Positions 1-50,831 of a stretch of 50,831 bases of DNA are shown piece after piece. The stretch lies in IMG/VR virus record IMGVR_UViG_3300030419_006331, positions 1-50,831 of that record; one strand, written 5' to 3'. The notes beneath the pieces are model-generated. The model worked only from the letters and a program-made list of their open reading frames with translations, was not told where the DNA came from and made no database searches. Every line of letters starts with the position of its first letter. Position 1 is the stretch's first letter. The DNA is from a virus. A program made the translations under genes and the position numbers.

Positions 1-2
1 CT

Positions 3-98
3 GTTGAGAAGTTTAAGGACTTTGGGCTAGCATCGCATGTCACACTCCTTAAGGGAGAGCGCTCTAGAGTTGCAACCTTTGCCGCACAGAACTTGTGA
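3..98 (+). CDS. C-terminal end of a gene, possibly PhoH-like ATPase (partial)
   Basis: An open frame runs in from the left edge and stops at TGA 96-98, giving 31 residues that end the upstream protein. The short stretch SHVTLLKGERSRVA resembles, from memory, the extreme C-terminus of PhoH/YlaK-type ATPases (pattern H-x-L-x-K-G-E-R-S). PhoH-like genes are common in T4-type marine phages. The next gene begins 8 bp downstream, as expected for a compact operon. With so little sequence the family assignment is tentative; that this is a real gene end is more secure than its name. Confidence 0.4.
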   Translation, partial: VEKFKDFGLASHVTLLKGERSRVATFAAQNL

Positions 99-105
99 GA
101 TTAAA

Positions 106-348
106 ATGGATTTTAGTGATACCCCGCTTAACGCAGAAGTTAAGCCTGAAACTGGCCTGAAACAGCTGGTTGTTAACTACGTAGGCAACGCGCTCCAAGC
201 AGAAGAAGAAGTAACGGTAGCGATGGCAGTGGAAGTTTTTGCTGCTGAGTTCCCCGAGTTTTTACTGGCGATCGCAGAAGAGAACTTCCTGCGCGGCTAT
301 GAGCAAGCTCTCATGGATGTTGAGACGACCGAAAAACATGCGCAATGA
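106..348 (+). CDS. small acidic hypothetical protein (80 aa)
   Basis: I do not recognise a characterised family. The frame is open from an ATG at 37, but that start would overlap the upstream gene end by more than 60 bp, so the ATG at 106, 8 bp after the upstream stop, is preferred. The protein is acidic and predicted helical, with a central stretch EFPEFLLAIAEENFLRGYEQ that looks like a compact helical domain. It overlaps the metallopeptidase gene by 4 bp (ATGA), so the two are probably translationally coupled. There is no signal peptide or membrane segment. Confidence 0.7.
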   Translation: MDFSDTPLNAEVKPETGLKQLVVNYVGNALQAEEEVTVAMAVEVFAAEFPEFLLAIAEENFLRGYEQALMDVETTEKHAQ

Positions 349-968
349 GCAGAGAATATTACATACATAACGTACCATTCTTTGTCATAAATGATGTACA
401 GGAGCAGGTCTCTCTTCCTCATTTGTGCGCTGACCTAGAGGAGTTTATCTCTCCCTCCTTGTTGCGCAATATTGATGTTTTTTATATTGGTGACTTTAAG
501 GAGCTGAAGGGACGAAATGCCGCGTATACTGACGGGGCGATCTATATTTCAAACCAGGAACTCACAAACGAGGATATCGTAGAGAATGTAATGCACGAAC
601 TCGCCCACTCTCTAGAAGAGTCATTTTCCAACCACATTTATGATGCTGATTTAGTGTCAGAGTTCCGCGCCAAAAGAGATACCTTGAGGAATGTTTTGAA
701 TTCCCATGGATATCGAGCCTCGGCGAGCTACTACGATGACTTACAATACAATAAGAAATTTGATCATTTTCTTTCGAGTACGGTTGGGTACCCTGTATTG
801 CTGAGTCTTACAATGGGCCTCTTCGCGTCTCCCTACGGGGCCACATCCCTGCAGGAATACTTTGCTAATGGATTTGAGAAGTATTTCCTGGATGGACCCG
901 AGACTATCCGCAAGATCAGCCCTATTTTACACAGAAAGATTGAAGAAATTTTAGATGCCACCGCGTGA
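345..968 (+). CDS. putative zinc metallopeptidase (HExxH, gluzincin-like)
   Basis: A 207-residue protein with a zinc-protease signature HELAH (His84, Glu85, His88) on a predicted helix. It is followed about 80 residues later by EYFANGFEKYF (Glu171), which has the spacing and form of the third zinc ligand in gluzincin and lethal-factor-like phage peptidases. The ligands are seen directly; protease activity follows from the family. There is no signal peptide, so it probably acts in the cytoplasm, on host proteins or in virion maturation. The ATG overlaps the previous stop (ATGA), and the 3' end overlaps the nuclease gene by 14 bp. The substrate is unknown. Confidence 0.65.
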   Translation: MSREYYIHNVPFFVINDVQEQVSLPHLCADLEEFISPSLLRNIDVFYIGDFKELKGRNAAYTDGAIYISNQELTNEDIVENVMHELAHSLEESFSNHIYDADLVSEFRAKRDTLRNVLNSHGYRASASYYDDLQYNKKFDHFLSSTVGYPVLLSLTMGLFASPYGATSLQEYFANGFEKYFLDGPETIRKISPILHRKIEEILDATA

Positions 969-1734
969 ACATATATCCTATTCAGAACTAAAAGATTGGG
1001 CACATTGCCCTCATTATCATAAGAAAGCCTGGGTTGAAAAGGTTGCTCCCTTTGAGGGCAACGAATATACTGCCTTCGGTAGTGCAATCCACGACGTCTG
1101 CGAGAAGAAGCTTCTCCGAGAAGATATTGACGAGACAGAGGTCTTCCAGATCGGATTTAACAAGCGATTACAGGAACTTATTGAAAAGAATATAGAGGTA
1201 AACCCAAAAAACGTTGAGCAAATGAAGCAAGCTGGCCCTGAGATTTTGGCTGAAGTCGAAGATGCCTTAAAGGAGTATTTTGGGGACTATGAGGTTTTTT
1301 CCTCGGAGGAAATGCTATACGTCCCTATTGAGAATTTTAACATTTTCTTTAAAGGTTTTGTCGATGCCGTCGTTAAGGTAGGGGACACTTATCATTTATT
1401 TGACTGGAAAACGTGCTCGTGGGGGTGGGATTCTCGCAAGAAAGCAGAAAAGCTCGTTACTTATCAGCTTACCTTGTACAAGCATTTTTTCTGCTTGAAG
1501 CACAAGATAGACCCTGAGAATGTTGAGACACACTTTGCGCTTCTTAAGAGAACAGCCAAAAAAGATCGTGTGGAGATATTTAGAGTAACGAGCGGCGCTA
1601 GAAAAACCGAAAATGCGCTTAAACTTCTATATCAAGCAATATACAATATAACCAAAAAGTTTGCCGTTAAAAATCGGCTGCATTGTCATAAGCCGTATCC
1701 GTGTAAGTTGCTAAATACCGAACATTGTCGATAG
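955..1734 (+). CDS. Cas4/RecB-like PD-(D/E)XK nuclease with putative Fe-S cluster
   Basis: A 259-residue protein with the RecB-family nuclease motifs in order: FGSAIH (His46), GFVDAV (Asp137), DWK (Asp150, Lys152) and the YQLTLY motif (Gln171). One cysteine lies near the N-terminus (Cys18, in AHCPHYH) and three cluster at the C-terminus (Cys244, Cys250, Cys258), the arrangement used for the 4Fe-4S cluster in Cas4 and AddB. This predicts a DNA exonuclease for end processing in phage recombination or replication. It overlaps the metallopeptidase gene by 14 bp. No CRISPR array or other cas gene is nearby, so a CRISPR role is not supported. Confidence 0.8.
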   Translation: MPPREHISYSELKDWAHCPHYHKKAWVEKVAPFEGNEYTAFGSAIHDVCEKKLLREDIDETEVFQIGFNKRLQELIEKNIEVNPKNVEQMKQAGPEILAEVEDALKEYFGDYEVFSSEEMLYVPIENFNIFFKGFVDAVVKVGDTYHLFDWKTCSWGWDSRKKAEKLVTYQLTLYKHFFCLKHKIDPENVETHFALLKRTAKKDRVEIFRVTSGARKTENALKLLYQAIYNITKKFAVKNRLHCHKPYPCKLLNTEHCR

Positions 1735-1742
1735 GAGACTAG

Positions 1743-2993
1743 ATGTCAGATAAAATCAAGATCTTTACGATCAGTGACCACCCTCTTTCCCCTTCTGGGG
1801 TTGGCACCCAAACCAAGTATATTATTGAGGGGATGCTGAAGACAGGAAAATACCAGTTTGTAAGCTTCGGAGGCGCCATCAAGCACCCCAATCATCAACC
1901 CCAGAAAACCGAACAATGGGGTGAGGACTGGATCATATGGCCCGTTGATGGGTATGGCAATCCTGACATGGTCCGGGCAATGATCTATCAGCAGAAGCCG
2001 GATATTCTTTATTTCATGACGGATCCTCGCTTCTACGACTGGTTATGGTCCATCGAAAACGAGATCCGCGCCAATGTGCCTATGGTCTATTACCACGTTT
2101 GGGATAACTATCCTTATCCTATGTTCAATCGACCTTGGTACTTGGCCAACGATCACATTGCTAGTATTTCCAAACTAACTCACGATATTGTTGAAACAGT
2201 TGCACCAGAGGTTCAGAGTTCTTATCTGCCACATGCTGTGGATGGGGAGGTTTTTAAGATTCACGATCCAACAGAGGTAAAGAAGTGGAGAACCCAGAAG
2301 GGGTTTGATGACAAATTTGTGTGTTTTTGGAATAACCGGAATGCACGCCGAAAGCAGTCTGGTACGCTTATTTGGTGGTTTAAGGATTTCCTCGACCGCG
2401 TTGGGCACGATAAAGCTTGTCTTATCATGCACACAGACGTTAAAGATATGCATGGGCAAGACCTAGAGGCTATCATTCATGAGCTGGGGCTCACTAGTGG
2501 ACAGGTACTTTTTTCCCGCGAGAAGGTGTCTTCGGCAGATCTTGCTAACATCTATAATATGGCCGATCTGACTATTAATATTGCGGACGCAGAGGGTTTC
2601 GGACTAGGAACTCTAGAATCGCTTTCGTGTGGAACACCAATCTTAGTAACGATGACGGGAGGCCTACAGTTTCAGGTAACCGATGGGGAACAATGGTTTG
2701 GAGCCGGTCTGCAGCCATCCTCGAAGGCTATTATTGGATCCCAGGCGGTTCCTTATATCTATGAAGATCGGGTGAACAAAGGTGAGTTCGTGGATGCATT
2801 AACCAATCTATATGAGATGGGCCCTGAGCAACGTGCGAAGATAGGTGCTGCAGGCCGTGAGTGGACTCAAAAGGAGTTTAGTTTTGACGACTTCATCACC
2901 AGATGGGATGAATTGTTTACAAAGATCCACGAGGAGCAGGGATCTTGGGAAAGTAGGACCGGATACCAGTCCTACGGAGTGAGGACCTTTTAA
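1743..2993 (+). CDS. GT-B fold glycosyltransferase (GT4/GT1-like)
   Basis: This 416-residue protein has the two-Rossmann-domain layout of GT-B enzymes. The N-terminal strand KIFTISDHPLSPSGVG carries the glycine-rich acceptor-side loop. The C-terminal domain carries EGFGLGTLE (near residues 284-292), the E-x7-E motif of GT4 enzymes that contacts the nucleotide sugar, followed by SCGTPIL. It is preceded by AGGAGACTAG, a good ribosome site. It opens the glycan cassette and ends exactly where the next glycosyltransferase begins. Donor and acceptor are unknown. There is no membrane segment, so it is probably cytoplasmic or peripheral. Confidence 0.85.
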   Translation: MSDKIKIFTISDHPLSPSGVGTQTKYIIEGMLKTGKYQFVSFGGAIKHPNHQPQKTEQWGEDWIIWPVDGYGNPDMVRAMIYQQKPDILYFMTDPRFYDWLWSIENEIRANVPMVYYHVWDNYPYPMFNRPWYLANDHIASISKLTHDIVETVAPEVQSSYLPHAVDGEVFKIHDPTEVKKWRTQKGFDDKFVCFWNNRNARRKQSGTLIWWFKDFLDRVGHDKACLIMHTDVKDMHGQDLEAIIHELGLTSGQVLFSREKVSSADLANIYNMADLTINIADAEGFGLGTLESLSCGTPILVTMTGGLQFQVTDGEQWFGAGLQPSSKAIIGSQAVPYIYEDRVNKGEFVDALTNLYEMGPEQRAKIGAAGREWTQKEFSFDDFITRWDELFTKIHEEQGSWESRTGYQSYGVRTF

Positions 2994-4274
2994 ATGAAAA
3001 AAAGAGTATTAGTTAGGGGCCCTGCATTGTCCCGGTCTGGCTACGGAGAGCAGTGCAGGTTCGCCCTGCGGGCCCTTCGAAGCAGGCCAGATCTATTTAC
3101 AGTGTTTATAAAAAACATGCCCTGGGGTCGTACAGGCCAGATTAGTATGGATGCAGAGGACTATGGGTGGATAACGAAAAATATATTATATACCGACGAA
3201 TATATTAAGCAGAAGGGGCAGTTTGATATAGCTATTCCGGTTACCGTACCAAATGAGTTCGAACGACTTGCTCCTCTGACAATTGGGTACACTGCGGGCA
3301 TCGAAACCACCAAGGTTGCACCCGAGTGGCTACAAAAAGGAAACACCACCGTAGATAAAATGATTGTAGTTTCGCAACACTCGAAGAAAGTGTTCGAAAA
3401 CACCAGATACACTCTACAGCGCCCCGACGGCAGCGCCGCCGGAGAATTAACGTGCCAGGTCCCGGTGAATACAGTCAATTACCCTGTGAGGACTACAGAG
3501 GCGTCACCTGTCGCTATAGAATTTACGACAGACAAAAACTTTTTAGTTGTATCGCAATGGGGCCCCCGCAAGAACGTTGACAATACGATTCGCTGGTTCG
3601 TTGAGAAGTTTAAAGACGATGAGCGCGTCGGCTTAGTTCTTAAAACCAACACTGCATCTGACTCTATCGTAGATAGAGAGCTGACGATGAGGAGAGTAGA
3701 AAATATCCTATCTCCATACGAAGAGCGCAAATGTAAGGTGTATGTGGTTCACGGCGAACTAACGCCAGGAGAGTTGACTTGGTTGTACCAGCACCCTACC
3801 ATGAAAGCTTTGATCAATATCGGCCATGGCGAAGGATACGGTCTTCCGCTCTTTGAGGCAGCGTACAATGGGTTGCCTTTGATTACTCTCCCATGGAGTG
3901 GGCAGATGGACTTTATTTGCAAGCCTAACAAGAAGGGTAAGAACTATCCCCGAATCATCCGCGTAGACTACGATATGAAAAATGTACAGAAGTCTGCTGT
4001 GTGGAAGGGGGTAATCCAAGCTGATGCTATGTGGGCATTTGCCAAGGAGACATCCTACAAGCGCGCCCTAGGCGAGGCCCTCGAAAAGGAAACACATTAT
4101 CGCAAAGAGGCTGCAGCCCTTCGAGATCATATTCTAGAGAATTTCACCGAGGAGAAGATTTACGCTGACTTTGTTGACAGCGTTTGGAATCCGACAGAAG
4201 AAGAGATAGAAGAGATGAATCAAGAGGCATTCGCTGCATCTTCCGATTTGCTAGCCGGAGTTACATTACTATGA
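2994..4274 (+). CDS. GT-B fold glycosyltransferase
   Basis: A 426-residue glycosyltransferase. The N-terminus has VRGPALSRSGYG (acceptor-side loop) and the C-terminal domain has EGYGLPLFE (near residues 280-288), another E-x7-E nucleotide-sugar motif, followed by NGLPLITLPWSG. The ATG directly abuts the stop of the preceding gene, and the 3' end overlaps the next gene by ATGA, so the three transferases are probably coupled. Its sequence differs substantially from the upstream GT-B protein, so this is a distinct enzyme rather than a recent duplicate. Specificity cannot be deduced. Confidence 0.85.
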   Translation: MKKRVLVRGPALSRSGYGEQCRFALRALRSRPDLFTVFIKNMPWGRTGQISMDAEDYGWITKNILYTDEYIKQKGQFDIAIPVTVPNEFERLAPLTIGYTAGIETTKVAPEWLQKGNTTVDKMIVVSQHSKKVFENTRYTLQRPDGSAAGELTCQVPVNTVNYPVRTTEASPVAIEFTTDKNFLVVSQWGPRKNVDNTIRWFVEKFKDDERVGLVLKTNTASDSIVDRELTMRRVENILSPYEERKCKVYVVHGELTPGELTWLYQHPTMKALINIGHGEGYGLPLFEAAYNGLPLITLPWSGQMDFICKPNKKGKNYPRIIRVDYDMKNVQKSAVWKGVIQADAMWAFAKETSYKRALGEALEKETHYRKEAAALRDHILENFTEEKIYADFVDSVWNPTEEEIEEMNQEAFAASSDLLAGVTLL

Positions 4275-4936
4275 CCGCACCGGTGGGGATCATTCAGATC
4301 ACTTCGCAGGCCACAAACCCAGCCCGGTTTAGCCTACTCAAAGATCGCATAGTTCCCGCTTTGATTGACTCCTCAGAGGGCAATTACACACTAGTGTCGC
4401 CTCCAAACGAGGAGCTTCGAGCTACCGTCACTCAGCTGGGTGGGCAGTTCAAAGAGTACACCGGCTGGGAAGTGGACAAGAACAGAAAATTCCGAGAAGG
4501 AATTCCCCAGCGCCAAGAGGCCTGGGTAGCCTTTTTAGATGACGACATTCTTCCTGATGAAGAGTGGATGGATTCCATGAAGGGGTATCTTGAAGATAAA
4601 GCGCCTGGTCAGTACGGATTTAGACTGACAGACGATGCAGGGAGCCGTCATGAATTTGGTGAAGATTGGATGCAATTCGCTAGCCCAAAGTTTGGTTTAC
4701 GACATAGGGGCTTAAAGTATGATGTCGCCACTGGATATATTGAGCAGTCCCCCACGGCATATGTGTCCAATTCTTTTATACACAAAGATGTGTTCAACTA
4801 TGTTCAGCCATTTGGGTTGTTCGGAAAAGCGCCAGATGTTTCATGGTGTTTTGCCATAAAGCAAGCAGGTTTTCCAGTGGGATTTAATGTCCACGCGCGC
4901 GCGTACCACCTTGGTGATCGTAAGGATAATCGATGA
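4271..4936 (+). CDS. GT-A family glycosyltransferase (GT2-like)
   Basis: A 221-residue protein with FLDDDILPDEEW (Asp90-Asp92), matching the DXD metal/nucleotide-sugar motif of GT-A enzymes and the LDDD style of GT2. The later WCFAIKQAGFPV resembles the ED-x-D-L..R..G acceptor region. The open frame extends further upstream (from 4184), but the ATG at 4271 overlaps the previous stop as ATGA and gives a normal GT-A N-terminus (strand IIQITS), so it is preferred. The protein is shorter than usual GT2 enzymes (about 250-330 aa), so it is a minimal catalytic domain. Sugar donor unknown. Confidence 0.75.
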   Translation: MTAPVGIIQITSQATNPARFSLLKDRIVPALIDSSEGNYTLVSPPNEELRATVTQLGGQFKEYTGWEVDKNRKFREGIPQRQEAWVAFLDDDILPDEEWMDSMKGYLEDKAPGQYGFRLTDDAGSRHEFGEDWMQFASPKFGLRHRGLKYDVATGYIEQSPTAYVSNSFIHKDVFNYVQPFGLFGKAPDVSWCFAIKQAGFPVGFNVHARAYHLGDRKDNR

Positions 4937-5790
4937 TTTTAGTAACCGGCGCCGCCGGTTTTATCGGGAGTTGTTTAACAGCCGAGCTACGAGAAGGCGT
5001 GGTATGCAGCGACCCCCGAGACGAGAGCATGCTGACTCCCGAAGAGGCAGTGCGCTATATACAATTACAAGACAACATTGAGGTCGTTTACCATCTGGGG
5101 GCAATATCGTCCACCACCGAGACCAATATGTTGGCGCTAGCTCAGAATAATATCGAATACAGTCTCAGACTTCTCTATTTGTGCTTAGAAAAAGGAATTC
5201 CGTTTGTTTATGCATCATCTGCTTCGGTGTATGGCGCCGCTGCAGGAGTGCAGCGTGAGGATCAGCCGTTAGCACCGATCAATGGGTATGCCATAAGTAA
5301 GGCTTCTTTTGATATGTTTGTAGGCCAAATCATATCTCTTTCGCCGAGCGCACAAATATATGGCTTACGTTATTTTAATGTTTATGGACATCGAGAACAT
5401 CACAAAAAAGACATGGCCAGCCCTGTACATAAGTTTACAATGCAGGCCCGGGATACCGGAAAAATTAAAATATTTGAAGGAAGTGACAAGTACCGGCGCG
5501 ATTTTGTTCACATTGATGATGTTGTAAAGATGACGATCGCCGCGAGTAAATTTACGCAACCCGGAGTCTACAATGTAGGTACCGGGGAGGCTAGTTCGTT
5601 TGCCGAGGTAGCTAGACTTATAGCGGCCGCTACCGGCGCTGAAATCGAGGAGATTCCCTTCCCGGACCATCTTAGAGGAAAATACCAAACACATACGTGC
5701 AGTGATAATACAAAAATTACCAAAGTAGGGTACACGGATTCTCGGAGTGATTTGGGGACCGGCATCAAAAAAACCTTGGCATTGATATGA
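4933..5790 (+). CDS. hldD: ADP-L-glycero-D-manno-heptose 6-epimerase-like NAD(P)-dependent epimerase
   Basis: A short-chain dehydrogenase-type epimerase of 285 residues (bacterial HldD is about 310). It shows the Rossmann GxxGxxG (GAAGFIG, residues 6-12), the YxxxK catalytic pair (Tyr119, Lys123 in GYAISK) and YASSASVYG. HldD-specific-looking stretches are HLGAISSTTE, RYFNVYGHREHHKK and KYRRDFVHIDDV, which match the heptose epimerase pattern (SSTTE, FNVYGPRE, FKRDFVYV) better than UDP-glucose 4-epimerases. It should convert ADP-D-glycero- to ADP-L-glycero-D-manno-heptose. The next two genes encode the HldE-type activities, which supports this reading. The ATG overlaps the previous stop. Confidence 0.82.
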   Translation: MILVTGAAGFIGSCLTAELREGVVCSDPRDESMLTPEEAVRYIQLQDNIEVVYHLGAISSTTETNMLALAQNNIEYSLRLLYLCLEKGIPFVYASSASVYGAAAGVQREDQPLAPINGYAISKASFDMFVGQIISLSPSAQIYGLRYFNVYGHREHHKKDMASPVHKFTMQARDTGKIKIFEGSDKYRRDFVHIDDVVKMTIAASKFTQPGVYNVGTGEASSFAEVARLIAAATGAEIEEIPFPDHLRGKYQTHTCSDNTKITKVGYTDSRSDLGTGIKKTLALI

Positions 5791-6185
5791 CCACAGTCTT
5801 CATTAATGGGTGCTTTGACATTTTGCATCGGGGGCACTTAGAGTTGTTTAAATATGGAGCAGCGCTGGGTACCCAACTGATAGTTGCAATAGATTCAGAC
5901 CAGAAAGTACGAGAAGCTAAAGGTCCCAATCGTCCCATTAATAATGTAGAGGATCGAAAGTTTATGTTATTATCTTTGCGATACATAGACGAAGTAAGGG
6001 TGTTTGATACCTCGGAAGAGCTTGTTGAGACGGTTCGGTCGGTCACTCCTGATATAATGATTGTGGGCTCTGACTGGAAAGGGAAGCCTATCGTGGGCGG
6101 CGAATATGCCCAAGAAATCAGATATTTTGAGAGGATAAATGGATACTCCACAACCAATATTATTCAAAGTATTAGTGATAGGTGA
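5787..6185 (+). CDS. HldE C-domain-like heptose-1-phosphate adenylyltransferase
   Basis: A stand-alone nucleotidyltransferase of 132 residues, the size of the C-terminal domain of bifunctional HldE/RfaE. It begins with NGCFDILHRGH, containing the HxGH nucleotidyl-transfer motif. It continues with LIVAIDSD, RPINNVEDR and VGSDWKGKPIVG, and ends with YSTTNII, the adenylyltransferase equivalent of the HldE STTNII signature. Predicted reaction: D-glycero-beta-D-manno-heptose 1-phosphate + ATP to ADP-heptose + PPi. It is encoded before, not fused to, the kinase. It overlaps the epimerase gene by 4 bp and the kinase gene by 47 bp. Confidence 0.82.
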   Translation: MTTVFINGCFDILHRGHLELFKYGAALGTQLIVAIDSDQKVREAKGPNRPINNVEDRKFMLLSLRYIDEVRVFDTSEELVETVRSVTPDIMIVGSDWKGKPIVGGEYAQEIRYFERINGYSTTNIIQSISDR

Positions 6186-6909
6186 TGCATGCACAGATCG
6201 CTATTGCTATGGCGACGTGACAAGGCTCAGCCCTGAAGCGCCCGTCCCTATTTTAAAGCACCTGTACACCGAGGAGCGCCCGGGCATGTGCTTAAACGTG
6301 GGCGCTAATCTAGAGGCTTTCGGGGTTGAAGTCACTATCCTTAAGAACTCCGAGATGCTCTATAAAGATCGGTTTGTAGACACCAAAACTAAGCAGCACC
6401 TTCTAAGAGCAGATTTTGGAGAGAGTGAAAAAGTGCAGCCTCCCAACAAGAGCGATATAGCTGTTAACTCTTATGACGCCGTAGTGGTGTCTGATTATGA
6501 TAAAGGGTTTGTTTCTCGGGAAATAGCGGAAGAGATATCCAAGCAGTGTCGTGACTCCGCTATCCCGTTGTTTGTGGACTCTAAGAAAAAAGATCTGACA
6601 TGCTATCAGAATTGTTTTATCAAAATCAACGAGAAAGAGAAAAAAGAATTACTCGCTTACTCCAAAAGCAGCGACCTTATAGTTACGTTGGGTTCTCGGG
6701 GAGCCATATGGAATCAAACGCTGTACTCTACCCATGAATGCGAAGTATTTGATGTTTCTGGTGCAGGAGATACTTTTATGGCCTCGATGGTTTGGAAGTA
6801 CCTAGCCACCAAGAGCATGCCTGAGTCTCTTAAATTTGCTAACCACTGTGCTAGAATAGTGGTGCAGAAGTTTGGTACATACTGTTTAAAGAAGGAAGAT
6901 CTGGAATAA
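6139..6909 (+). CDS. HldE N-domain-like heptose-7-phosphate kinase (PfkB family)
   Basis: A ribokinase/PfkB-fold sugar kinase of 256 residues, about 60 shorter than the E. coli HldE kinase domain. HldE-like landmarks are VIGDACTDRYCYG, RLSPEAPVP, EERPG, VVSDYDKG and the catalytic DVSGAGDTF. The usual PfkB GGAAN stretch reads GMCLN here, and two loops are shortened. The ATG at 6139 is 47 bp inside the previous gene but follows GAGAGG by 5 bp and gives the conserved N-terminus, so it is accepted. Predicted role: phosphorylation of heptose 7-phosphate at C1, the step before phosphatase and adenylyltransferase. Confidence 0.8.
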   Translation: MDTPQPILFKVLVIGDACTDRYCYGDVTRLSPEAPVPILKHLYTEERPGMCLNVGANLEAFGVEVTILKNSEMLYKDRFVDTKTKQHLLRADFGESEKVQPPNKSDIAVNSYDAVVVSDYDKGFVSREIAEEISKQCRDSAIPLFVDSKKKDLTCYQNCFIKINEKEKKELLAYSKSSDLIVTLGSRGAIWNQTLYSTHECEVFDVSGAGDTFMASMVWKYLATKSMPESLKFANHCARIVVQKFGTYCLKKEDLE

Positions 6910-6910
6910 T

Positions 6911-7237
6911 ATGAACTATGTGTTTGATATAGATGGTACAATTTGCACTATAACGGATGGGGACTACGCTAAAGCCCGGCCTCTCCAGTTGCGAATTGAT
7001 CACATAAATCGCCTGCACGACGAAGGCAATACGATAGTCTTTCAGACAGCTAGAGGTATGGGTCGCACCAATAACAATCTTCAATTGGCTTATGATCTGT
7101 TTTATGAGCTTACCAAGCAACAGCTTGATGAGTGGGGAGTAAAATATGATGCCTTGTTTTTGGGGAAACCTTCGGGGGATTTGTATATTGACGACAAGGG
7201 CATCAGCGACGAAAGGTTCTTCACCGATGCCTCCTAA
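6911..7237 (+). CDS. HAD-superfamily phosphatase of the sugar/capsule type
   Basis: A 108-residue HAD protein. Motif I is FDIDGTIC (nucleophile Asp6, acid/base Asp8), motif II is FQTARG, and the C-terminus has LFLGKP and IDDKG for the Lys and acidic motifs. This small, capless form is typical of phosphatases found in capsule and LPS gene clusters. Placed directly after the kinase, adenylyltransferase and epimerase genes, it is a candidate for the heptose 1,7-bisphosphate phosphatase step normally done by GmhB. It lacks the DRDGV form of classical GmhB, so this role is inference from context. Confidence 0.7.
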   Translation: MNYVFDIDGTICTITDGDYAKARPLQLRIDHINRLHDEGNTIVFQTARGMGRTNNNLQLAYDLFYELTKQQLDEWGVKYDALFLGKPSGDLYIDDKGISDERFFTDAS

Positions 7238-7970
7238 CTCCCCTAAGTCTGCCGACAGTCCCCGGACCCCCCGTCTGCTGGATCCTCGAAAAATCGATAA
7301 TAAGATATTTCAAACAAGTTGGTGGGCAGATGAGTTAAGGTACTATACTACCATAGGCCACACTCTATGGATAAAGAACCCTAAGTGTGCTTCCACCTCC
7401 GTGGCTCATGGTCTGGGCATACTACCGCGCCCCAAAAGCCATATAGCTGATGCTCAAAGATTGGATGAAATTGATCTTAGCCAAGTCACCAATGCATTGA
7501 TGGTGGTGCGAAACCCTTATGATAGGCTGCTCTCCTGCTATCACGATAGAATAAAGGGGGGCCGAATGAGGGGGTATGAGTCATATGCGCGCAAGAGTTT
7601 TGCGGATTTTGTCGATATAGTGTGCGAGAAAACCGATGAGTACGCAGATCAGCACTTTAGAAGTCAACATACATTTTTAGCTGGCCTGCCTCCGCATATA
7701 AATATTTATATCTTTTACGCGGAATCGCTGAATAGGGAGTGGGGAAACTTTGTAGACCTCCTAGACCTAAGTTCATTGGGTGCGAAAGAACAGAAAAGAA
7801 TTAAATCAGGAATCTCGCCACGTCTTGGGCGACATAAGCGAAGCGGGGGAAGAAGACCGAGCAGAAAAAGACGATTAGCCAGCCAAGTGTATGAAAGCAA
7901 TCCCGAACTAGTGAAAAAAGTAGAACAAAGATATAAACGAGATTTAGAGTTATTTGAATATTCATTCTAA
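7227..7970 (+). CDS. carbohydrate sulfotransferase (Sulfotransfer_2-like) 1
   Basis: A PAPS-dependent sulfotransferase of 247 residues. The 5'-phosphosulfate loop is NPKCASTS (residues 51-58) and the 3'-phosphate-binding motif is VRNPYDRLLSCY (residues 94-105), the best-conserved pair in this superfamily. The ATG at 7227 is chosen over the upstream open frame because it lies 10 bp after GAAAGG, overlaps the HAD gene by only 11 bp, and starts just before the domain. A strongly basic stretch (around residues 195-215) precedes the C-terminal helix. It should transfer sulfate from PAPS to a sugar hydroxyl; the acceptor is unknown. Confidence 0.8.
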   Translation: MPPNSPKSADSPRTPRLLDPRKIDNKIFQTSWWADELRYYTTIGHTLWIKNPKCASTSVAHGLGILPRPKSHIADAQRLDEIDLSQVTNALMVVRNPYDRLLSCYHDRIKGGRMRGYESYARKSFADFVDIVCEKTDEYADQHFRSQHTFLAGLPPHINIYIFYAESLNREWGNFVDLLDLSSLGAKEQKRIKSGISPRLGRHKRSGGRRPSRKRRLASQVYESNPELVKKVEQRYKRDLELFEYSF

Positions 7971-7994
7971 GGAGAACCCAATGAAAACTTCTTT
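7968..7994 (+). repeat. 27-bp direct repeat, copy 1
   Basis: A 27-bp stretch starting at the last bases of the first sulfotransferase stop codon is repeated without mismatch at 8720-8746. It holds the ribosome site AAGGAGAACCCA and the first five-plus codons (MKTSF/L) of the cupin gene. The two copies flank the second sulfotransferase gene exactly. This copy is not followed by the rest of a cupin gene, so it is the duplicated remnant. Confidence 0.9.
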
Positions 7995-8061
7995 TAAATG
8001 CATAGAAAGGAATAGAAATTATGAGCGATTCACGTCCTGCAAAGAGAGCGAGACTTATTAA
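7981..8061 (+). pseudogene. relic of the cupin gene start (26 codons)
   Basis: The ATG at 7981 follows a perfect copy of the cupin gene's ribosome site and reads MKTSF, as the cupin gene does (MKTSL). It then loses all similarity and stops at TAA 8059-8061. The strong ribosome site probably still initiates translation of this 26-residue reading frame, which overlaps the start of the following sulfotransferase gene (8021) by 41 bp. It may help couple that gene to upstream translation. I read it as a leftover from insertion or duplication of the sulfotransferase gene, not a functional protein. Confidence 0.6.
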
Positions 8062-8722
8062 GGCAGTGGTGAAGACCCGCCAGCAGACTCAAAAAACAGT
8101 TATTTTTATAAGAATTCACAAAACAGGCACCACCACTATCAATGATTGGTTGTTTCCTGGCGGTCATTATCCTCATATGTTGCCTGCCTATATACAAAGG
8201 TCATTATCTGAAAAAGAATGGGAAGAGGCATTTAAGTTTACCTTTGTGCGGAATACCTATGATAGACTTGTGTCTGTGTTCAGTGATTTTAGTGACACCA
8301 CGACGCCCCCGCGCCATTGCACTGCGTATTATCAAAGATATTTTGATAAGACCAGGGACCAAAAAAAAGCATTTGCCCGGTGGGTCCAAGATGGGTGCAT
8401 ATCTCACCTATCTGTGTTAAATCCCAAGCGCTCAGACCAGAAAAACAATTTCCTTCCAAAGCGGCCGATGATGCTCGCAGAGTGGCTTGTAGACTCCGAG
8501 GGGAAAGATTATTTAGATTTTATTGGGCGTTTTGAAAGCTTAGAACAAGATATGTTTTCTTTAAATAAGAAGTTAAACCTCAATCGGAAGGAAAGTGTCT
8601 TCCCGCATAAGAATAGAAGCAGACGCGATCAGGATTATAGGGTTTACTATACCGAAGAAACAAAGGCGATTGTTGATGAAATTTTTCAAGATGAAATAAC
8701 AAAATTTGGATTTCAATTTTAA
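8021..8722 (+). CDS. sulfotransferase family protein 2
   Basis: A 233-residue sulfotransferase. The PAPS 5' loop is RIHKTGTTT (residues 31-39), the 3' motif is FVRNTYDRLVSVFSD (residues 75-89), and IGRFESLEQD lies in the C-terminal half as in carbohydrate sulfotransferases. The N-terminus is basic (RPAKRARLIK). The gene is bracketed by a 27-bp direct repeat, so it appears to have been inserted between the first sulfotransferase and the cupin gene. It differs clearly from its neighbour, with a different P-loop and low overall identity. The acceptor sugar is unknown. Confidence 0.8.
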   Translation: MSDSRPAKRARLIKAVVKTRQQTQKTVIFIRIHKTGTTTINDWLFPGGHYPHMLPAYIQRSLSEKEWEEAFKFTFVRNTYDRLVSVFSDFSDTTTPPRHCTAYYQRYFDKTRDQKKAFARWVQDGCISHLSVLNPKRSDQKNNFLPKRPMMLAEWLVDSEGKDYLDFIGRFESLEQDMFSLNKKLNLNRKESVFPHKNRSRRDQDYRVYYTEETKAIVDEIFQDEITKFGFQF

Positions 8723-8746
8723 GGAGAACCCAATGAAAACTTCTTT
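8720..8746 (+). repeat. 27-bp direct repeat, copy 2
   Basis: This is the second copy of the perfect 27-bp repeat, 752 bp after the first. It spans the end of the second sulfotransferase stop codon, the ribosome site AAGGAG and the first codons of the intact cupin gene. Because this copy runs into a full gene, it is the parental one. Confidence 0.9.
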
Positions 8747-9092
8747 ACCAATTAATTTTGTCCCCAAAGGTTGGGGATTTGAAAAGTGGATCGTAAACTG
8801 TGAACAGTATTGTGGTAAATTACTGTATTTTGCAAAAGGCAAAAAGTGCTCATGGCACTACCATGAGATTAAAGACGAGGTATTCTACATTCAGTCCGGA
8901 AGAATCCTAGTAAGGTATTCTGATGGGGATGAACTAGAAAAAGCTGAGGAGATTATCCTGGAGCCAGGAGACAATTTCCATGTTTACACAGGTCTGCGCC
9001 ACCAGATGGAAGCACTACAGGACACGGAGTTGTTTGAATTCTCCACCCAGCACTTTGATTCCGATAGTTATAGAATCGTTAAAGGTGATTGA
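8733..9092 (+). CDS. cupin-domain protein (phosphomannose isomerase type II-like)
   Basis: A single-domain cupin of 119 residues. Cupin motif 1 is complete: HYH (His42, His44), then Glu49, then Gly56 at the expected spacing. His90 in GLRHQM supplies the fourth metal ligand of motif 2. The start at 8733 follows AAGGAG by 6 bp, so a longer open frame from 8706 is rejected. Such cupins in glycan clusters act as sugar isomerases, epimerases or small accessory proteins; which applies here is unknown. The stop is directly followed by the GTG of the next gene. Confidence 0.75.
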   Translation: MKTSLPINFVPKGWGFEKWIVNCEQYCGKLLYFAKGKKCSWHYHEIKDEVFYIQSGRILVRYSDGDELEKAEEIILEPGDNFHVYTGLRHQMEALQDTELFEFSTQHFDSDSYRIVKGD

Positions 9093-9974
9093 GTGAAAAA
9101 AGTTCTTTTTGTGGGGGTTTTTACCCCTAACTCTACAAACGTGGCCCAAGCCCGGGCATTTGTGGCAAATAACTGTAAAGTCTATGCGTATGATTATCGC
9201 GCAAAGCGTCAGCAGCTGGGAAGTATTTCCGCGAGGGATCAAAATCTGATCGAGATGATCAGAGAAATACAGCCTGATCTTAGTGTGTTTAGTAAATGCA
9301 ACGATATGCATCACTCGGTTGTATCCGAAGCGTCCAAAGTAGGAAAGACGGTCTTATGGTATATGGATGCAATGAATAACTTTAATTCGGAGCTAATTGC
9401 AAAAGTAAAAAATTGCCATTCGTTCATTTGTGGGCTCGAAGGAGTTGTCGAAGCTGGGCTGGAACATAATGAGAATACGATTTTCATTGACCAGTGCCCA
9501 GATGACGAAATGAATTTCTATATCCCGGATTGCGAGAAAAAGTATGAAGCAGTTTTTATTGGCAACATCAACGCCAACGTCCACAGGGATAGGGTAACCT
9601 ACAAGCGTAAGTGTAAGTTTCGACACATGAGTGGTGTTTATGGGTTGGAGCACAACCGAATCGTAAATGAAACAATAATTAATCTGGGCTTTGCACCAAC
9701 CGACAAGACTGGCACCTCTGTGCGCGCACATAAAATTCTTGCCGCCCGCGGCTTCTATATGACTACTCCGTGGCCAGGAATGGAAAAGACGTTCATTCCC
9801 GACGAGCATTTGGTTGTATTTAATTCTCCTGCGGAACTAACACAGAAAATGAAATATTACCTGAACAATCCAGAGGAACGAGAAAGAATTGCACTCAACG
9901 GACATAAAGAGGTTCAAAAATATATGCCTCAACAGTGGGCACAAAGGATTCTGGCTCACATGGGATTAAAGTGA
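9093..9974 (+). CDS. CgeB/YkvP-like glycosyltransferase
   Basis: A 293-residue protein starting at a GTG directly after the cupin stop. The N-terminal half is a divergent Rossmann domain (VLFVGVFTP). The C-terminal half has VRAHKILAARGFYMTTPWPG and a PEERERIALNGHKEV helix, the typical ending of CgeB-type (Glyco_trans_1_2) glycosyltransferases. The N-terminus of these enzymes is often degenerate, as here. It overlaps the next gene by 4 bp (GTGA). Donor sugar unknown; a cytoplasmic location is expected from the absence of a signal or membrane segment. Confidence 0.75.
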   Translation: MKKVLFVGVFTPNSTNVAQARAFVANNCKVYAYDYRAKRQQLGSISARDQNLIEMIREIQPDLSVFSKCNDMHHSVVSEASKVGKTVLWYMDAMNNFNSELIAKVKNCHSFICGLEGVVEAGLEHNENTIFIDQCPDDEMNFYIPDCEKKYEAVFIGNINANVHRDRVTYKRKCKFRHMSGVYGLEHNRIVNETIINLGFAPTDKTGTSVRAHKILAARGFYMTTPWPGMEKTFIPDEHLVVFNSPAELTQKMKYYLNNPEERERIALNGHKEVQKYMPQQWAQRILAHMGLK

Positions 9975-10732
9975 AGAAAGCTTTGTTTCTTTATTGGCAT
10001 GGACTTGGCGACGTTATTATGCTGACGCCGTTGTTGAGATATCTGCATAACAATGGATACACAACGGATCTCCTCTGTAGGGAGTCTGTGCGCTCGTCTA
10101 AGCTGCTCGATGACTGCCCCTACGTAGATGACCTTATAATGGTAGAAAACCCCTGGAGATCGCCCCTAGGATTCTCTAAACAAGTGAACGAAAACGTGGC
10201 TAAACTGAAACAACTTGCGCCGGCATACGACTGGTCTGGCGGAGCGTTACACACAGGACAATTCTCCGATAAAGTTCGCCGCAACTTTGGCGAAAATGGG
10301 TTTATCTGCAACGACCTGGACTTAGAGGTATTTATTCCCGCCCACATCGAAGAAGAAGTGACCCAGCATGTGGCGCAGAACTATCCTAATGGATTTATCT
10401 TTAATCACACAAAAATCGAATATCACAAAAATCATGACTGGGATAGTTCAGAGTGGATAGCGCAGAATCTCCCAAAATTACCAATTGTAGATACGGGCTA
10501 TGATGGCAACTATTATAGAAAGTGGGAGGATATTCGCTATACTTTTGCGCTCATCCGACACGCCAGTCACAGAGTTGTATCTTCCTCCGTATTCGTTCAT
10601 GTTTGTGACGCTTTAAGGCTGCCGATTGATGTAGTAAACTATGGAACACCCGATAGAAAAGTGTGGCCATATGATCAAGAATTGATGTTGAGAATAAGAG
10701 AAAAAGGTAAATGGATAAAACAAGCCACTTAG
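9971..10732 (+). CDS. GT9-like (ADP-heptose:LPS heptosyltransferase-like) glycosyltransferase
   Basis: A 253-residue protein with an N-terminal LGDVIMLTPLLRYL, the GxGD(x)xLTP-type loop at the start of GT9 heptosyltransferases. The C-terminal SSSVFVHVCDALRLP takes the place of the GT9 donor-site segment (usually a Ser/Asp-rich loop followed by H-x-A/C-x-A-L-x-x-P). The GTG at 9971 overlaps the previous stop as GTGA; the longer open frame from 9935 would begin inside the upstream gene. With HldD/HldE-type enzymes nearby, ADP-heptose is the natural candidate donor. It is shorter than E. coli WaaC/WaaF (about 320-350 aa). Confidence 0.7.
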   Translation: MKKALFLYWHGLGDVIMLTPLLRYLHNNGYTTDLLCRESVRSSKLLDDCPYVDDLIMVENPWRSPLGFSKQVNENVAKLKQLAPAYDWSGGALHTGQFSDKVRRNFGENGFICNDLDLEVFIPAHIEEEVTQHVAQNYPNGFIFNHTKIEYHKNHDWDSSEWIAQNLPKLPIVDTGYDGNYYRKWEDIRYTFALIRHASHRVVSSSVFVHVCDALRLPIDVVNYGTPDRKVWPYDQELMLRIREKGKWIKQAT

Positions 10733-11328
10733 ACGAAAACGGACTCGACCCTCGACACGCATCTATAATAGATGCTCTTCCTGTGTATAAGTCTAAAAAA
10801 GAAGTTCTTGTAGTGGGGTGCGGAAACTGTAAGAAGGACAATGTTCTTAAAAAAATGGGATACGAGGTCACCTCAACTGACTATGTCCCCGAAGCAAAGA
10901 AATATGATTTTCAGGAAAAAAGACTAGCAGCTGGGATGACAGATATCACAATCCATAATGCTAACATATTAGATCTCTCTACGTTCCCCAAGCCACAATA
11001 CGAATCTGTCATATGTGCAGAAGTGTTAGAACATTTGGTGGATTACAAGGTGGCGCTCAAGAATTTACTGTCCCTGTCAGAGCGCCGCTTGATTATAACA
11101 GTGCCATGGCAGTATTCCTTTAACGACACAGCACCCCCTCCAAAGGGTCATTGTAATTTTTGGAATGATAATGGGTCGGCGAACTTCAAAAATATAAATG
11201 AATACAAGGCTCTTTGTGAACCCTACGCCGTTTCCATCCAGAAGATTAGGACCAAGCCTAAAGATGTGCAAATGGGACAGTATAGCTATTTGATTATTGT
11301 GGACAAACAGCAGAAATGGAATAAATGA
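10711..11328 (+). CDS. class I SAM-dependent methyltransferase
   Basis: A 205-residue methyltransferase with motif I VLVVGCGNC, an acidic end of strand 2 (TSTDYVP), a strand-4 motif ICAEVLEHLVDY (the common EVLEH of Methyltransf_11/23 enzymes) and RLIITVPW. It overlaps the GT9-like gene by 22 bp but has its own ribosome site (AAAAAGG). It probably methylates a sugar or lipid-linked glycan given its place between two glycosyltransferase groups, but small-molecule targets cannot be excluded. Confidence 0.78.
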   Translation: MDKTSHLDENGLDPRHASIIDALPVYKSKKEVLVVGCGNCKKDNVLKKMGYEVTSTDYVPEAKKYDFQEKRLAAGMTDITIHNANILDLSTFPKPQYESVICAEVLEHLVDYKVALKNLLSLSERRLIITVPWQYSFNDTAPPPKGHCNFWNDNGSANFKNINEYKALCEPYAVSIQKIRTKPKDVQMGQYSYLIIVDKQQKWNK

Positions 11329-12021
11329 ATGAGAGTATTAATTAGCGGCACCGGTCGCGGCGGAACAAACCTCCTAACAGAATTGGTAAGAAAGATCACT
11401 ACCCTTACATTTACCAAAGATGTGGAAGATAGAAAATTTTTCCTCAAGCCCACCATTAGAGGCAACTACGGAACCAAGCTCACAATGGATCACCCCACCT
11501 TTACGATAGCCCGAGCAAGACAAGCACTTACAACTTACCCCGACCTCAGGATCCTCTTCTCAGTTAGGCACCCGTTGGATAATTGCTTATCGAAAATTGT
11601 ACGCGGACAAAAGGCTTCAGAAGGGGGGGACAAGGTAACTGAGAACATATCAGCTGATGCCACTGTGCCCGCAGCACTGAGCGCTATAGAAGATCTCTAT
11701 CGCTACATCCAGGCTCTAGCATCTACTCATCCTTCGCAGATAGTCGTTGTAAAAATGGAAGATGTCATAACAGACACCGAGAAAGTGGTCGAAGCCCTAG
11801 CTAAGTTTTTAGACATCACGCCATTGCCCTATGAAGGGTTCCAGAGTCACAATAGGAACAAATACCAGAAGTCCCGCTACGGTAACACCCTGGCACCTCA
11901 GACAGACTTGTACAGGGATCTAGATACTAATTTTAGTGGCTTTTATGCTAATAAGCCTGAAATAGTTGAGGCTCTAAATGAGGGATTGAGAGGATATATC
12001 AATGTATACTATGGACGATGA
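11329..12021 (+). CDS. sulfotransferase family protein 3
   Basis: A P-loop sulfotransferase of 230 residues. The loop is SGTGRGGTN (residues 6-14), close to the very start. The 3'-phosphate motif is FSVRHPLDNCLSKI (residues 77-90), and VVKMEDVITDTEKVVEALAKFL is the late acidic/hydrophobic segment seen in Sulfotransfer_1/3 proteins. This form is unlike the HKTGT and PKCAS types encoded elsewhere in the cassette, so at least two sub-families have been recruited. It abuts the methyltransferase stop and overlaps the next gene by 20 bp. Confidence 0.75.
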   Translation: MRVLISGTGRGGTNLLTELVRKITTLTFTKDVEDRKFFLKPTIRGNYGTKLTMDHPTFTIARARQALTTYPDLRILFSVRHPLDNCLSKIVRGQKASEGGDKVTENISADATVPAALSAIEDLYRYIQALASTHPSQIVVVKMEDVITDTEKVVEALAKFLDITPLPYEGFQSHNRNKYQKSRYGNTLAPQTDLYRDLDTNFSGFYANKPEIVEALNEGLRGYINVYYGR

Positions 12022-12670
12022 AATATATGCTAGTGGAACGTTGGGAGACGCTTTTATGATATTGTTAAAAGTTATAGGTAGTCCCGTTAGAAAAATTAAT
12101 CATTTCTCTAAGCACAAATCAGTATACCCCCTTATAAAACAAATTTACTCCCTGTGTCCTCACCTAGAGATCGTGATGCTAGAGAGGAAAAAAGCAGGTG
12201 TGTATGTGCCCGGGCATATTAGGCCTGGGGAAACATATACGGCTCATCCCTCGGTGTATCTTGGTGAGCACTACAAGGGAGATCTGCCGAGAAACTATAG
12301 CGTTCTCCAAATAAAAGGGGGAGCAGCCCCTGGGCGACGTCGACCCGTTCGTCCGGGCGTTTCTGCCAAAGATATTGCGCGCATCGACAAGTCGCAACCC
12401 CTCGTCTTGATTGGGACGGATAATCTATCCTTAGAAACGTTACAAGGATATGATATCCTTGATCTGAGAAATAAGACGTCGCTCCTGGAATGCTTGTCGA
12501 TTATCGCAAGCGCGCAAAGTTTCCATGGACCCCAGGGACTCATGGCATTTTTTGCTTTGAGTCAAAAAGTTCCATCCTACGTTTATCTCAAGACAGATGC
12601 CGATAGGGTGGCTGTCAACGCGCGTATTAAAAAAGTAACAGAGTGGAAAGATTATGTTTGTTATCTCTAA
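12002..12670 (+). CDS. GT9-like glycosyltransferase (minimal)
   Basis: A 222-residue protein. The N-terminus GTLGDAFMILLKVIG recalls the GT9 N-terminal loop. The C-terminus has LRNKTSLLECLSIIASA followed by FHGPQGLMAFFAL, which aligns in pattern with the GT9 donor site (kTSL...l.ia.A...i..dSG.mH.A). The ATG at 12002 is 7 bp after AGAGGA and inside the end of the sulfotransferase gene. The usual catalytic/donor His of HLA is replaced by FFA here, so activity on ADP-heptose itself is less sure. Family call moderate, function inferred. Confidence 0.55.
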   Translation: MYTMDDEIYASGTLGDAFMILLKVIGSPVRKINHFSKHKSVYPLIKQIYSLCPHLEIVMLERKKAGVYVPGHIRPGETYTAHPSVYLGEHYKGDLPRNYSVLQIKGGAAPGRRRPVRPGVSAKDIARIDKSQPLVLIGTDNLSLETLQGYDILDLRNKTSLLECLSIIASAQSFHGPQGLMAFFALSQKVPSYVYLKTDADRVAVNARIKKVTEWKDYVCYL

Positions 12671-12685
12671 TCTAAGGAGTCATGA

Positions 12686-13348
12686 ATGACCCAAGCGCCC
12701 AAATGGCGCAGTCGCCGCAAACCGGACTCGGGCTTTTCTAAAATTTTAGAAAAGTATGTTAAGTCCACTACCCCGCGTGTTTTTATAGAATGCGGTGCCA
12801 ATGACGGAATTAATGGCTCCATAGGTTATTATTTTGAAAATGTACTCGGATGGCATACTATAAACATTGAGGCTAACCCGCTCTCTTGGGGAGATTTAGT
12901 ATACCATCGTCCTCGATCCACCAATCTTCAGATGGGACTATCTGATTCCGATGCCATACTAGATTTTACTTTGCCAACGGATGGACCTAATGGTTCTGCT
13001 CCTGGCCGCGCGAGTTTTAGCAAAACTATGGAGGATTGGCAGGCGGAGAAGAGACGGGCACTCCTTTGTCAAGTGAGATGCACGACCTACCAGCAGATGA
13101 TGTCGGAACAAAACATCTCTGGAGTAGGAATTTTTGTATTAGATGTTGAAGGGTGGGAAGAAAGAGTACTCCAGGGAATGCAGGGTGTTAAACCGTCTCA
13201 CCTTCCACATATTTTCTGTGTTGAAAACAACGACTGCGATTGGACGACAACGACTGCGCTCGTGAAAAAGCTGGGACGCTATGAGGCTGTAAAGCAGCAC
13301 GGCCCCAACCTCATTTACATTTTAAATCAACAAGAAGGAGAAAAATAG
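12686..13348 (+). CDS. FkbM-family methyltransferase 1
   Basis: A 220-residue SAM methyltransferase. FkbM signatures are IECGANDG (residues 34-41, motif I), INIEANPLSW (acidic end of strand 2) and LDVEGWEERVLQGM (the DxEG-x-E motif). The ATG at 12686 is 7 bp after AAGGAG; an ATG 4 bp earlier in another frame is not used. FkbM enzymes O-methylate sugars or other hydroxyls, so methylation of the phage-encoded glycan is the likely role. A paralogue follows at once, with a stop/GTG overlap (TAGTG). Confidence 0.83.
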   Translation: MTQAPKWRSRRKPDSGFSKILEKYVKSTTPRVFIECGANDGINGSIGYYFENVLGWHTINIEANPLSWGDLVYHRPRSTNLQMGLSDSDAILDFTLPTDGPNGSAPGRASFSKTMEDWQAEKRRALLCQVRCTTYQQMMSEQNISGVGIFVLDVEGWEERVLQGMQGVKPSHLPHIFCVENNDCDWTTTTALVKKLGRYEAVKQHGPNLIYILNQQEGEK

Positions 13349-13998
13349 TGAAGATGGTCCCAGATATCCGATACTCTAGAGTTATTGCGAAATTTGTATC
13401 GTCTAGCACGCCTAAAGTTATTATAGAATGCGGCGCCAATAATGGAATTCATAGATCTGTTAATCTCTTTTTTGAAAAGAAGGGAGACTGGAAAACAATT
13501 AACATCGAACCAAATCTAGAGTGTTATGAAGAATTGGTTGTAAACCGACCACACAGTGTGAACTATAATTTTGCTTTGTCGTCACAGCGGGAGACCAAGA
13601 CATTGTACATACCACACTCCAAAATAAGAGCCTATAGGGGTGGAAATGGAACCTTAGTGGAAGCACGCGTGGGAGAATTACAGGAAAAGTACGATATTAC
13701 ACAGTTTAAAGAGCAACAGATTCAATGTGTGACGTATCTGGATATCTTAAAAATGGTCGGGTTGCAATGTGTAGGAATCTTGGTTTTAGATGTTGAGGGA
13801 CACGAGGGGGAAGTTCTAGAGGGAATGATAAGAGATTGTGACCTGAGCCAGTACCCAGAAATATTGGCAATTGAATGTAAAAAAGATAGTGAGAAGACGA
13901 TCGAAACGTTAATAAACGCAACGTCTCTTTACGGCAAATCACGCCGGTACAAAGACAATTTAATTTATAAAAAGGAGGTTATAAATGATAATAAATAA
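13348..13998 (+). CDS. FkbM-family methyltransferase 2
   Basis: A 216-residue paralogue of the preceding gene with the same motif order: IIECGANNG, INIEPNLECYEEL, LVLDVEGHEGEVLEGM. The GTG start at 13348 shares a base with the preceding stop. The proteins match across their whole length but are well diverged, so the duplication is old or the two were acquired separately. They could methylate different hydroxyls or different sugars. A strong AAAGGAGG ribosome site for the next gene lies in its last codons. Confidence 0.83.
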   Translation: MKMVPDIRYSRVIAKFVSSSTPKVIIECGANNGIHRSVNLFFEKKGDWKTINIEPNLECYEELVVNRPHSVNYNFALSSQRETKTLYIPHSKIRAYRGGNGTLVEARVGELQEKYDITQFKEQQIQCVTYLDILKMVGLQCVGILVLDVEGHEGEVLEGMIRDCDLSQYPEILAIECKKDSEKTIETLINATSLYGKSRRYKDNLIYKKEVINDNK

Positions 13999-14644
13999 GG
14001 ACATAGTTTTCCTCCACTTACAAAAGTGCGGCGGAACCTTTATTAAGCATATGATGGAAGATCACATGGGAGCTACCAATCGCCGACCCGAGCATAACGG
14101 TTATCGGGATATTTCGGGAACTAATAAGAAGAAGTTGATAATGGGGAGCATCCGTAACCCTTATAGCTGGTATACGTCGCTGTATTTTAATCACTATCAA
14201 GATCCTAGATCGTTCTTCAAGAGCACATTCCAGGGCGCCCCAACTTTTGCGGACTGGGTCAAAAGGTTTTTAGCAATTGATAGAGGTCGGATGCATGATA
14301 TGCGGTTCTCCCAGATGGCAAGGTGGGACGTCGGTCCTTACACCTTCAGGACTCTCAAATGTTATGCCAGCGCTGAGCCACTCGATATGCCACTGACTCC
14401 CGATATCGTTATGCTGGGGAATATTGAAATAATTAAAACTGATAACTTGGCTCAAAACTTTGTAGATGTAGTAGAGGGAAAGGTGGGAATTAATCCAGAT
14501 GTAAAAGAAAAGATTCTGACAGCAAAGAGAATTCATACATCGGACCACGGACATTATAGTGAATATTATGACCGCGAAGCCTATGATTTGGTGAGTCACA
14601 AAGACAGGCTTATTTTCGATATATTTGACTATGAGCGCGAATAA
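13985..14644 (+). CDS. sulfotransferase family protein 4
   Basis: A 219-residue sulfotransferase with a 5' loop HLQKCGGT (residues 11-18) and a 3'-phosphate motif GSIRNPYSWYTSLY (residues 54-67). It is preceded by AAAGGAGG, one of the strongest ribosome sites in the cassette, inside the end of the FkbM gene. The K-C-G-G-T loop is typical of Sulfotransfer_2/glycan sulfotransferases. It is the fourth, again divergent, sulfotransferase in 7 kb. The last codons overlap the start of the next glycosyltransferase gene. Confidence 0.75.
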   Translation: MIINKDIVFLHLQKCGGTFIKHMMEDHMGATNRRPEHNGYRDISGTNKKKLIMGSIRNPYSWYTSLYFNHYQDPRSFFKSTFQGAPTFADWVKRFLAIDRGRMHDMRFSQMARWDVGPYTFRTLKCYASAEPLDMPLTPDIVMLGNIEIIKTDNLAQNFVDVVEGKVGINPDVKEKILTAKRIHTSDHGHYSEYYDREAYDLVSHKDRLIFDIFDYERE

Positions 14645-15476
14645 GACTTTAGTGGCTGGACCCTGGGTTGGGGAGTTTGGATGGGAACTGTTTGCGTGGC
14701 AGGGCTACATTAGGGCTTTGGCACCTTCGTACGACGAAACGGTCATCATTTGTCGTCCCACCTCATCTCCATTTTATGAAGATTTCGCTACTCACATCAT
14801 TTCCCACGTCCCAACAGGAGGTCCCTCCGATCAATGGTTTCGAAACGGGTACAACCTCCAGGCAAACATAAAGAAAATATTCAAAGAACACACCGCACTT
14901 CTTTCGGGAAGACAGACAGACTTACTTGTCCCTAGACGAATAGGTGTCCCGAACGACGGGAGAACTCACTACTCTGAGGCAGTGTCGGTGGGTAGAACAA
15001 AGGTAATTCCGAAGTATATCCAGTTTGGAACTTGCGCCGACAAAAAATATGATTATGTTTTGCACGCTCGATCCAGAGAAATCCGCCGTGATGACAATTG
15101 GGATATTGCTAAATGGGAAAAACTAGGAAGCTTGCTATCTCAGGGCGGAAAAAGAATTTGCTCTATTGGGATGCCCAACGAGGCACTTCACGTTCCGGGG
15201 ACGATAGATTTGCGGGGAATAGATACGACACAGTTGATAGGAATAATGGCCTCCGCTGATTCGGCATGGGGTCCATCTTCGGGAGCAATGCATCTGGCAA
15301 GCCTGTGCGGCACACCGCATGTGGTATGGTCCCAGCAATCCAATCGAAGAAGATATACCGATAGCTGGAATCCCCTGGGTACCCCGGTCCTGTTTCTAGA
15401 CAAGTATAAGTGGCACCCAGAACCAGAGTATGTGTACGAAGAATATGAACAATGGGATAAATCCATTAAAAAATAA
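14631..15476 (+). CDS. GT9-like glycosyltransferase
   Basis: A 281-residue protein ending the cassette. The N-terminus VAGPWVGEFGWELFAWQGYIRAL carries a glycine/Glu-rich loop seen in a family of glycan-cluster transferases. The C-terminus has IDLRGIDTTQLIGIMASA and WGPSSGAMHLASLCGTP, which closely follows the GT9 donor-site signature (Gpdsg..HlA...gtP). The ATG at 14631 is preferred over a TTG 6 bp upstream; both lie within the end of the sulfotransferase gene. Heptosyl transfer is plausible by family and context, though other hexosyl donors are possible. Confidence 0.62.
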   Translation: MSANKTLVAGPWVGEFGWELFAWQGYIRALAPSYDETVIICRPTSSPFYEDFATHIISHVPTGGPSDQWFRNGYNLQANIKKIFKEHTALLSGRQTDLLVPRRIGVPNDGRTHYSEAVSVGRTKVIPKYIQFGTCADKKYDYVLHARSREIRRDDNWDIAKWEKLGSLLSQGGKRICSIGMPNEALHVPGTIDLRGIDTTQLIGIMASADSAWGPSSGAMHLASLCGTPHVVWSQQSNRRRYTDSWNPLGTPVLFLDKYKWHPEPEYVYEEYEQWDKSIKK

Positions 15477-15536
15477 TGAATTTGGGTATACAATAATATT
15501 GCTTGTGTGGGGCCCAAGCGTAAAAGGAGAAAAACA
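15477..15536 (+). other. 60-bp non-coding gap between glycan cassette and late-gene cluster
   Basis: This is the longest gap inside the window apart from start-site leader sequence. It holds TATACAATAATATT (15487-15500), a possible -10-like element without a good -35, and the ribosome site AAAGGAG for the next gene. It marks the boundary between the glycan cassette and the sigma-factor cluster. A promoter here is plausible but not proven; no terminator-like hairpin with a T-run was seen. Confidence 0.35.
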
Positions 15537-15767
15537 ATGACTTTATCAAATCAGGCAGTGGGCGCATTAATGATGGCACTGCAGAAGTCTCTGCTTGAGC
15601 AGAGTGACATCGTGCCGATGCTGCGCGAAATGGAATTTATCACAGACCCAGAGGACGAGACAGGTGGTACTCTGGTTGTTGCTAATCCGCCTGTCGTATC
15701 CTTGGAGGGCACCACTCTTGTGGAAACTAGTGAAGAGCTTAATTTTGAAGGAGAAACAAATGGCTAA
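15537..15767 (+). CDS. small acidic protein (76 aa), function unknown
   Basis: The ATG at 15537 follows AAAGGAG, so a longer open frame from 15507 is rejected. The protein starts with SNQAVGALMMALQKSLLEQ, an amphipathic helix, followed by an acidic, extended C-terminal part (LVVANPPVVSLEG). From memory this N-terminal pattern recurs in small proteins near late genes of T4-type marine phages, but I know no function. It overlaps the next gene by 8 bp. It is first in the gene cluster that includes the gp55-like sigma factor. Confidence 0.7.
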   Translation: MTLSNQAVGALMMALQKSLLEQSDIVPMLREMEFITDPEDETGGTLVVANPPVVSLEGTTLVETSEELNFEGETNG

Positions 15768-15918
15768 AACACGCACAACACCTCGTTATATTACTGAGGG
15801 AAGAGCAAAAGAACTCGCCGACGAACTTGTTCGGACAGCGATTCGTGAGCAGGCACGAGATCTTGAGAAGCATCTTTTAGATATTCATAAGCGCCTGGCT
15901 TCTTTAGAGAAGAAGTAG
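15760..15918 (+). CDS. small basic helical protein (52 aa), function unknown
   Basis: The ATG at 15760 follows GAAGGAG by 6 bp and overlaps the end of the preceding gene. The protein is highly charged and helical (RAKELADELVRTAIREQARDL, then LDIHKRLASLEKK), probably a short coiled coil. No family is recognised. The open frame extends far upstream, but only this start has a ribosome site and avoids running through the preceding gene. Confidence 0.65.
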   Translation: MAKTRTTPRYITEGRAKELADELVRTAIREQARDLEKHLLDIHKRLASLEKK

Positions 15919-16173
15919 TTGCCGCGCTATCAATACAAGTGTGGGGAATGTAGCGAAGATCTCGTAGTCGCACACCTATCGACTGAAACTTTAGAGGATT
16001 GCCCCAAATGCGCTTCTCACGGCTCACTTACTAAGCAGCTGACAACCTTTAGGACAACCACCTCTAAGAGCAATACTCGGTCCCTAAAAGTTGGAGAAGT
16101 CACAGAGGAGTTCATCGAAGACTCCAGAGCAGAACTACAACAACAGAAAGAGGAATTAAAAAACAAATGCTAA
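15919..16173 (+). CDS. FmdB-type zinc-ribbon protein
   Basis: An 84-residue protein starting at a TTG that directly follows the preceding stop (GAGAAG lies 9 bp upstream). The N-terminus PRYQYKCGEC...CPKC is a zinc ribbon with Cys8, Cys11, Cys28 and Cys31, in the form of the FmdB family. The C-terminal 45 residues are a charged helix. Such ribbons often bind nucleic acid or RNA polymerase. Its place two genes before the late sigma factor allows a role in transcription, but this is inference. Confidence 0.7.
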   Translation: MPRYQYKCGECSEDLVVAHLSTETLEDCPKCASHGSLTKQLTTFRTTTSKSNTRSLKVGEVTEEFIEDSRAELQQQKEELKNKC

Positions 16174-16484
16174 ACTATTATGTGATACTCCTTATTTCTG
16201 TGGTCCTTAATATGGGGCTGCTTTGGTATCTTACTCGGCTACTTAAGAAATTCTATTTTGTTTCTGAGACTTTAGCTGACCTATATCTAACTGCGCGCGC
16301 TTTCCAGGTATTTGTGGCAAATATGTATAGTATGGATAGTTACCACGGGGAGCCCATGATACAAGAACTCATGCTGAGAATCAAAGATGTAGTGGAAGAA
16401 GTAGACAACTTTCGGGATGTATTTCAGTACACTCTCGATGAAGTACTGGAGGAAGAGTTGAATGCCAGCGAAGAAGAGGAATAA
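16167..16484 (+). CDS. single-pass membrane protein (105 aa), conserved-looking
   Basis: The N-terminal 25 residues (YVILLISVVLNMGLLWYLTRLL) form one transmembrane helix followed by Lys/Arg, so the remainder is probably cytoplasmic. That part is helical and acidic, ending in EEELNASEEEE. It overlaps the zinc-ribbon gene by 7 bp and the sigma-factor gene by 23 bp. I recall similar membrane proteins next to late sigma genes in T4-type marine phages, but no function is known. Confidence 0.7.
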   Translation: MLNYYVILLISVVLNMGLLWYLTRLLKKFYFVSETLADLYLTARAFQVFVANMYSMDSYHGEPMIQELMLRIKDVVEEVDNFRDVFQYTLDEVLEEELNASEEEE

Positions 16485-17148
16485 GAATCATTATTTTACA
16501 AAAGTACACGAAGACGCGATTGTTAAATATGCGCGCACAGAAGACATTCAACTAAGATCTAAACTCTACGAAGAATACATACAGCCGGCATTCGATCAGA
16601 TGGTGGATAAAATAATTTATACTTATCGTTTTACCACATTGCCCAACATTGATTATTTAAAGGCTGACTGTAAGGTGTGGTTAACCACCATTCTAAATAA
16701 ATATGATCCTAACAAGGGCTCTAAAGCCTTCTCTTATTTCTCGGTGGTGACGAAAAATTGGTTTATTCATAAAGTCAAAAGGACTCAAAAAAGAAACCAG
16801 ACGGAAGTTTTCATTGAAGATATTCTCAATGAGCTAGATGAAGATCTTATCTCTTCGGAGGAGACTTATCTTCAGAGAAGAACAGAGTTAGAATTTTGGA
16901 AATCTCTTCATGGCGAGATAGGAACGTGGGATGCCTTTATGCTTAAGGAAAATGAGAAAAAGGTCCTTATGGCGGTGCGCATCCTATTAGACTCGGCAGA
17001 TGAGATAGAAATTTTCAACAAAAAAGCTATTTACTTATACCTCCGGGAGATTACGGGACTCAACACAAAGCAGGTTGTTAATAACCTCAATAAGTTGAGA
17101 AAAAGATATAGGGTATTTAAGGGCAAATGGCAAAACGGCGAGATTTAA
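16462..17148 (+). CDS. late-transcription sigma factor, T4 gp55-like
   Basis: A 228-residue protein (T4 gp55 is 185). The central region holds the sigma-2 pattern: a helix LPNIDYLKADCKVWLTTIL, then NKYDPNKGSKAFSYFSVVTKNWFIHKVKR, comparable to the region 2 helices that bind the polymerase clamp and recognise the -10 element (A-F-A/S-Y-F is the hallmark). The C-terminus (ALYLREITGLNTKQVVNNLNKLRKRY-like, residues 190-218) is a helix-turn-helix-like basic end. It would direct host RNA polymerase to late promoters of the TATAAATA type. No obvious C-terminal clamp-binding hydrophobic tail is seen. Confidence 0.8.
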   Translation: MPAKKRNKNHYFTKVHEDAIVKYARTEDIQLRSKLYEEYIQPAFDQMVDKIIYTYRFTTLPNIDYLKADCKVWLTTILNKYDPNKGSKAFSYFSVVTKNWFIHKVKRTQKRNQTEVFIEDILNELDEDLISSEETYLQRRTELEFWKSLHGEIGTWDAFMLKENEKKVLMAVRILLDSADEIEIFNKKAIYLYLREITGLNTKQVVNNLNKLRKRYRVFKGKWQNGEI

Positions 17149-17438
17149 GCCTCGAAGAGTACGTCGAGGAAACAACCAAGAACATTAGAGAAGATCGGGC
17201 TATGGCCAAGACGCTCCTCATCGACGTCATGAGCGATATGGCAGCCTCAGCAACAGATCGACGCGAGATGGGCCCCATCGCTGCAAAGTTTGTAGAAAAC
17301 CTCCAGCGCTCCAATGAGCAGATGGTCAAGCTAGCAGCCATACTACAGCGACAAAAGACGAGCACTATAGGGCTCACTGCAGACGACAAAGAACAGCTAT
17401 TTGACCTACTCAACGAGGGTCACGAAGATGTCGGCTAG
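17127..17438 (+). CDS. helical protein of unknown function next to the gp55-like gene (103 aa)
   Basis: A charged, fully helical 103-residue protein that overlaps both the sigma-factor gene (22 bp) and the amidase gene (11 bp). The ATG follows AAGGGCAA. I recognise no family. Near the C-terminus it carries EQLFDLLNEG, a short Gln-Leu-hydrophobic peptide similar in kind to sliding-clamp-binding motifs. In T4, late transcription needs a second small protein (gp33) that bridges polymerase and clamp; a gp33-like role is a hypothesis from position and this peptide only. Confidence 0.65.
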   Translation: MAKRRDLSLEEYVEETTKNIREDRAMAKTLLIDVMSDMAASATDRREMGPIAAKFVENLQRSNEQMVKLAAILQRQKTSTIGLTADDKEQLFDLLNEGHEDVG

Positions 17439-18732
17439 TTTTAAGCTGGATAAGCTTCAATTCGGTACGCTTAATCCGGTCCGTGAAAATGATGCCGGAG
17501 CCACGGGAGATCGCCGTCGCACCAATACGGCCGCAGGGCTCCGCATGGCCCTGGGGAGAGCGTTTGCTAAAGACCAGTTGAGCGGGATAGATGAATTCAC
17601 CGGAATTGTGGTTCACCGCCGCGATGTTACGTATCCTTCGTTCGGAAACCGCGCCAGCGTTTTGCAAGAGTATATGGTCGCAGCGGCCCAAAGTGAGGAA
17701 GAAGATGACGAAGAGACCCCGGAAAGCTCCACCGAGTTTCCTAGCGTGGTTTATAAGGTGTACATTCCGGAGATCGAGCCACGTCCTGCCCCCAAAAGCG
17801 AGCGGGATCCTGTTCTGAGGATGTATGCAGATGTTTATAGCGAGATTGCCGACGATCTTCCGGTAGGCACCCTGGTGACGGTCCGGTACGAGGATACCGA
17901 AACCTTATTCATGCCGCGCATAATCCGACGCACGGGCCACATTCGTCTCGATGGTTTCAAAGATGTCCCGGTAGAGGGCACTCGTGGACAACACAGGTCA
18001 AAGCCTTCAGCTCCCATAGGGAACAAGACCGAGGCTCCAAGTGGTCCACGGTATCCCCTCTCAACATTTAAGCCGAGCTTCAATTGGAAGTCGTCTTCCC
18101 AGGGCTCTGACCGCTTAAAATGGATTGTAATACATACTACCGAGATTGCCACTCTCAATCGATCATTAGAAGTGTTAAGTGGCTACGATGAGAAAACGGG
18201 CACCTTTATGGAAAGAGAGGTGAGTGCTAATTATGTAGTAGGCCCAGGGGGCGAAATATACAATATGGTATCCGACTTAGATGCCTCTTTCCATGCCGGA
18301 CCCTCAGCACGAGGGGTTACTTCCTTCGCTTCGATTGGCATAGAGGTTGTAGGGTATTCTAAGGACCCTAACACCTGGAATGCTAAAAATACCCAGGCTC
18401 TGGCCGATCTTATTGGGTGGTTGACCAAAGAATACGATATTCCATTAGTATATGAAGGACTGCCCCCGGGTACATATGCTGGAGTGGAGTCAGGGGGTAC
18501 TGGCGTTCAAGAGAAGCAGACAAGTGGAATTATTGCTCATGGAACCTCTACGGACCCAGGCCGACGCTATGATCCTGGTATTTATTTTCCCTGGGACCTA
18601 ATCAAGGAAAAAATTGAGAAAGAAGAGTTGACAGCCATTCCGTCGAGCACTGAGGCATCTGTGCGGCAATCATTTGCGGGGAGACACGCCTCCGCTCCTG
18701 ATGCTCCTACAGCCCAGCTGGTTTTAGATTAA
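17428..18732 (+). CDS. tail-hub protein with N-acetylmuramoyl-L-alanine amidase domain
   Basis: A 434-residue protein. The first 190 residues include a beta-rich region (FTGIVVHRRDV, VTVRYEDTETLFMPRIIRR) like the OB domain of tail-hub proteins. Residues 225-395 are an Amidase_2/AmpD domain with zinc ligands His236 (IVIHTTE), His371 and Asp382 (GIIAHGTS...YDPG), and Glu306 in GIEVVG as catalytic acid. It should cut the amide bond between MurNAc and L-Ala during infection. The ATG at 17428 (overlap 11 bp) replaces an upstream open start. It is first in the baseplate gene run, the position of T4 gp5. Confidence 0.83.
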   Translation: MSASFKLDKLQFGTLNPVRENDAGATGDRRRTNTAAGLRMALGRAFAKDQLSGIDEFTGIVVHRRDVTYPSFGNRASVLQEYMVAAAQSEEEDDEETPESSTEFPSVVYKVYIPEIEPRPAPKSERDPVLRMYADVYSEIADDLPVGTLVTVRYEDTETLFMPRIIRRTGHIRLDGFKDVPVEGTRGQHRSKPSAPIGNKTEAPSGPRYPLSTFKPSFNWKSSSQGSDRLKWIVIHTTEIATLNRSLEVLSGYDEKTGTFMEREVSANYVVGPGGEIYNMVSDLDASFHAGPSARGVTSFASIGIEVVGYSKDPNTWNAKNTQALADLIGWLTKEYDIPLVYEGLPPGTYAGVESGGTGVQEKQTSGIIAHGTSTDPGRRYDPGIYFPWDLIKEKIEKEELTAIPSSTEASVRQSFAGRHASAPDAPTAQLVLD

Positions 18733-18748
18733 ACAAGAGAGATAACAT

Positions 18749-19750
18749 ATGGGTAAAAAAACAACAACAGCAATCGATGAGTCGCTCATCCCAGCGCCCC
18801 AAAAGGCCGTCTACGATACCTTAAGCGACACCGGGAAGGCAGAGTTTTTTGGGTTTGGAAACGGCTTGCGGACCGATATTGATGTTCCGCAATTCATTAG
18901 GACGAAAGAAGAGGTGGTGCTCCCCGACCAAACGAGCCCCACGGTCAATGCCAATATCGTTTTTGGCCTGGATCGTCCAAGTAATATCTTTTCAGGATTT
19001 GGTGGCATGAAGAATACTCACTGTGCCGCCATTGATATAGTTGCAGGGCGCTTAGGCTCGCGAGCCGTGAGGACGGATAATAAGGGTAACTTGGTCAATG
19101 TAGACCCTAATTTTAAACTCGACGCAGCCCGCGTCTATCTTTCTCAAAAGTCTAATCCCGATGGCTATTTTGGCCTAGTACCAGGGACGGTGGGGAACAC
19201 GGGTCCCGATAATCCCCGGAGCACGGCGGCGATGAAAGCGGACACTATTCGCATCATCGCGCGCGAAAATATCAAGTTTGTAACGCGTACAGATAGAGAG
19301 AATTCTCAAGGCGCAGACATGAATAACGCTGTTACTGCTGGCTATGGAATTGATCTCATTGCAATGAACGACGATAGTGACATGCAACCCTTGGTTAAGG
19401 GACAAAATCTTCAGCGGTGCCTAAAGGAAATGTTGGAGGTAGTCCATGATTTCCGCGAGTTGTTTAAAAACTTTCTAGAATATAATAGAACCTTAACAAA
19501 TGCTTTGATCAAGCACACTCATCGCTCGCCATTTTATGGACAGTTGACAGCCCCAGATTTTGAGGGACTGATGCCGCAGGGGATAGAAACGTTGGTGAAC
19601 AATATAACAAATGTGGAATCACAGCTGATGCTCCAGATGCAAAAAATGAACTCTATCGAACAAAACTATTTGGAAGTTCCTGGTGGCGCAGAAACCGTAG
19701 AAGATGGTAAAGGCCTATTTATATTGAGCAAATATAATCACACCAATTAA
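18749..19750 (+). CDS. virion structural protein near the tail hub (333 aa)
   Basis: The ATG follows AGAGAGATAACAT. It is a beta-rich protein with glycine-rich stretches (NIVFGLDRPSNIFSGFGG, AAIDIVAGRLG) in the N-terminal two thirds, a central DTIRIIARENIKFVTRTDR, and a helical C-terminal third with a heptad-like region. Its place between the amidase hub protein and the giant tail proteins supports a baseplate or tail-tip role. No enzymatic motif is seen and no named family is recognised with confidence. Confidence 0.7.
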   Translation: MGKKTTTAIDESLIPAPQKAVYDTLSDTGKAEFFGFGNGLRTDIDVPQFIRTKEEVVLPDQTSPTVNANIVFGLDRPSNIFSGFGGMKNTHCAAIDIVAGRLGSRAVRTDNKGNLVNVDPNFKLDAARVYLSQKSNPDGYFGLVPGTVGNTGPDNPRSTAAMKADTIRIIARENIKFVTRTDRENSQGADMNNAVTAGYGIDLIAMNDDSDMQPLVKGQNLQRCLKEMLEVVHDFRELFKNFLEYNRTLTNALIKHTHRSPFYGQLTAPDFEGLMPQGIETLVNNITNVESQLMLQMQKMNSIEQNYLEVPGGAETVEDGKGLFILSKYNHTN

Positions 19751-19758
19751 GATTAACC

Positions 19759-22700
19759 ATGTCACGATATCCCGGCAAAACTGTAAATGTCCCATTTTAT
19801 GATTCCAAAACTGGCTTGTATCGAGTCAAGATGCGACGCCCTGCTGAATCGGCTGAAAATACGAGCGCAGCCGTACGCATGTTTGTGGCGTCCTTTTTTC
19901 CTGAATTCTATGCATACATGTATGATGTGGAACAGTTCGAGACATTTGAAAATGCGGACGTCGATGTCGCAGCACAACTTAAAGATGAAATAACACTTGC
20001 CACCAGTGTGACGCGAATCATGGATACGCGCCCACCCAGCAGCAAAAAGCTTGTGATTTATTCCATGTCCTACAATGTGGACGCTAAGCGGGCGGAGTTG
20101 GAGGCCAACAACCAGCTTCCTTCCTTTAAGGATAATCTCGCGTTTTTCAATGCAGAAAGGGAGATAGGGGAAGTTACTTCGCAAGCTACCTTTGTGGTGT
20201 CGACGCTGGGAAAAACAAACAACTCCTTGAACGATGGACTTCAGTCCTTCAACCAACAGTTGCAGGGATTTGAGGGGCAGATTGACCTCAGTATAGATTT
20301 CAACTCAGTCCAGGGCGGCACACAGCAGATATTGAACTTCCTCGCTGCACTTCTTTCGAGTCAGACTAAAACAAGTGTTCCCAACTATAAGTTTAGTGAA
20401 GCGGACACGATTACTATTTACTTTGCCCAAAAGAATGGAAAGATTGCGATTGCCGGGATGGACTATCTTCTGGTTGAAGAGTCCATTGGCGCCCTTCCTT
20501 TAAAGGTTGGATATTTTCCCCTTATAAAGTACAACTCTTGGTTTAGCGACCCCCTTACGGTGGCAATACTTAAGAATTACCAATCCATCCTCTCATCTGT
20601 TCAGACAGCCGACAACACAACCTCCAATTTTTCATTTATGGATTTCCTTTCGGATCCGAGTGTAGCAGCTGAACTAGGCGCACCCCCCGCGTCTATTGCT
20701 AATATGAATCCCCAACCAAAGAAGGACGTCCAGAACGTCCTGATCCAACTTGCGAGTGAGTTTGGTCTTATAGATGTAGCCAACACCGAGAACCTGGAAA
20801 GCGGCTTTACTACGGCCCTATCGTCCGAAGAAATGCGAGACTTAAAGCAAAATGTTGCCAACAATCCCGATCTTTACACGCGAGTATATGCCAACCAGAA
20901 AGCCAAAGCTCTCAATAATGGAGTCGATGTTACGCGGTGGATTGGGAACGTTATTGAGCAGGGCCCTATGGGCTTTATTGAAGAAAATACCGCGTTGGCC
21001 AGAATCTTTAGGCAGTTTGGTCTTGATGAATTGGCAAAAGAGGCATTCCTCTGTTTAACCTTTGGTGTAAATTTCGAGGCCGGCCGAATTAATCAAGCGG
21101 TGCAGAATGCTCTGGTACGCACATCATTGTCTACCTCACCCGCACGATCACGAACAGGCGCTACGCCCTATCAGCCTCCCGATAAGCCCAAGGCATCCTC
21201 GATTTCAAAGCCTAAAATTGATCCCAAGATGTTCCGGCCATTCACCATCTCGGGCGATATTTGGAAAGAAATTCTCAACAGTGTTATCAACTCTCTCCAG
21301 GAAGCTGCCTTGGATGCTGTTAAAGATGTCGCCAACCTCATCAAAGAAAACTGCGCCTTTAATAACCCCTACTCGTCGGATTACGGCAGCACAAACATTA
21401 ATGATCTTTTGAATACAGACTTGGAGTCAAACCTGCTCCCCTCTGTTGGCACGGGAACCCAGCTGGATTTAATCGCCGGACTGAGCGGGATGTCTACCGA
21501 AGAAATAATGAACTACCTCGGGGCCCTTTCGGCCATTCTTAGTTCGATAGAAATATGTATTCTGTTCCAGAATCGCAGTAGCGCTTCCGAAGAGCTGATA
21601 GAAAAAATTCTAGCCTTTAACTTAGAATATCCTAATACTAAAGTGAGCGAAGGAATGTCGACGGTCAGTTCTATTATGGGATTCTTCGCCGATCTGTCGG
21701 CGGTGGTTGATGTCACCGATCTTTGTAACGACATCGCCAACGCCTTGTTCTTGCTCAACCAGGACGATGTTTGTTTGACGGCGGATGACTTAACCGCAAG
21801 CGAGGCTGATCGACTCTTGGATCTCATTGAGAACGGGCTGCAGCTTCAGCCTCCGCAGCCGAATCTAGAGTGCCCCGAGGCAGAAGGGTTCCTCAACGAC
21901 CCTACGATCACAATAACTGTACCAGAGACGTTTAATACCTTAGCTGAGTCAGTAGAACTACAGTTTATAGCTTCCGCAGATTCGATTAGAGAGGTTTTAT
22001 TAGAGCAAGTATTCACTACCGGTGAAGACTCACAAGTATTAAAAAATGCAGAGGACGCCGGCGTCGAGTCGACCGGATCTTTAGAGAACTTTAATCCGGC
22101 TTTCCTGACTCCGCTGATCACTGCACTGGAATCGCTCGCTTCCCTTGATGTGCAGGCGTGTGACCCGGAGACTGTGTCTAAGATCCTTCCTCCCGAAACC
22201 CTGGAAGCCCTGGGAGGAGTGCAGACCGGACTAGATGTTGCAACCCAGACCCTTCAGGATCCTAACTTTCAACAAGCGATCGACGGCTTGATTCTTAAGT
22301 TACAAGGAATCACAGACCAGGCCTCGGACGAACCGACCCCGATGTATCCTTCCTATAGGTTCAACCAGCAGTTCTTGAACGAGTTTGAGAATTATATCAC
22401 TATGGACCTGGCCGCGTACGAGTACCCAACACTTAACATTCCCTTATATTTTGAGTCCGTTCGCGCACACGAGCCGGCCTTAGTGGTGTCGGAGGATTAT
22501 GGGACACAACAGATTATTTATCGTTTCCCTGATATTATACCAGAGCAAGTGCTGGCCCCCGCCTATACTTCTACTTCGTTTGGAATGGTGGCCACTTATG
22601 AGATCTCGAAATTAGATGAGGCACCTGTTTGTAGTCGTGCCCGCGCCGCCGGCGATGTAATATATTTTATTATGACGGCGCCACAGAGCGGCTATGACTT

Positions 22701-24972
22701 TTATGATGTGTTTGGCACCGATGTGCCCAGCGAAACGTTCGCTGAGCGTTATCCTCGTATTGCAAAGTGGGTGGAGAATAGATATGGTAGTATCCGAACA
22801 GTTCCGCTAGAAACCTTAACACCGACCAGTTTTGGGGCCCTCATAGAATATTTGCAGAGTTATACTCCGACCCAAGCCAACGCTGATGCTCTAGGGGCCC
22901 CCAACGGCCAGTCCATCATCCCCACGTCCGACTCTTGGCCGAGTGCCGGTTTCGCTGGGCCCTGGATAGTGGATTGGATACGGTTGATTTCTCTCCTTTC
23001 GGGCGTGATGGCTCACATTCAAGGGTTAGACCGGCCGTGCCGCGATCCTTTTCAGGACGAAGCCATGGTAGAAATAAATGCTCTGGGGCTCTCACCTGGC
23101 TTTGAGCTACGAGCGCTGACTACTAAGCTATTTTTAGACTATCTTTATGGTATCGACCCTTCCACGGATCTCAACCCAGGCAACAGTCTGATTTTAAGCT
23201 ATCCCCACCAGAAACTGATAGGGAAGAATTATACTACAATTGCCGAAATACCAAATTTGTTGGTATCTTATAATTCTTTAGGTGATTACGTGGCCCCGGC
23301 AAACATTACGGAAACGATTTTGACCGCAGAACAAGAGTATGGGTTTGATGTAGGTGGCACAACACAGAATCCGTATACCAAGGTGTTTGTTGACGCGTTT
23401 GGAGTGGAGGCTTTTGAAAAAAGAGCTGCTATTGAAAATAAGCATTTCCCCCTTAGTTACGCATGGCTTACTGATTATGTTTTTGATTATATCTTTGAGA
23501 ATGGAGTGTTCGATGCCGCGACGTTGCAATCACTTAACTTTTTCCATTTAAACAATAACTGTCCTCCTTCAGAGGTGTCTGACCTTCTTGATGTTGCCGG
23601 GATCCTAGATCAGATGCAAAAAGAATTTATAGAATCGGCCTGTAATGATAGGGATCTCCCTCTGAGGAAGAAAATTCGTAACATGATTAAGTTCGGCATG
23701 TACCTCCTTTTGGTTCAGGTAGCTATCGCCGAATTTATCATAAAGAATATTTTTGTGTTCTCGGCATTTAAGATCGAGGAATTAATAGAGACCCCCTTTA
23801 TCAAGGTTTTCATGAGAGAGCAAATAGTAGCCTCGATGCTCCGTTATTTAGCCAATGAGGAACAGAATGTGGAAGCTCTATTGCGATCGGATTTAGTAGA
23901 ATACTTTAATCTTAAAATTAGACGGGGGTCCGTCGAAGAAGCAGGAGGCATTAAGTTCCAAGATGGTTCGACGGCTTTCCCGGCGGGTACTAATTTTACT
24001 GTAGTAGACGATGCAGGTTTTGCAGGATTTGATGAAATAATAGACTTTCTTATATCCGAGCGCCTTGAGCTTAGCAAGATCCCGGTGAATAACGCCGTTA
24101 AAAATGCCCTCCCCGTACCTCGCAGCTCCTTGCGAAAAGGCCCCGCGACGATGGATCAGGTTTTTCTACGCGCCATGAAGACCTACGAAGTGGAAAGCGA
24201 TAGCCCCAATGCGGTGAAGAACGCTTTCATTGACGAGCTTGCAGATACTAATGTGGGCGCCCAGGGTTCTTTAATTTTTATGACAAAGCGCGAGCGCGAT
24301 ATGGGGGCTGGTATTGTAGGTTATAGATATAGGCTCTGGTACTATTATGCCGACGAGAGTGGAAACAAGAATGTTTTTAAGCTAAAAACCTTTGGTACTC
24401 GCACTTCGACCTCGGACTCAGACCTTGACATGACCGCTGTAGCCACAAAACCAGGCCCTGGCCAAACACCCGCCTCCTCCGCAGGCTTCGCTACGCCTGG
24501 CTTTTTTACGGGAACCTCTTTCGATGTAGCCGACGAACCGGAGCTTGAAGATACGATCGCTGATGTTTCCAACACGTGGCTATCCCTCAGCAATGCGTAC
24601 GCTCGCGAAGCGTTTCTTGGCAGCGACTCTGGAGGGGGTGGGTACACCGAGTATAAAGCGAAAATAACGGCCGTCCTGCGGGAAGGTTTATCTGGAATGG
24701 GGGTTAACGGACCAGAGGCAGCCATGGCATTTGGTCTGTGGCTCCTTGCTCCAAGTTCCACTCTCACGCGAGGAGAGAAGATGTCAAACGTCGCGGAAGC
24801 AATCATGTGGGCATGGGGAGGCTCCGGCTTATCCCATGGAATAGCCTATCCCCAAACTGACTTCCCGTGTCAACTGGAAGGGGCCATTGCGTCGATAGCC
24901 CCTCAGTTTGCTCAATATGCTGCCGGGCTTCAGGTACACTTTGACCCCAATGCATGTCCGGAGGGTAACTAA
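19759..24972 (+). CDS. very large baseplate/tail protein (1737 aa), function unknown
   Basis: A single 5.2-kb frame starting 9 bp after the previous stop. The N-terminal 300 residues mix helix and beta strands (e.g. GKIAIAGMDYLLVEE). The centre is long and helical with hydrophobic stretches (ILNSVINSLQEAALDAVKDVANLI, MIKFGMYLLLVQVAIAEFIIKNIFVF). The C-terminus (LREGLSGMGVNGPEAAMAFGLWLLAPS) is a compact helical domain. The hydrophobic helices near residues 1310-1340 could touch a membrane or pack in a core. Baseplate/tail assignment rests on position before gp25 and gp6; no motif gives a function. Confidence 0.7.
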   Translation: MSRYPGKTVNVPFYDSKTGLYRVKMRRPAESAENTSAAVRMFVASFFPEFYAYMYDVEQFETFENADVDVAAQLKDEITLATSVTRIMDTRPPSSKKLVIYSMSYNVDAKRAELEANNQLPSFKDNLAFFNAEREIGEVTSQATFVVSTLGKTNNSLNDGLQSFNQQLQGFEGQIDLSIDFNSVQGGTQQILNFLAALLSSQTKTSVPNYKFSEADTITIYFAQKNGKIAIAGMDYLLVEESIGALPLKVGYFPLIKYNSWFSDPLTVAILKNYQSILSSVQTADNTTSNFSFMDFLSDPSVAAELGAPPASIANMNPQPKKDVQNVLIQLASEFGLIDVANTENLESGFTTALSSEEMRDLKQNVANNPDLYTRVYANQKAKALNNGVDVTRWIGNVIEQGPMGFIEENTALARIFRQFGLDELAKEAFLCLTFGVNFEAGRINQAVQNALVRTSLSTSPARSRTGATPYQPPDKPKASSISKPKIDPKMFRPFTISGDIWKEILNSVINSLQEAALDAVKDVANLIKENCAFNNPYSSDYGSTNINDLLNTDLESNLLPSVGTGTQLDLIAGLSGMSTEEIMNYLGALSAILSSIEICILFQNRSSASEELIEKILAFNLEYPNTKVSEGMSTVSSIMGFFADLSAVVDVTDLCNDIANALFLLNQDDVCLTADDLTASEADRLLDLIENGLQLQPPQPNLECPEAEGFLNDPTITITVPETFNTLAESVELQFIASADSIREVLLEQVFTTGEDSQVLKNAEDAGVESTGSLENFNPAFLTPLITALESLASLDVQACDPETVSKILPPETLEALGGVQTGLDVATQTLQDPNFQQAIDGLILKLQGITDQASDEPTPMYPSYRFNQQFLNEFENYITMDLAAYEYPTLNIPLYFESVRAHEPALVVSEDYGTQQIIYRFPDIIPEQVLAPAYTSTSFGMVATYEISKLDEAPVCSRARAAGDVIYFIMTAPQSGYDFYDVFGTDVPSETFAERYPRIAKWVENRYGSIRTVPLETLTPTSFGALIEYLQSYTPTQANADALGAPNGQSIIPTSDSWPSAGFAGPWIVDWIRLISLLSGVMAHIQGLDRPCRDPFQDEAMVEINALGLSPGFELRALTTKLFLDYLYGIDPSTDLNPGNSLILSYPHQKLIGKNYTTIAEIPNLLVSYNSLGDYVAPANITETILTAEQEYGFDVGGTTQNPYTKVFVDAFGVEAFEKRAAIENKHFPLSYAWLTDYVFDYIFENGVFDAATLQSLNFFHLNNNCPPSEVSDLLDVAGILDQMQKEFIESACNDRDLPLRKKIRNMIKFGMYLLLVQVAIAEFIIKNIFVFSAFKIEELIETPFIKVFMREQIVASMLRYLANEEQNVEALLRSDLVEYFNLKIRRGSVEEAGGIKFQDGSTAFPAGTNFTVVDDAGFAGFDEIIDFLISERLELSKIPVNNAVKNALPVPRSSLRKGPATMDQVFLRAMKTYEVESDSPNAVKNAFIDELADTNVGAQGSLIFMTKRERDMGAGIVGYRYRLWYYYADESGNKNVFKLKTFGTRTSTSDSDLDMTAVATKPGPGQTPASSAGFATPGFFTGTSFDVADEPELEDTIADVSNTWLSLSNAYAREAFLGSDSGGGGYTEYKAKITAVLREGLSGMGVNGPEAAMAFGLWLLAPSSTLTRGEKMSNVAEAIMWAWGGSGLSHGIAYPQTDFPCQLEGAIASIAPQFAQYAAGLQVHFDPNACPEGN

Positions 24973-24974
24973 CT

Positions 24975-26519
24975 ATGAGTGGAGGACAAGCTTACTTAGA
25001 AACGGAGATGGCCAATCTTCCGTTGGCCAGAGGCTCCCAAGTTGAAGGCTATCAAGCTCTCATCAAACAAGGTAACCACGCCCTCCCGGCAGCCGGTACG
25101 ATCAACTGGCGCCGCGCTGAATATAAAGCCCCGGGCTCAAATACTCGCGAAGAGTGGGTGGACGCCCTGAACCGCGCCAATGTGGCTATTAATAGGGTTA
25201 AAGGCGAGTATATGAGCCTTCCCAACCATTTAAAGCCTATTGTTTTTCCCAAGCTGCACGAGTTTGTAGAAGACTACGGATACCAGTTCGGTACCACCAA
25301 CACAGATGGTCTTTTAGCCGCCAGCAAGAGTGATATGAAACAAGCAATGTGGGAGATGGCCGGCCCGAATATCACCGGAAACGTCTCGGAGTCGGACGTC
25401 ACCGGGGCTCCTAACTATACTCCGCGCCGCTTCGGCCCGGGAGGAGCGCTCGGAACCCTAGCTTCTTTGGTTACTATTTATAGGGCTCTTTACGGAGCGC
25501 GCACGGGAGACGGTGAAGGTAATAGCATTGCCTTTCTTAACTATGGGGGACATGTCACGCCCCAGCCTGCCTTCAATGAAAACACGACGTGGGGCGTCGA
25601 CAAAGCCGCGGTAGCCAGCGTTGTCTGGCTAGTTCACCAGGAAGCCTCTCTGCGAGAGCAGCTCATCGATGACGCAGAAAATATAGACGATGGAATAAAC
25701 GTTACTGGGGCGGCACTGTTTGAGATCACATTGACCGATGAAGATATTGACTTTATATCAAACGAAGAGTCTTATAAGCAGTATTTTTCAACAACCTTCA
25801 GTAAGGATGCCATCACCTTTGTACCCATTCTTCAAAATTTCTATCTCACTGGAAAGTACTTTAGCGATATTGATACAGCTTTCGAGGGTACCAAGGATGC
25901 AGTTGTAAATATTTTGCTCACTACCATTAGAAATGACGATGATTTCCGAACCTTACCCGATCTTACAAGGCCGGCCGCCGAAGCCGCCATAGCCGAGTCC
26001 ACTGGTCAAACTCCCGCCATGAATAGTCAAGCCCGGGACTTTATCCTCAAGATGCTTATCAAGACTCCGATTGATATTCTAAAGGGCTTGGTAGAGCTTA
26101 TAGATCCACACGTGTCTATATCTAAGTTGATAAAGACGGGCACCGGATTTGCCTTTAATGAGTTGAGTCAGGCCATGGATGTGCCGGCGCAGCAGATCAA
26201 CCCCGATCTCACGGGCGAAGATCTCTTACAGTTTATATTGTGTTTGGTGGACACAGCCCAGAAAGCGGGAGACGATGCTTTGTCCAATGCCACTCTTGCG
26301 GACGATGCAAACTTCTTCCCACGCATCTCCATCGACGGGGTTGACTTCACTGGCACGGTCTCTGGCATGCTTATGATTCCTCCGAGTCCTCTGGGCTTGC
26401 TTTATTTACTCTTAGAACTACTTAAGAATGAGGCTACAGATGCTTTAACTAATGTTGATGGAGCTGCCACCGCTGCAGCCGATGAAACAGAGTGCGAAGA
26501 TAATCAGGAAGAGGAATAA
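24975..26519 (+). CDS. baseplate-region structural protein (514 aa), function unknown
   Basis: It begins 2 bp after the preceding stop. The N-terminal 170 residues (GAGTINWRRAEYK, NRANVAINRVKGEYM, YTPRRFGPGG) include a short helical and glycine-rich part. The C-terminal half has hydrophobic helices (LKMLIKTPIDILKGLVELIDPHVSISKLI, SPLGLLYLLLELL). Together with the 1737-residue protein it may form one structural unit, as the hydrophobic helical style is the same. It is followed at once by gp25. No enzyme motif is seen. Confidence 0.65.
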   Translation: MSGGQAYLETEMANLPLARGSQVEGYQALIKQGNHALPAAGTINWRRAEYKAPGSNTREEWVDALNRANVAINRVKGEYMSLPNHLKPIVFPKLHEFVEDYGYQFGTTNTDGLLAASKSDMKQAMWEMAGPNITGNVSESDVTGAPNYTPRRFGPGGALGTLASLVTIYRALYGARTGDGEGNSIAFLNYGGHVTPQPAFNENTTWGVDKAAVASVVWLVHQEASLREQLIDDAENIDDGINVTGAALFEITLTDEDIDFISNEESYKQYFSTTFSKDAITFVPILQNFYLTGKYFSDIDTAFEGTKDAVVNILLTTIRNDDDFRTLPDLTRPAAEAAIAESTGQTPAMNSQARDFILKMLIKTPIDILKGLVELIDPHVSISKLIKTGTGFAFNELSQAMDVPAQQINPDLTGEDLLQFILCLVDTAQKAGDDALSNATLADDANFFPRISIDGVDFTGTVSGMLMIPPSPLGLLYLLLELLKNEATDALTNVDGAATAAADETECEDNQEEE

Positions 26520-26521
26520 AA

Positions 26522-26920
26522 ATGAGTTCAGGACTTTCCCCAGCGTTGCCATTGGTGGTAGATAATGTTTTTGGAGCATATCGCCTCAATACTACTTTTA
26601 CAGAGTTGGCTACGCAGAACTTAAAAATGCTAATCCTGACCATTCCTGGCGAGCGCATGATGGACCCCAGTTTTGGCGTAGGCTTACGACGCTACTTATT
26701 TGAGAATAATGGAGCGGATACTTATCAAGAGATTGCCAACAATATTGGACGCCAAGTAGAGAGGTACCTTCCCTACATTCAGATTGACGATATTAAGTTT
26801 CAAATTCCCGAGGATAACCCAGATATCTTCCCTCACAACCTATCGGTATCTATATTTTTTACGATAGTTCCACTACAGAGAAATAGTGTCGTTGAAATTC
26901 AAGTGGATCAGCCTATTTAG
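26522..26920 (+). CDS. baseplate wedge protein, gp25-like
   Basis: A 132-residue protein, the size of T4 gp25, with the GPW/gp25 family core NLKMLILTIPGERMMDPSFGVGLRRYLFEN (the ...T..GER...P.FG..L...LF... motif), then a helix and SVSIFFTIV. In myoviruses this protein joins the baseplate wedge to the sheath and acts in the trigger for contraction. It is preceded by a good ribosome site (GAAGAGG) and is followed by the gp6-like gene, the usual order in T4-type phages. Confidence 0.9.
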   Translation: MSSGLSPALPLVVDNVFGAYRLNTTFTELATQNLKMLILTIPGERMMDPSFGVGLRRYLFENNGADTYQEIANNIGRQVERYLPYIQIDDIKFQIPEDNPDIFPHNLSVSIFFTIVPLQRNSVVEIQVDQPI

Positions 26921-26931
26921 AGAAGTAAATT

Positions 26932-28728
26932 ATGCCCAAAAAACTACAACCGATTGATTATACTAGTCGCGACTTTGATTCCATCCGCCGAGACCTTGAG
27001 AATTACGCGAAGAGATACTACCCTGATACCTATAAGGACTTCAACAAAGCGTCTTTTGGGTCTTTGATGCTTGACACTGTTGCATATATCGGCGACATTC
27101 TTTCATTTTACCTTGATTATCAAACTAATGAGAGCTTTTTAGAGACAGCGATTGAATACAACAATGTCCTGCGCCTTGCGCGGCAGATGGGATTCAAGCT
27201 CAACACTAGCCCGTCTTCCTATGGGCTGCTGACATGTTACATTCAGGTTCCAGCTGATACAAGCATTGGAGGCCCGGATTTGTCTTATGCTCCGGTCCTG
27301 CGTGCGGGGAGCACTTTCAGCTCTCTCGGCGGAGGTATGTATACCTTGATGGAAGACATTGACTTCTCGCTCACCACCAATCAGGTTGTCGCCGGAGATG
27401 TGGTGGCCATAAGCCCGGTTAATTACATCATCAGGGCTCAAGCACGTGCCGTGTCCGGGCGCCTTCAGTTTAAAGAAGTCAATGTGGGAGATTTTAAAAG
27501 ATTTTTGAGAATTAATCTTGATACTACCAACGTGACTGAGGTTGTGAGTGTCACCGATTCCGAAGGACACACTTACTTTGAGGTGGACCACTTGTCTCAG
27601 AATACGGTCTACAAGGCAATCCGCAATACCAATACAGCCACCAACGGAACTGTTCGGAATATTCTTAAGGCTACGCCCGTAGCGCGTCGTTTCACAGTGG
27701 AGCGCGATCTAGAAAACCAGACATACCTTCAGTTCGGGTATGGTTCCGACTCTGAATTGCTGTCTGAATCGGTTGTTGATCCTTCCTCGGTGATTCTAGA
27801 CCTAAATGGTCGCGATTACATTACGGCTCGCGACTTCGATCCTACACGCTTGATTAGCACCGATAAGTTCGGCATAGCCCCCGCCAACACTACTTTGCGT
27901 ATTGGTTACCGCGTGAATACTATCTCTGATGTAAACGCCGCTGTCAACACAATAACTGAAGTTAATAACCCTATTTTCCGCTTCAGAGCCCAGGGGTCTC
28001 TCTCGGTGGGGACACGAAATACTGTTATTAACTCTCTGGAGGTCTCAAACGAGGAGCCCTTCGTGGGAGATATTTCTCTCCCCTCGTCCGATGAAATCAA
28101 GCAGAGAGTATTCGGTTATTATGCAGCCCAGAGCCGCGCAGTCACTGCGGCTGACTATGAAACGGTGTGCTACTCAATGCCCCCCAAGTTTGGCTCCGTA
28201 AAGCGCGTCGCTGTCAGTAGAGACTTTGACGAGTTTAAGAGAAACCTTAACATTTACGTCATCTCCCAGGACAGCAGCGGGAAGCTTGTAGTACCCAATA
28301 CTACACTGAAAAACAATATGAGAAACTGGCTGCTTCAATACAAGGTTATCAATGATACCATTGATATTCAGAACGCTACGATTGTAAATTTTGGCATCAA
28401 CTATTCAGTTGCTATTGATCTTAGTGCAAATCGGTTCACGGTGATTGCGAATGCCAATACAGCGCTCAGTCAGTTTTTATTCCGGAATCAGTATGACATC
28501 GGAGAATCGATTCAGATCACAGATTTTTACAAAGTCCTTCAGAAGGTGGACGGTATTATCGACGTGGTAGATTTGGAGATTGTTGGCCGTACCGGAACGG
28601 GATATGCGGACGCTAGTTTTGACTTTGAAGAGCGTCTGTCAGCTGATGGGCGAAAGATAGATGCAGATGAAAATTCTGTTTTTGAACTAAAATTCCCCAA
28701 TATTGATATTAAGGGATCGATCCAATAA
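26932..28728 (+). CDS. baseplate wedge protein, gp6-like (Baseplate_J)
   Basis: A 598-residue protein, near T4 gp6 (660). The N-terminus holds the gp6 hallmark IDYTSRDFDSIRRDL, then FGSLMLDTVAYIGDILSFYLDYQTNESFLETA and LARQMGFKLN. The middle is beta-rich, and the C-terminus has the Baseplate_J-type part (AVTAADYETVCYSMPPKFG, RVAVSRDFDEF). gp6 proteins form the inner baseplate ring with gp25 and gp53. It ends TAATG, overlapping the next gene's start by one base. Confidence 0.9.
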   Translation: MPKKLQPIDYTSRDFDSIRRDLENYAKRYYPDTYKDFNKASFGSLMLDTVAYIGDILSFYLDYQTNESFLETAIEYNNVLRLARQMGFKLNTSPSSYGLLTCYIQVPADTSIGGPDLSYAPVLRAGSTFSSLGGGMYTLMEDIDFSLTTNQVVAGDVVAISPVNYIIRAQARAVSGRLQFKEVNVGDFKRFLRINLDTTNVTEVVSVTDSEGHTYFEVDHLSQNTVYKAIRNTNTATNGTVRNILKATPVARRFTVERDLENQTYLQFGYGSDSELLSESVVDPSSVILDLNGRDYITARDFDPTRLISTDKFGIAPANTTLRIGYRVNTISDVNAAVNTITEVNNPIFRFRAQGSLSVGTRNTVINSLEVSNEEPFVGDISLPSSDEIKQRVFGYYAAQSRAVTAADYETVCYSMPPKFGSVKRVAVSRDFDEFKRNLNIYVISQDSSGKLVVPNTTLKNNMRNWLLQYKVINDTIDIQNATIVNFGINYSVAIDLSANRFTVIANANTALSQFLFRNQYDIGESIQITDFYKVLQKVDGIIDVVDLEIVGRTGTGYADASFDFEERLSADGRKIDADENSVFELKFPNIDIKGSIQ

Positions 28729-30233
28729 TGGCCATTTTAAGATATACTGCTAGTGCGGATAATACTATCACTAACGCATATGAGGCCGGCCTAGTTAATC
28801 GTGGCACGGGATCCAATATGGGCTATGCCGATGCACTTGAGGTTTTTTCAATATACGGCCAGGAGTCGGGATCAAATGGGCAGTCGCAGGAGCTGTCCAG
28901 AATCTTGATCCAATTTCCCATTAATAGTGTCTCGGCAGATAGAACCGCCGGCACCATCCCGGCTTCCGGAAGTGTGTCCTTTTACCTGAAGATGTTTAAC
29001 GCCCGCACTCCCTGGACATTACCTCAGGACTTTACTCTGACGGTTGCCCCGGTGTCCCGGTCTTGGACCGAAGGTACTGGGCTCGATATGGATAACTACC
29101 AAGATTTGGGTGTTTCCAACTGGATGAAGCCCACTACCGCCGCTTCTTGGGCAAGTGTGGGTGGAGATTACCTCACGGCTTCAAACTTTAATGTTACCTT
29201 CCCACAGGGATATGAAAACCTTGAGCTTGATGTTACGTCGTTAGTGGAGAAGTGGATCACCGGGTCTGCCGGTGGTGAGTTTGATAATTATGGCTTTGGA
29301 ATCCGGCTAACTTCTAGTCAGGAAGCCTATTTTTCTAGTTCTGCCGGCGTAGACAGTGGGTCGGTGATTCAGAATGTGAACGGTGCCACTCAGTCCTATT
29401 ATACCAAGAAGTTCTTTGCGCGCTCGACAGAGTTCTTTTTCAAGCGACCGGTCTTGGAAGCGCGCTGGGACTCGCGTGTGTTGGATGACCGCGAGAACTT
29501 TTACTACTCCAGTTCCCGCGCGCCCGCCGCAGACAATCTAAACTCTCTGTATTTCTATAACTATATTCGGGGTCGCCTGGTTAACTACAGTGGCGATGTT
29601 GGTGTCAGCATTTATTCAAGCTCGGCCGGAACTCCCGAAGGAAACGCTCTTCAGATTGCCAGCCCAGCCGGCACAACTGTTACTGCCACAAACGTTTCTA
29701 CGGGAATCTACCAGGTTGAGTTTGCAATTACGGCTGCTGCCGATCCTATTGCTGCTCTACATGATGTGTGGCGCGACACTACTTCGGGCACCCAGCTTTA
29801 CACAGGCTCCTTTTATCCTGAAGTATTCCCCCAGTATGCGGGAGCCCCCACGTTTAATAAGGTTACGTCGTGCACAAATCTACAGAAATCTTATTCGCGC
29901 CAAGATACGGCTCGGTTTAGATTTTTTGTTCGCGATAAAAACTGGAGTCCCACCATTTATACGGTGGCGACTGCTAACAATCCCACGGAGATTATGCCGA
30001 GCGCATCTTACAAAGTTGTGCGCGTCACTGACAACCTCAATGCCGTTCCCTATGGCACAGGCTCAGATCTAAGTACCCTCTTGTCATATGACGTCGACGG
30101 CAATTACTTTGATTTAGACATGTCTTTGTTGGAGGGGGGCTACATGTATGAGATCAAACTTGCCTACTATAATGACAGCATTGGGTCTTGGAGAGAACAA
30201 CCACAAACGTTTAAATTTAGAGTTGAAGAATAA
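28728..30233 (+). CDS. baseplate/tail structural protein with DNRLRE-like domain (501 aa)
   Basis: A beta-rich protein. The N-terminal 200 residues (SRILIQFPINSVSAD, FYLKMFNARTP, VAPVSRSWTEGTGLD, LELDVTSLVEKWITG) have the order of a DNRLRE-type jelly-roll domain, a structural, often carbohydrate-related module. The rest consists of beta-sandwich-like repeats ending in ...YMYEIKLAYYNDSIGSW. Its place right after gp6, where T4 has gp7 and gp8, makes a peripheral baseplate role probable. There is no catalytic motif. Confidence 0.65.
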   Translation: MAILRYTASADNTITNAYEAGLVNRGTGSNMGYADALEVFSIYGQESGSNGQSQELSRILIQFPINSVSADRTAGTIPASGSVSFYLKMFNARTPWTLPQDFTLTVAPVSRSWTEGTGLDMDNYQDLGVSNWMKPTTAASWASVGGDYLTASNFNVTFPQGYENLELDVTSLVEKWITGSAGGEFDNYGFGIRLTSSQEAYFSSSAGVDSGSVIQNVNGATQSYYTKKFFARSTEFFFKRPVLEARWDSRVLDDRENFYYSSSRAPAADNLNSLYFYNYIRGRLVNYSGDVGVSIYSSSAGTPEGNALQIASPAGTTVTATNVSTGIYQVEFAITAAADPIAALHDVWRDTTSGTQLYTGSFYPEVFPQYAGAPTFNKVTSCTNLQKSYSRQDTARFRFFVRDKNWSPTIYTVATANNPTEIMPSASYKVVRVTDNLNAVPYGTGSDLSTLLSYDVDGNYFDLDMSLLEGGYMYEIKLAYYNDSIGSWREQPQTFKFRVEE

Positions 30234-30240
30234 TTAGGTC

Positions 30241-33200
30241 ATGAGCATCAAGAAGTATTTTGAGGTAGCGCAAAATATTAAATCACTCTCACAGAAGTCG
30301 GCAGACGAAATCGGCACCAAGGTTGAGTCGGCTGGCTATCATGAGCAAGACATTATTGCTGAAGAGAGATTTATTCCACGCGTCAATTATGCAGATCCCG
30401 CATCGTTTGCGCGATACGGCTATGCAGAAGATTATTATGCTCAATCCATAAAGAGAATTTATTCTACCTATCCCTATGATGGCTCCCTGAAGGAGCGCCT
30501 GGAGTGGGAGAATGCCTCCACGTACCTCGATCTTTATATTTATAATGAAGAATACCCACGTACAAACGGGTATGTGATCATCTCAGCTGATGGGTGGGGT
30601 GCGGTTTCCAGTACCACTGACGGCTACGGCCTTCCGGCTACCCCCGAGTACATTTATTTTAAGGGTGGACCGAACACCAACCCCAACGGGATGGCTCCCT
30701 TCAATCTGCAGTTTACTGGATCAAACTATTATGAGCCGTCAAAGAACCGAGCTTCTAACCTCCAGCTGGACATTGCCACTAAGGGTGCGAGTGTAGAATT
30801 TTGGCTTAAAAAGGACCAGTTTGTTACTGCCTCCACGGAGAAGGAAGTCATCTTTGATGCGTGGAATGGCGAAACATCCTCCTCGGCAGATTATGGGCGC
30901 CTCCGCGTGGAACTCTCGGGTACAGCAGATGGCCTCAGTCCATTTCTAGTCACTCTTTATTCCGGATCCACAGGGTTCTTTCAGCAGTCTCTAGGGGCCT
31001 CTACAGTCACTACGGCGTCTATTGCCGACGGACAGTGGCACCACTATGCTGTAACCCTTCAGTCGGCCTCTGCGGGCGTTCTAACGCGCTTCTATGTTGA
31101 TGGTCAGCTTAACAACGAGCAGACCGTTGGCTCTGTCGGGGTGGACGACATTAAGTCCGTGGACATGCGCGCAAATCTCGGCGCCTTGATTGCGTCCCCC
31201 TCCGGATCGTCTGCGGCCGCCAACGCTGGTAAACTATCGGGCTCGTTGGATGAGTTCAGATTCTGGAAGGCTCAGCGTTCTTCTGAACAGATTGGACTCT
31301 ATTGGTTCACTCAGGTAGGAGGGGGCGTCAATAGCGACCCCACTCCCTTTGTGGAAACTAGCGAAGTGGCCAATATTGATTTGGGCGTCTACTTTAAGTT
31401 TAATGAAGGCATTACCGGAGTTACGGCAACTGACAAGGTTGTTTTGGACTTCTCCGGCCGAGTGTCCAACGGAGCGTGGGAGGGATACACCAGCACCTCT
31501 CGTAATACTGGATCGGCTATTGTTCTGTCGAATGCGGCTACTAGCGAGTTTAAAGATCCCATCATCTATTCCTTCCACCCCGCTGTTGAAGCTTTGTCAA
31601 CGCGGCTGGAAGCGAGTGGTTCTGCTCATGATGTAAATAACAATGCGTCGATCTATAAGTCAATCCCGTCGTGGATCACCGAAGAGGACGACGAAGGCAC
31701 TGGAGAACTTAAGAGTCTAACTCAGATAATCTCTAGCTATTTTGACACTCTTCATCTACAAATCGAGAGTTTAGCCGACCTTAAAAACGTTGAGTATATC
31801 AGCGGGAGCAACAAGCCCCTTCCCTTTGCGGAGAAACTTTTGGGTTCCCATGGAATGGTGGCGCCTGAGTTGTTTATCGACGCCGATATTTTGGAGAAGC
31901 TGAACGATCGAAGTGAGGATTTGGTGTATGAGAAGTCTCTTCATGACATTAAGAACACCATCTACCAAAACATCTACAATAACTTGTCTTATATTTATAA
32001 GTCCAAGGGCACACTAAAGGCATTCCGCAATCTTATTCGTTGCTTCGGCATTGACGAAGAACTGGTTCGCGTCAACATGTACGCCGATAATGTAGAATAC
32101 AAAATGCGCGACAACCGCACTGAAGTTGTTAGAGCGGACAGATTTGTTGACTTTAATACCGCACGAAATAAGGTAGCGGTAGTTTATAACTACCCCGACA
32201 GTACTAACTCAAGCTCTGTTGGTTTCATTACTGCTAGTAGTCCCCTAGCCAATGGTTATGCATACACCATGGAGACCGAAGTTATCCTGCCGGTAAAACC
32301 GCAGACGTCGGACACTTTTTACTTCGATACTAATGCCATCAGCTCATCAGTGTTCGGTATTCACGGCGCGCTCAACGACGGCACCGACACTACGTGGCCC
32401 GCAGGCGACGAAGTTAATTTTCAGGTGCTCACCGTCCGCGATGAACTAAATTCTAATAATGCTCGTTTTGTCTTGACTGGGACCGCCGGCGGCTATGTCC
32501 CAGAACTTACGAGTGAGTTGTTTGAAGATATTTACAATAACACCCGCTGGAATCTGGCTGTACGCGTCAAGCCGGAGAACTATCCTCTCTCTCATTTTGT
32601 AGATGGTGGTGACACGGGCAACTATATTATTGAACTTTGCGGTCACCGCGCAGACGCGGGGGTTATTCTAGAGAGTTTCACAGTTTCAGGTACGATTACG
32701 GCACCCCCTGATGGTTTTATTACGGGCTCTCGCCGCGCATTTATCGGCGCTCACCGCACCAACTTTACAGGCAGTCTGCTCCAGACCTCTGATGTGAAAG
32801 TCAATGCTTGTCGATATTGGCTTGACTATCTCGATACCCCCACACTTCGTGCGCACGTGTTGGATACAGAGAACAACGGAAACCTGCAGCCTCACTTATA
32901 CGCCTATCCCTTCGACACTACTGCTTCCTATGGGGACATCACCAAATTCGATACACTGGTTTTCAACTGGGAGTTCCTTACAAATACGGGCTCGAACGCC
33001 TCCGGGCAGTTTATAGTAGATGACCTCAGTTCAGGGTCCGCTGATCTTGTGCGCTTCGGCGAGCTGGGCAATATCCTCAACAAGCAGTATACAGCTCAAG
33101 GCGCCCTTTTTGCGCCCTCTAGCACGGACCCGATTGACAAAGATTATGTGGTATCTTCCAAACTCAACTTACCGGAGCACATTTACTCTGAGGACATGAT

Positions 33201-36200
33201 CAATGTTCTCGATACAGCCGATCAAGATGTGTTTATGCCAGATACGCGTCCGATTCATTATTACTTTTCCTTCGAAAAAAGTATGTATCAGACCATTTCT
33301 GTGGAAATTCTCAACTACTTTGCCAATCTTAAAGATTTTAATAACCTGATAGGCGATTCCATTAACCAGTGGAGGCCCGAATATAAGTCTCTGCAGTTTA
33401 TGAGACAAAAATTCTTTGAAAAGGTGGGGAATGAGCAGCTTGATTTTGATAAGTTCTATGAGTTTTATAAGTGGTTCGACACCAGTCTGTCGATTATGCT
33501 TTCTCAGTTGGTCCCCGCTTCGGCTGACTTTTCGGAAAATGTTTTAACCGTAGTTGAAAATCACATTCTGGAGCGGCCTAAGTATCAACGAAAGTTCCCC
33601 TTCATTGAGAAGGTGGGAGGAACCGACATCGGAAGTCTTAACGCGGCCCCTAGTCCGAACTCCGTGGGCTTCCCTGCGCAGGGCCTGCAAACCCGTCCTC
33701 CCACTCCTGGTCACCTCCCGGGCGCCGGAACCCCGATGCGCCGTCAGACTGGTCCCTCTAAAATCGTCCCCGCCAAATCGTGGAAGGACGTTCATGCTCC
33801 TGTGGATGGCTCGGAAAAGGAGAAGCTCTATTGGCATCGTTATCTTAAAGAAGTGGGAGGCCCCCGGGAGGGTCTGCGTGAGGCTATCAAGAATACTTAC
33901 ACTCAAAGGATCGGATCGGTGGTTAATATTGGTGCGGACGCTTCCGTAGTAATGGGAGTATCCACCAGTCCCAGCAAGCGCCCAGGCTATACATTTGCTG
34001 CTACCGCCCCTTGGGGCCCCACAGTTCCGAAGACTAATATTCCTATCAATGTGATGGTTTCTTTTGACACGGATGTAGAGGAATTAATTGATACCACGGA
34101 TGTCTTTAACCCCTCCACGAAGCAGAGGCTGGGATTTGGAATAGATCCGAGCATTAACTTTGATGCGGCACGCAAAACTGATGGAGATATTGTGGCGCCC
34201 TTTAGTCTCTACAGTTCCTCAGTAACAACAGGTTATAATCGCTGGGTGCAGGAACACTATAAGCGCGGCACCATGGTGACAAACCTGCATCATGATTTTG
34301 TAGACAACACCGATATTCCTCTCCAGGGCCCCTTCACAGAAAAATATGTCGGCGGCCGGCAATACCGCCACACTCCTCTGAATGATGGAACAGACACTCG
34401 CGAGACACGCGCAGAAGGTTTCCGCCTTGAAGTAGGCGTACTCGAAACCGGCTCGCTTCCTTCGGGTGCTTTGGGTGTTGTGCCGCCCAACTATCCATTT
34501 GGCAACTCTCCTTCGGGCTCAGCCCCTGAGGGATTTTTGCCTGATATTCCGATTGCTCCTCGTTTACGTGACGAGGCTGCAAAGCGCCCTGTCAATATTC
34601 GCAACATCCACCACTGCACAGGATCGACAATCATTGGAAACTACGAGAAGAATTATCAGGTTGTGAACACGTCGGCTCGTACACAAAATGATTTATATTT
34701 CCGCAAGCAGACTTTCGACTTTTCGCTTTATCCTGAGACGCTGGCAACTCGCGGCCGCTTCCCCCTTACTATTTCGACTCCCTTGGTTTCCACCAGTTCC
34801 AACACTGAACATGAAGGTCCTTGGTGTACTGAGAAGATGCTGTTGGTGTCGGCCGACGGGAACGTCAACGATATTCCCGGGTGGCATTTACCAAACGAAA
34901 GTGTCCAGGCAGCAGACGGCTCCGGCCGCGGCCAGTATTTGTGCATCTCTACTTGGATTTCTATGTCTGTTGATAACTTTACCGGCGGTACCTCGGCCGG
35001 AGGAGGCACTCGTTACTTATGGGCTTTGGGCCGAGACGGACAAGACGTAAGCTACTTATCTCTTTTGAGTACCCATGATACCTATCCCTCACATCTCCGT
35101 TATTTGAGCAGCGGATGGAGTGTCACTGATACGAACTGGGTTCTAGACGTTCCTCTTAATGATGCAAAATATGGCCGAAGCGCCACTAGTGGCTCGGGGT
35201 GGTACCACATTATAATGTATGCGGGCCCGGATGATACACAGCCTATTCGTATGACTATTAATGGAGTGAGCGCTAGCTACAATGTGGCAGGGACTACCCT
35301 TCCATCTGGCACTCTTTCCGAGATTACCACCAATGGGTCTATTGGCAATTTCCTTGACAACTCCAGCGGATGGCCTAATGGCGGTTCTGACATGTCTGCG
35401 AGTGCGTACGGAGAAGTAGCCACGTGGTATCCGAGCAGCGGCTTCACCGACTCTAAGTGGGAAGCGTTTGTTTTGGCTACTTATACCACCTCGTCCCATA
35501 GCTCCACCACCGACTCCTCCACCTCCGGCAAAACCACTACCGTTACTACTACGCAGTTTAGTGGCTCGGCTGGAGTAGTCAACTTGACGTCCTCCGATGC
35601 CCCTGGTAACTTGCGTAGTTGGTGGAAGTTTGGTGATGGCGGAGGGACCGTCAATAATGTTGTTGATTTTGGGCCCGCAGGCCAAAACTTGGTTTCCACC
35701 GCCCAGAATCCAACTCTACGCTCTACTAAGCTAGCTGTCACCGATGCTGGTTTGGAACATGTGGGCGGCGGCTATATGCTTACGCGATCGGTGACAACTA
35801 CTACCATTCGCGATACGGCCAATGTAGGAGGGAACTTGGACTACACGTTGCCTTCCCGTACCGGACGCAACTCTAATCAGACGGTTATTGTAAACCGTTT
35901 TGCGGGATGCGGCTATGAAGTGATGTCTTTGGGATACATGGACCCAGCGCACGAAGAGTTGTCTGTCTATAACGCATTGCCCTATCGTGATTTGTCCGTC
36001 ATCAACTATGGTTTATCCGGCTCCGCGTCCGTAGATCCGATCGCCGCTAAGACCATTACAGTTGTTGATCAGATTGGCAAAAACCGCGGCCTTGATCAAC
36101 GAGCGACATTGCATTGTGGTCCCTTTGGGTCGGACGCGGCTTATGGATCAGTTCCTGAGCTGACTTATGTTACTGTGCCCTCTTGGCATAAAACTAATCG

Positions 36201-39200
36201 GAATCCTCGTCGTCGCATAGAAAGTAGTCCCGCTGGGGGATATGTTACAGGAACAGTTTACGATAACCTTTTTGTCCAACATGCCATCCCACGCTCTACA
36301 CAGCAGTATAAGTGGGTTACAGCCTCATTGGCTGAGGGAGAGTCAATCTTTGGGCTGCAGCCTCCTCTGTGCACCAGTGCGAGTGTGCTCGGTCAACTAG
36401 CCACGGGCAACACCTATCGCTACAGTGGGGTGTCGTGGACTTCCTCTTTTACTCCTCTTAATTTGTTAGTAAAAGATTCTTTTGATGTTCGAGCCCATCT
36501 TCTGGGAACCTCTTCTGTACGGAGACTTCAGGACATCTCTATCCCGATCGCCACCAACGCTCTAACGCTCGCCCGCAACGGTCCCTATGAATATCCCACC
36601 TGGAAGCAAATTCGTACCGGGGAGACGAAGATCGCTAGGAAGCTTCGAGAAACTAACATCATCGGAAGTGTGACCACTCCTAAGGCAATTCCAAACATAG
36701 TGCGTGGCCGTGTTGTTGGCTATGTATATCCTCAGCAGCCCAATGATTTTGTAGATTATTTTGAGCCGCCCATTATGAGTCAATATTCACCGGTGATCTT
36801 TTCTTTTGAAGATCGTGTCGGTGGCCCCAGGAGTGCCAACAATATGGAGCTAAGCGTGCCATATGGTAATGCTTTAGATTGGTTTAATCATGAGGGGCTT
36901 AATAACCGCTTAGGACTAACCATCGACTTAGATAGTGTGAGCGCGTATGATGAAGTGGTTGAGTATGTAACTGTCGGTGCAGGAAGCGCGCTGAGCGTGG
37001 TGGTGGGTCATTCACAGCGCATTTATCCTGCGGCTGTTAATGTTTACAATGATATCGTACGAGGGCGTACTGAGTTTACCATTGACGACATCTGGAACGA
37101 TAGTCGCTCCGACAGAAGCCGTCTCGGCGGCAGTCGGCCTAATTCGCAAGATCAAGTTATTTCCTCCATGAGTATATGGCCTCTAGATGGCCACCTTAAC
37201 TTTACGACCACTTCTTCGATAGTGCAGACAGATGGCGCCGGCGAGTTAATGAATAGCTATTCACGATATGCTCAGTCAGGGCAACTCCTCACCTTCATGA
37301 AGCCAGCGGCCACTTATGCTCAACGAGTCCCGGTGGGAACGACGGGGAGCATGGGAGTTTCCTATGCGGTGTTCGCTGGTGATGCCAAGTGGCAAGCAGG
37401 GGCCCAAAACGGCACAAACCCCTACACCGAGTACGTGGATTATTCCGAGCGTATGCGTTTAGTGGGTAAAGACATGACCATAGTACCGGAGTTCAGGATT
37501 AGCTCTCACATCGCAACCTATCTTACCGACAAGGGAGGAGATTTCCTCGCAGATGTAGATGACGTTTTTGATTTAGTCGGTGCGGCCATTTCTGGTAGCT
37601 CAGGTAATGGTTTCTATCGTACTTATTCGAATGCCGATTTTATGAAGTACTTTAAAGCAATAGATGAAGATCTTCATAATCAACGCACCGGCGGAGGAAG
37701 CCAGATTGTCCGTGATAAGATTTCTCTCAAGTGTTCTGCTCTGCTTAAGTTCTTGCCTTACAAGGGCTTCTACCCCGCAGAGCGTACCCTAGAGTTGGCG
37801 TCGTTATTCTCACAGTCGTATGGGGCCACAGCTACTGTTTATACCGGCTCCGCCGGCGCTACCAGAGAACAATGTTGGCGCACTATGGTCGAGCCTCTGT
37901 ATTCTCCCGGACTTATGTTCAACACTATTAAGTCAGGCATCGCAGTGGACTATCGTGTGTTGGTCAACACAGCCTCCACTCCCACGAACTACCCCGACAC
38001 CGGCTCAAATGGTCTTGCAACGACGTTCCCGGAAGGGGTCATCCAGTTTTCCAATTCTGGCATTAAACTTCCAAAGTCGCTAGGGGGCAGTGGTATGGCC
38101 GCTGCGCAGGGTTATTACCTCCAAAGAATGCCCTTCGAAGCCCTCTATAAGCCTACGGCCTACTTTAACGGAGGGTATCTTGGGGGGCAGGCCACAAGCA
38201 ACGGGCGCATCTATGACACAGGCATTCAGACTGGGTCATACGAATCGAGGATCGAGTCGGGCACTGGCCATCCTGTCTATGTGGCATTAAACGAAGGTGA
38301 CAAGCGCTATGAATATGCTATAGATAACTTCTTATGCGAGACAAGTAACTTCTTCATGGATAATCTTCAGGCATTTGTTTCCCGTCGGGAAGACGAGTTC
38401 CAACCAGTGACTAGCGGGGATCAGTATACCATGAGGCTTAAGGTTTATCGGAGCTTGGATCGAGAGGGCGCCCCTGACCGCAGCCATTTTGATATGTATA
38501 GCCGAGCCACGGCGTTTGGTTACCCTGTCTCTAAAAGGACGGCCATCGGGATTCCCACTACTGCTGGCGAGTCGACCATGGCGCACCTGACACCTCCATA
38601 TTGGTCCGGGTCAGCCGAGGTGGAGTTCACCTTTACGGCTGCCAGTACTGGGATCCCAACTCTGGATGACATCCTTTCTAACACGACCCTGTCGTTTACC
38701 CGGAACGATGCATCGGGTGATCAGATAAGCGAGTATGTAATGCACCTTAATGCGTCGCTTAACTTAACTGATTTCATTAATACTGTACCCGCGGGAACTG
38801 TAACTCAGCAGAAAAATTGGCTGATCCAAAGTAAGTTTGAAACACCAATTTTAAATTTTGCTGATGTGGCCGTCGCAGCACCTCCTACTAGTTCGGTGGG
38901 CGCCGGACTGACAAGTGCTGACAATATTAAAATAAATGGTATGTGGCATCAGCATGGGAGCTTGCCCGAAGGCGCAAGCCATGGTGTGTTTGCTGTTATT
39001 GATGATGGCGAGTCTACCGTGACAACTAATGATTTCGGCGCTGGCATTTCCTTGGCAGATGTCGTGGGCTTCAAAACTGGCATTCCTCTCCGCTTGGGCG
39101 CTGTGAAAGAGAGTAATATTTTGGAAGAAGCGGTAATTGTTGTTCCGTTTAAGACCGTCAAGAATCGAAGAGTCTTCTTTACGGAGATGGGTGAGCGTAC

Positions 39201-39888
39201 TGCTGTGCGTTTAGCTCGCACTATGGATAAGTATGTGTTCCCGCCGCGGTTTGACTTTACGAGACACAGGACTGTTGATCCTATATTAATGTATGCGTTT
39301 GAATTTTCCCGGAAACTAACCAAGCAAGATATCGCTAATATTTGGCAGAACCTCCCCCCACAGATCGGTGAAAACTTTGAGCAGAGAGAGGTGGTAATCG
39401 AAGACCGCGAAATACTCCAGTTGCTAGCAGAAAACTCAGAAGATATTCAATGGCTGGTTTTCAAAGTTAAGAAGCGCGCTAAGAAGAGCTTCGAAAAGTA
39501 TCGCCGAAGCTTGGTTTCCGACGATACAAGCGCATTCCCCGATACAATCGGAGAATATTCCTATAACTGGCCTTATGATTATTTCTCACTGGTCGAGCTA
39601 GTTAAGATAGACGAGGAGCCCCAATATAAATCGGAAGACGTAACGCCCGCCGCGGCACCCCCCGGAGGCAGAGGAACACGAGTGATGCGCACCGAAGGTA
39701 TAGATACTACGCCCACTCCGCGTACTAGTGTGTCGTCTATTAGGGACCCCCAACAAAGAGCTACGGCTCCGGACCCGGACCCTGCGCCTCCTCGCTCCAC
39801 ACGAAGGATGACAACCACGTCAAATACCAGAAATCAGCGTACATTCTCCTCGTCGCGACGACGGATATACTCGGACGGAGATACTTAG
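30241..39888 (+). CDS. giant virion protein with LamG-like domains (3215 aa)
   Basis: A 9.6-kb frame. Residues ~165-350 form a LamG/concanavalin-like domain (SVEFWLKKD, DGQWHHYAVTLQ, GSLDEFRFWKAQRS), followed by VYFKFNEG. Similar segments recur at ~665-880 (YTMETEVILP, RWNLAVRVKP, NACRYWLDYLDTP) and ~1560-1740 (CISTWISMS, GWYHIIMYAGP, YGEVATWYPS), the latter again followed by WWKFGDG and DFGPAG. The C-terminus has a basic region KVKKRAKKSFEKYRRSL and an Arg/Pro/Thr-rich tail of about 75 residues. LamG domains suggest glycan binding, so a tail-fibre/baseplate adhesin is possible. The ATG at 30241 follows TTAGGTC only weakly. Confidence 0.75.
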   Translation: MSIKKYFEVAQNIKSLSQKSADEIGTKVESAGYHEQDIIAEERFIPRVNYADPASFARYGYAEDYYAQSIKRIYSTYPYDGSLKERLEWENASTYLDLYIYNEEYPRTNGYVIISADGWGAVSSTTDGYGLPATPEYIYFKGGPNTNPNGMAPFNLQFTGSNYYEPSKNRASNLQLDIATKGASVEFWLKKDQFVTASTEKEVIFDAWNGETSSSADYGRLRVELSGTADGLSPFLVTLYSGSTGFFQQSLGASTVTTASIADGQWHHYAVTLQSASAGVLTRFYVDGQLNNEQTVGSVGVDDIKSVDMRANLGALIASPSGSSAAANAGKLSGSLDEFRFWKAQRSSEQIGLYWFTQVGGGVNSDPTPFVETSEVANIDLGVYFKFNEGITGVTATDKVVLDFSGRVSNGAWEGYTSTSRNTGSAIVLSNAATSEFKDPIIYSFHPAVEALSTRLEASGSAHDVNNNASIYKSIPSWITEEDDEGTGELKSLTQIISSYFDTLHLQIESLADLKNVEYISGSNKPLPFAEKLLGSHGMVAPELFIDADILEKLNDRSEDLVYEKSLHDIKNTIYQNIYNNLSYIYKSKGTLKAFRNLIRCFGIDEELVRVNMYADNVEYKMRDNRTEVVRADRFVDFNTARNKVAVVYNYPDSTNSSSVGFITASSPLANGYAYTMETEVILPVKPQTSDTFYFDTNAISSSVFGIHGALNDGTDTTWPAGDEVNFQVLTVRDELNSNNARFVLTGTAGGYVPELTSELFEDIYNNTRWNLAVRVKPENYPLSHFVDGGDTGNYIIELCGHRADAGVILESFTVSGTITAPPDGFITGSRRAFIGAHRTNFTGSLLQTSDVKVNACRYWLDYLDTPTLRAHVLDTENNGNLQPHLYAYPFDTTASYGDITKFDTLVFNWEFLTNTGSNASGQFIVDDLSSGSADLVRFGELGNILNKQYTAQGALFAPSSTDPIDKDYVVSSKLNLPEHIYSEDMINVLDTADQDVFMPDTRPIHYYFSFEKSMYQTISVEILNYFANLKDFNNLIGDSINQWRPEYKSLQFMRQKFFEKVGNEQLDFDKFYEFYKWFDTSLSIMLSQLVPASADFSENVLTVVENHILERPKYQRKFPFIEKVGGTDIGSLNAAPSPNSVGFPAQGLQTRPPTPGHLPGAGTPMRRQTGPSKIVPAKSWKDVHAPVDGSEKEKLYWHRYLKEVGGPREGLREAIKNTYTQRIGSVVNIGADASVVMGVSTSPSKRPGYTFAATAPWGPTVPKTNIPINVMVSFDTDVEELIDTTDVFNPSTKQRLGFGIDPSINFDAARKTDGDIVAPFSLYSSSVTTGYNRWVQEHYKRGTMVTNLHHDFVDNTDIPLQGPFTEKYVGGRQYRHTPLNDGTDTRETRAEGFRLEVGVLETGSLPSGALGVVPPNYPFGNSPSGSAPEGFLPDIPIAPRLRDEAAKRPVNIRNIHHCTGSTIIGNYEKNYQVVNTSARTQNDLYFRKQTFDFSLYPETLATRGRFPLTISTPLVSTSSNTEHEGPWCTEKMLLVSADGNVNDIPGWHLPNESVQAADGSGRGQYLCISTWISMSVDNFTGGTSAGGGTRYLWALGRDGQDVSYLSLLSTHDTYPSHLRYLSSGWSVTDTNWVLDVPLNDAKYGRSATSGSGWYHIIMYAGPDDTQPIRMTINGVSASYNVAGTTLPSGTLSEITTNGSIGNFLDNSSGWPNGGSDMSASAYGEVATWYPSSGFTDSKWEAFVLATYTTSSHSSTTDSSTSGKTTTVTTTQFSGSAGVVNLTSSDAPGNLRSWWKFGDGGGTVNNVVDFGPAGQNLVSTAQNPTLRSTKLAVTDAGLEHVGGGYMLTRSVTTTTIRDTANVGGNLDYTLPSRTGRNSNQTVIVNRFAGCGYEVMSLGYMDPAHEELSVYNALPYRDLSVINYGLSGSASVDPIAAKTITVVDQIGKNRGLDQRATLHCGPFGSDAAYGSVPELTYVTVPSWHKTNRNPRRRIESSPAGGYVTGTVYDNLFVQHAIPRSTQQYKWVTASLAEGESIFGLQPPLCTSASVLGQLATGNTYRYSGVSWTSSFTPLNLLVKDSFDVRAHLLGTSSVRRLQDISIPIATNALTLARNGPYEYPTWKQIRTGETKIARKLRETNIIGSVTTPKAIPNIVRGRVVGYVYPQQPNDFVDYFEPPIMSQYSPVIFSFEDRVGGPRSANNMELSVPYGNALDWFNHEGLNNRLGLTIDLDSVSAYDEVVEYVTVGAGSALSVVVGHSQRIYPAAVNVYNDIVRGRTEFTIDDIWNDSRSDRSRLGGSRPNSQDQVISSMSIWPLDGHLNFTTTSSIVQTDGAGELMNSYSRYAQSGQLLTFMKPAATYAQRVPVGTTGSMGVSYAVFAGDAKWQAGAQNGTNPYTEYVDYSERMRLVGKDMTIVPEFRISSHIATYLTDKGGDFLADVDDVFDLVGAAISGSSGNGFYRTYSNADFMKYFKAIDEDLHNQRTGGGSQIVRDKISLKCSALLKFLPYKGFYPAERTLELASLFSQSYGATATVYTGSAGATREQCWRTMVEPLYSPGLMFNTIKSGIAVDYRVLVNTASTPTNYPDTGSNGLATTFPEGVIQFSNSGIKLPKSLGGSGMAAAQGYYLQRMPFEALYKPTAYFNGGYLGGQATSNGRIYDTGIQTGSYESRIESGTGHPVYVALNEGDKRYEYAIDNFLCETSNFFMDNLQAFVSRREDEFQPVTSGDQYTMRLKVYRSLDREGAPDRSHFDMYSRATAFGYPVSKRTAIGIPTTAGESTMAHLTPPYWSGSAEVEFTFTAASTGIPTLDDILSNTTLSFTRNDASGDQISEYVMHLNASLNLTDFINTVPAGTVTQQKNWLIQSKFETPILNFADVAVAAPPTSSVGAGLTSADNIKINGMWHQHGSLPEGASHGVFAVIDDGESTVTTNDFGAGISLADVVGFKTGIPLRLGAVKESNILEEAVIVVPFKTVKNRRVFFTEMGERTAVRLARTMDKYVFPPRFDFTRHRTVDPILMYAFEFSRKLTKQDIANIWQNLPPQIGENFEQREVVIEDREILQLLAENSEDIQWLVFKVKKRAKKSFEKYRRSLVSDDTSAFPDTIGEYSYNWPYDYFSLVELVKIDEEPQYKSEDVTPAAAPPGGRGTRVMRTEGIDTTPTPRTSVSSIRDPQQRATAPDPDPAPPRSTRRMTTTSNTRNQRTFSSSRRRIYSDGDT

Positions 39889-39891
39889 AGT

Positions 39892-40794
39892 ATGGAATTT
39901 TTTGATAAAAAAGAAGAAGTTTTAGATGTTCAGCTCACCGAGTATGGCAAATTCCTGCTCTCCAAAGGAACAATGCAGCCAGCCTTTTATGCTTTTTTTG
40001 ATGATGATATCATCTATGATGTCGAGTGCGCTGGGTTTGTGGAGAATCAGAATCTCGCCGAGCCTAGAATTCAAAATGACACCCCGAGATTGAAAGTTGC
40101 TCCCACCCATACGGGTGCCGAAACTCGTGTGCAGTCTATTTTAAACACTATTACTTCATCTTATAATGGTTCGGATCCTGCGGAGAATCTAGAGGTATTT
40201 GACGTCGAAGCCTTTGAAAGTAAAGGGAAAATAGCTGTGAGTTCGTTAGGAAATTCCTCACTGGATTCTCCCTATAATGCGTCATGGAGATTAGAAGTCC
40301 TGTCAGAGCCCGAGATCACGGCGGCTACCACTTTTTCGGAGACTCCGGAGAGTGCTGTAGATAATGTTCCCCAAATAAATATCACGGTAGATTATGAAAC
40401 ATTTTTCCGCCAGGGGGATTCCCTTACCGGTGATGCCATTAGTAGCTATTTCCCGAATACTTCCCTTTTTCTGGCGTTAAAAGAAAACTATCTGATGCTG
40501 GAGCTTTTGGAAGAGAATACTAACTTTGAAAAGAACAATTTTGAAGTGGAAGTTTATTTGTCTGGATCCTCGTCCGGATATCAGCAGCTAAGTTATACCC
40601 CGGTAAGTGAGGAGCAGTTTGTTGAGCCCACCAGGGACAACGTTGAATACTATATGAATGTGCTCATGGATAGCGACATTCCTACAGAAGTGTTGCAAGA
40701 GCTGAATATTTCTCCCAGGGTTGTTCGTACTAACGCGTCACGTTTGAAGCTGAACCGTGATTTGTATACTACACAAGATGAGGAGCCGTGCTAA
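39892..40794 (+). CDS. virion protein with LTxxGxxLxxG N-terminal module (300 aa)
   Basis: It begins 3 bp after the giant gene. The N-terminus EVLDVQLTEYGKFLLSKGT...FYAFFDDDIIYD shares its pattern with the protein encoded at 46699 (ILDAVLTDLGRKRLAQGNG...FALGDDEIDY), pointing to a common adaptor domain. The rest is beta-rich and acidic. The ribosome site is weak. It shares its stop (TAATG) with the next gene. Role probably structural, in the baseplate/tail appendage. Confidence 0.65.
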   Translation: MEFFDKKEEVLDVQLTEYGKFLLSKGTMQPAFYAFFDDDIIYDVECAGFVENQNLAEPRIQNDTPRLKVAPTHTGAETRVQSILNTITSSYNGSDPAENLEVFDVEAFESKGKIAVSSLGNSSLDSPYNASWRLEVLSEPEITAATTFSETPESAVDNVPQINITVDYETFFRQGDSLTGDAISSYFPNTSLFLALKENYLMLELLEENTNFEKNNFEVEVYLSGSSSGYQQLSYTPVSEEQFVEPTRDNVEYYMNVLMDSDIPTEVLQELNISPRVVRTNASRLKLNRDLYTTQDEEPC

Positions 40795-43484
40795 TGCTAG
40801 TGTCCCATGGTCCATTTGAGCACACGATCCCTCTTGCAGTGGTGCAAAAGGTCGGCATAGTAAACAAAGAACCTCAGCGTATGGCGGTGCAATTAGAGAT
40901 ATCTAACGAAACTCTCCACCCCCGGAGCATGAATTTTTCTAATCTGGTTTATTTTACATCTGATCCTGCTGCTCTTGATGCCGTCTCTTTAAGCAGCCTG
41001 TCCAATCTGATTCGCAAGCCTCATGCCAATACGAGAAAAAGATCCTTTGCTTTTACTGCGAAGGATTTTGTAATGAAGGCGCCCACCGACGCGTCCCCAA
41101 CGCGCTCTCATGTGCGTCAAAATGCTTACAGCAACACTTATAAGATGAGTTTTTCTTTCAGTCGTGTTTCAAATCTTTATGTATTGGTAGTGGCATATCG
41201 CGAGTATGAAGACAAAATATATATTGGATCAGTGGTAAAGGAGACCATACTACAAAACGGCCAGTCACCTCTGGCAGCACACGTACATCGATTAGCAGAA
41301 ACGATTGAGCCTTATGGAACCTCTGGTTCTATCTGGCCCGGTCCGGTTCATCGACATGGTAATGTTTTGATGGCCGGCCGTGTGCATGTGCCCGAATTGC
41401 CACATCCAACCGTTTTCTCTACAACTTTGCCCAACTACAAGATCATCGACAAGAGATTTCTTTCCTCCGCAAGCATGCTTCCATTTGATAATAGTACCAT
41501 GAGGGGCACCCCCGCTCGGCTTTTTTCGGATGTGGAGATTTCAAGAGGGGAAGATGGAATGGTGCATGGGTCTGTTTCTTTTGACTTGCTTTCTTATGCT
41601 AAAAACAATTCTTCCTTTGGTCGCCTTATAAGAAACAATGCAGCTCTCCTCAGCGCGTTTTCGTTAGATGATGCCATTGTTTACCGGCGAGTTGTGAACC
41701 CGGCCGGTGAGGGCAATTCTCTCACTCCTTCGCTGTCTATGAAGTGTAATTTACAAGCTAGTACCTCCTATGAACCCATTGCGAGGCTTGGAGAGGACCT
41801 GAGAGCCATTCACATTGATGCCCAGAATGATGAAGGGATTATTCCCATGTCGTTTGTAGACCGGGACGTGGCGCATTTGAACTCGGGGGCTGTACAGTAC
41901 AAGTTAGAATTAATGTTTTCCGACAAGACTCACGAGGCAATAACGCTTATACGAGATAGGCTTTTAGCAAATGTTAAGGAGTACTCTCCCGGCCAGGCCA
42001 CCGGGTGGCAATCATTAATAGATGATTATCTAGCAGCAGTGACGTTTGTATTTGGTGCTCAGCCCTTTGCGCAGCATTCCCTTGAGGTCTGGAGAAAAAA
42101 TCTTATGGCGTTAGCCTATGGGCCCCGCACCACAAAGGCCAACCACCAAACCATTATTCAGACCATTTCGGCATTTGTTGACAGCCTTTCTCAGCTGCTT
42201 GTGGTTCCTTTGGCCGGCGCATCAGGGCCTCAAGATTTTCACTCTAGAATCTATAACTCCAAGAAAGAGTCCTATAGAAGAATGGAGAAGATCTTAGCCT
42301 ATCGGTATGAAATCAAAGATCAAAAGAATGTGGGAATATCTTATGTAGGGAGTGTCACCACTGGAAGGGACAGTGTGCTACCTACTATTGCGCCGGGAGA
42401 TATGTTGGCACGCCTCGACGCAGAACTGTTTAAATATGCGGTAGGAAACTCTAATGCTCTCTCCGTTAATATGTATGGCTACGTATCGCCGGAGTCAATT
42501 CGTATTGCAGACTCGCACATCGAAACTACCACCCTGAGCGCAAGCACGGACACCTTTAGTAGCTTGATCCGTAGTCAAACTTCAAATCGACTCAAGTTCT
42601 CTCCGCAAATACAGAAAGCTCCAACGGAGAACAAATCTAACATTCTTTGCAACCTAGGCATAACAGCCCGACCCCTTACGGTAGGATTGGCCGAAGTTCT
42701 AAAGGCCCGGTCGCAATCTAACAACACTATCGATTCCGATCAATACCTGGGCTCGGGTTCTGCATTCGTAAGATCCGGTGAATATCTCAACACTAGGGTT
42801 TCCGGCTCCACTGAATCTATCATCCGGAAGGAGGGCACGCAGGTTAGTATCTTTAATGCCTCCATAGTTAATGATTTAGTAGAGAAATCAACTTTAGGAT
42901 TTAAAGACGGACTTACGCTCACAAATAGTTCGGTGATTGAGGGCTCCTTAGCTTTATCGAAATTTCAAGGCGACGCCACAGCCACGGCCGCGCTCAATCC
43001 TCTTTCTCGCAATATTAATTTTAATTCCTTATCGAAATTAGAGTATCTTAAGTCTTATGATAGCACTTTGCGTTGTGGGAAACTCAATTGGCAACAGCTG
43101 GATGAGCGGGCGTGGAATGATGCTATGACGAACGGTAAAACGTTGCTGTGCCGCCTGGTTAAGACCAGCAATGTATTAGATGCGCCGGATCTGCTGCAGC
43201 TGCAGCCTTTGGGGGCGTTGTTTGCTCTCGGCGCGGTTGTAAATATTAGGCGTACTCCTAGTTACCCTAAAGAACTCGCTCGCCTACGTACGCAGATCTC
43301 CAATCTAGGTGGCCCAACTTCCAAGAGTAAAATGATGATGTTATATTCAGTTAATACACCGCAGCCCCCACTCTTTTCGGGCACCCCGACAATCCGAACC
43401 AGGAGCGCCGGCCCAGTTACCCAAACAACGAGAGCTATGGCGCGCACGGCCAGAAGAGGTCCCACTAGGAATAGGGGGTACTAA
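40794..43484 (+). CDS. large structural protein (896 aa), function unknown
   Basis: The ATG at 40794 overlaps the previous stop and lies 8 bp after AGGAG, so the GTG at 40788 is rejected. Beta-rich N-terminal domains (GIVNKEPQRMAVQLEISNE, VLVVAYREYEDKIYIGSVV) are followed by SIWPGPVHRHGNVLMAGRVHVPELPHP, a His-rich segment with a possible metal-binding character. The C-terminal 60 residues are basic and Thr/Pro/Arg-rich (FSGTPTIRTRSAG, MARTARRGPTRNRGY). No family is recognised; position makes it a virion protein. Confidence 0.6.
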   Translation: MLVSHGPFEHTIPLAVVQKVGIVNKEPQRMAVQLEISNETLHPRSMNFSNLVYFTSDPAALDAVSLSSLSNLIRKPHANTRKRSFAFTAKDFVMKAPTDASPTRSHVRQNAYSNTYKMSFSFSRVSNLYVLVVAYREYEDKIYIGSVVKETILQNGQSPLAAHVHRLAETIEPYGTSGSIWPGPVHRHGNVLMAGRVHVPELPHPTVFSTTLPNYKIIDKRFLSSASMLPFDNSTMRGTPARLFSDVEISRGEDGMVHGSVSFDLLSYAKNNSSFGRLIRNNAALLSAFSLDDAIVYRRVVNPAGEGNSLTPSLSMKCNLQASTSYEPIARLGEDLRAIHIDAQNDEGIIPMSFVDRDVAHLNSGAVQYKLELMFSDKTHEAITLIRDRLLANVKEYSPGQATGWQSLIDDYLAAVTFVFGAQPFAQHSLEVWRKNLMALAYGPRTTKANHQTIIQTISAFVDSLSQLLVVPLAGASGPQDFHSRIYNSKKESYRRMEKILAYRYEIKDQKNVGISYVGSVTTGRDSVLPTIAPGDMLARLDAELFKYAVGNSNALSVNMYGYVSPESIRIADSHIETTTLSASTDTFSSLIRSQTSNRLKFSPQIQKAPTENKSNILCNLGITARPLTVGLAEVLKARSQSNNTIDSDQYLGSGSAFVRSGEYLNTRVSGSTESIIRKEGTQVSIFNASIVNDLVEKSTLGFKDGLTLTNSSVIEGSLALSKFQGDATATAALNPLSRNINFNSLSKLEYLKSYDSTLRCGKLNWQQLDERAWNDAMTNGKTLLCRLVKTSNVLDAPDLLQLQPLGALFALGAVVNIRRTPSYPKELARLRTQISNLGGPTSKSKMMMLYSVNTPQPPLFSGTPTIRTRSAGPVTQTTRAMARTARRGPTRNRGY

Positions 43485-43489
43485 CCATT

Positions 43490-45676
43490 ATGGGTTCTAA
43501 TAAAGATAGAATTTGGATTGTCGATTCTGATTTGGTTGGCCCAAAGCGCCGGCGCAATAATCCGGATGGCTTTCATCCCATGGTGCGTGCTCAATGGGGC
43601 GCCCTCGATGATAAGCTCCGTGCAGTTTTAGCCAAATATTATACGGTCTACAATAGTTCTAAAGGGGAAACTTTATGGAACATGGCCAATCCCGGCAACG
43701 CCTACGATGGGGGATCAAACGGGGTGGGGCCCCTCTCCGACCAAGCGACGGATATTGTTTTGAGTCTCTCTACCGAGCCCGGCGCGCATGCCGGCAATAC
43801 CGATTTAACTTTAAGGTCCACAGTTCAGACTAATAAAAATTGGAATGACTATAGTAATCGCGATCCCGCATCCACTAGTTTTATCCACAATGATTTAGAC
43901 AACTTTAACAGCTATATTGAGTCAATCCTGACGCCTACGACAGAATATCACATAGACACCACTTCTGCTCATTATATTCTATCAGCTAATGCTCAAATTC
44001 GAGAAGCCAGTGACGTTACTTGTGAGATTAGCTCCCATTACCAATTTGATATCACCTCCGCGCCACCATACGAGGAGGTTATTGGTGCTGCTGCCCTCCC
44101 TGAGCATATTTTGCCGTCGGCATACATCCTCCAGGGAGAACACCATAACACAAGTTCGACCCCCTTAACTGACTACTCTATTAACTCTATCTCTTTGGAT
44201 GGTAATATAGACTGGTTTGAGGGCTCAACAGCCCAAGAAACCAATGAAGGGGTGTATTACCAGTTGTACGCTGAAGCTGCGCAGTCGCTAGTCGTGGAGG
44301 GTACCGTAGGAGGCGTGGGCCAGAGCCTCGAAAGACTGAAAAACATGGTGGTGTTGCACTCTGATTTGAGTGTGGCTACCCAGATGGGAATCTCGTTAAG
44401 CCCTGTTCCTTTTTATACTAAAATTACGATAGGAGCTGATCCCGACAACGTAACGGGGAAAAGCTCAAATGTACCCATTTACACCATGATTGCCAATCGC
44501 GAAGACACAAAAGATTTTATAGATTACGCTCAGCTTGAAGCAGTTCGTAGCTATTTGGCTAGCCCTGGTCCAACCCAGGATTCTTTTAGGGTCACCCTCC
44601 AGACGCTTAACTCTGCCAATAATGTGTCTGATTTTGATTTCACCACGTCTACCCAAGAATATCCAAGCCTGTATAAGGCTACTCCTACCCTTCGCCCGGG
44701 CCCCAACAATGTTAACTCCTCTCAACTTGATACAATAAACGAACAAAGTCAGGGCGACAACTTTGTGTTGTTGCGGGATTTTGAACGCATGAGTGACGGA
44801 TATCAATTAGATCCCGCCCAAATCACTAATGCGGAAGACCACTTTCGTGATGATGTGGTTGATGTTATCAGGGACTACACCGAAATCTTAGCAGGAACCA
44901 AAGCGCATTCCGAAGTCTTGATGTATATAATCGAGAAGCGCCGACTAACCGACGGCTCCCCCGGACCACTCCTCCAGCGCTTCTTTATTTCGCCAAAATT
45001 TGATCTTCAGGATAACACTCCTATTGTATTTTATGATACGCAGGTTAAATACGGACAGCGTTACAGATATAATATTAAGAAGATCGTAACGGTATTCGGG
45101 AGCACCTATGTTTATGGCCCGGGCAGCTACGAGGTCCTGGGTCCTCCCGACGACATCGAGGATACGCCGCCACCGGAAGATCTCGGCATCCCAGGGTTGG
45201 GAGACAAGGTAGCCTTCCAGGAGATTTTGACCGAAGGCGCAGATGAGTTAGAAGAAACTCAAGATTTGTTTGAAGAACTTCAGGGCATAGGGATTATGGC
45301 CGGAGAGAAGATCGTAGACGAAATCCTTCAGGATTTGCTGACCCAACTCGGGCCCGCCGGTTCCTCGGGCCTTCCGCCCTTTTTAGGTGGAACTGGGCCA
45401 TCCCAGCAGGGCCCGGGCGCTTTTGGATGGGGCCCAGGAGGATTCCAGCCTCCTACACCGCAGGAACCGCCCCAGGGACCTAATATAGGCAACGTCCTTC
45501 CTCAAACGCAGGAGATCCAGCAGCGCGGAGCTTCGCAAGCTGCCGGCCTCGCCGGTCAGGCCGGGGCAGGGGCAAGTCCAGCCGGGGGCGCTCCAAACAG
45601 CTTGAATCGTACCGGCATGAATATCTCTATAAATGTACTCGACATGGAGATAGATTTTGGAGAGCCGGAGATTTAG
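43490..45676 (+). CDS. structural protein with Gly/Pro/Gln-rich C-terminal region (728 aa)
   Basis: The N-terminus (NKDRIWIVDSDLVGPKRRR) is followed by a beta-rich central part. A FN3-like segment, FYDTQVKYGQRYRYNIKKIV...TYVYGPGS, lies near residues 510-545. From about residue 620 the protein is low-complexity (GTGPSQQGPGAFGWGPGG, QQRGASQAAGLAGQAGAG) and then ends with a short ordered tail INVLDMEIDFGEPEI. This layout is typical of an elongated virion protein with a flexible linker. No enzymatic motif is seen. Confidence 0.65.
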   Translation: MGSNKDRIWIVDSDLVGPKRRRNNPDGFHPMVRAQWGALDDKLRAVLAKYYTVYNSSKGETLWNMANPGNAYDGGSNGVGPLSDQATDIVLSLSTEPGAHAGNTDLTLRSTVQTNKNWNDYSNRDPASTSFIHNDLDNFNSYIESILTPTTEYHIDTTSAHYILSANAQIREASDVTCEISSHYQFDITSAPPYEEVIGAAALPEHILPSAYILQGEHHNTSSTPLTDYSINSISLDGNIDWFEGSTAQETNEGVYYQLYAEAAQSLVVEGTVGGVGQSLERLKNMVVLHSDLSVATQMGISLSPVPFYTKITIGADPDNVTGKSSNVPIYTMIANREDTKDFIDYAQLEAVRSYLASPGPTQDSFRVTLQTLNSANNVSDFDFTTSTQEYPSLYKATPTLRPGPNNVNSSQLDTINEQSQGDNFVLLRDFERMSDGYQLDPAQITNAEDHFRDDVVDVIRDYTEILAGTKAHSEVLMYIIEKRRLTDGSPGPLLQRFFISPKFDLQDNTPIVFYDTQVKYGQRYRYNIKKIVTVFGSTYVYGPGSYEVLGPPDDIEDTPPPEDLGIPGLGDKVAFQEILTEGADELEETQDLFEELQGIGIMAGEKIVDEILQDLLTQLGPAGSSGLPPFLGGTGPSQQGPGAFGWGPGGFQPPTPQEPPQGPNIGNVLPQTQEIQQRGASQAAGLAGQAGAGASPAGGAPNSLNRTGMNISINVLDMEIDFGEPEI

Positions 45677-45679
45677 AAA

Positions 45680-46660
45680 ATGCCTACTAATTTTCGTCCA
45701 TATGTTTCTACACTGGAGCCATCCGATCTCACCCCCCAGATCGAGGAGGACTCGATCGAGGAGGAGCGCCAGGGCCCCGAGGGCGTCGGGAACCTCATAG
45801 TACGAACCGCAGAAGTGACCGTAGTCCACGGTCCGGTTTTTAATACCATGGTAATCCCATATGTGAATGGGGGTCTGGATACCATTGTGGTGGACTTGCC
45901 CGGTCTCCCACCCGAAATTTCTTTCTATCCTTTTAAGAACATAAACAACCGAATAGAGATTTTGTTAAATTCTAACACGGGACGAGTAGAACGCACCCCC
46001 ATAGCGATCTCGGCAGCAGATCAGTCTTTCTTTGAGGATTATTATCTGCTTCAAACCGGAGTGTCTAAGACGTATACTCAAATGATTCAGAATAACCTAA
46101 AGATAGAGTTTGCAAAAGATGATCCCCCCAAAATATATGAGATTTATCGCCTGACAGAGGCACCCACCGCTTATACCGATTTTGCAGGCGCACTGCTACA
46201 GAGAGTCGAGCCGGAATACGGAATTCCTGGTGCTCTTGTAGATCAGATTGTGCCTAATACGAAATATTACTATTGTGCTCGAACCCTAGATAAGCATAAT
46301 AATATTTCTAATCCCACTTTTGTTTATGAGCTACAGCTAGTCGACAACAACGGCCAGATCTTTTTAGATCAAAAGGTCTATATTTTCCCGACGCCGCAAC
46401 CAACAGCGGTTCAGCCCGGCCGCCGGTTTGTCTATGTGGAGCCAGCACTCACACAGGTAACCCTTCCAGACGCGTCCGTGGACAGTATAAACGATATAGG
46501 CCTTAATAGTCTCCCGCCATCTAGTATACTAGGGGAGGACGACGTCGACCCAATATGGGAAAAAGACTTTAAATTGCGGGTCATTAGCAAGAAGACCGGC
46601 AGAAAATTAGACTTAAATATTAAATTTAAAAACTCGGGAATAGTAAATCAAACCGAATAA
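45680..46660 (+). CDS. structural protein with FN3-like domain (326 aa)
   Basis: Starts 3 bp after the previous gene. The N-terminus is acidic (QIEEDSIEEERQGPEG, from two near-identical 14-bp units). The middle holds a FN3-like domain: YEIYRLTEAPTAYTDFAG...NTKYYYCARTLDKHNNISNPTFVYELQL. A similar Y-x-Y/C segment is present in the preceding protein, so both may share a domain type. The C-terminus is DFKLRVISKKTGRKLDLNIKFK, a beta hairpin. Virion protein by position. Confidence 0.65.
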   Translation: MPTNFRPYVSTLEPSDLTPQIEEDSIEEERQGPEGVGNLIVRTAEVTVVHGPVFNTMVIPYVNGGLDTIVVDLPGLPPEISFYPFKNINNRIEILLNSNTGRVERTPIAISAADQSFFEDYYLLQTGVSKTYTQMIQNNLKIEFAKDDPPKIYEIYRLTEAPTAYTDFAGALLQRVEPEYGIPGALVDQIVPNTKYYYCARTLDKHNNISNPTFVYELQLVDNNGQIFLDQKVYIFPTPQPTAVQPGRRFVYVEPALTQVTLPDASVDSINDIGLNSLPPSSILGEDDVDPIWEKDFKLRVISKKTGRKLDLNIKFKNSGIVNQTE

Positions 46661-46698
46661 TACATTTAATACTATTTATATGCAGAGGATATAACATT
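46661..46698 (+). other. 38-bp gap before the 316-aa structural gene
   Basis: The gap contains the ribosome site AGAGGAT for the gene at 46699 and TATTTATA (46673-46680), an A/T-rich element. TATTTATA reads TATAAATA on the - strand, but no - strand gene follows. I see no clear + strand promoter. Confidence 0.35.
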
Positions 46699-47649
46699 AT
46701 GGGATTCTTAGATAACTCCGGCGACATCATTTTAGATGCCGTTTTGACTGATTTGGGGCGCAAAAGATTGGCGCAAGGAAATGGCAGCTTTCGCATCACC
46801 AAGTTTGCCTTAGGCGATGACGAGATCGATTACGGGCTGTACGACAAGGACAACATTAGCGGCTCTGCTTATTATGATATCAATATCTTGCAGACCCCGG
46901 TTCTGGAAGCCTTCACCAATAACATGTCTAGCATGAAGTCGCGGCTCCTCTCGATCGCCCGCACGGATTTGTTATATCTCCCAGTTATCAATATCTTCAA
47001 TGAAGGAGACTCTGCTCTCAATTCTACGTTCAGTAATTACATGGTCTTGGTAGACGAGACCACGGTGGATGCTCTTGAAGTCGGGAAAAACGTTTTAGAG
47101 GAGGGGATCCTGAACGGATTCCAGCCTCAGAATGGAAACAACCTTGTTCGTGCCGACCAGGGTCTCAATACTAAAGAGATTTCTAAAGACGCCCCTATTA
47201 GCCCGGTACTTTTAGAGACCCAGTATTTTGTTCAAATCGATAACCGGCTCGGGTTTTTGACTAGCCCTAGCAACGCCGGCGAAGGAGTGGCAACCAATCG
47301 AGCCGGCTTCCAGCCTACTTCGATTGATGATGACAACATTGCAACGTATTTATTTACAACAGCCGACAATACAGGCGTTGTAAGGCGCCTTGGAACTGGA
47401 GAGGCCTCGGCAGTCCTCGGCCCCAACGGGACCAGAGTGTCGCTGAAGCTGGCCGCATCTTTAGATCTGCGAACGAGCACCTTCTTGTTTGATCGACTGG
47501 GAACCCAGGGGGTTACAAACATTACTAGCAAGACCGAGACACTTCTTGCGGCTGACTACAAGTTTATTGATTCTACGATGCGAGTATCGGGAATAACAAC
47601 AGGCTATACTCTTGACATTCCAGTAAGATTTGTTAAGAAGACTAGTTAG
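46699..47649 (+). CDS. virion protein with LTxxGxxLxxG N-terminal module (316 aa)
   Basis: The first 50 residues (ILDAVLTDLGRKRLAQGNGS, KFALGDDEIDYGLY) match in pattern the N-terminus of the protein at 39892, an adaptor-like module I associate with virion proteins of large T4-type phages. The rest is beta-rich with VIYFVQIDNRLGFLTSP-like strands and a C-terminal MRVSGITTGYTLDIPVRFVKK. The ATG follows AGAGGATATAACATT. Its place before two modular tail proteins supports a tail/fibre-attachment role. Confidence 0.65.
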   Translation: MGFLDNSGDIILDAVLTDLGRKRLAQGNGSFRITKFALGDDEIDYGLYDKDNISGSAYYDINILQTPVLEAFTNNMSSMKSRLLSIARTDLLYLPVINIFNEGDSALNSTFSNYMVLVDETTVDALEVGKNVLEEGILNGFQPQNGNNLVRADQGLNTKEISKDAPISPVLLETQYFVQIDNRLGFLTSPSNAGEGVATNRAGFQPTSIDDDNIATYLFTTADNTGVVRRLGTGEASAVLGPNGTRVSLKLAASLDLRTSTFLFDRLGTQGVTNITSKTETLLAADYKFIDSTMRVSGITTGYTLDIPVRFVKKTS

Positions 47650-47666
47650 GGATAGGGAATAATATA

Positions 47667-48728
47667 ATGGCTACATCGTTTAAAAGTTTTGATGACAACA
47701 GCACTGCCATAACGCGCAATTTGCTGCATGAGGCGATCCCAATCACTGGAAGCATTGTTTCGGGAACGTATAACGACCTTAATATTAAGAATTATTCTCA
47801 CGGCATGTTTCAGTCGGTTTATGATTACCCCTATTTGAGTTCCTCCGCTAACCACATTTTTGATCTTACTGCGGGATATGCGGCAGATTCTCATTTGGTC
47901 GCCGCCGGCAATGTGCAGAATGCTAAAAAGATTAACATTTACAACGAAATGGCGCAGGTTCTTGTGGGTTATGATGAAACCGGTGCTATTCGTAAATTTG
48001 ATGAGGATGGGGATTTTGCCTCAGTTGGAACAAAGATTAAGGAGGCGTATTTCGTTAACTTTACGCGCCTTCTTTCTAAGGATGAGATTAAGAAAGGATC
48101 CTTCACACTAACTTTAGGGGCTGGTAACACTTATGCTGCACCCTTTGGTGCCAACACCATTGATTTAACGGATAAGTCCGGATCGAATGGGTATAAGGTA
48201 AATTCCCCCGCGGGCGAATACGGCATCCTTTATGCGACGGGCTCTGCCTTAGCCGGTGCTAGTGTAGATTCTTCCGGCTATGTCCCCGCCGGGCTTCTCT
48301 ATTATCAAGCCGGCATTGCGGTGGTAACCGCATCGGTCTTCGGAGGCCTCCTCACCACGGCCGCCGATATGGATGCTGCCGGGAATGAGATTGATGCTAT
48401 TCTCACCGGCTCATCAATCTCAGGAAACTGCGATGCCCTAAGACACCGTATGCAAAACATTTCCTTTAATAACACCGTCGAGCTGAACTCCACGATCTAT
48501 TATTGCCGAGTCAACAACACAGACTTTAACTATTCTAGCAATCCCACTTATCTCTCCAGTAGCAAGATAGTGGTGAAAAACAGTTGGGATGATCAGCCAG
48601 TAACTTATATGACATCTGTCGGTCTCTATTCCCCTGATAATGAGTTACTGGCCGTAGCTAAGCTCTCAGAACCCCTGAAGAAGGATCCGGCAACGGAGTT
48701 TACACTGAGGGTAAGACTAGACTACTAG
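47667..48728 (+). CDS. virion protein with shared C-terminal module 1 (353 aa)
   Basis: The ATG is preceded by AGGGAATAATATA. The C-terminal 60 residues (YYCRVNNTDFNYSSNPTY, KIVVKNSWDDQP, SVGLYSPDNELLAVAKLSEPLKK, FTLRVRLDY) form a module that recurs at the end of the next protein with the same order of strands. The N-terminal part is beta-rich and glycine-rich (GDFASVGTKIKEAYFVNFTRLLSKDEIKKG). Structural virion protein, probably of a tail or its appendages. Confidence 0.65.
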   Translation: MATSFKSFDDNSTAITRNLLHEAIPITGSIVSGTYNDLNIKNYSHGMFQSVYDYPYLSSSANHIFDLTAGYAADSHLVAAGNVQNAKKINIYNEMAQVLVGYDETGAIRKFDEDGDFASVGTKIKEAYFVNFTRLLSKDEIKKGSFTLTLGAGNTYAAPFGANTIDLTDKSGSNGYKVNSPAGEYGILYATGSALAGASVDSSGYVPAGLLYYQAGIAVVTASVFGGLLTTAADMDAAGNEIDAILTGSSISGNCDALRHRMQNISFNNTVELNSTIYYCRVNNTDFNYSSNPTYLSSSKIVVKNSWDDQPVTYMTSVGLYSPDNELLAVAKLSEPLKKDPATEFTLRVRLDY

Positions 48729-48749
48729 TGCTAGCGGTACGGTTATGTT

Positions 48750-49970
48750 ATGTCATTGTATAGGTTTAACGCCAACGACGTTTTTGTAAACACCGTAAAG
48801 TTATACCCCAGCATTCATTTCACTATCTATAGTGGGTCGGCCTATTACAATAATACTCCTAATATTTCGGGCGCCTTCGCCGACCCGATCCGCCTGACAA
48901 ACGCGGGCAACATTTCATTATATGAACTAAATATCGACCGCGCTATTTCTTCTACTGGTCGCATGATTGGAGCCGCCGAAGACAAGGGCCTGATCTATCC
49001 CTGGGTGGTAAAGAATGGCACACGCATAGGATTCAGAACCACTTCAGAAGCTGTCTGGAATGAAACCGATTATGGAAACCTTATTACGAGTTCTTATCCA
49101 TGGGTGGCTACAATTACAAAAGAGTTTTGGTCATCCACCACGCCTCGATTTGATCAAAACCCAGTTTATGTTAGCGAAGACGATGCTACTGGCTCAGTCT
49201 CCCACATCTTAGCTCTGAAAAACACTATCAATAACTACCAATATATTAACCCTAATTTTGCTTATTCCTCGCCTGCGCGCAGTTTTGATAGCATTGATCT
49301 GGGGTTGGTGAGTATACCCACATCATTTTATGGATCTCAGATCCAAAAGGGCACCATTGACTTACGTTTTTATGTGACAGGTACATTGGTGGGCCGAGCC
49401 CAGGATACCAATCGGGATGGATCACTTTATGAAACCTATGGAACCAATTCTGGATCGCTTATTGGCTTAGCGCTGTATAATGAGGGATTTCTTATCCTTA
49501 CCGCATCCCATGCTCTTTCGCCCATACAGGATAACTATGTTGGTGCAGCGCTCGACAATCCTAAGTGGATCTATTTTGCTCAGTCTATTTCAGGAAGCAT
49601 CACTGCGCCCAGCTCTTCTTTTACTATGCAGATGAGCGGCACTACTACGACCCAGACGTTAACCATGTTTGCTACAGCCCCCAAGGGACAGTTGAATCAA
49701 TCTAACAACCCCACGTTTACCAAATATTCGACGGCGATCCCCGCGGCGACTGGGTCCAAAACTTATCTTGAAAACAACAAGATTGAAATCAAGAATGTCG
49801 TTAGCTCTTCCTATGCGGATCCTACTGGTTCGTTTGAAAAAGTAACGTATATTTCTAAGATAGGTATCTATGACAAGAATAGAAACTTAATCGGAGTGGC
49901 CAAGGTAGCCACACCCTACAAGAAGACTGTAGAAAGAGATTTTACGTTTAAAGTAAAAGTCGATCTCTGA
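48750..49970 (+). CDS. virion protein with shared C-terminal module 2 (406 aa)
   Basis: The ATG at 48750 follows GGTTATGTT. The end KIEIKNVVSS, YISKIGIYDKNRNLIGVAKVATPYKK, FTFKVKVDL parallels the C-terminus of the preceding protein, and both have an N-x-S-x-NPTF/Y segment shortly before it. The upstream part differs and is beta-rich (LSVISTSFYGSQIQKGTIDLRFYV-like). The pair probably arose by duplication of the C-terminal domain and may attach to the same partner. No receptor-binding or enzyme motif is visible. Confidence 0.65.
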   Translation: MSLYRFNANDVFVNTVKLYPSIHFTIYSGSAYYNNTPNISGAFADPIRLTNAGNISLYELNIDRAISSTGRMIGAAEDKGLIYPWVVKNGTRIGFRTTSEAVWNETDYGNLITSSYPWVATITKEFWSSTTPRFDQNPVYVSEDDATGSVSHILALKNTINNYQYINPNFAYSSPARSFDSIDLGLVSIPTSFYGSQIQKGTIDLRFYVTGTLVGRAQDTNRDGSLYETYGTNSGSLIGLALYNEGFLILTASHALSPIQDNYVGAALDNPKWIYFAQSISGSITAPSSSFTMQMSGTTTTQTLTMFATAPKGQLNQSNNPTFTKYSTAIPAATGSKTYLENNKIEIKNVVSSSYADPTGSFEKVTYISKIGIYDKNRNLIGVAKVATPYKKTVERDFTFKVKVDL

Positions 49971-49984
49971 TATCATAGAGAGAT

Positions 49985-50176
49985 ATGGAATCGATTGATA
50001 GAGAAACACGGCGACGTATTCGGAACCTAGAAAAAACTGCATCCGACCTGCGCGCTTTGGTAGACACTCTCCAGATAGCACTCCGACGCGCCCATCAAGT
50101 CTTAGAAGAAGGGAGCGAAGATTACGAGTATGTATTCGCTCAGTCGGCTAAGTGGGCCATGAATGAAAAAATATAG
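49985..50176 (+). CDS. small helical protein (63 aa), function unknown
   Basis: Preceded by AGAGAG (14 bp gap). The sequence RRRIRNLEKTASDLRALVDTLQIALRRAHQVLEE is a heptad-like coiled coil with a basic N-terminus, followed by a short acidic end. No family is recognised. It overlaps the GTG of the next gene by one base. Confidence 0.6.
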   Translation: MESIDRETRRRIRNLEKTASDLRALVDTLQIALRRAHQVLEEGSEDYEYVFAQSAKWAMNEKI

Positions 50177-50394
50177 TGACCTTTCGAGAGGAAATAATAA
50201 CAGAACTTTATCGTTCAATACGAGACTCTATTAGTGAGTTTTTGTGGGTCGAGCGTAAGAAAAATACGGTAGTGTTATACCGCAGATTTGATGGCTCGGA
50301 TCTTAAAAAAATAACCCTATCCTTCCGCATTAAAATAGAAGATTCCGATATTGAGATGATTGATCCGGCCCAAGGATTAGAGGGAGACAAGTGA
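50176..50394 (+). CDS. small protein of unknown function (72 aa)
   Basis: The GTG start shares a base with the preceding stop (TAGTG). The protein has a helix (IITELYRSIRDSISEFLW) followed by beta strands (TVVLYRRFDG, KITLSFRIKIEDSDIEM). No motif is recognised. It overlaps the next gene by 4 bp (GTGA). The gene is accepted because it fits the tight chain of overlapping genes. Confidence 0.6.
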   Translation: MTFREEIITELYRSIRDSISEFLWVERKKNTVVLYRRFDGSDLKKITLSFRIKIEDSDIEMIDPAQGLEGDK

Positions 50395-50615
50395 TTTCAA
50401 AACCAGAGATTAGTCGCAATCGTCATTTATTAAAGACTTTCACCTGGCGCGCAGTGGGAACCCTGGACACGATTGCTCTAGGGTGGCTTGTGTCCGGAGA
50501 TGCGACGGTGGGGCTTACCATTGGCTCTTTAGAAGTTCTCACAAAGATGATATTGTACTATGCTCATGAGCGGGTATGGTATAAGATAGACTTTGGGGTG
50601 AAGAGGAATAAATGA
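50391..50615 (+). CDS. DUF2061-like small membrane protein
   Basis: A 74-residue protein with the family pattern SRNRHLLKTFTWRAVGTLDTIALGWLVSGD...GLTIGSLEVLTKMILYYAHERVWYKI. It has two hydrophobic segments (GTLDTIALGWLV and TVGLTIGSLEVLTKMILYY) and a conserved HERVW end, so it should sit in the inner membrane. DUF2061 proteins are widespread in bacteria and phages but have no established function. The GTG overlaps the preceding stop (GTGA), and the stop overlaps the next ATG (ATGA). Confidence 0.85.
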   Translation: MISKPEISRNRHLLKTFTWRAVGTLDTIALGWLVSGDATVGLTIGSLEVLTKMILYYAHERVWYKIDFGVKRNK

Positions 50616-50831
50616 TTTTAGGAATAGACGTTTCAACCAGTATTACTGGTTACACCCTGCTAGATGAGGCAGGCAAAATTATAGAGTGCGGCCATATCGA
50701 TATGCGTAAAGAGAAGAACTTCTTTAAGAAGGCAACTCTTGTTGAAGATGCGCTAGCTCAGATCACTGGCTACACCACCATTCAGGCCGTATATATTGAG
50801 CAGCCGTTTTTGTTTTTCAAGTCTGGCGGCT
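50612..50831 (+). CDS. RuvC-like Holliday-junction resolvase (N-terminal part)
   Basis: The ATG at 50612 overlaps the DUF2061 stop (ATGA). The frame stays open to the right edge (about 73 residues). It begins ILGIDVSTSITGYTLLD, the first strand and loop of the RNase H-like RuvC fold with the catalytic Asp5, and continues to YIEQPF, the second acidic motif (Glu). Phage RuvC-like proteins cut branched DNA during replication and packaging. The C-terminal catalytic residues lie beyond the window. Confidence 0.78.
   Translation, partial: MILGIDVSTSITGYTLLDEAGKIIECGHIDMRKEKNFFKKATLVEDALAQITGYTTIQAVYIEQPFLFFKSGG

Follow-up and report, generated by a model that had tools for sequence, protein, structure and literature searches.

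What the large 'LPS' gene clusters of marine myophages do has been a question since at least 2010. A cluster of 19 genes for making and decorating a glycan is carried by IMG/VR virus record IMGVR_UViG_3300030419_006331 and raised the question of what its product is and on which acceptor it is built. The window analysed was the entire record (50,831 bases), which is probably a piece of a larger genome. The 19 genes were interpreted as one allele of a glycan island whose genomic position is constant within a marine clade of T4-like myophages, with an about even chance that the glycan is part of the virion.

Gene content of the island

The ORF calls matched the initial annotation in the layout (19 collinear plus-strand genes with short overlaps, 1743–15476; Table 1) and in the class tally of seven glycosyltransferases (GT), four heptose-type proteins, one cupin, four sulfotransferases (ST) and three methyltransferases (MT); preferable start positions were 4271, 7227, 8733, 9971 and 14631. 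The phage setting was likewise borne out, but the claimed adjacency to baseplate genes was not: the direct neighbours were an exonuclease and FmdB-like and gp55-like genes, and recognisable baseplate genes followed about 11 kb further on. The proposed family search of each protein was run with Pfam, PHROG and NCBIfam and supported all classes at unequal strength. GT4a, GTB3, HldD, HldE-C, PfkB, two Sulfotransfer_2, Sulfotransfer_3, MT11, two FkbM and the cupin exceeded the Pfam cut-off; GT4b, GT2, ST4, HAD and the GT9-like proteins at 9971 and 14631 were assigned mainly by homologues or motifs.

Table 1. Genes of the island and its borders, with the evidence for each assignment.
Feature	Position	Strand	Evidence
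RecB/Cas4-like PD-(D/E)XK exonuclease, left border	955..1734	+	PF12705 3.5e-11; PHROG 69 exonuclease
GT4a, core glycosyltransferase 1	1743..2993	+	PF00534 2e-10
GT4b, core glycosyltransferase 2	2994..4274	+	PHROG 2170 5e-11
GT2-like (GT-A) glycosyltransferase, variable part begins	4271..4936	+	weak PF00535 E=0.05; DDD motif
HldD-like ADP-heptose 6-epimerase	4933..5790	+	TIGR02197; 1eq2
HldE C-domain-like heptose-1-phosphate nucleotidyltransferase	5787..6185	+	PF01467 2e-17
HldE N-domain-like heptose-7-phosphate kinase	6139..6909	+	PHROG 8133 285 bits
Small HAD phosphatase (GmhB role proposed)	6911..7237	+	PHROG 1238 4e-27; DxDGT motif
Sulfotransferase ST1	7227..7970	+	PF03567 6e-18; PAPS motifs KCASTS, RNPYD
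Sulfotransferase ST2	8021..8722	+	PF03567 5.5e-9; PHROG 3347 galactose-3-O-sulfotransferase 3e-14; PAPS motifs
Cupin, possible aldose-ketose isomerase	8733..9092	+	PF07883 1.6e-9
GT-B glycosyltransferase (Glyco_trans_1_2)	9093..9974	+	PF13524 2e-20; 33-36% homologues in four islands
GT9-like (heptosyltransferase-like) protein a	9971..10732	+	profile vs 3tov GT9 E=1.3e-3
Class I methyltransferase	10711..11328	+	PF08241 2e-8; 40% homologue in related island L079
Sulfotransferase ST3	11329..12021	+	PF13469 1.8e-11; PAPS motifs
GT9-like protein b	12002..12670	+	by eye only; C-terminal GPxGxM-like motif
FkbM O-methyltransferase a	12686..13348	+	PF05050 1.4e-12; TIGR01444 over cut-off
FkbM O-methyltransferase b	13348..13998	+	PF05050 1.9e-14; TIGR01444 over cut-off
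Sulfotransferase ST4	13985..14644	+	PF03567 2.3e-4, below cut-off; PAPS motifs KCGGT, IRNPY
GT9-like protein c	14631..15476	+	PF01075 E=0.02; 44-46% homologues in four islands
FmdB-like zinc-ribbon protein, right border begins	15919..16173	+	PHROG 1076 2e-5
gp55-like late sigma factor, right border	16462..17148	+	PHROG 234 4e-5

Homologues of the GT2-like protein (65%) were found at the same position in related islands L082, L086 and L088, and comparison with L079 and L095 identified ST1 as an insertion between HAD and cupin. For GT9-like c the sole profile match was WaaC (E=0.39), and for GT9-like b the searches of Pfam, PHROG and NCBIfam gave no significant match. AlphaFold gave low-confidence models for GT9-like a (pLDDT 44) and GT9-like b (pLDDT 41), the latter uninformative; Foldseek matched the model of a to 3tov first and to WaaC next. 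Four sulfotransferases were the largest number met in this analysis.

A fixed slot with conserved borders

The same gene order was sought in other phage genomes, as the initial annotation had suggested, and the border genes and first two GTs recurred while the remainder varied. Both border genes enclosed a slot of similar size in 17 other IMG/VR records. In 17 records an exonuclease homologue (50–88% identity) preceded the island; in a set of 80 further loci the exonuclease lay directly upstream of GT4a in 76/79 and GT4b downstream of it in 79/79. Homologues of the gp55-like protein were found in 26 of 32 records (53–92%) and of the FmdB-like protein in nearly all islands (45–60%). Islands in complete records measured 16–24 kb, except for smaller ones near 12–14 kb. 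The exonuclease-GT4a-GT4b-gp55 frame and the GT pair were thus constant around a variable interior, and relatives of GT4a were present in at least 589 IMG/VR stretches.

An assembly artefact was ruled out because matching borders and first genes recur across many independent contigs. Origin from a bacterial chromosome was also rejected: the 19-gene block turned up in no bacterial locus, and the closest non-phage relatives of the kinase were 40–41% identical. The best of these (L105, with a Euryarchaeota label) proved by its collinearity with S-CAM3 to be a cyanophage contig; L107, another kinase relative outside phages, also has the heptose set. Close relatives at DNA level were not detected in phage records, single-sequence ST and kinase scans over viral contigs gave no match, and psbA, a photosystem sign of a cyanobacterial host, was absent from 21 records.

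Heptose-type pathway

Gene content supported the claim that the phage carries a cassette of heptose-type, sulfation and methylation functions with which a glycan is made or decorated. The 6-epimerase of the ADP-heptose pathway was represented by the HldD-like protein, which scored 267.2 bits with TIGR02197 (cut-off 274.6; runner-up family 219, also HldD) and had ADP-L-glycero-D-mannoheptose 6-epimerase 1eq2 as top solved match, with YxxxK and HK motifs aligned. The heptose-7-phosphate kinase was represented too, its score lying under the curated cut-off: its best NCBIfam family was a heptose kinase (TIGR02198, 165 bits), its top solved match was heptose-7-phosphate kinase 4e84, and its GAGD motif was invariant. 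The overlap of the kinase and nucleotidyltransferase genes (47 bases) was retained in L079. Best NCBIfam match of the nucleotidyltransferase was TIGR02199 (110 bits, cut-off 181.5), but its best solved matches were cytidylyltransferases, so that it may transfer adenylyl or another nucleotide. In NCBIfam the HAD came closest to the capsule phosphatase family EcbF-BcbF and not to GmhB, at 44.6 bits, a score under the cut-off.

The gene set had been called complete; by orthologues the heptose pathway is incomplete, since no GmhA-type isomerase (SIS_2) exceeded the cut-off in 26 records. This step could be filled by host supply or by the cupin, which was 58–82% identical to cupins adjoining HldE genes, P-SSM2 included, and had D-lyxose and L-ribose isomerases as best solved matches. 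The view that the block is unusual for a phage holds for the four sulfotransferases and not for the heptose-type cassette, which is of an already known kind and was found in cultured cyanophages as well as at the corresponding site of related phages from the sea.

A constant pair and an exchangeable cassette

Across all complete islands GT4a was 60–80% and GT4b 38–66% identical, with the EX7E motif and K204 of GT4a invariant. Distances of GT4a and GT4b followed those of the exonuclease (Mantel r 0.77 for GT4a and 0.70 for GT4b; 0/2000 permutations), and the median of shared genes downstream of the pair was zero at a GT4a distance of 0.2–0.3. Judged from these comparisons, the pair travels with the phage backbone by vertical inheritance, and the remaining 17 form a cassette with near-complete turnover among relatives.

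Strong turnover would also suit non-functional ballast, an option that was allowed for large cyanophages (PMC3037559). Such filler DNA is scarcely credible here: the frames are open, catalytic motifs are intact in all four sulfotransferases, the kinase, HldD and GT4a, 16–24 kb (near 12–14 kb in the smaller islands) are retained in complete records, and two genes are vertically conserved.

Both GT4 genes were also found together in cultured Flavobacterium and Microcystis phages, beside a PD-(D/E)XK nuclease and more glycan genes, and as a weaker match in Rhodothermus RM378. The pair is therefore not tied to one host type, a spread defined by three isolates only (27–36% identity). The closest solved protein to both was chlorovirus B736L (GT4a, E=2e-17 over the whole length; GT4b, 2e-11), a glycosyltransferase whose own role is not given in the account of chlorovirus capsid glycosylation (PMC7019647).

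Location and nature of the acceptor

No polytopic ORF was found among 406 + 747 island ORFs (about 100 islands) in a membrane scan that recovered 6 segments in E. coli WbbH and 9 in RfbX as positive controls, and no membrane protein resembling an initiating phosphoglycosyltransferase, flippase, polymerase, ligase or ABC exporter was present in these islands. All seven GTs were soluble and lacked predicted membrane segments, as is required of phage enzymes that glycosylate virions; the Wzx/Wzy or ABC type membrane proteins of a capsule or O-antigen assembly locus were missing. The enzymes are therefore soluble and would act on a cytosolic acceptor. Together with the vertical GT pair and the chlorovirus-like GTs, the lack of membrane proteins points to a predicted cytosolic acceptor as opposed to capsule or O-antigen assembly. 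A cassette making a secreted or lipid-linked repeat of capsule or O-antigen would suit the likeness of HAD to EcbF/BcbF and the occurrence of sulfated capsules in marine bacteria; with no membrane assembly or export protein in about 100 islands it is very unlikely.

From gene content, synteny, inheritance, turnover and membrane-protein absence we infer the sugar, its acceptor and its benefit as follows. GT4a and GT4b would act in the cytoplasm, where they would start or prime the chain on a phage-supplied acceptor; a virion protein is the likeliest candidate. The exchangeable cassette would provide an activated heptose-type sugar (through the kinase, HAD phosphatase, nucleotidyltransferase, HldD and possibly the cupin as isomerase) and further GTs, among them the three GT9-like proteins, and its four sulfotransferases and three methyltransferases would finish the chain. 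The particle would then carry a short glycan of heptose type, sulfated and O-methylated and different in each phage, which could protect it from binding or degradation or alter adsorption. A virion protein is favoured as acceptor over the host LPS core and DNA, at roughly balanced probability.

The lack of membrane proteins cannot separate a virion acceptor from the LPS core, because soluble cytosolic enzymes also extend the latter. In remodelling of the host surface, LPS core or a lipid-linked precursor would be decorated in the cytosol and exported by MsbA/Lpt, blocking superinfection or aiding release; for core LPS no phage flippase or polymerase would be needed. GT9 and HldD/HldE are classical enzymes of the LPS (inner) core, which speaks against a virion acceptor, published accounts take similar cyanophage and pelagimyophage clusters to modify LPS or capsule (PMC3037559, PMC7824862, PMC7029224), and fast turnover suits competition between phages. 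A conserved, vertical GT4a/GT4b in phages of different phyla, however, suits a phage-borne acceptor better, and the benefit during lytic infection would be short-lived. Host surface remodelling is considered a real possibility, rated clearly below an even chance.

GT4a also matched PF20706 (GT4-conflict), with a lower score than the generic GT4 model. Glycosylation of DNA by phages occurs, and the GTs might glycosylate modified phage bases against restriction; the related phage immuto has DpdA and QueF, which belong to a different DNA modification. No thymidylate-synthase-family (hydroxymethylase-type) gene was found in 21 partial records of up to 203,859 bases, and we know of no precedent for a 19-gene sulfated product on DNA. 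DNA hypermodification is thus improbable.

For the favoured virion acceptor, the constant GT pair in a fixed slot offers a handle, as the pair predicts the acceptor, and the cultured relatives immuto and Mel-JY01 make the question testable. With a virion protein as acceptor, a great many phages of the ocean would each carry a sugar coat of their own. The island may even be a widespread virion-glycosylation island in which the GT4 pair primes a structural protein and swappable cassettes provide coats resembling antigen variation; from sequence, this was given slightly less than an even chance.

Comparison with known systems

Cyanophage LPS genes were reported in 2010 to co-occur, with function or ballast left undecided (PMC3037559), and cyanophage clusters with a heptose set were described as capsule modification (PMC7824862). 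Cyanophages P-SSM2, S-SSM7, S-SM2 and S-CAM3 share the nucleotidyltransferase-kinase-HAD-cupin-HldD set (kinase 45%, cupin 58–63% identical) and the grouping of soluble sugar enzymes with GTs (PMC3037559, PMC7824862). Their clusters differ in lying beside tail-fibre genes, with HldD on the other strand, a carbamoyltransferase and no GT4a/GT4b pair, whereas the present island has the fixed exonuclease-to-gp55 slot and four sulfotransferases; no cyanomyophage was among the GT4a matches. The host-recognition islands of pelagimyophages are also hypervariable, marine and T4-like, with many GTs and rfaE, but they hold tail fibres, and neither a sulfotransferase nor a constant GT4 pair is described for them (PMC7029224). 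A literature search returned no phage paper combining sulfotransferase, FkbM and glycosyltransferase.

Flavobacterium phage immuto and Microcystis phage Mel-JY01 share the PD-(D/E)XK nuclease, GT4a and GT4b (about 31%) and continue with GT2, aminotransferases, methyltransferases and an epimerase, but no heptose set or sulfotransferase is annotated in them. To our knowledge, neither heptose nor sulfate is known in the virion glycan of mycobacteriophages. Phage-encoded GTs are reported to decorate their capsid and tail tube, as in the reading preferred here, with much smaller gene sets (Freeman 2023, cited in PMC12619734). Chloroviruses differ in being eukaryotic viruses with an N-linked glycan, other sugars and no sulfation, and their homology is at GT4 subfamily level only; PBCV-1 and NY-2A resemble the present island in having virus-encoded, cytoplasmic, soluble GTs (B736L being the nearest solved relative) and a methyltransferase, and in chloroviruses this soluble cytoplasmic machinery glycosylates the capsid protein, methyltransferase step included (PMC7019647).

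Gene content and surroundings of the island

The window makes up a single IMG/VR virus record (50,831 bases). The island at 1743–15476 comprises 19 genes, overlapping or almost abutting, with a G+C content of 44.6% vs 47.4% in the remainder of the window. Family searches and motifs recovered the gene classes named in the initial annotation. To the right lie genes for an FmdB-like protein, a gp55-like late sigma factor and an amidase, then the gp25 and gp6 baseplate genes. In viral contigs, 76 gp6 relatives were found; full-length relatives in cultured phages (from Microcystis and Flavobacterium phages) matched at only ~30%, so the collection contains no cultured phage that is a close member of the window's clade.

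Features of the island and its surroundings; classes within the island were assigned by family searches and motifs
Feature	Position	Strand	Remarks
ORF with zinc-peptidase-like HELAHS motif	345–968		directly upstream of exonuclease
PD-(D/E)XK exonuclease	955–1734		left neighbour of island
Glycosyltransferases (7)	1743–15476	+	two GT4 (GT4a, 1743–2993; GT4b, 2994–4274), one GT2-like, one GT-B, three GT9-like (weak assignments; 12002–12670 by eye only)
Heptose-type genes	1743–15476	+	HldD, HldE-C, HldE-N, HAD
Cupin (1)	1743–15476	+	
Sulfotransferases (4)	1743–15476	+	
Methyltransferases (3)	1743–15476	+	one class I, two FkbM
443-aa protein, C-terminal Amidase_2 domain	17401–18732		between sigma factor and baseplate genes; probably a tail-associated cell-wall hydrolase
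Very long ORFs (1737 and 3215 aa)	19759–24972; 30241–39888		within structural region; possible tail or fibre proteins, candidate glycan acceptors

Fixed slot, core pair and cassette

For comparison, 18 island interiors were fetched, complete or partial. The exonuclease and gp55 flanked the island in 17/17 other records (island ~12 to 22 kb); all complete islands opened with GT4a (60–80% identity to the window) followed by GT4b (38–66%) and, with few exceptions, closed with FmdB, a small ORF and gp55, the genes between them varying. A profile search yielded at least 589 stretches related to GT4a; among the best 80 of these loci GT4b followed GT4a in 79/79 and the exonuclease preceded it in 76/79. 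On sequence comparison, GT4a and GT4b are classed as core genes and the remaining 17 as a cassette, because GT4a, GT4b and exonuclease distances correlated (Mantel r 0.70–0.77, 0/2000 permutations, 69 loci) while the genes 3' of GT4b turned over (in the same 69 loci, a mean of 2% shared at ≥50% identity and a median of zero where GT4a differs by 20–30%). Sought in other phage genomes, as the initial annotation had proposed, the gene order recurred in the borders and the GT4a–GT4b succession, and the interior differed. An assembly error was ruled out by the fixed borders and the recurrence of GT4a/GT4b in many other records. Six other islands likewise contain Pfam families of sugar chemistry: epimerases, GDP-mannose dehydratases, aminotransferases, cytidylyltransferases, glycosyltransferases and methyltransferases.

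Heptose set and cupin

The order HldD, HldE-C, HldE-N, HAD, cupin was kept in two compared loci (L079 and L095, 65–82% identity), and a more distant form occurred in ~10 of the best 80 of the at least 589 GT4a-related loci. HldD is the firmest predicted assignment, scoring 267.2 bits where the cut-off is 274.6, with 1eq2 as its best match among solved proteins; for the other members the heptose family was the best match, with scores under the cut-off. The two sulfotransferases separating HAD from cupin in the window look inserted, because HAD and cupin are adjacent in L079, L095 and L195. The set was also found in the cultured cyanophages P-SSM2 and S-CAM3; its families (T4-GC 304, 305, 307 and 308) are listed among LPS genes co-occurring in three phages, and whether these work was stated as not known (PMC3037559).

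In island L078 (3361–9551) the HldE-like nucleotidyltransferase, kinase and cupin genes occur twice over, as one set near the window's and one distant. The family of PHROG 1238 and P-SSM2 PSSM2_311 is labelled phosphoheptose isomerase; in this analysis its members proved to be small, DxDGT-bearing HAD proteins, and the PHROG 1238 label looks like a misannotation. Contig L105 (PAZU01000047.1) was assigned to a Euryarchaeota MAG; its gene order is collinear with that of S-CAM3, and it probably represents phage DNA that was misbinned. L107, from a Thaumarchaeota MAG, may be a similar case.

The isomerase GmhA was not found in 26 records. Within the set, the cupin shows the strongest conservation (58–82% identity); it keeps its metal motifs and has as best solved matches D-lyxose and L-ribose isomerases (E 7e-4 and 3e-3), enzymes of aldose/ketose conversion; on these grounds it is proposed as a substitute for GmhA, an unlikely role, since L080, L198 and L219 have the cupin but lack the kinase. 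Otherwise heptose-7-phosphate would come from the host.

Destination of the glycan

A hydropathy scan, which detected 6 and 9 segments in the controls E. coli WbbH and RfbX, revealed no polytopic membrane protein in 406 ORFs of the fetched interiors and 747 ORFs of the best 80 loci, and only five two-segment small ORFs. This makes a capsule or O-antigen assembly locus very improbable, and the acceptor would therefore be one accessible from the cytosolic side: LPS core, protein or DNA. A virion protein, given an even chance, is favoured because the two leading enzymes share the phage's line of descent, because the GT4 pair recurs by the nuclease in Flavobacterium and Microcystis phages (weakly in Rhodothermus phage RM378) and because, among solved proteins, chlorovirus B736L is nearest to both; in chloroviruses the capsid protein is glycosylated in the cytoplasm by virus-encoded enzymes, a methyltransferase domain among them (PMC7019647). 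Transfer onto host LPS, against which the pair's inheritance with the phage speaks, is plausible but doubtful: heptose and GT9-like proteins are characteristic of the LPS core, and similar clusters were read by their authors as surface modification against superinfection (PMC7029224, PMC7824862). DNA is a very improbable acceptor, a thymidylate-synthase-family gene not being found in 21 records. The GT4a homologue of Microcystis phage Mel-JY01 (L102:14995–16486) is annotated as two ORFs; a frameshift or sequencing error may account for the split.

Sulfotransferases and comparison with known systems

Both PAPS-binding motifs were kept in 4/4 window sulfotransferases (three Sulfotransfer_2, one Sulfotransfer_3). 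Sulfotransfer_2 matches occurred in 11/61 records, with one or two per record outside the window, counts that are lower bounds from incomplete records; judged by these matches, sulfotransferases are recurrent passengers of the islands, four being the highest number seen.

The heptose-type glycan cassette, initially considered unusual for a phage, is known already from P-SSM2 and S-CAM3. As far as the literature found goes, the following appear new: a slot of fixed position whose GT4 pair is passed on vertically, present across a large clade of marine phages and in some cultured phages; the cassette-exchange pattern at this slot; and the four-sulfotransferase allele.
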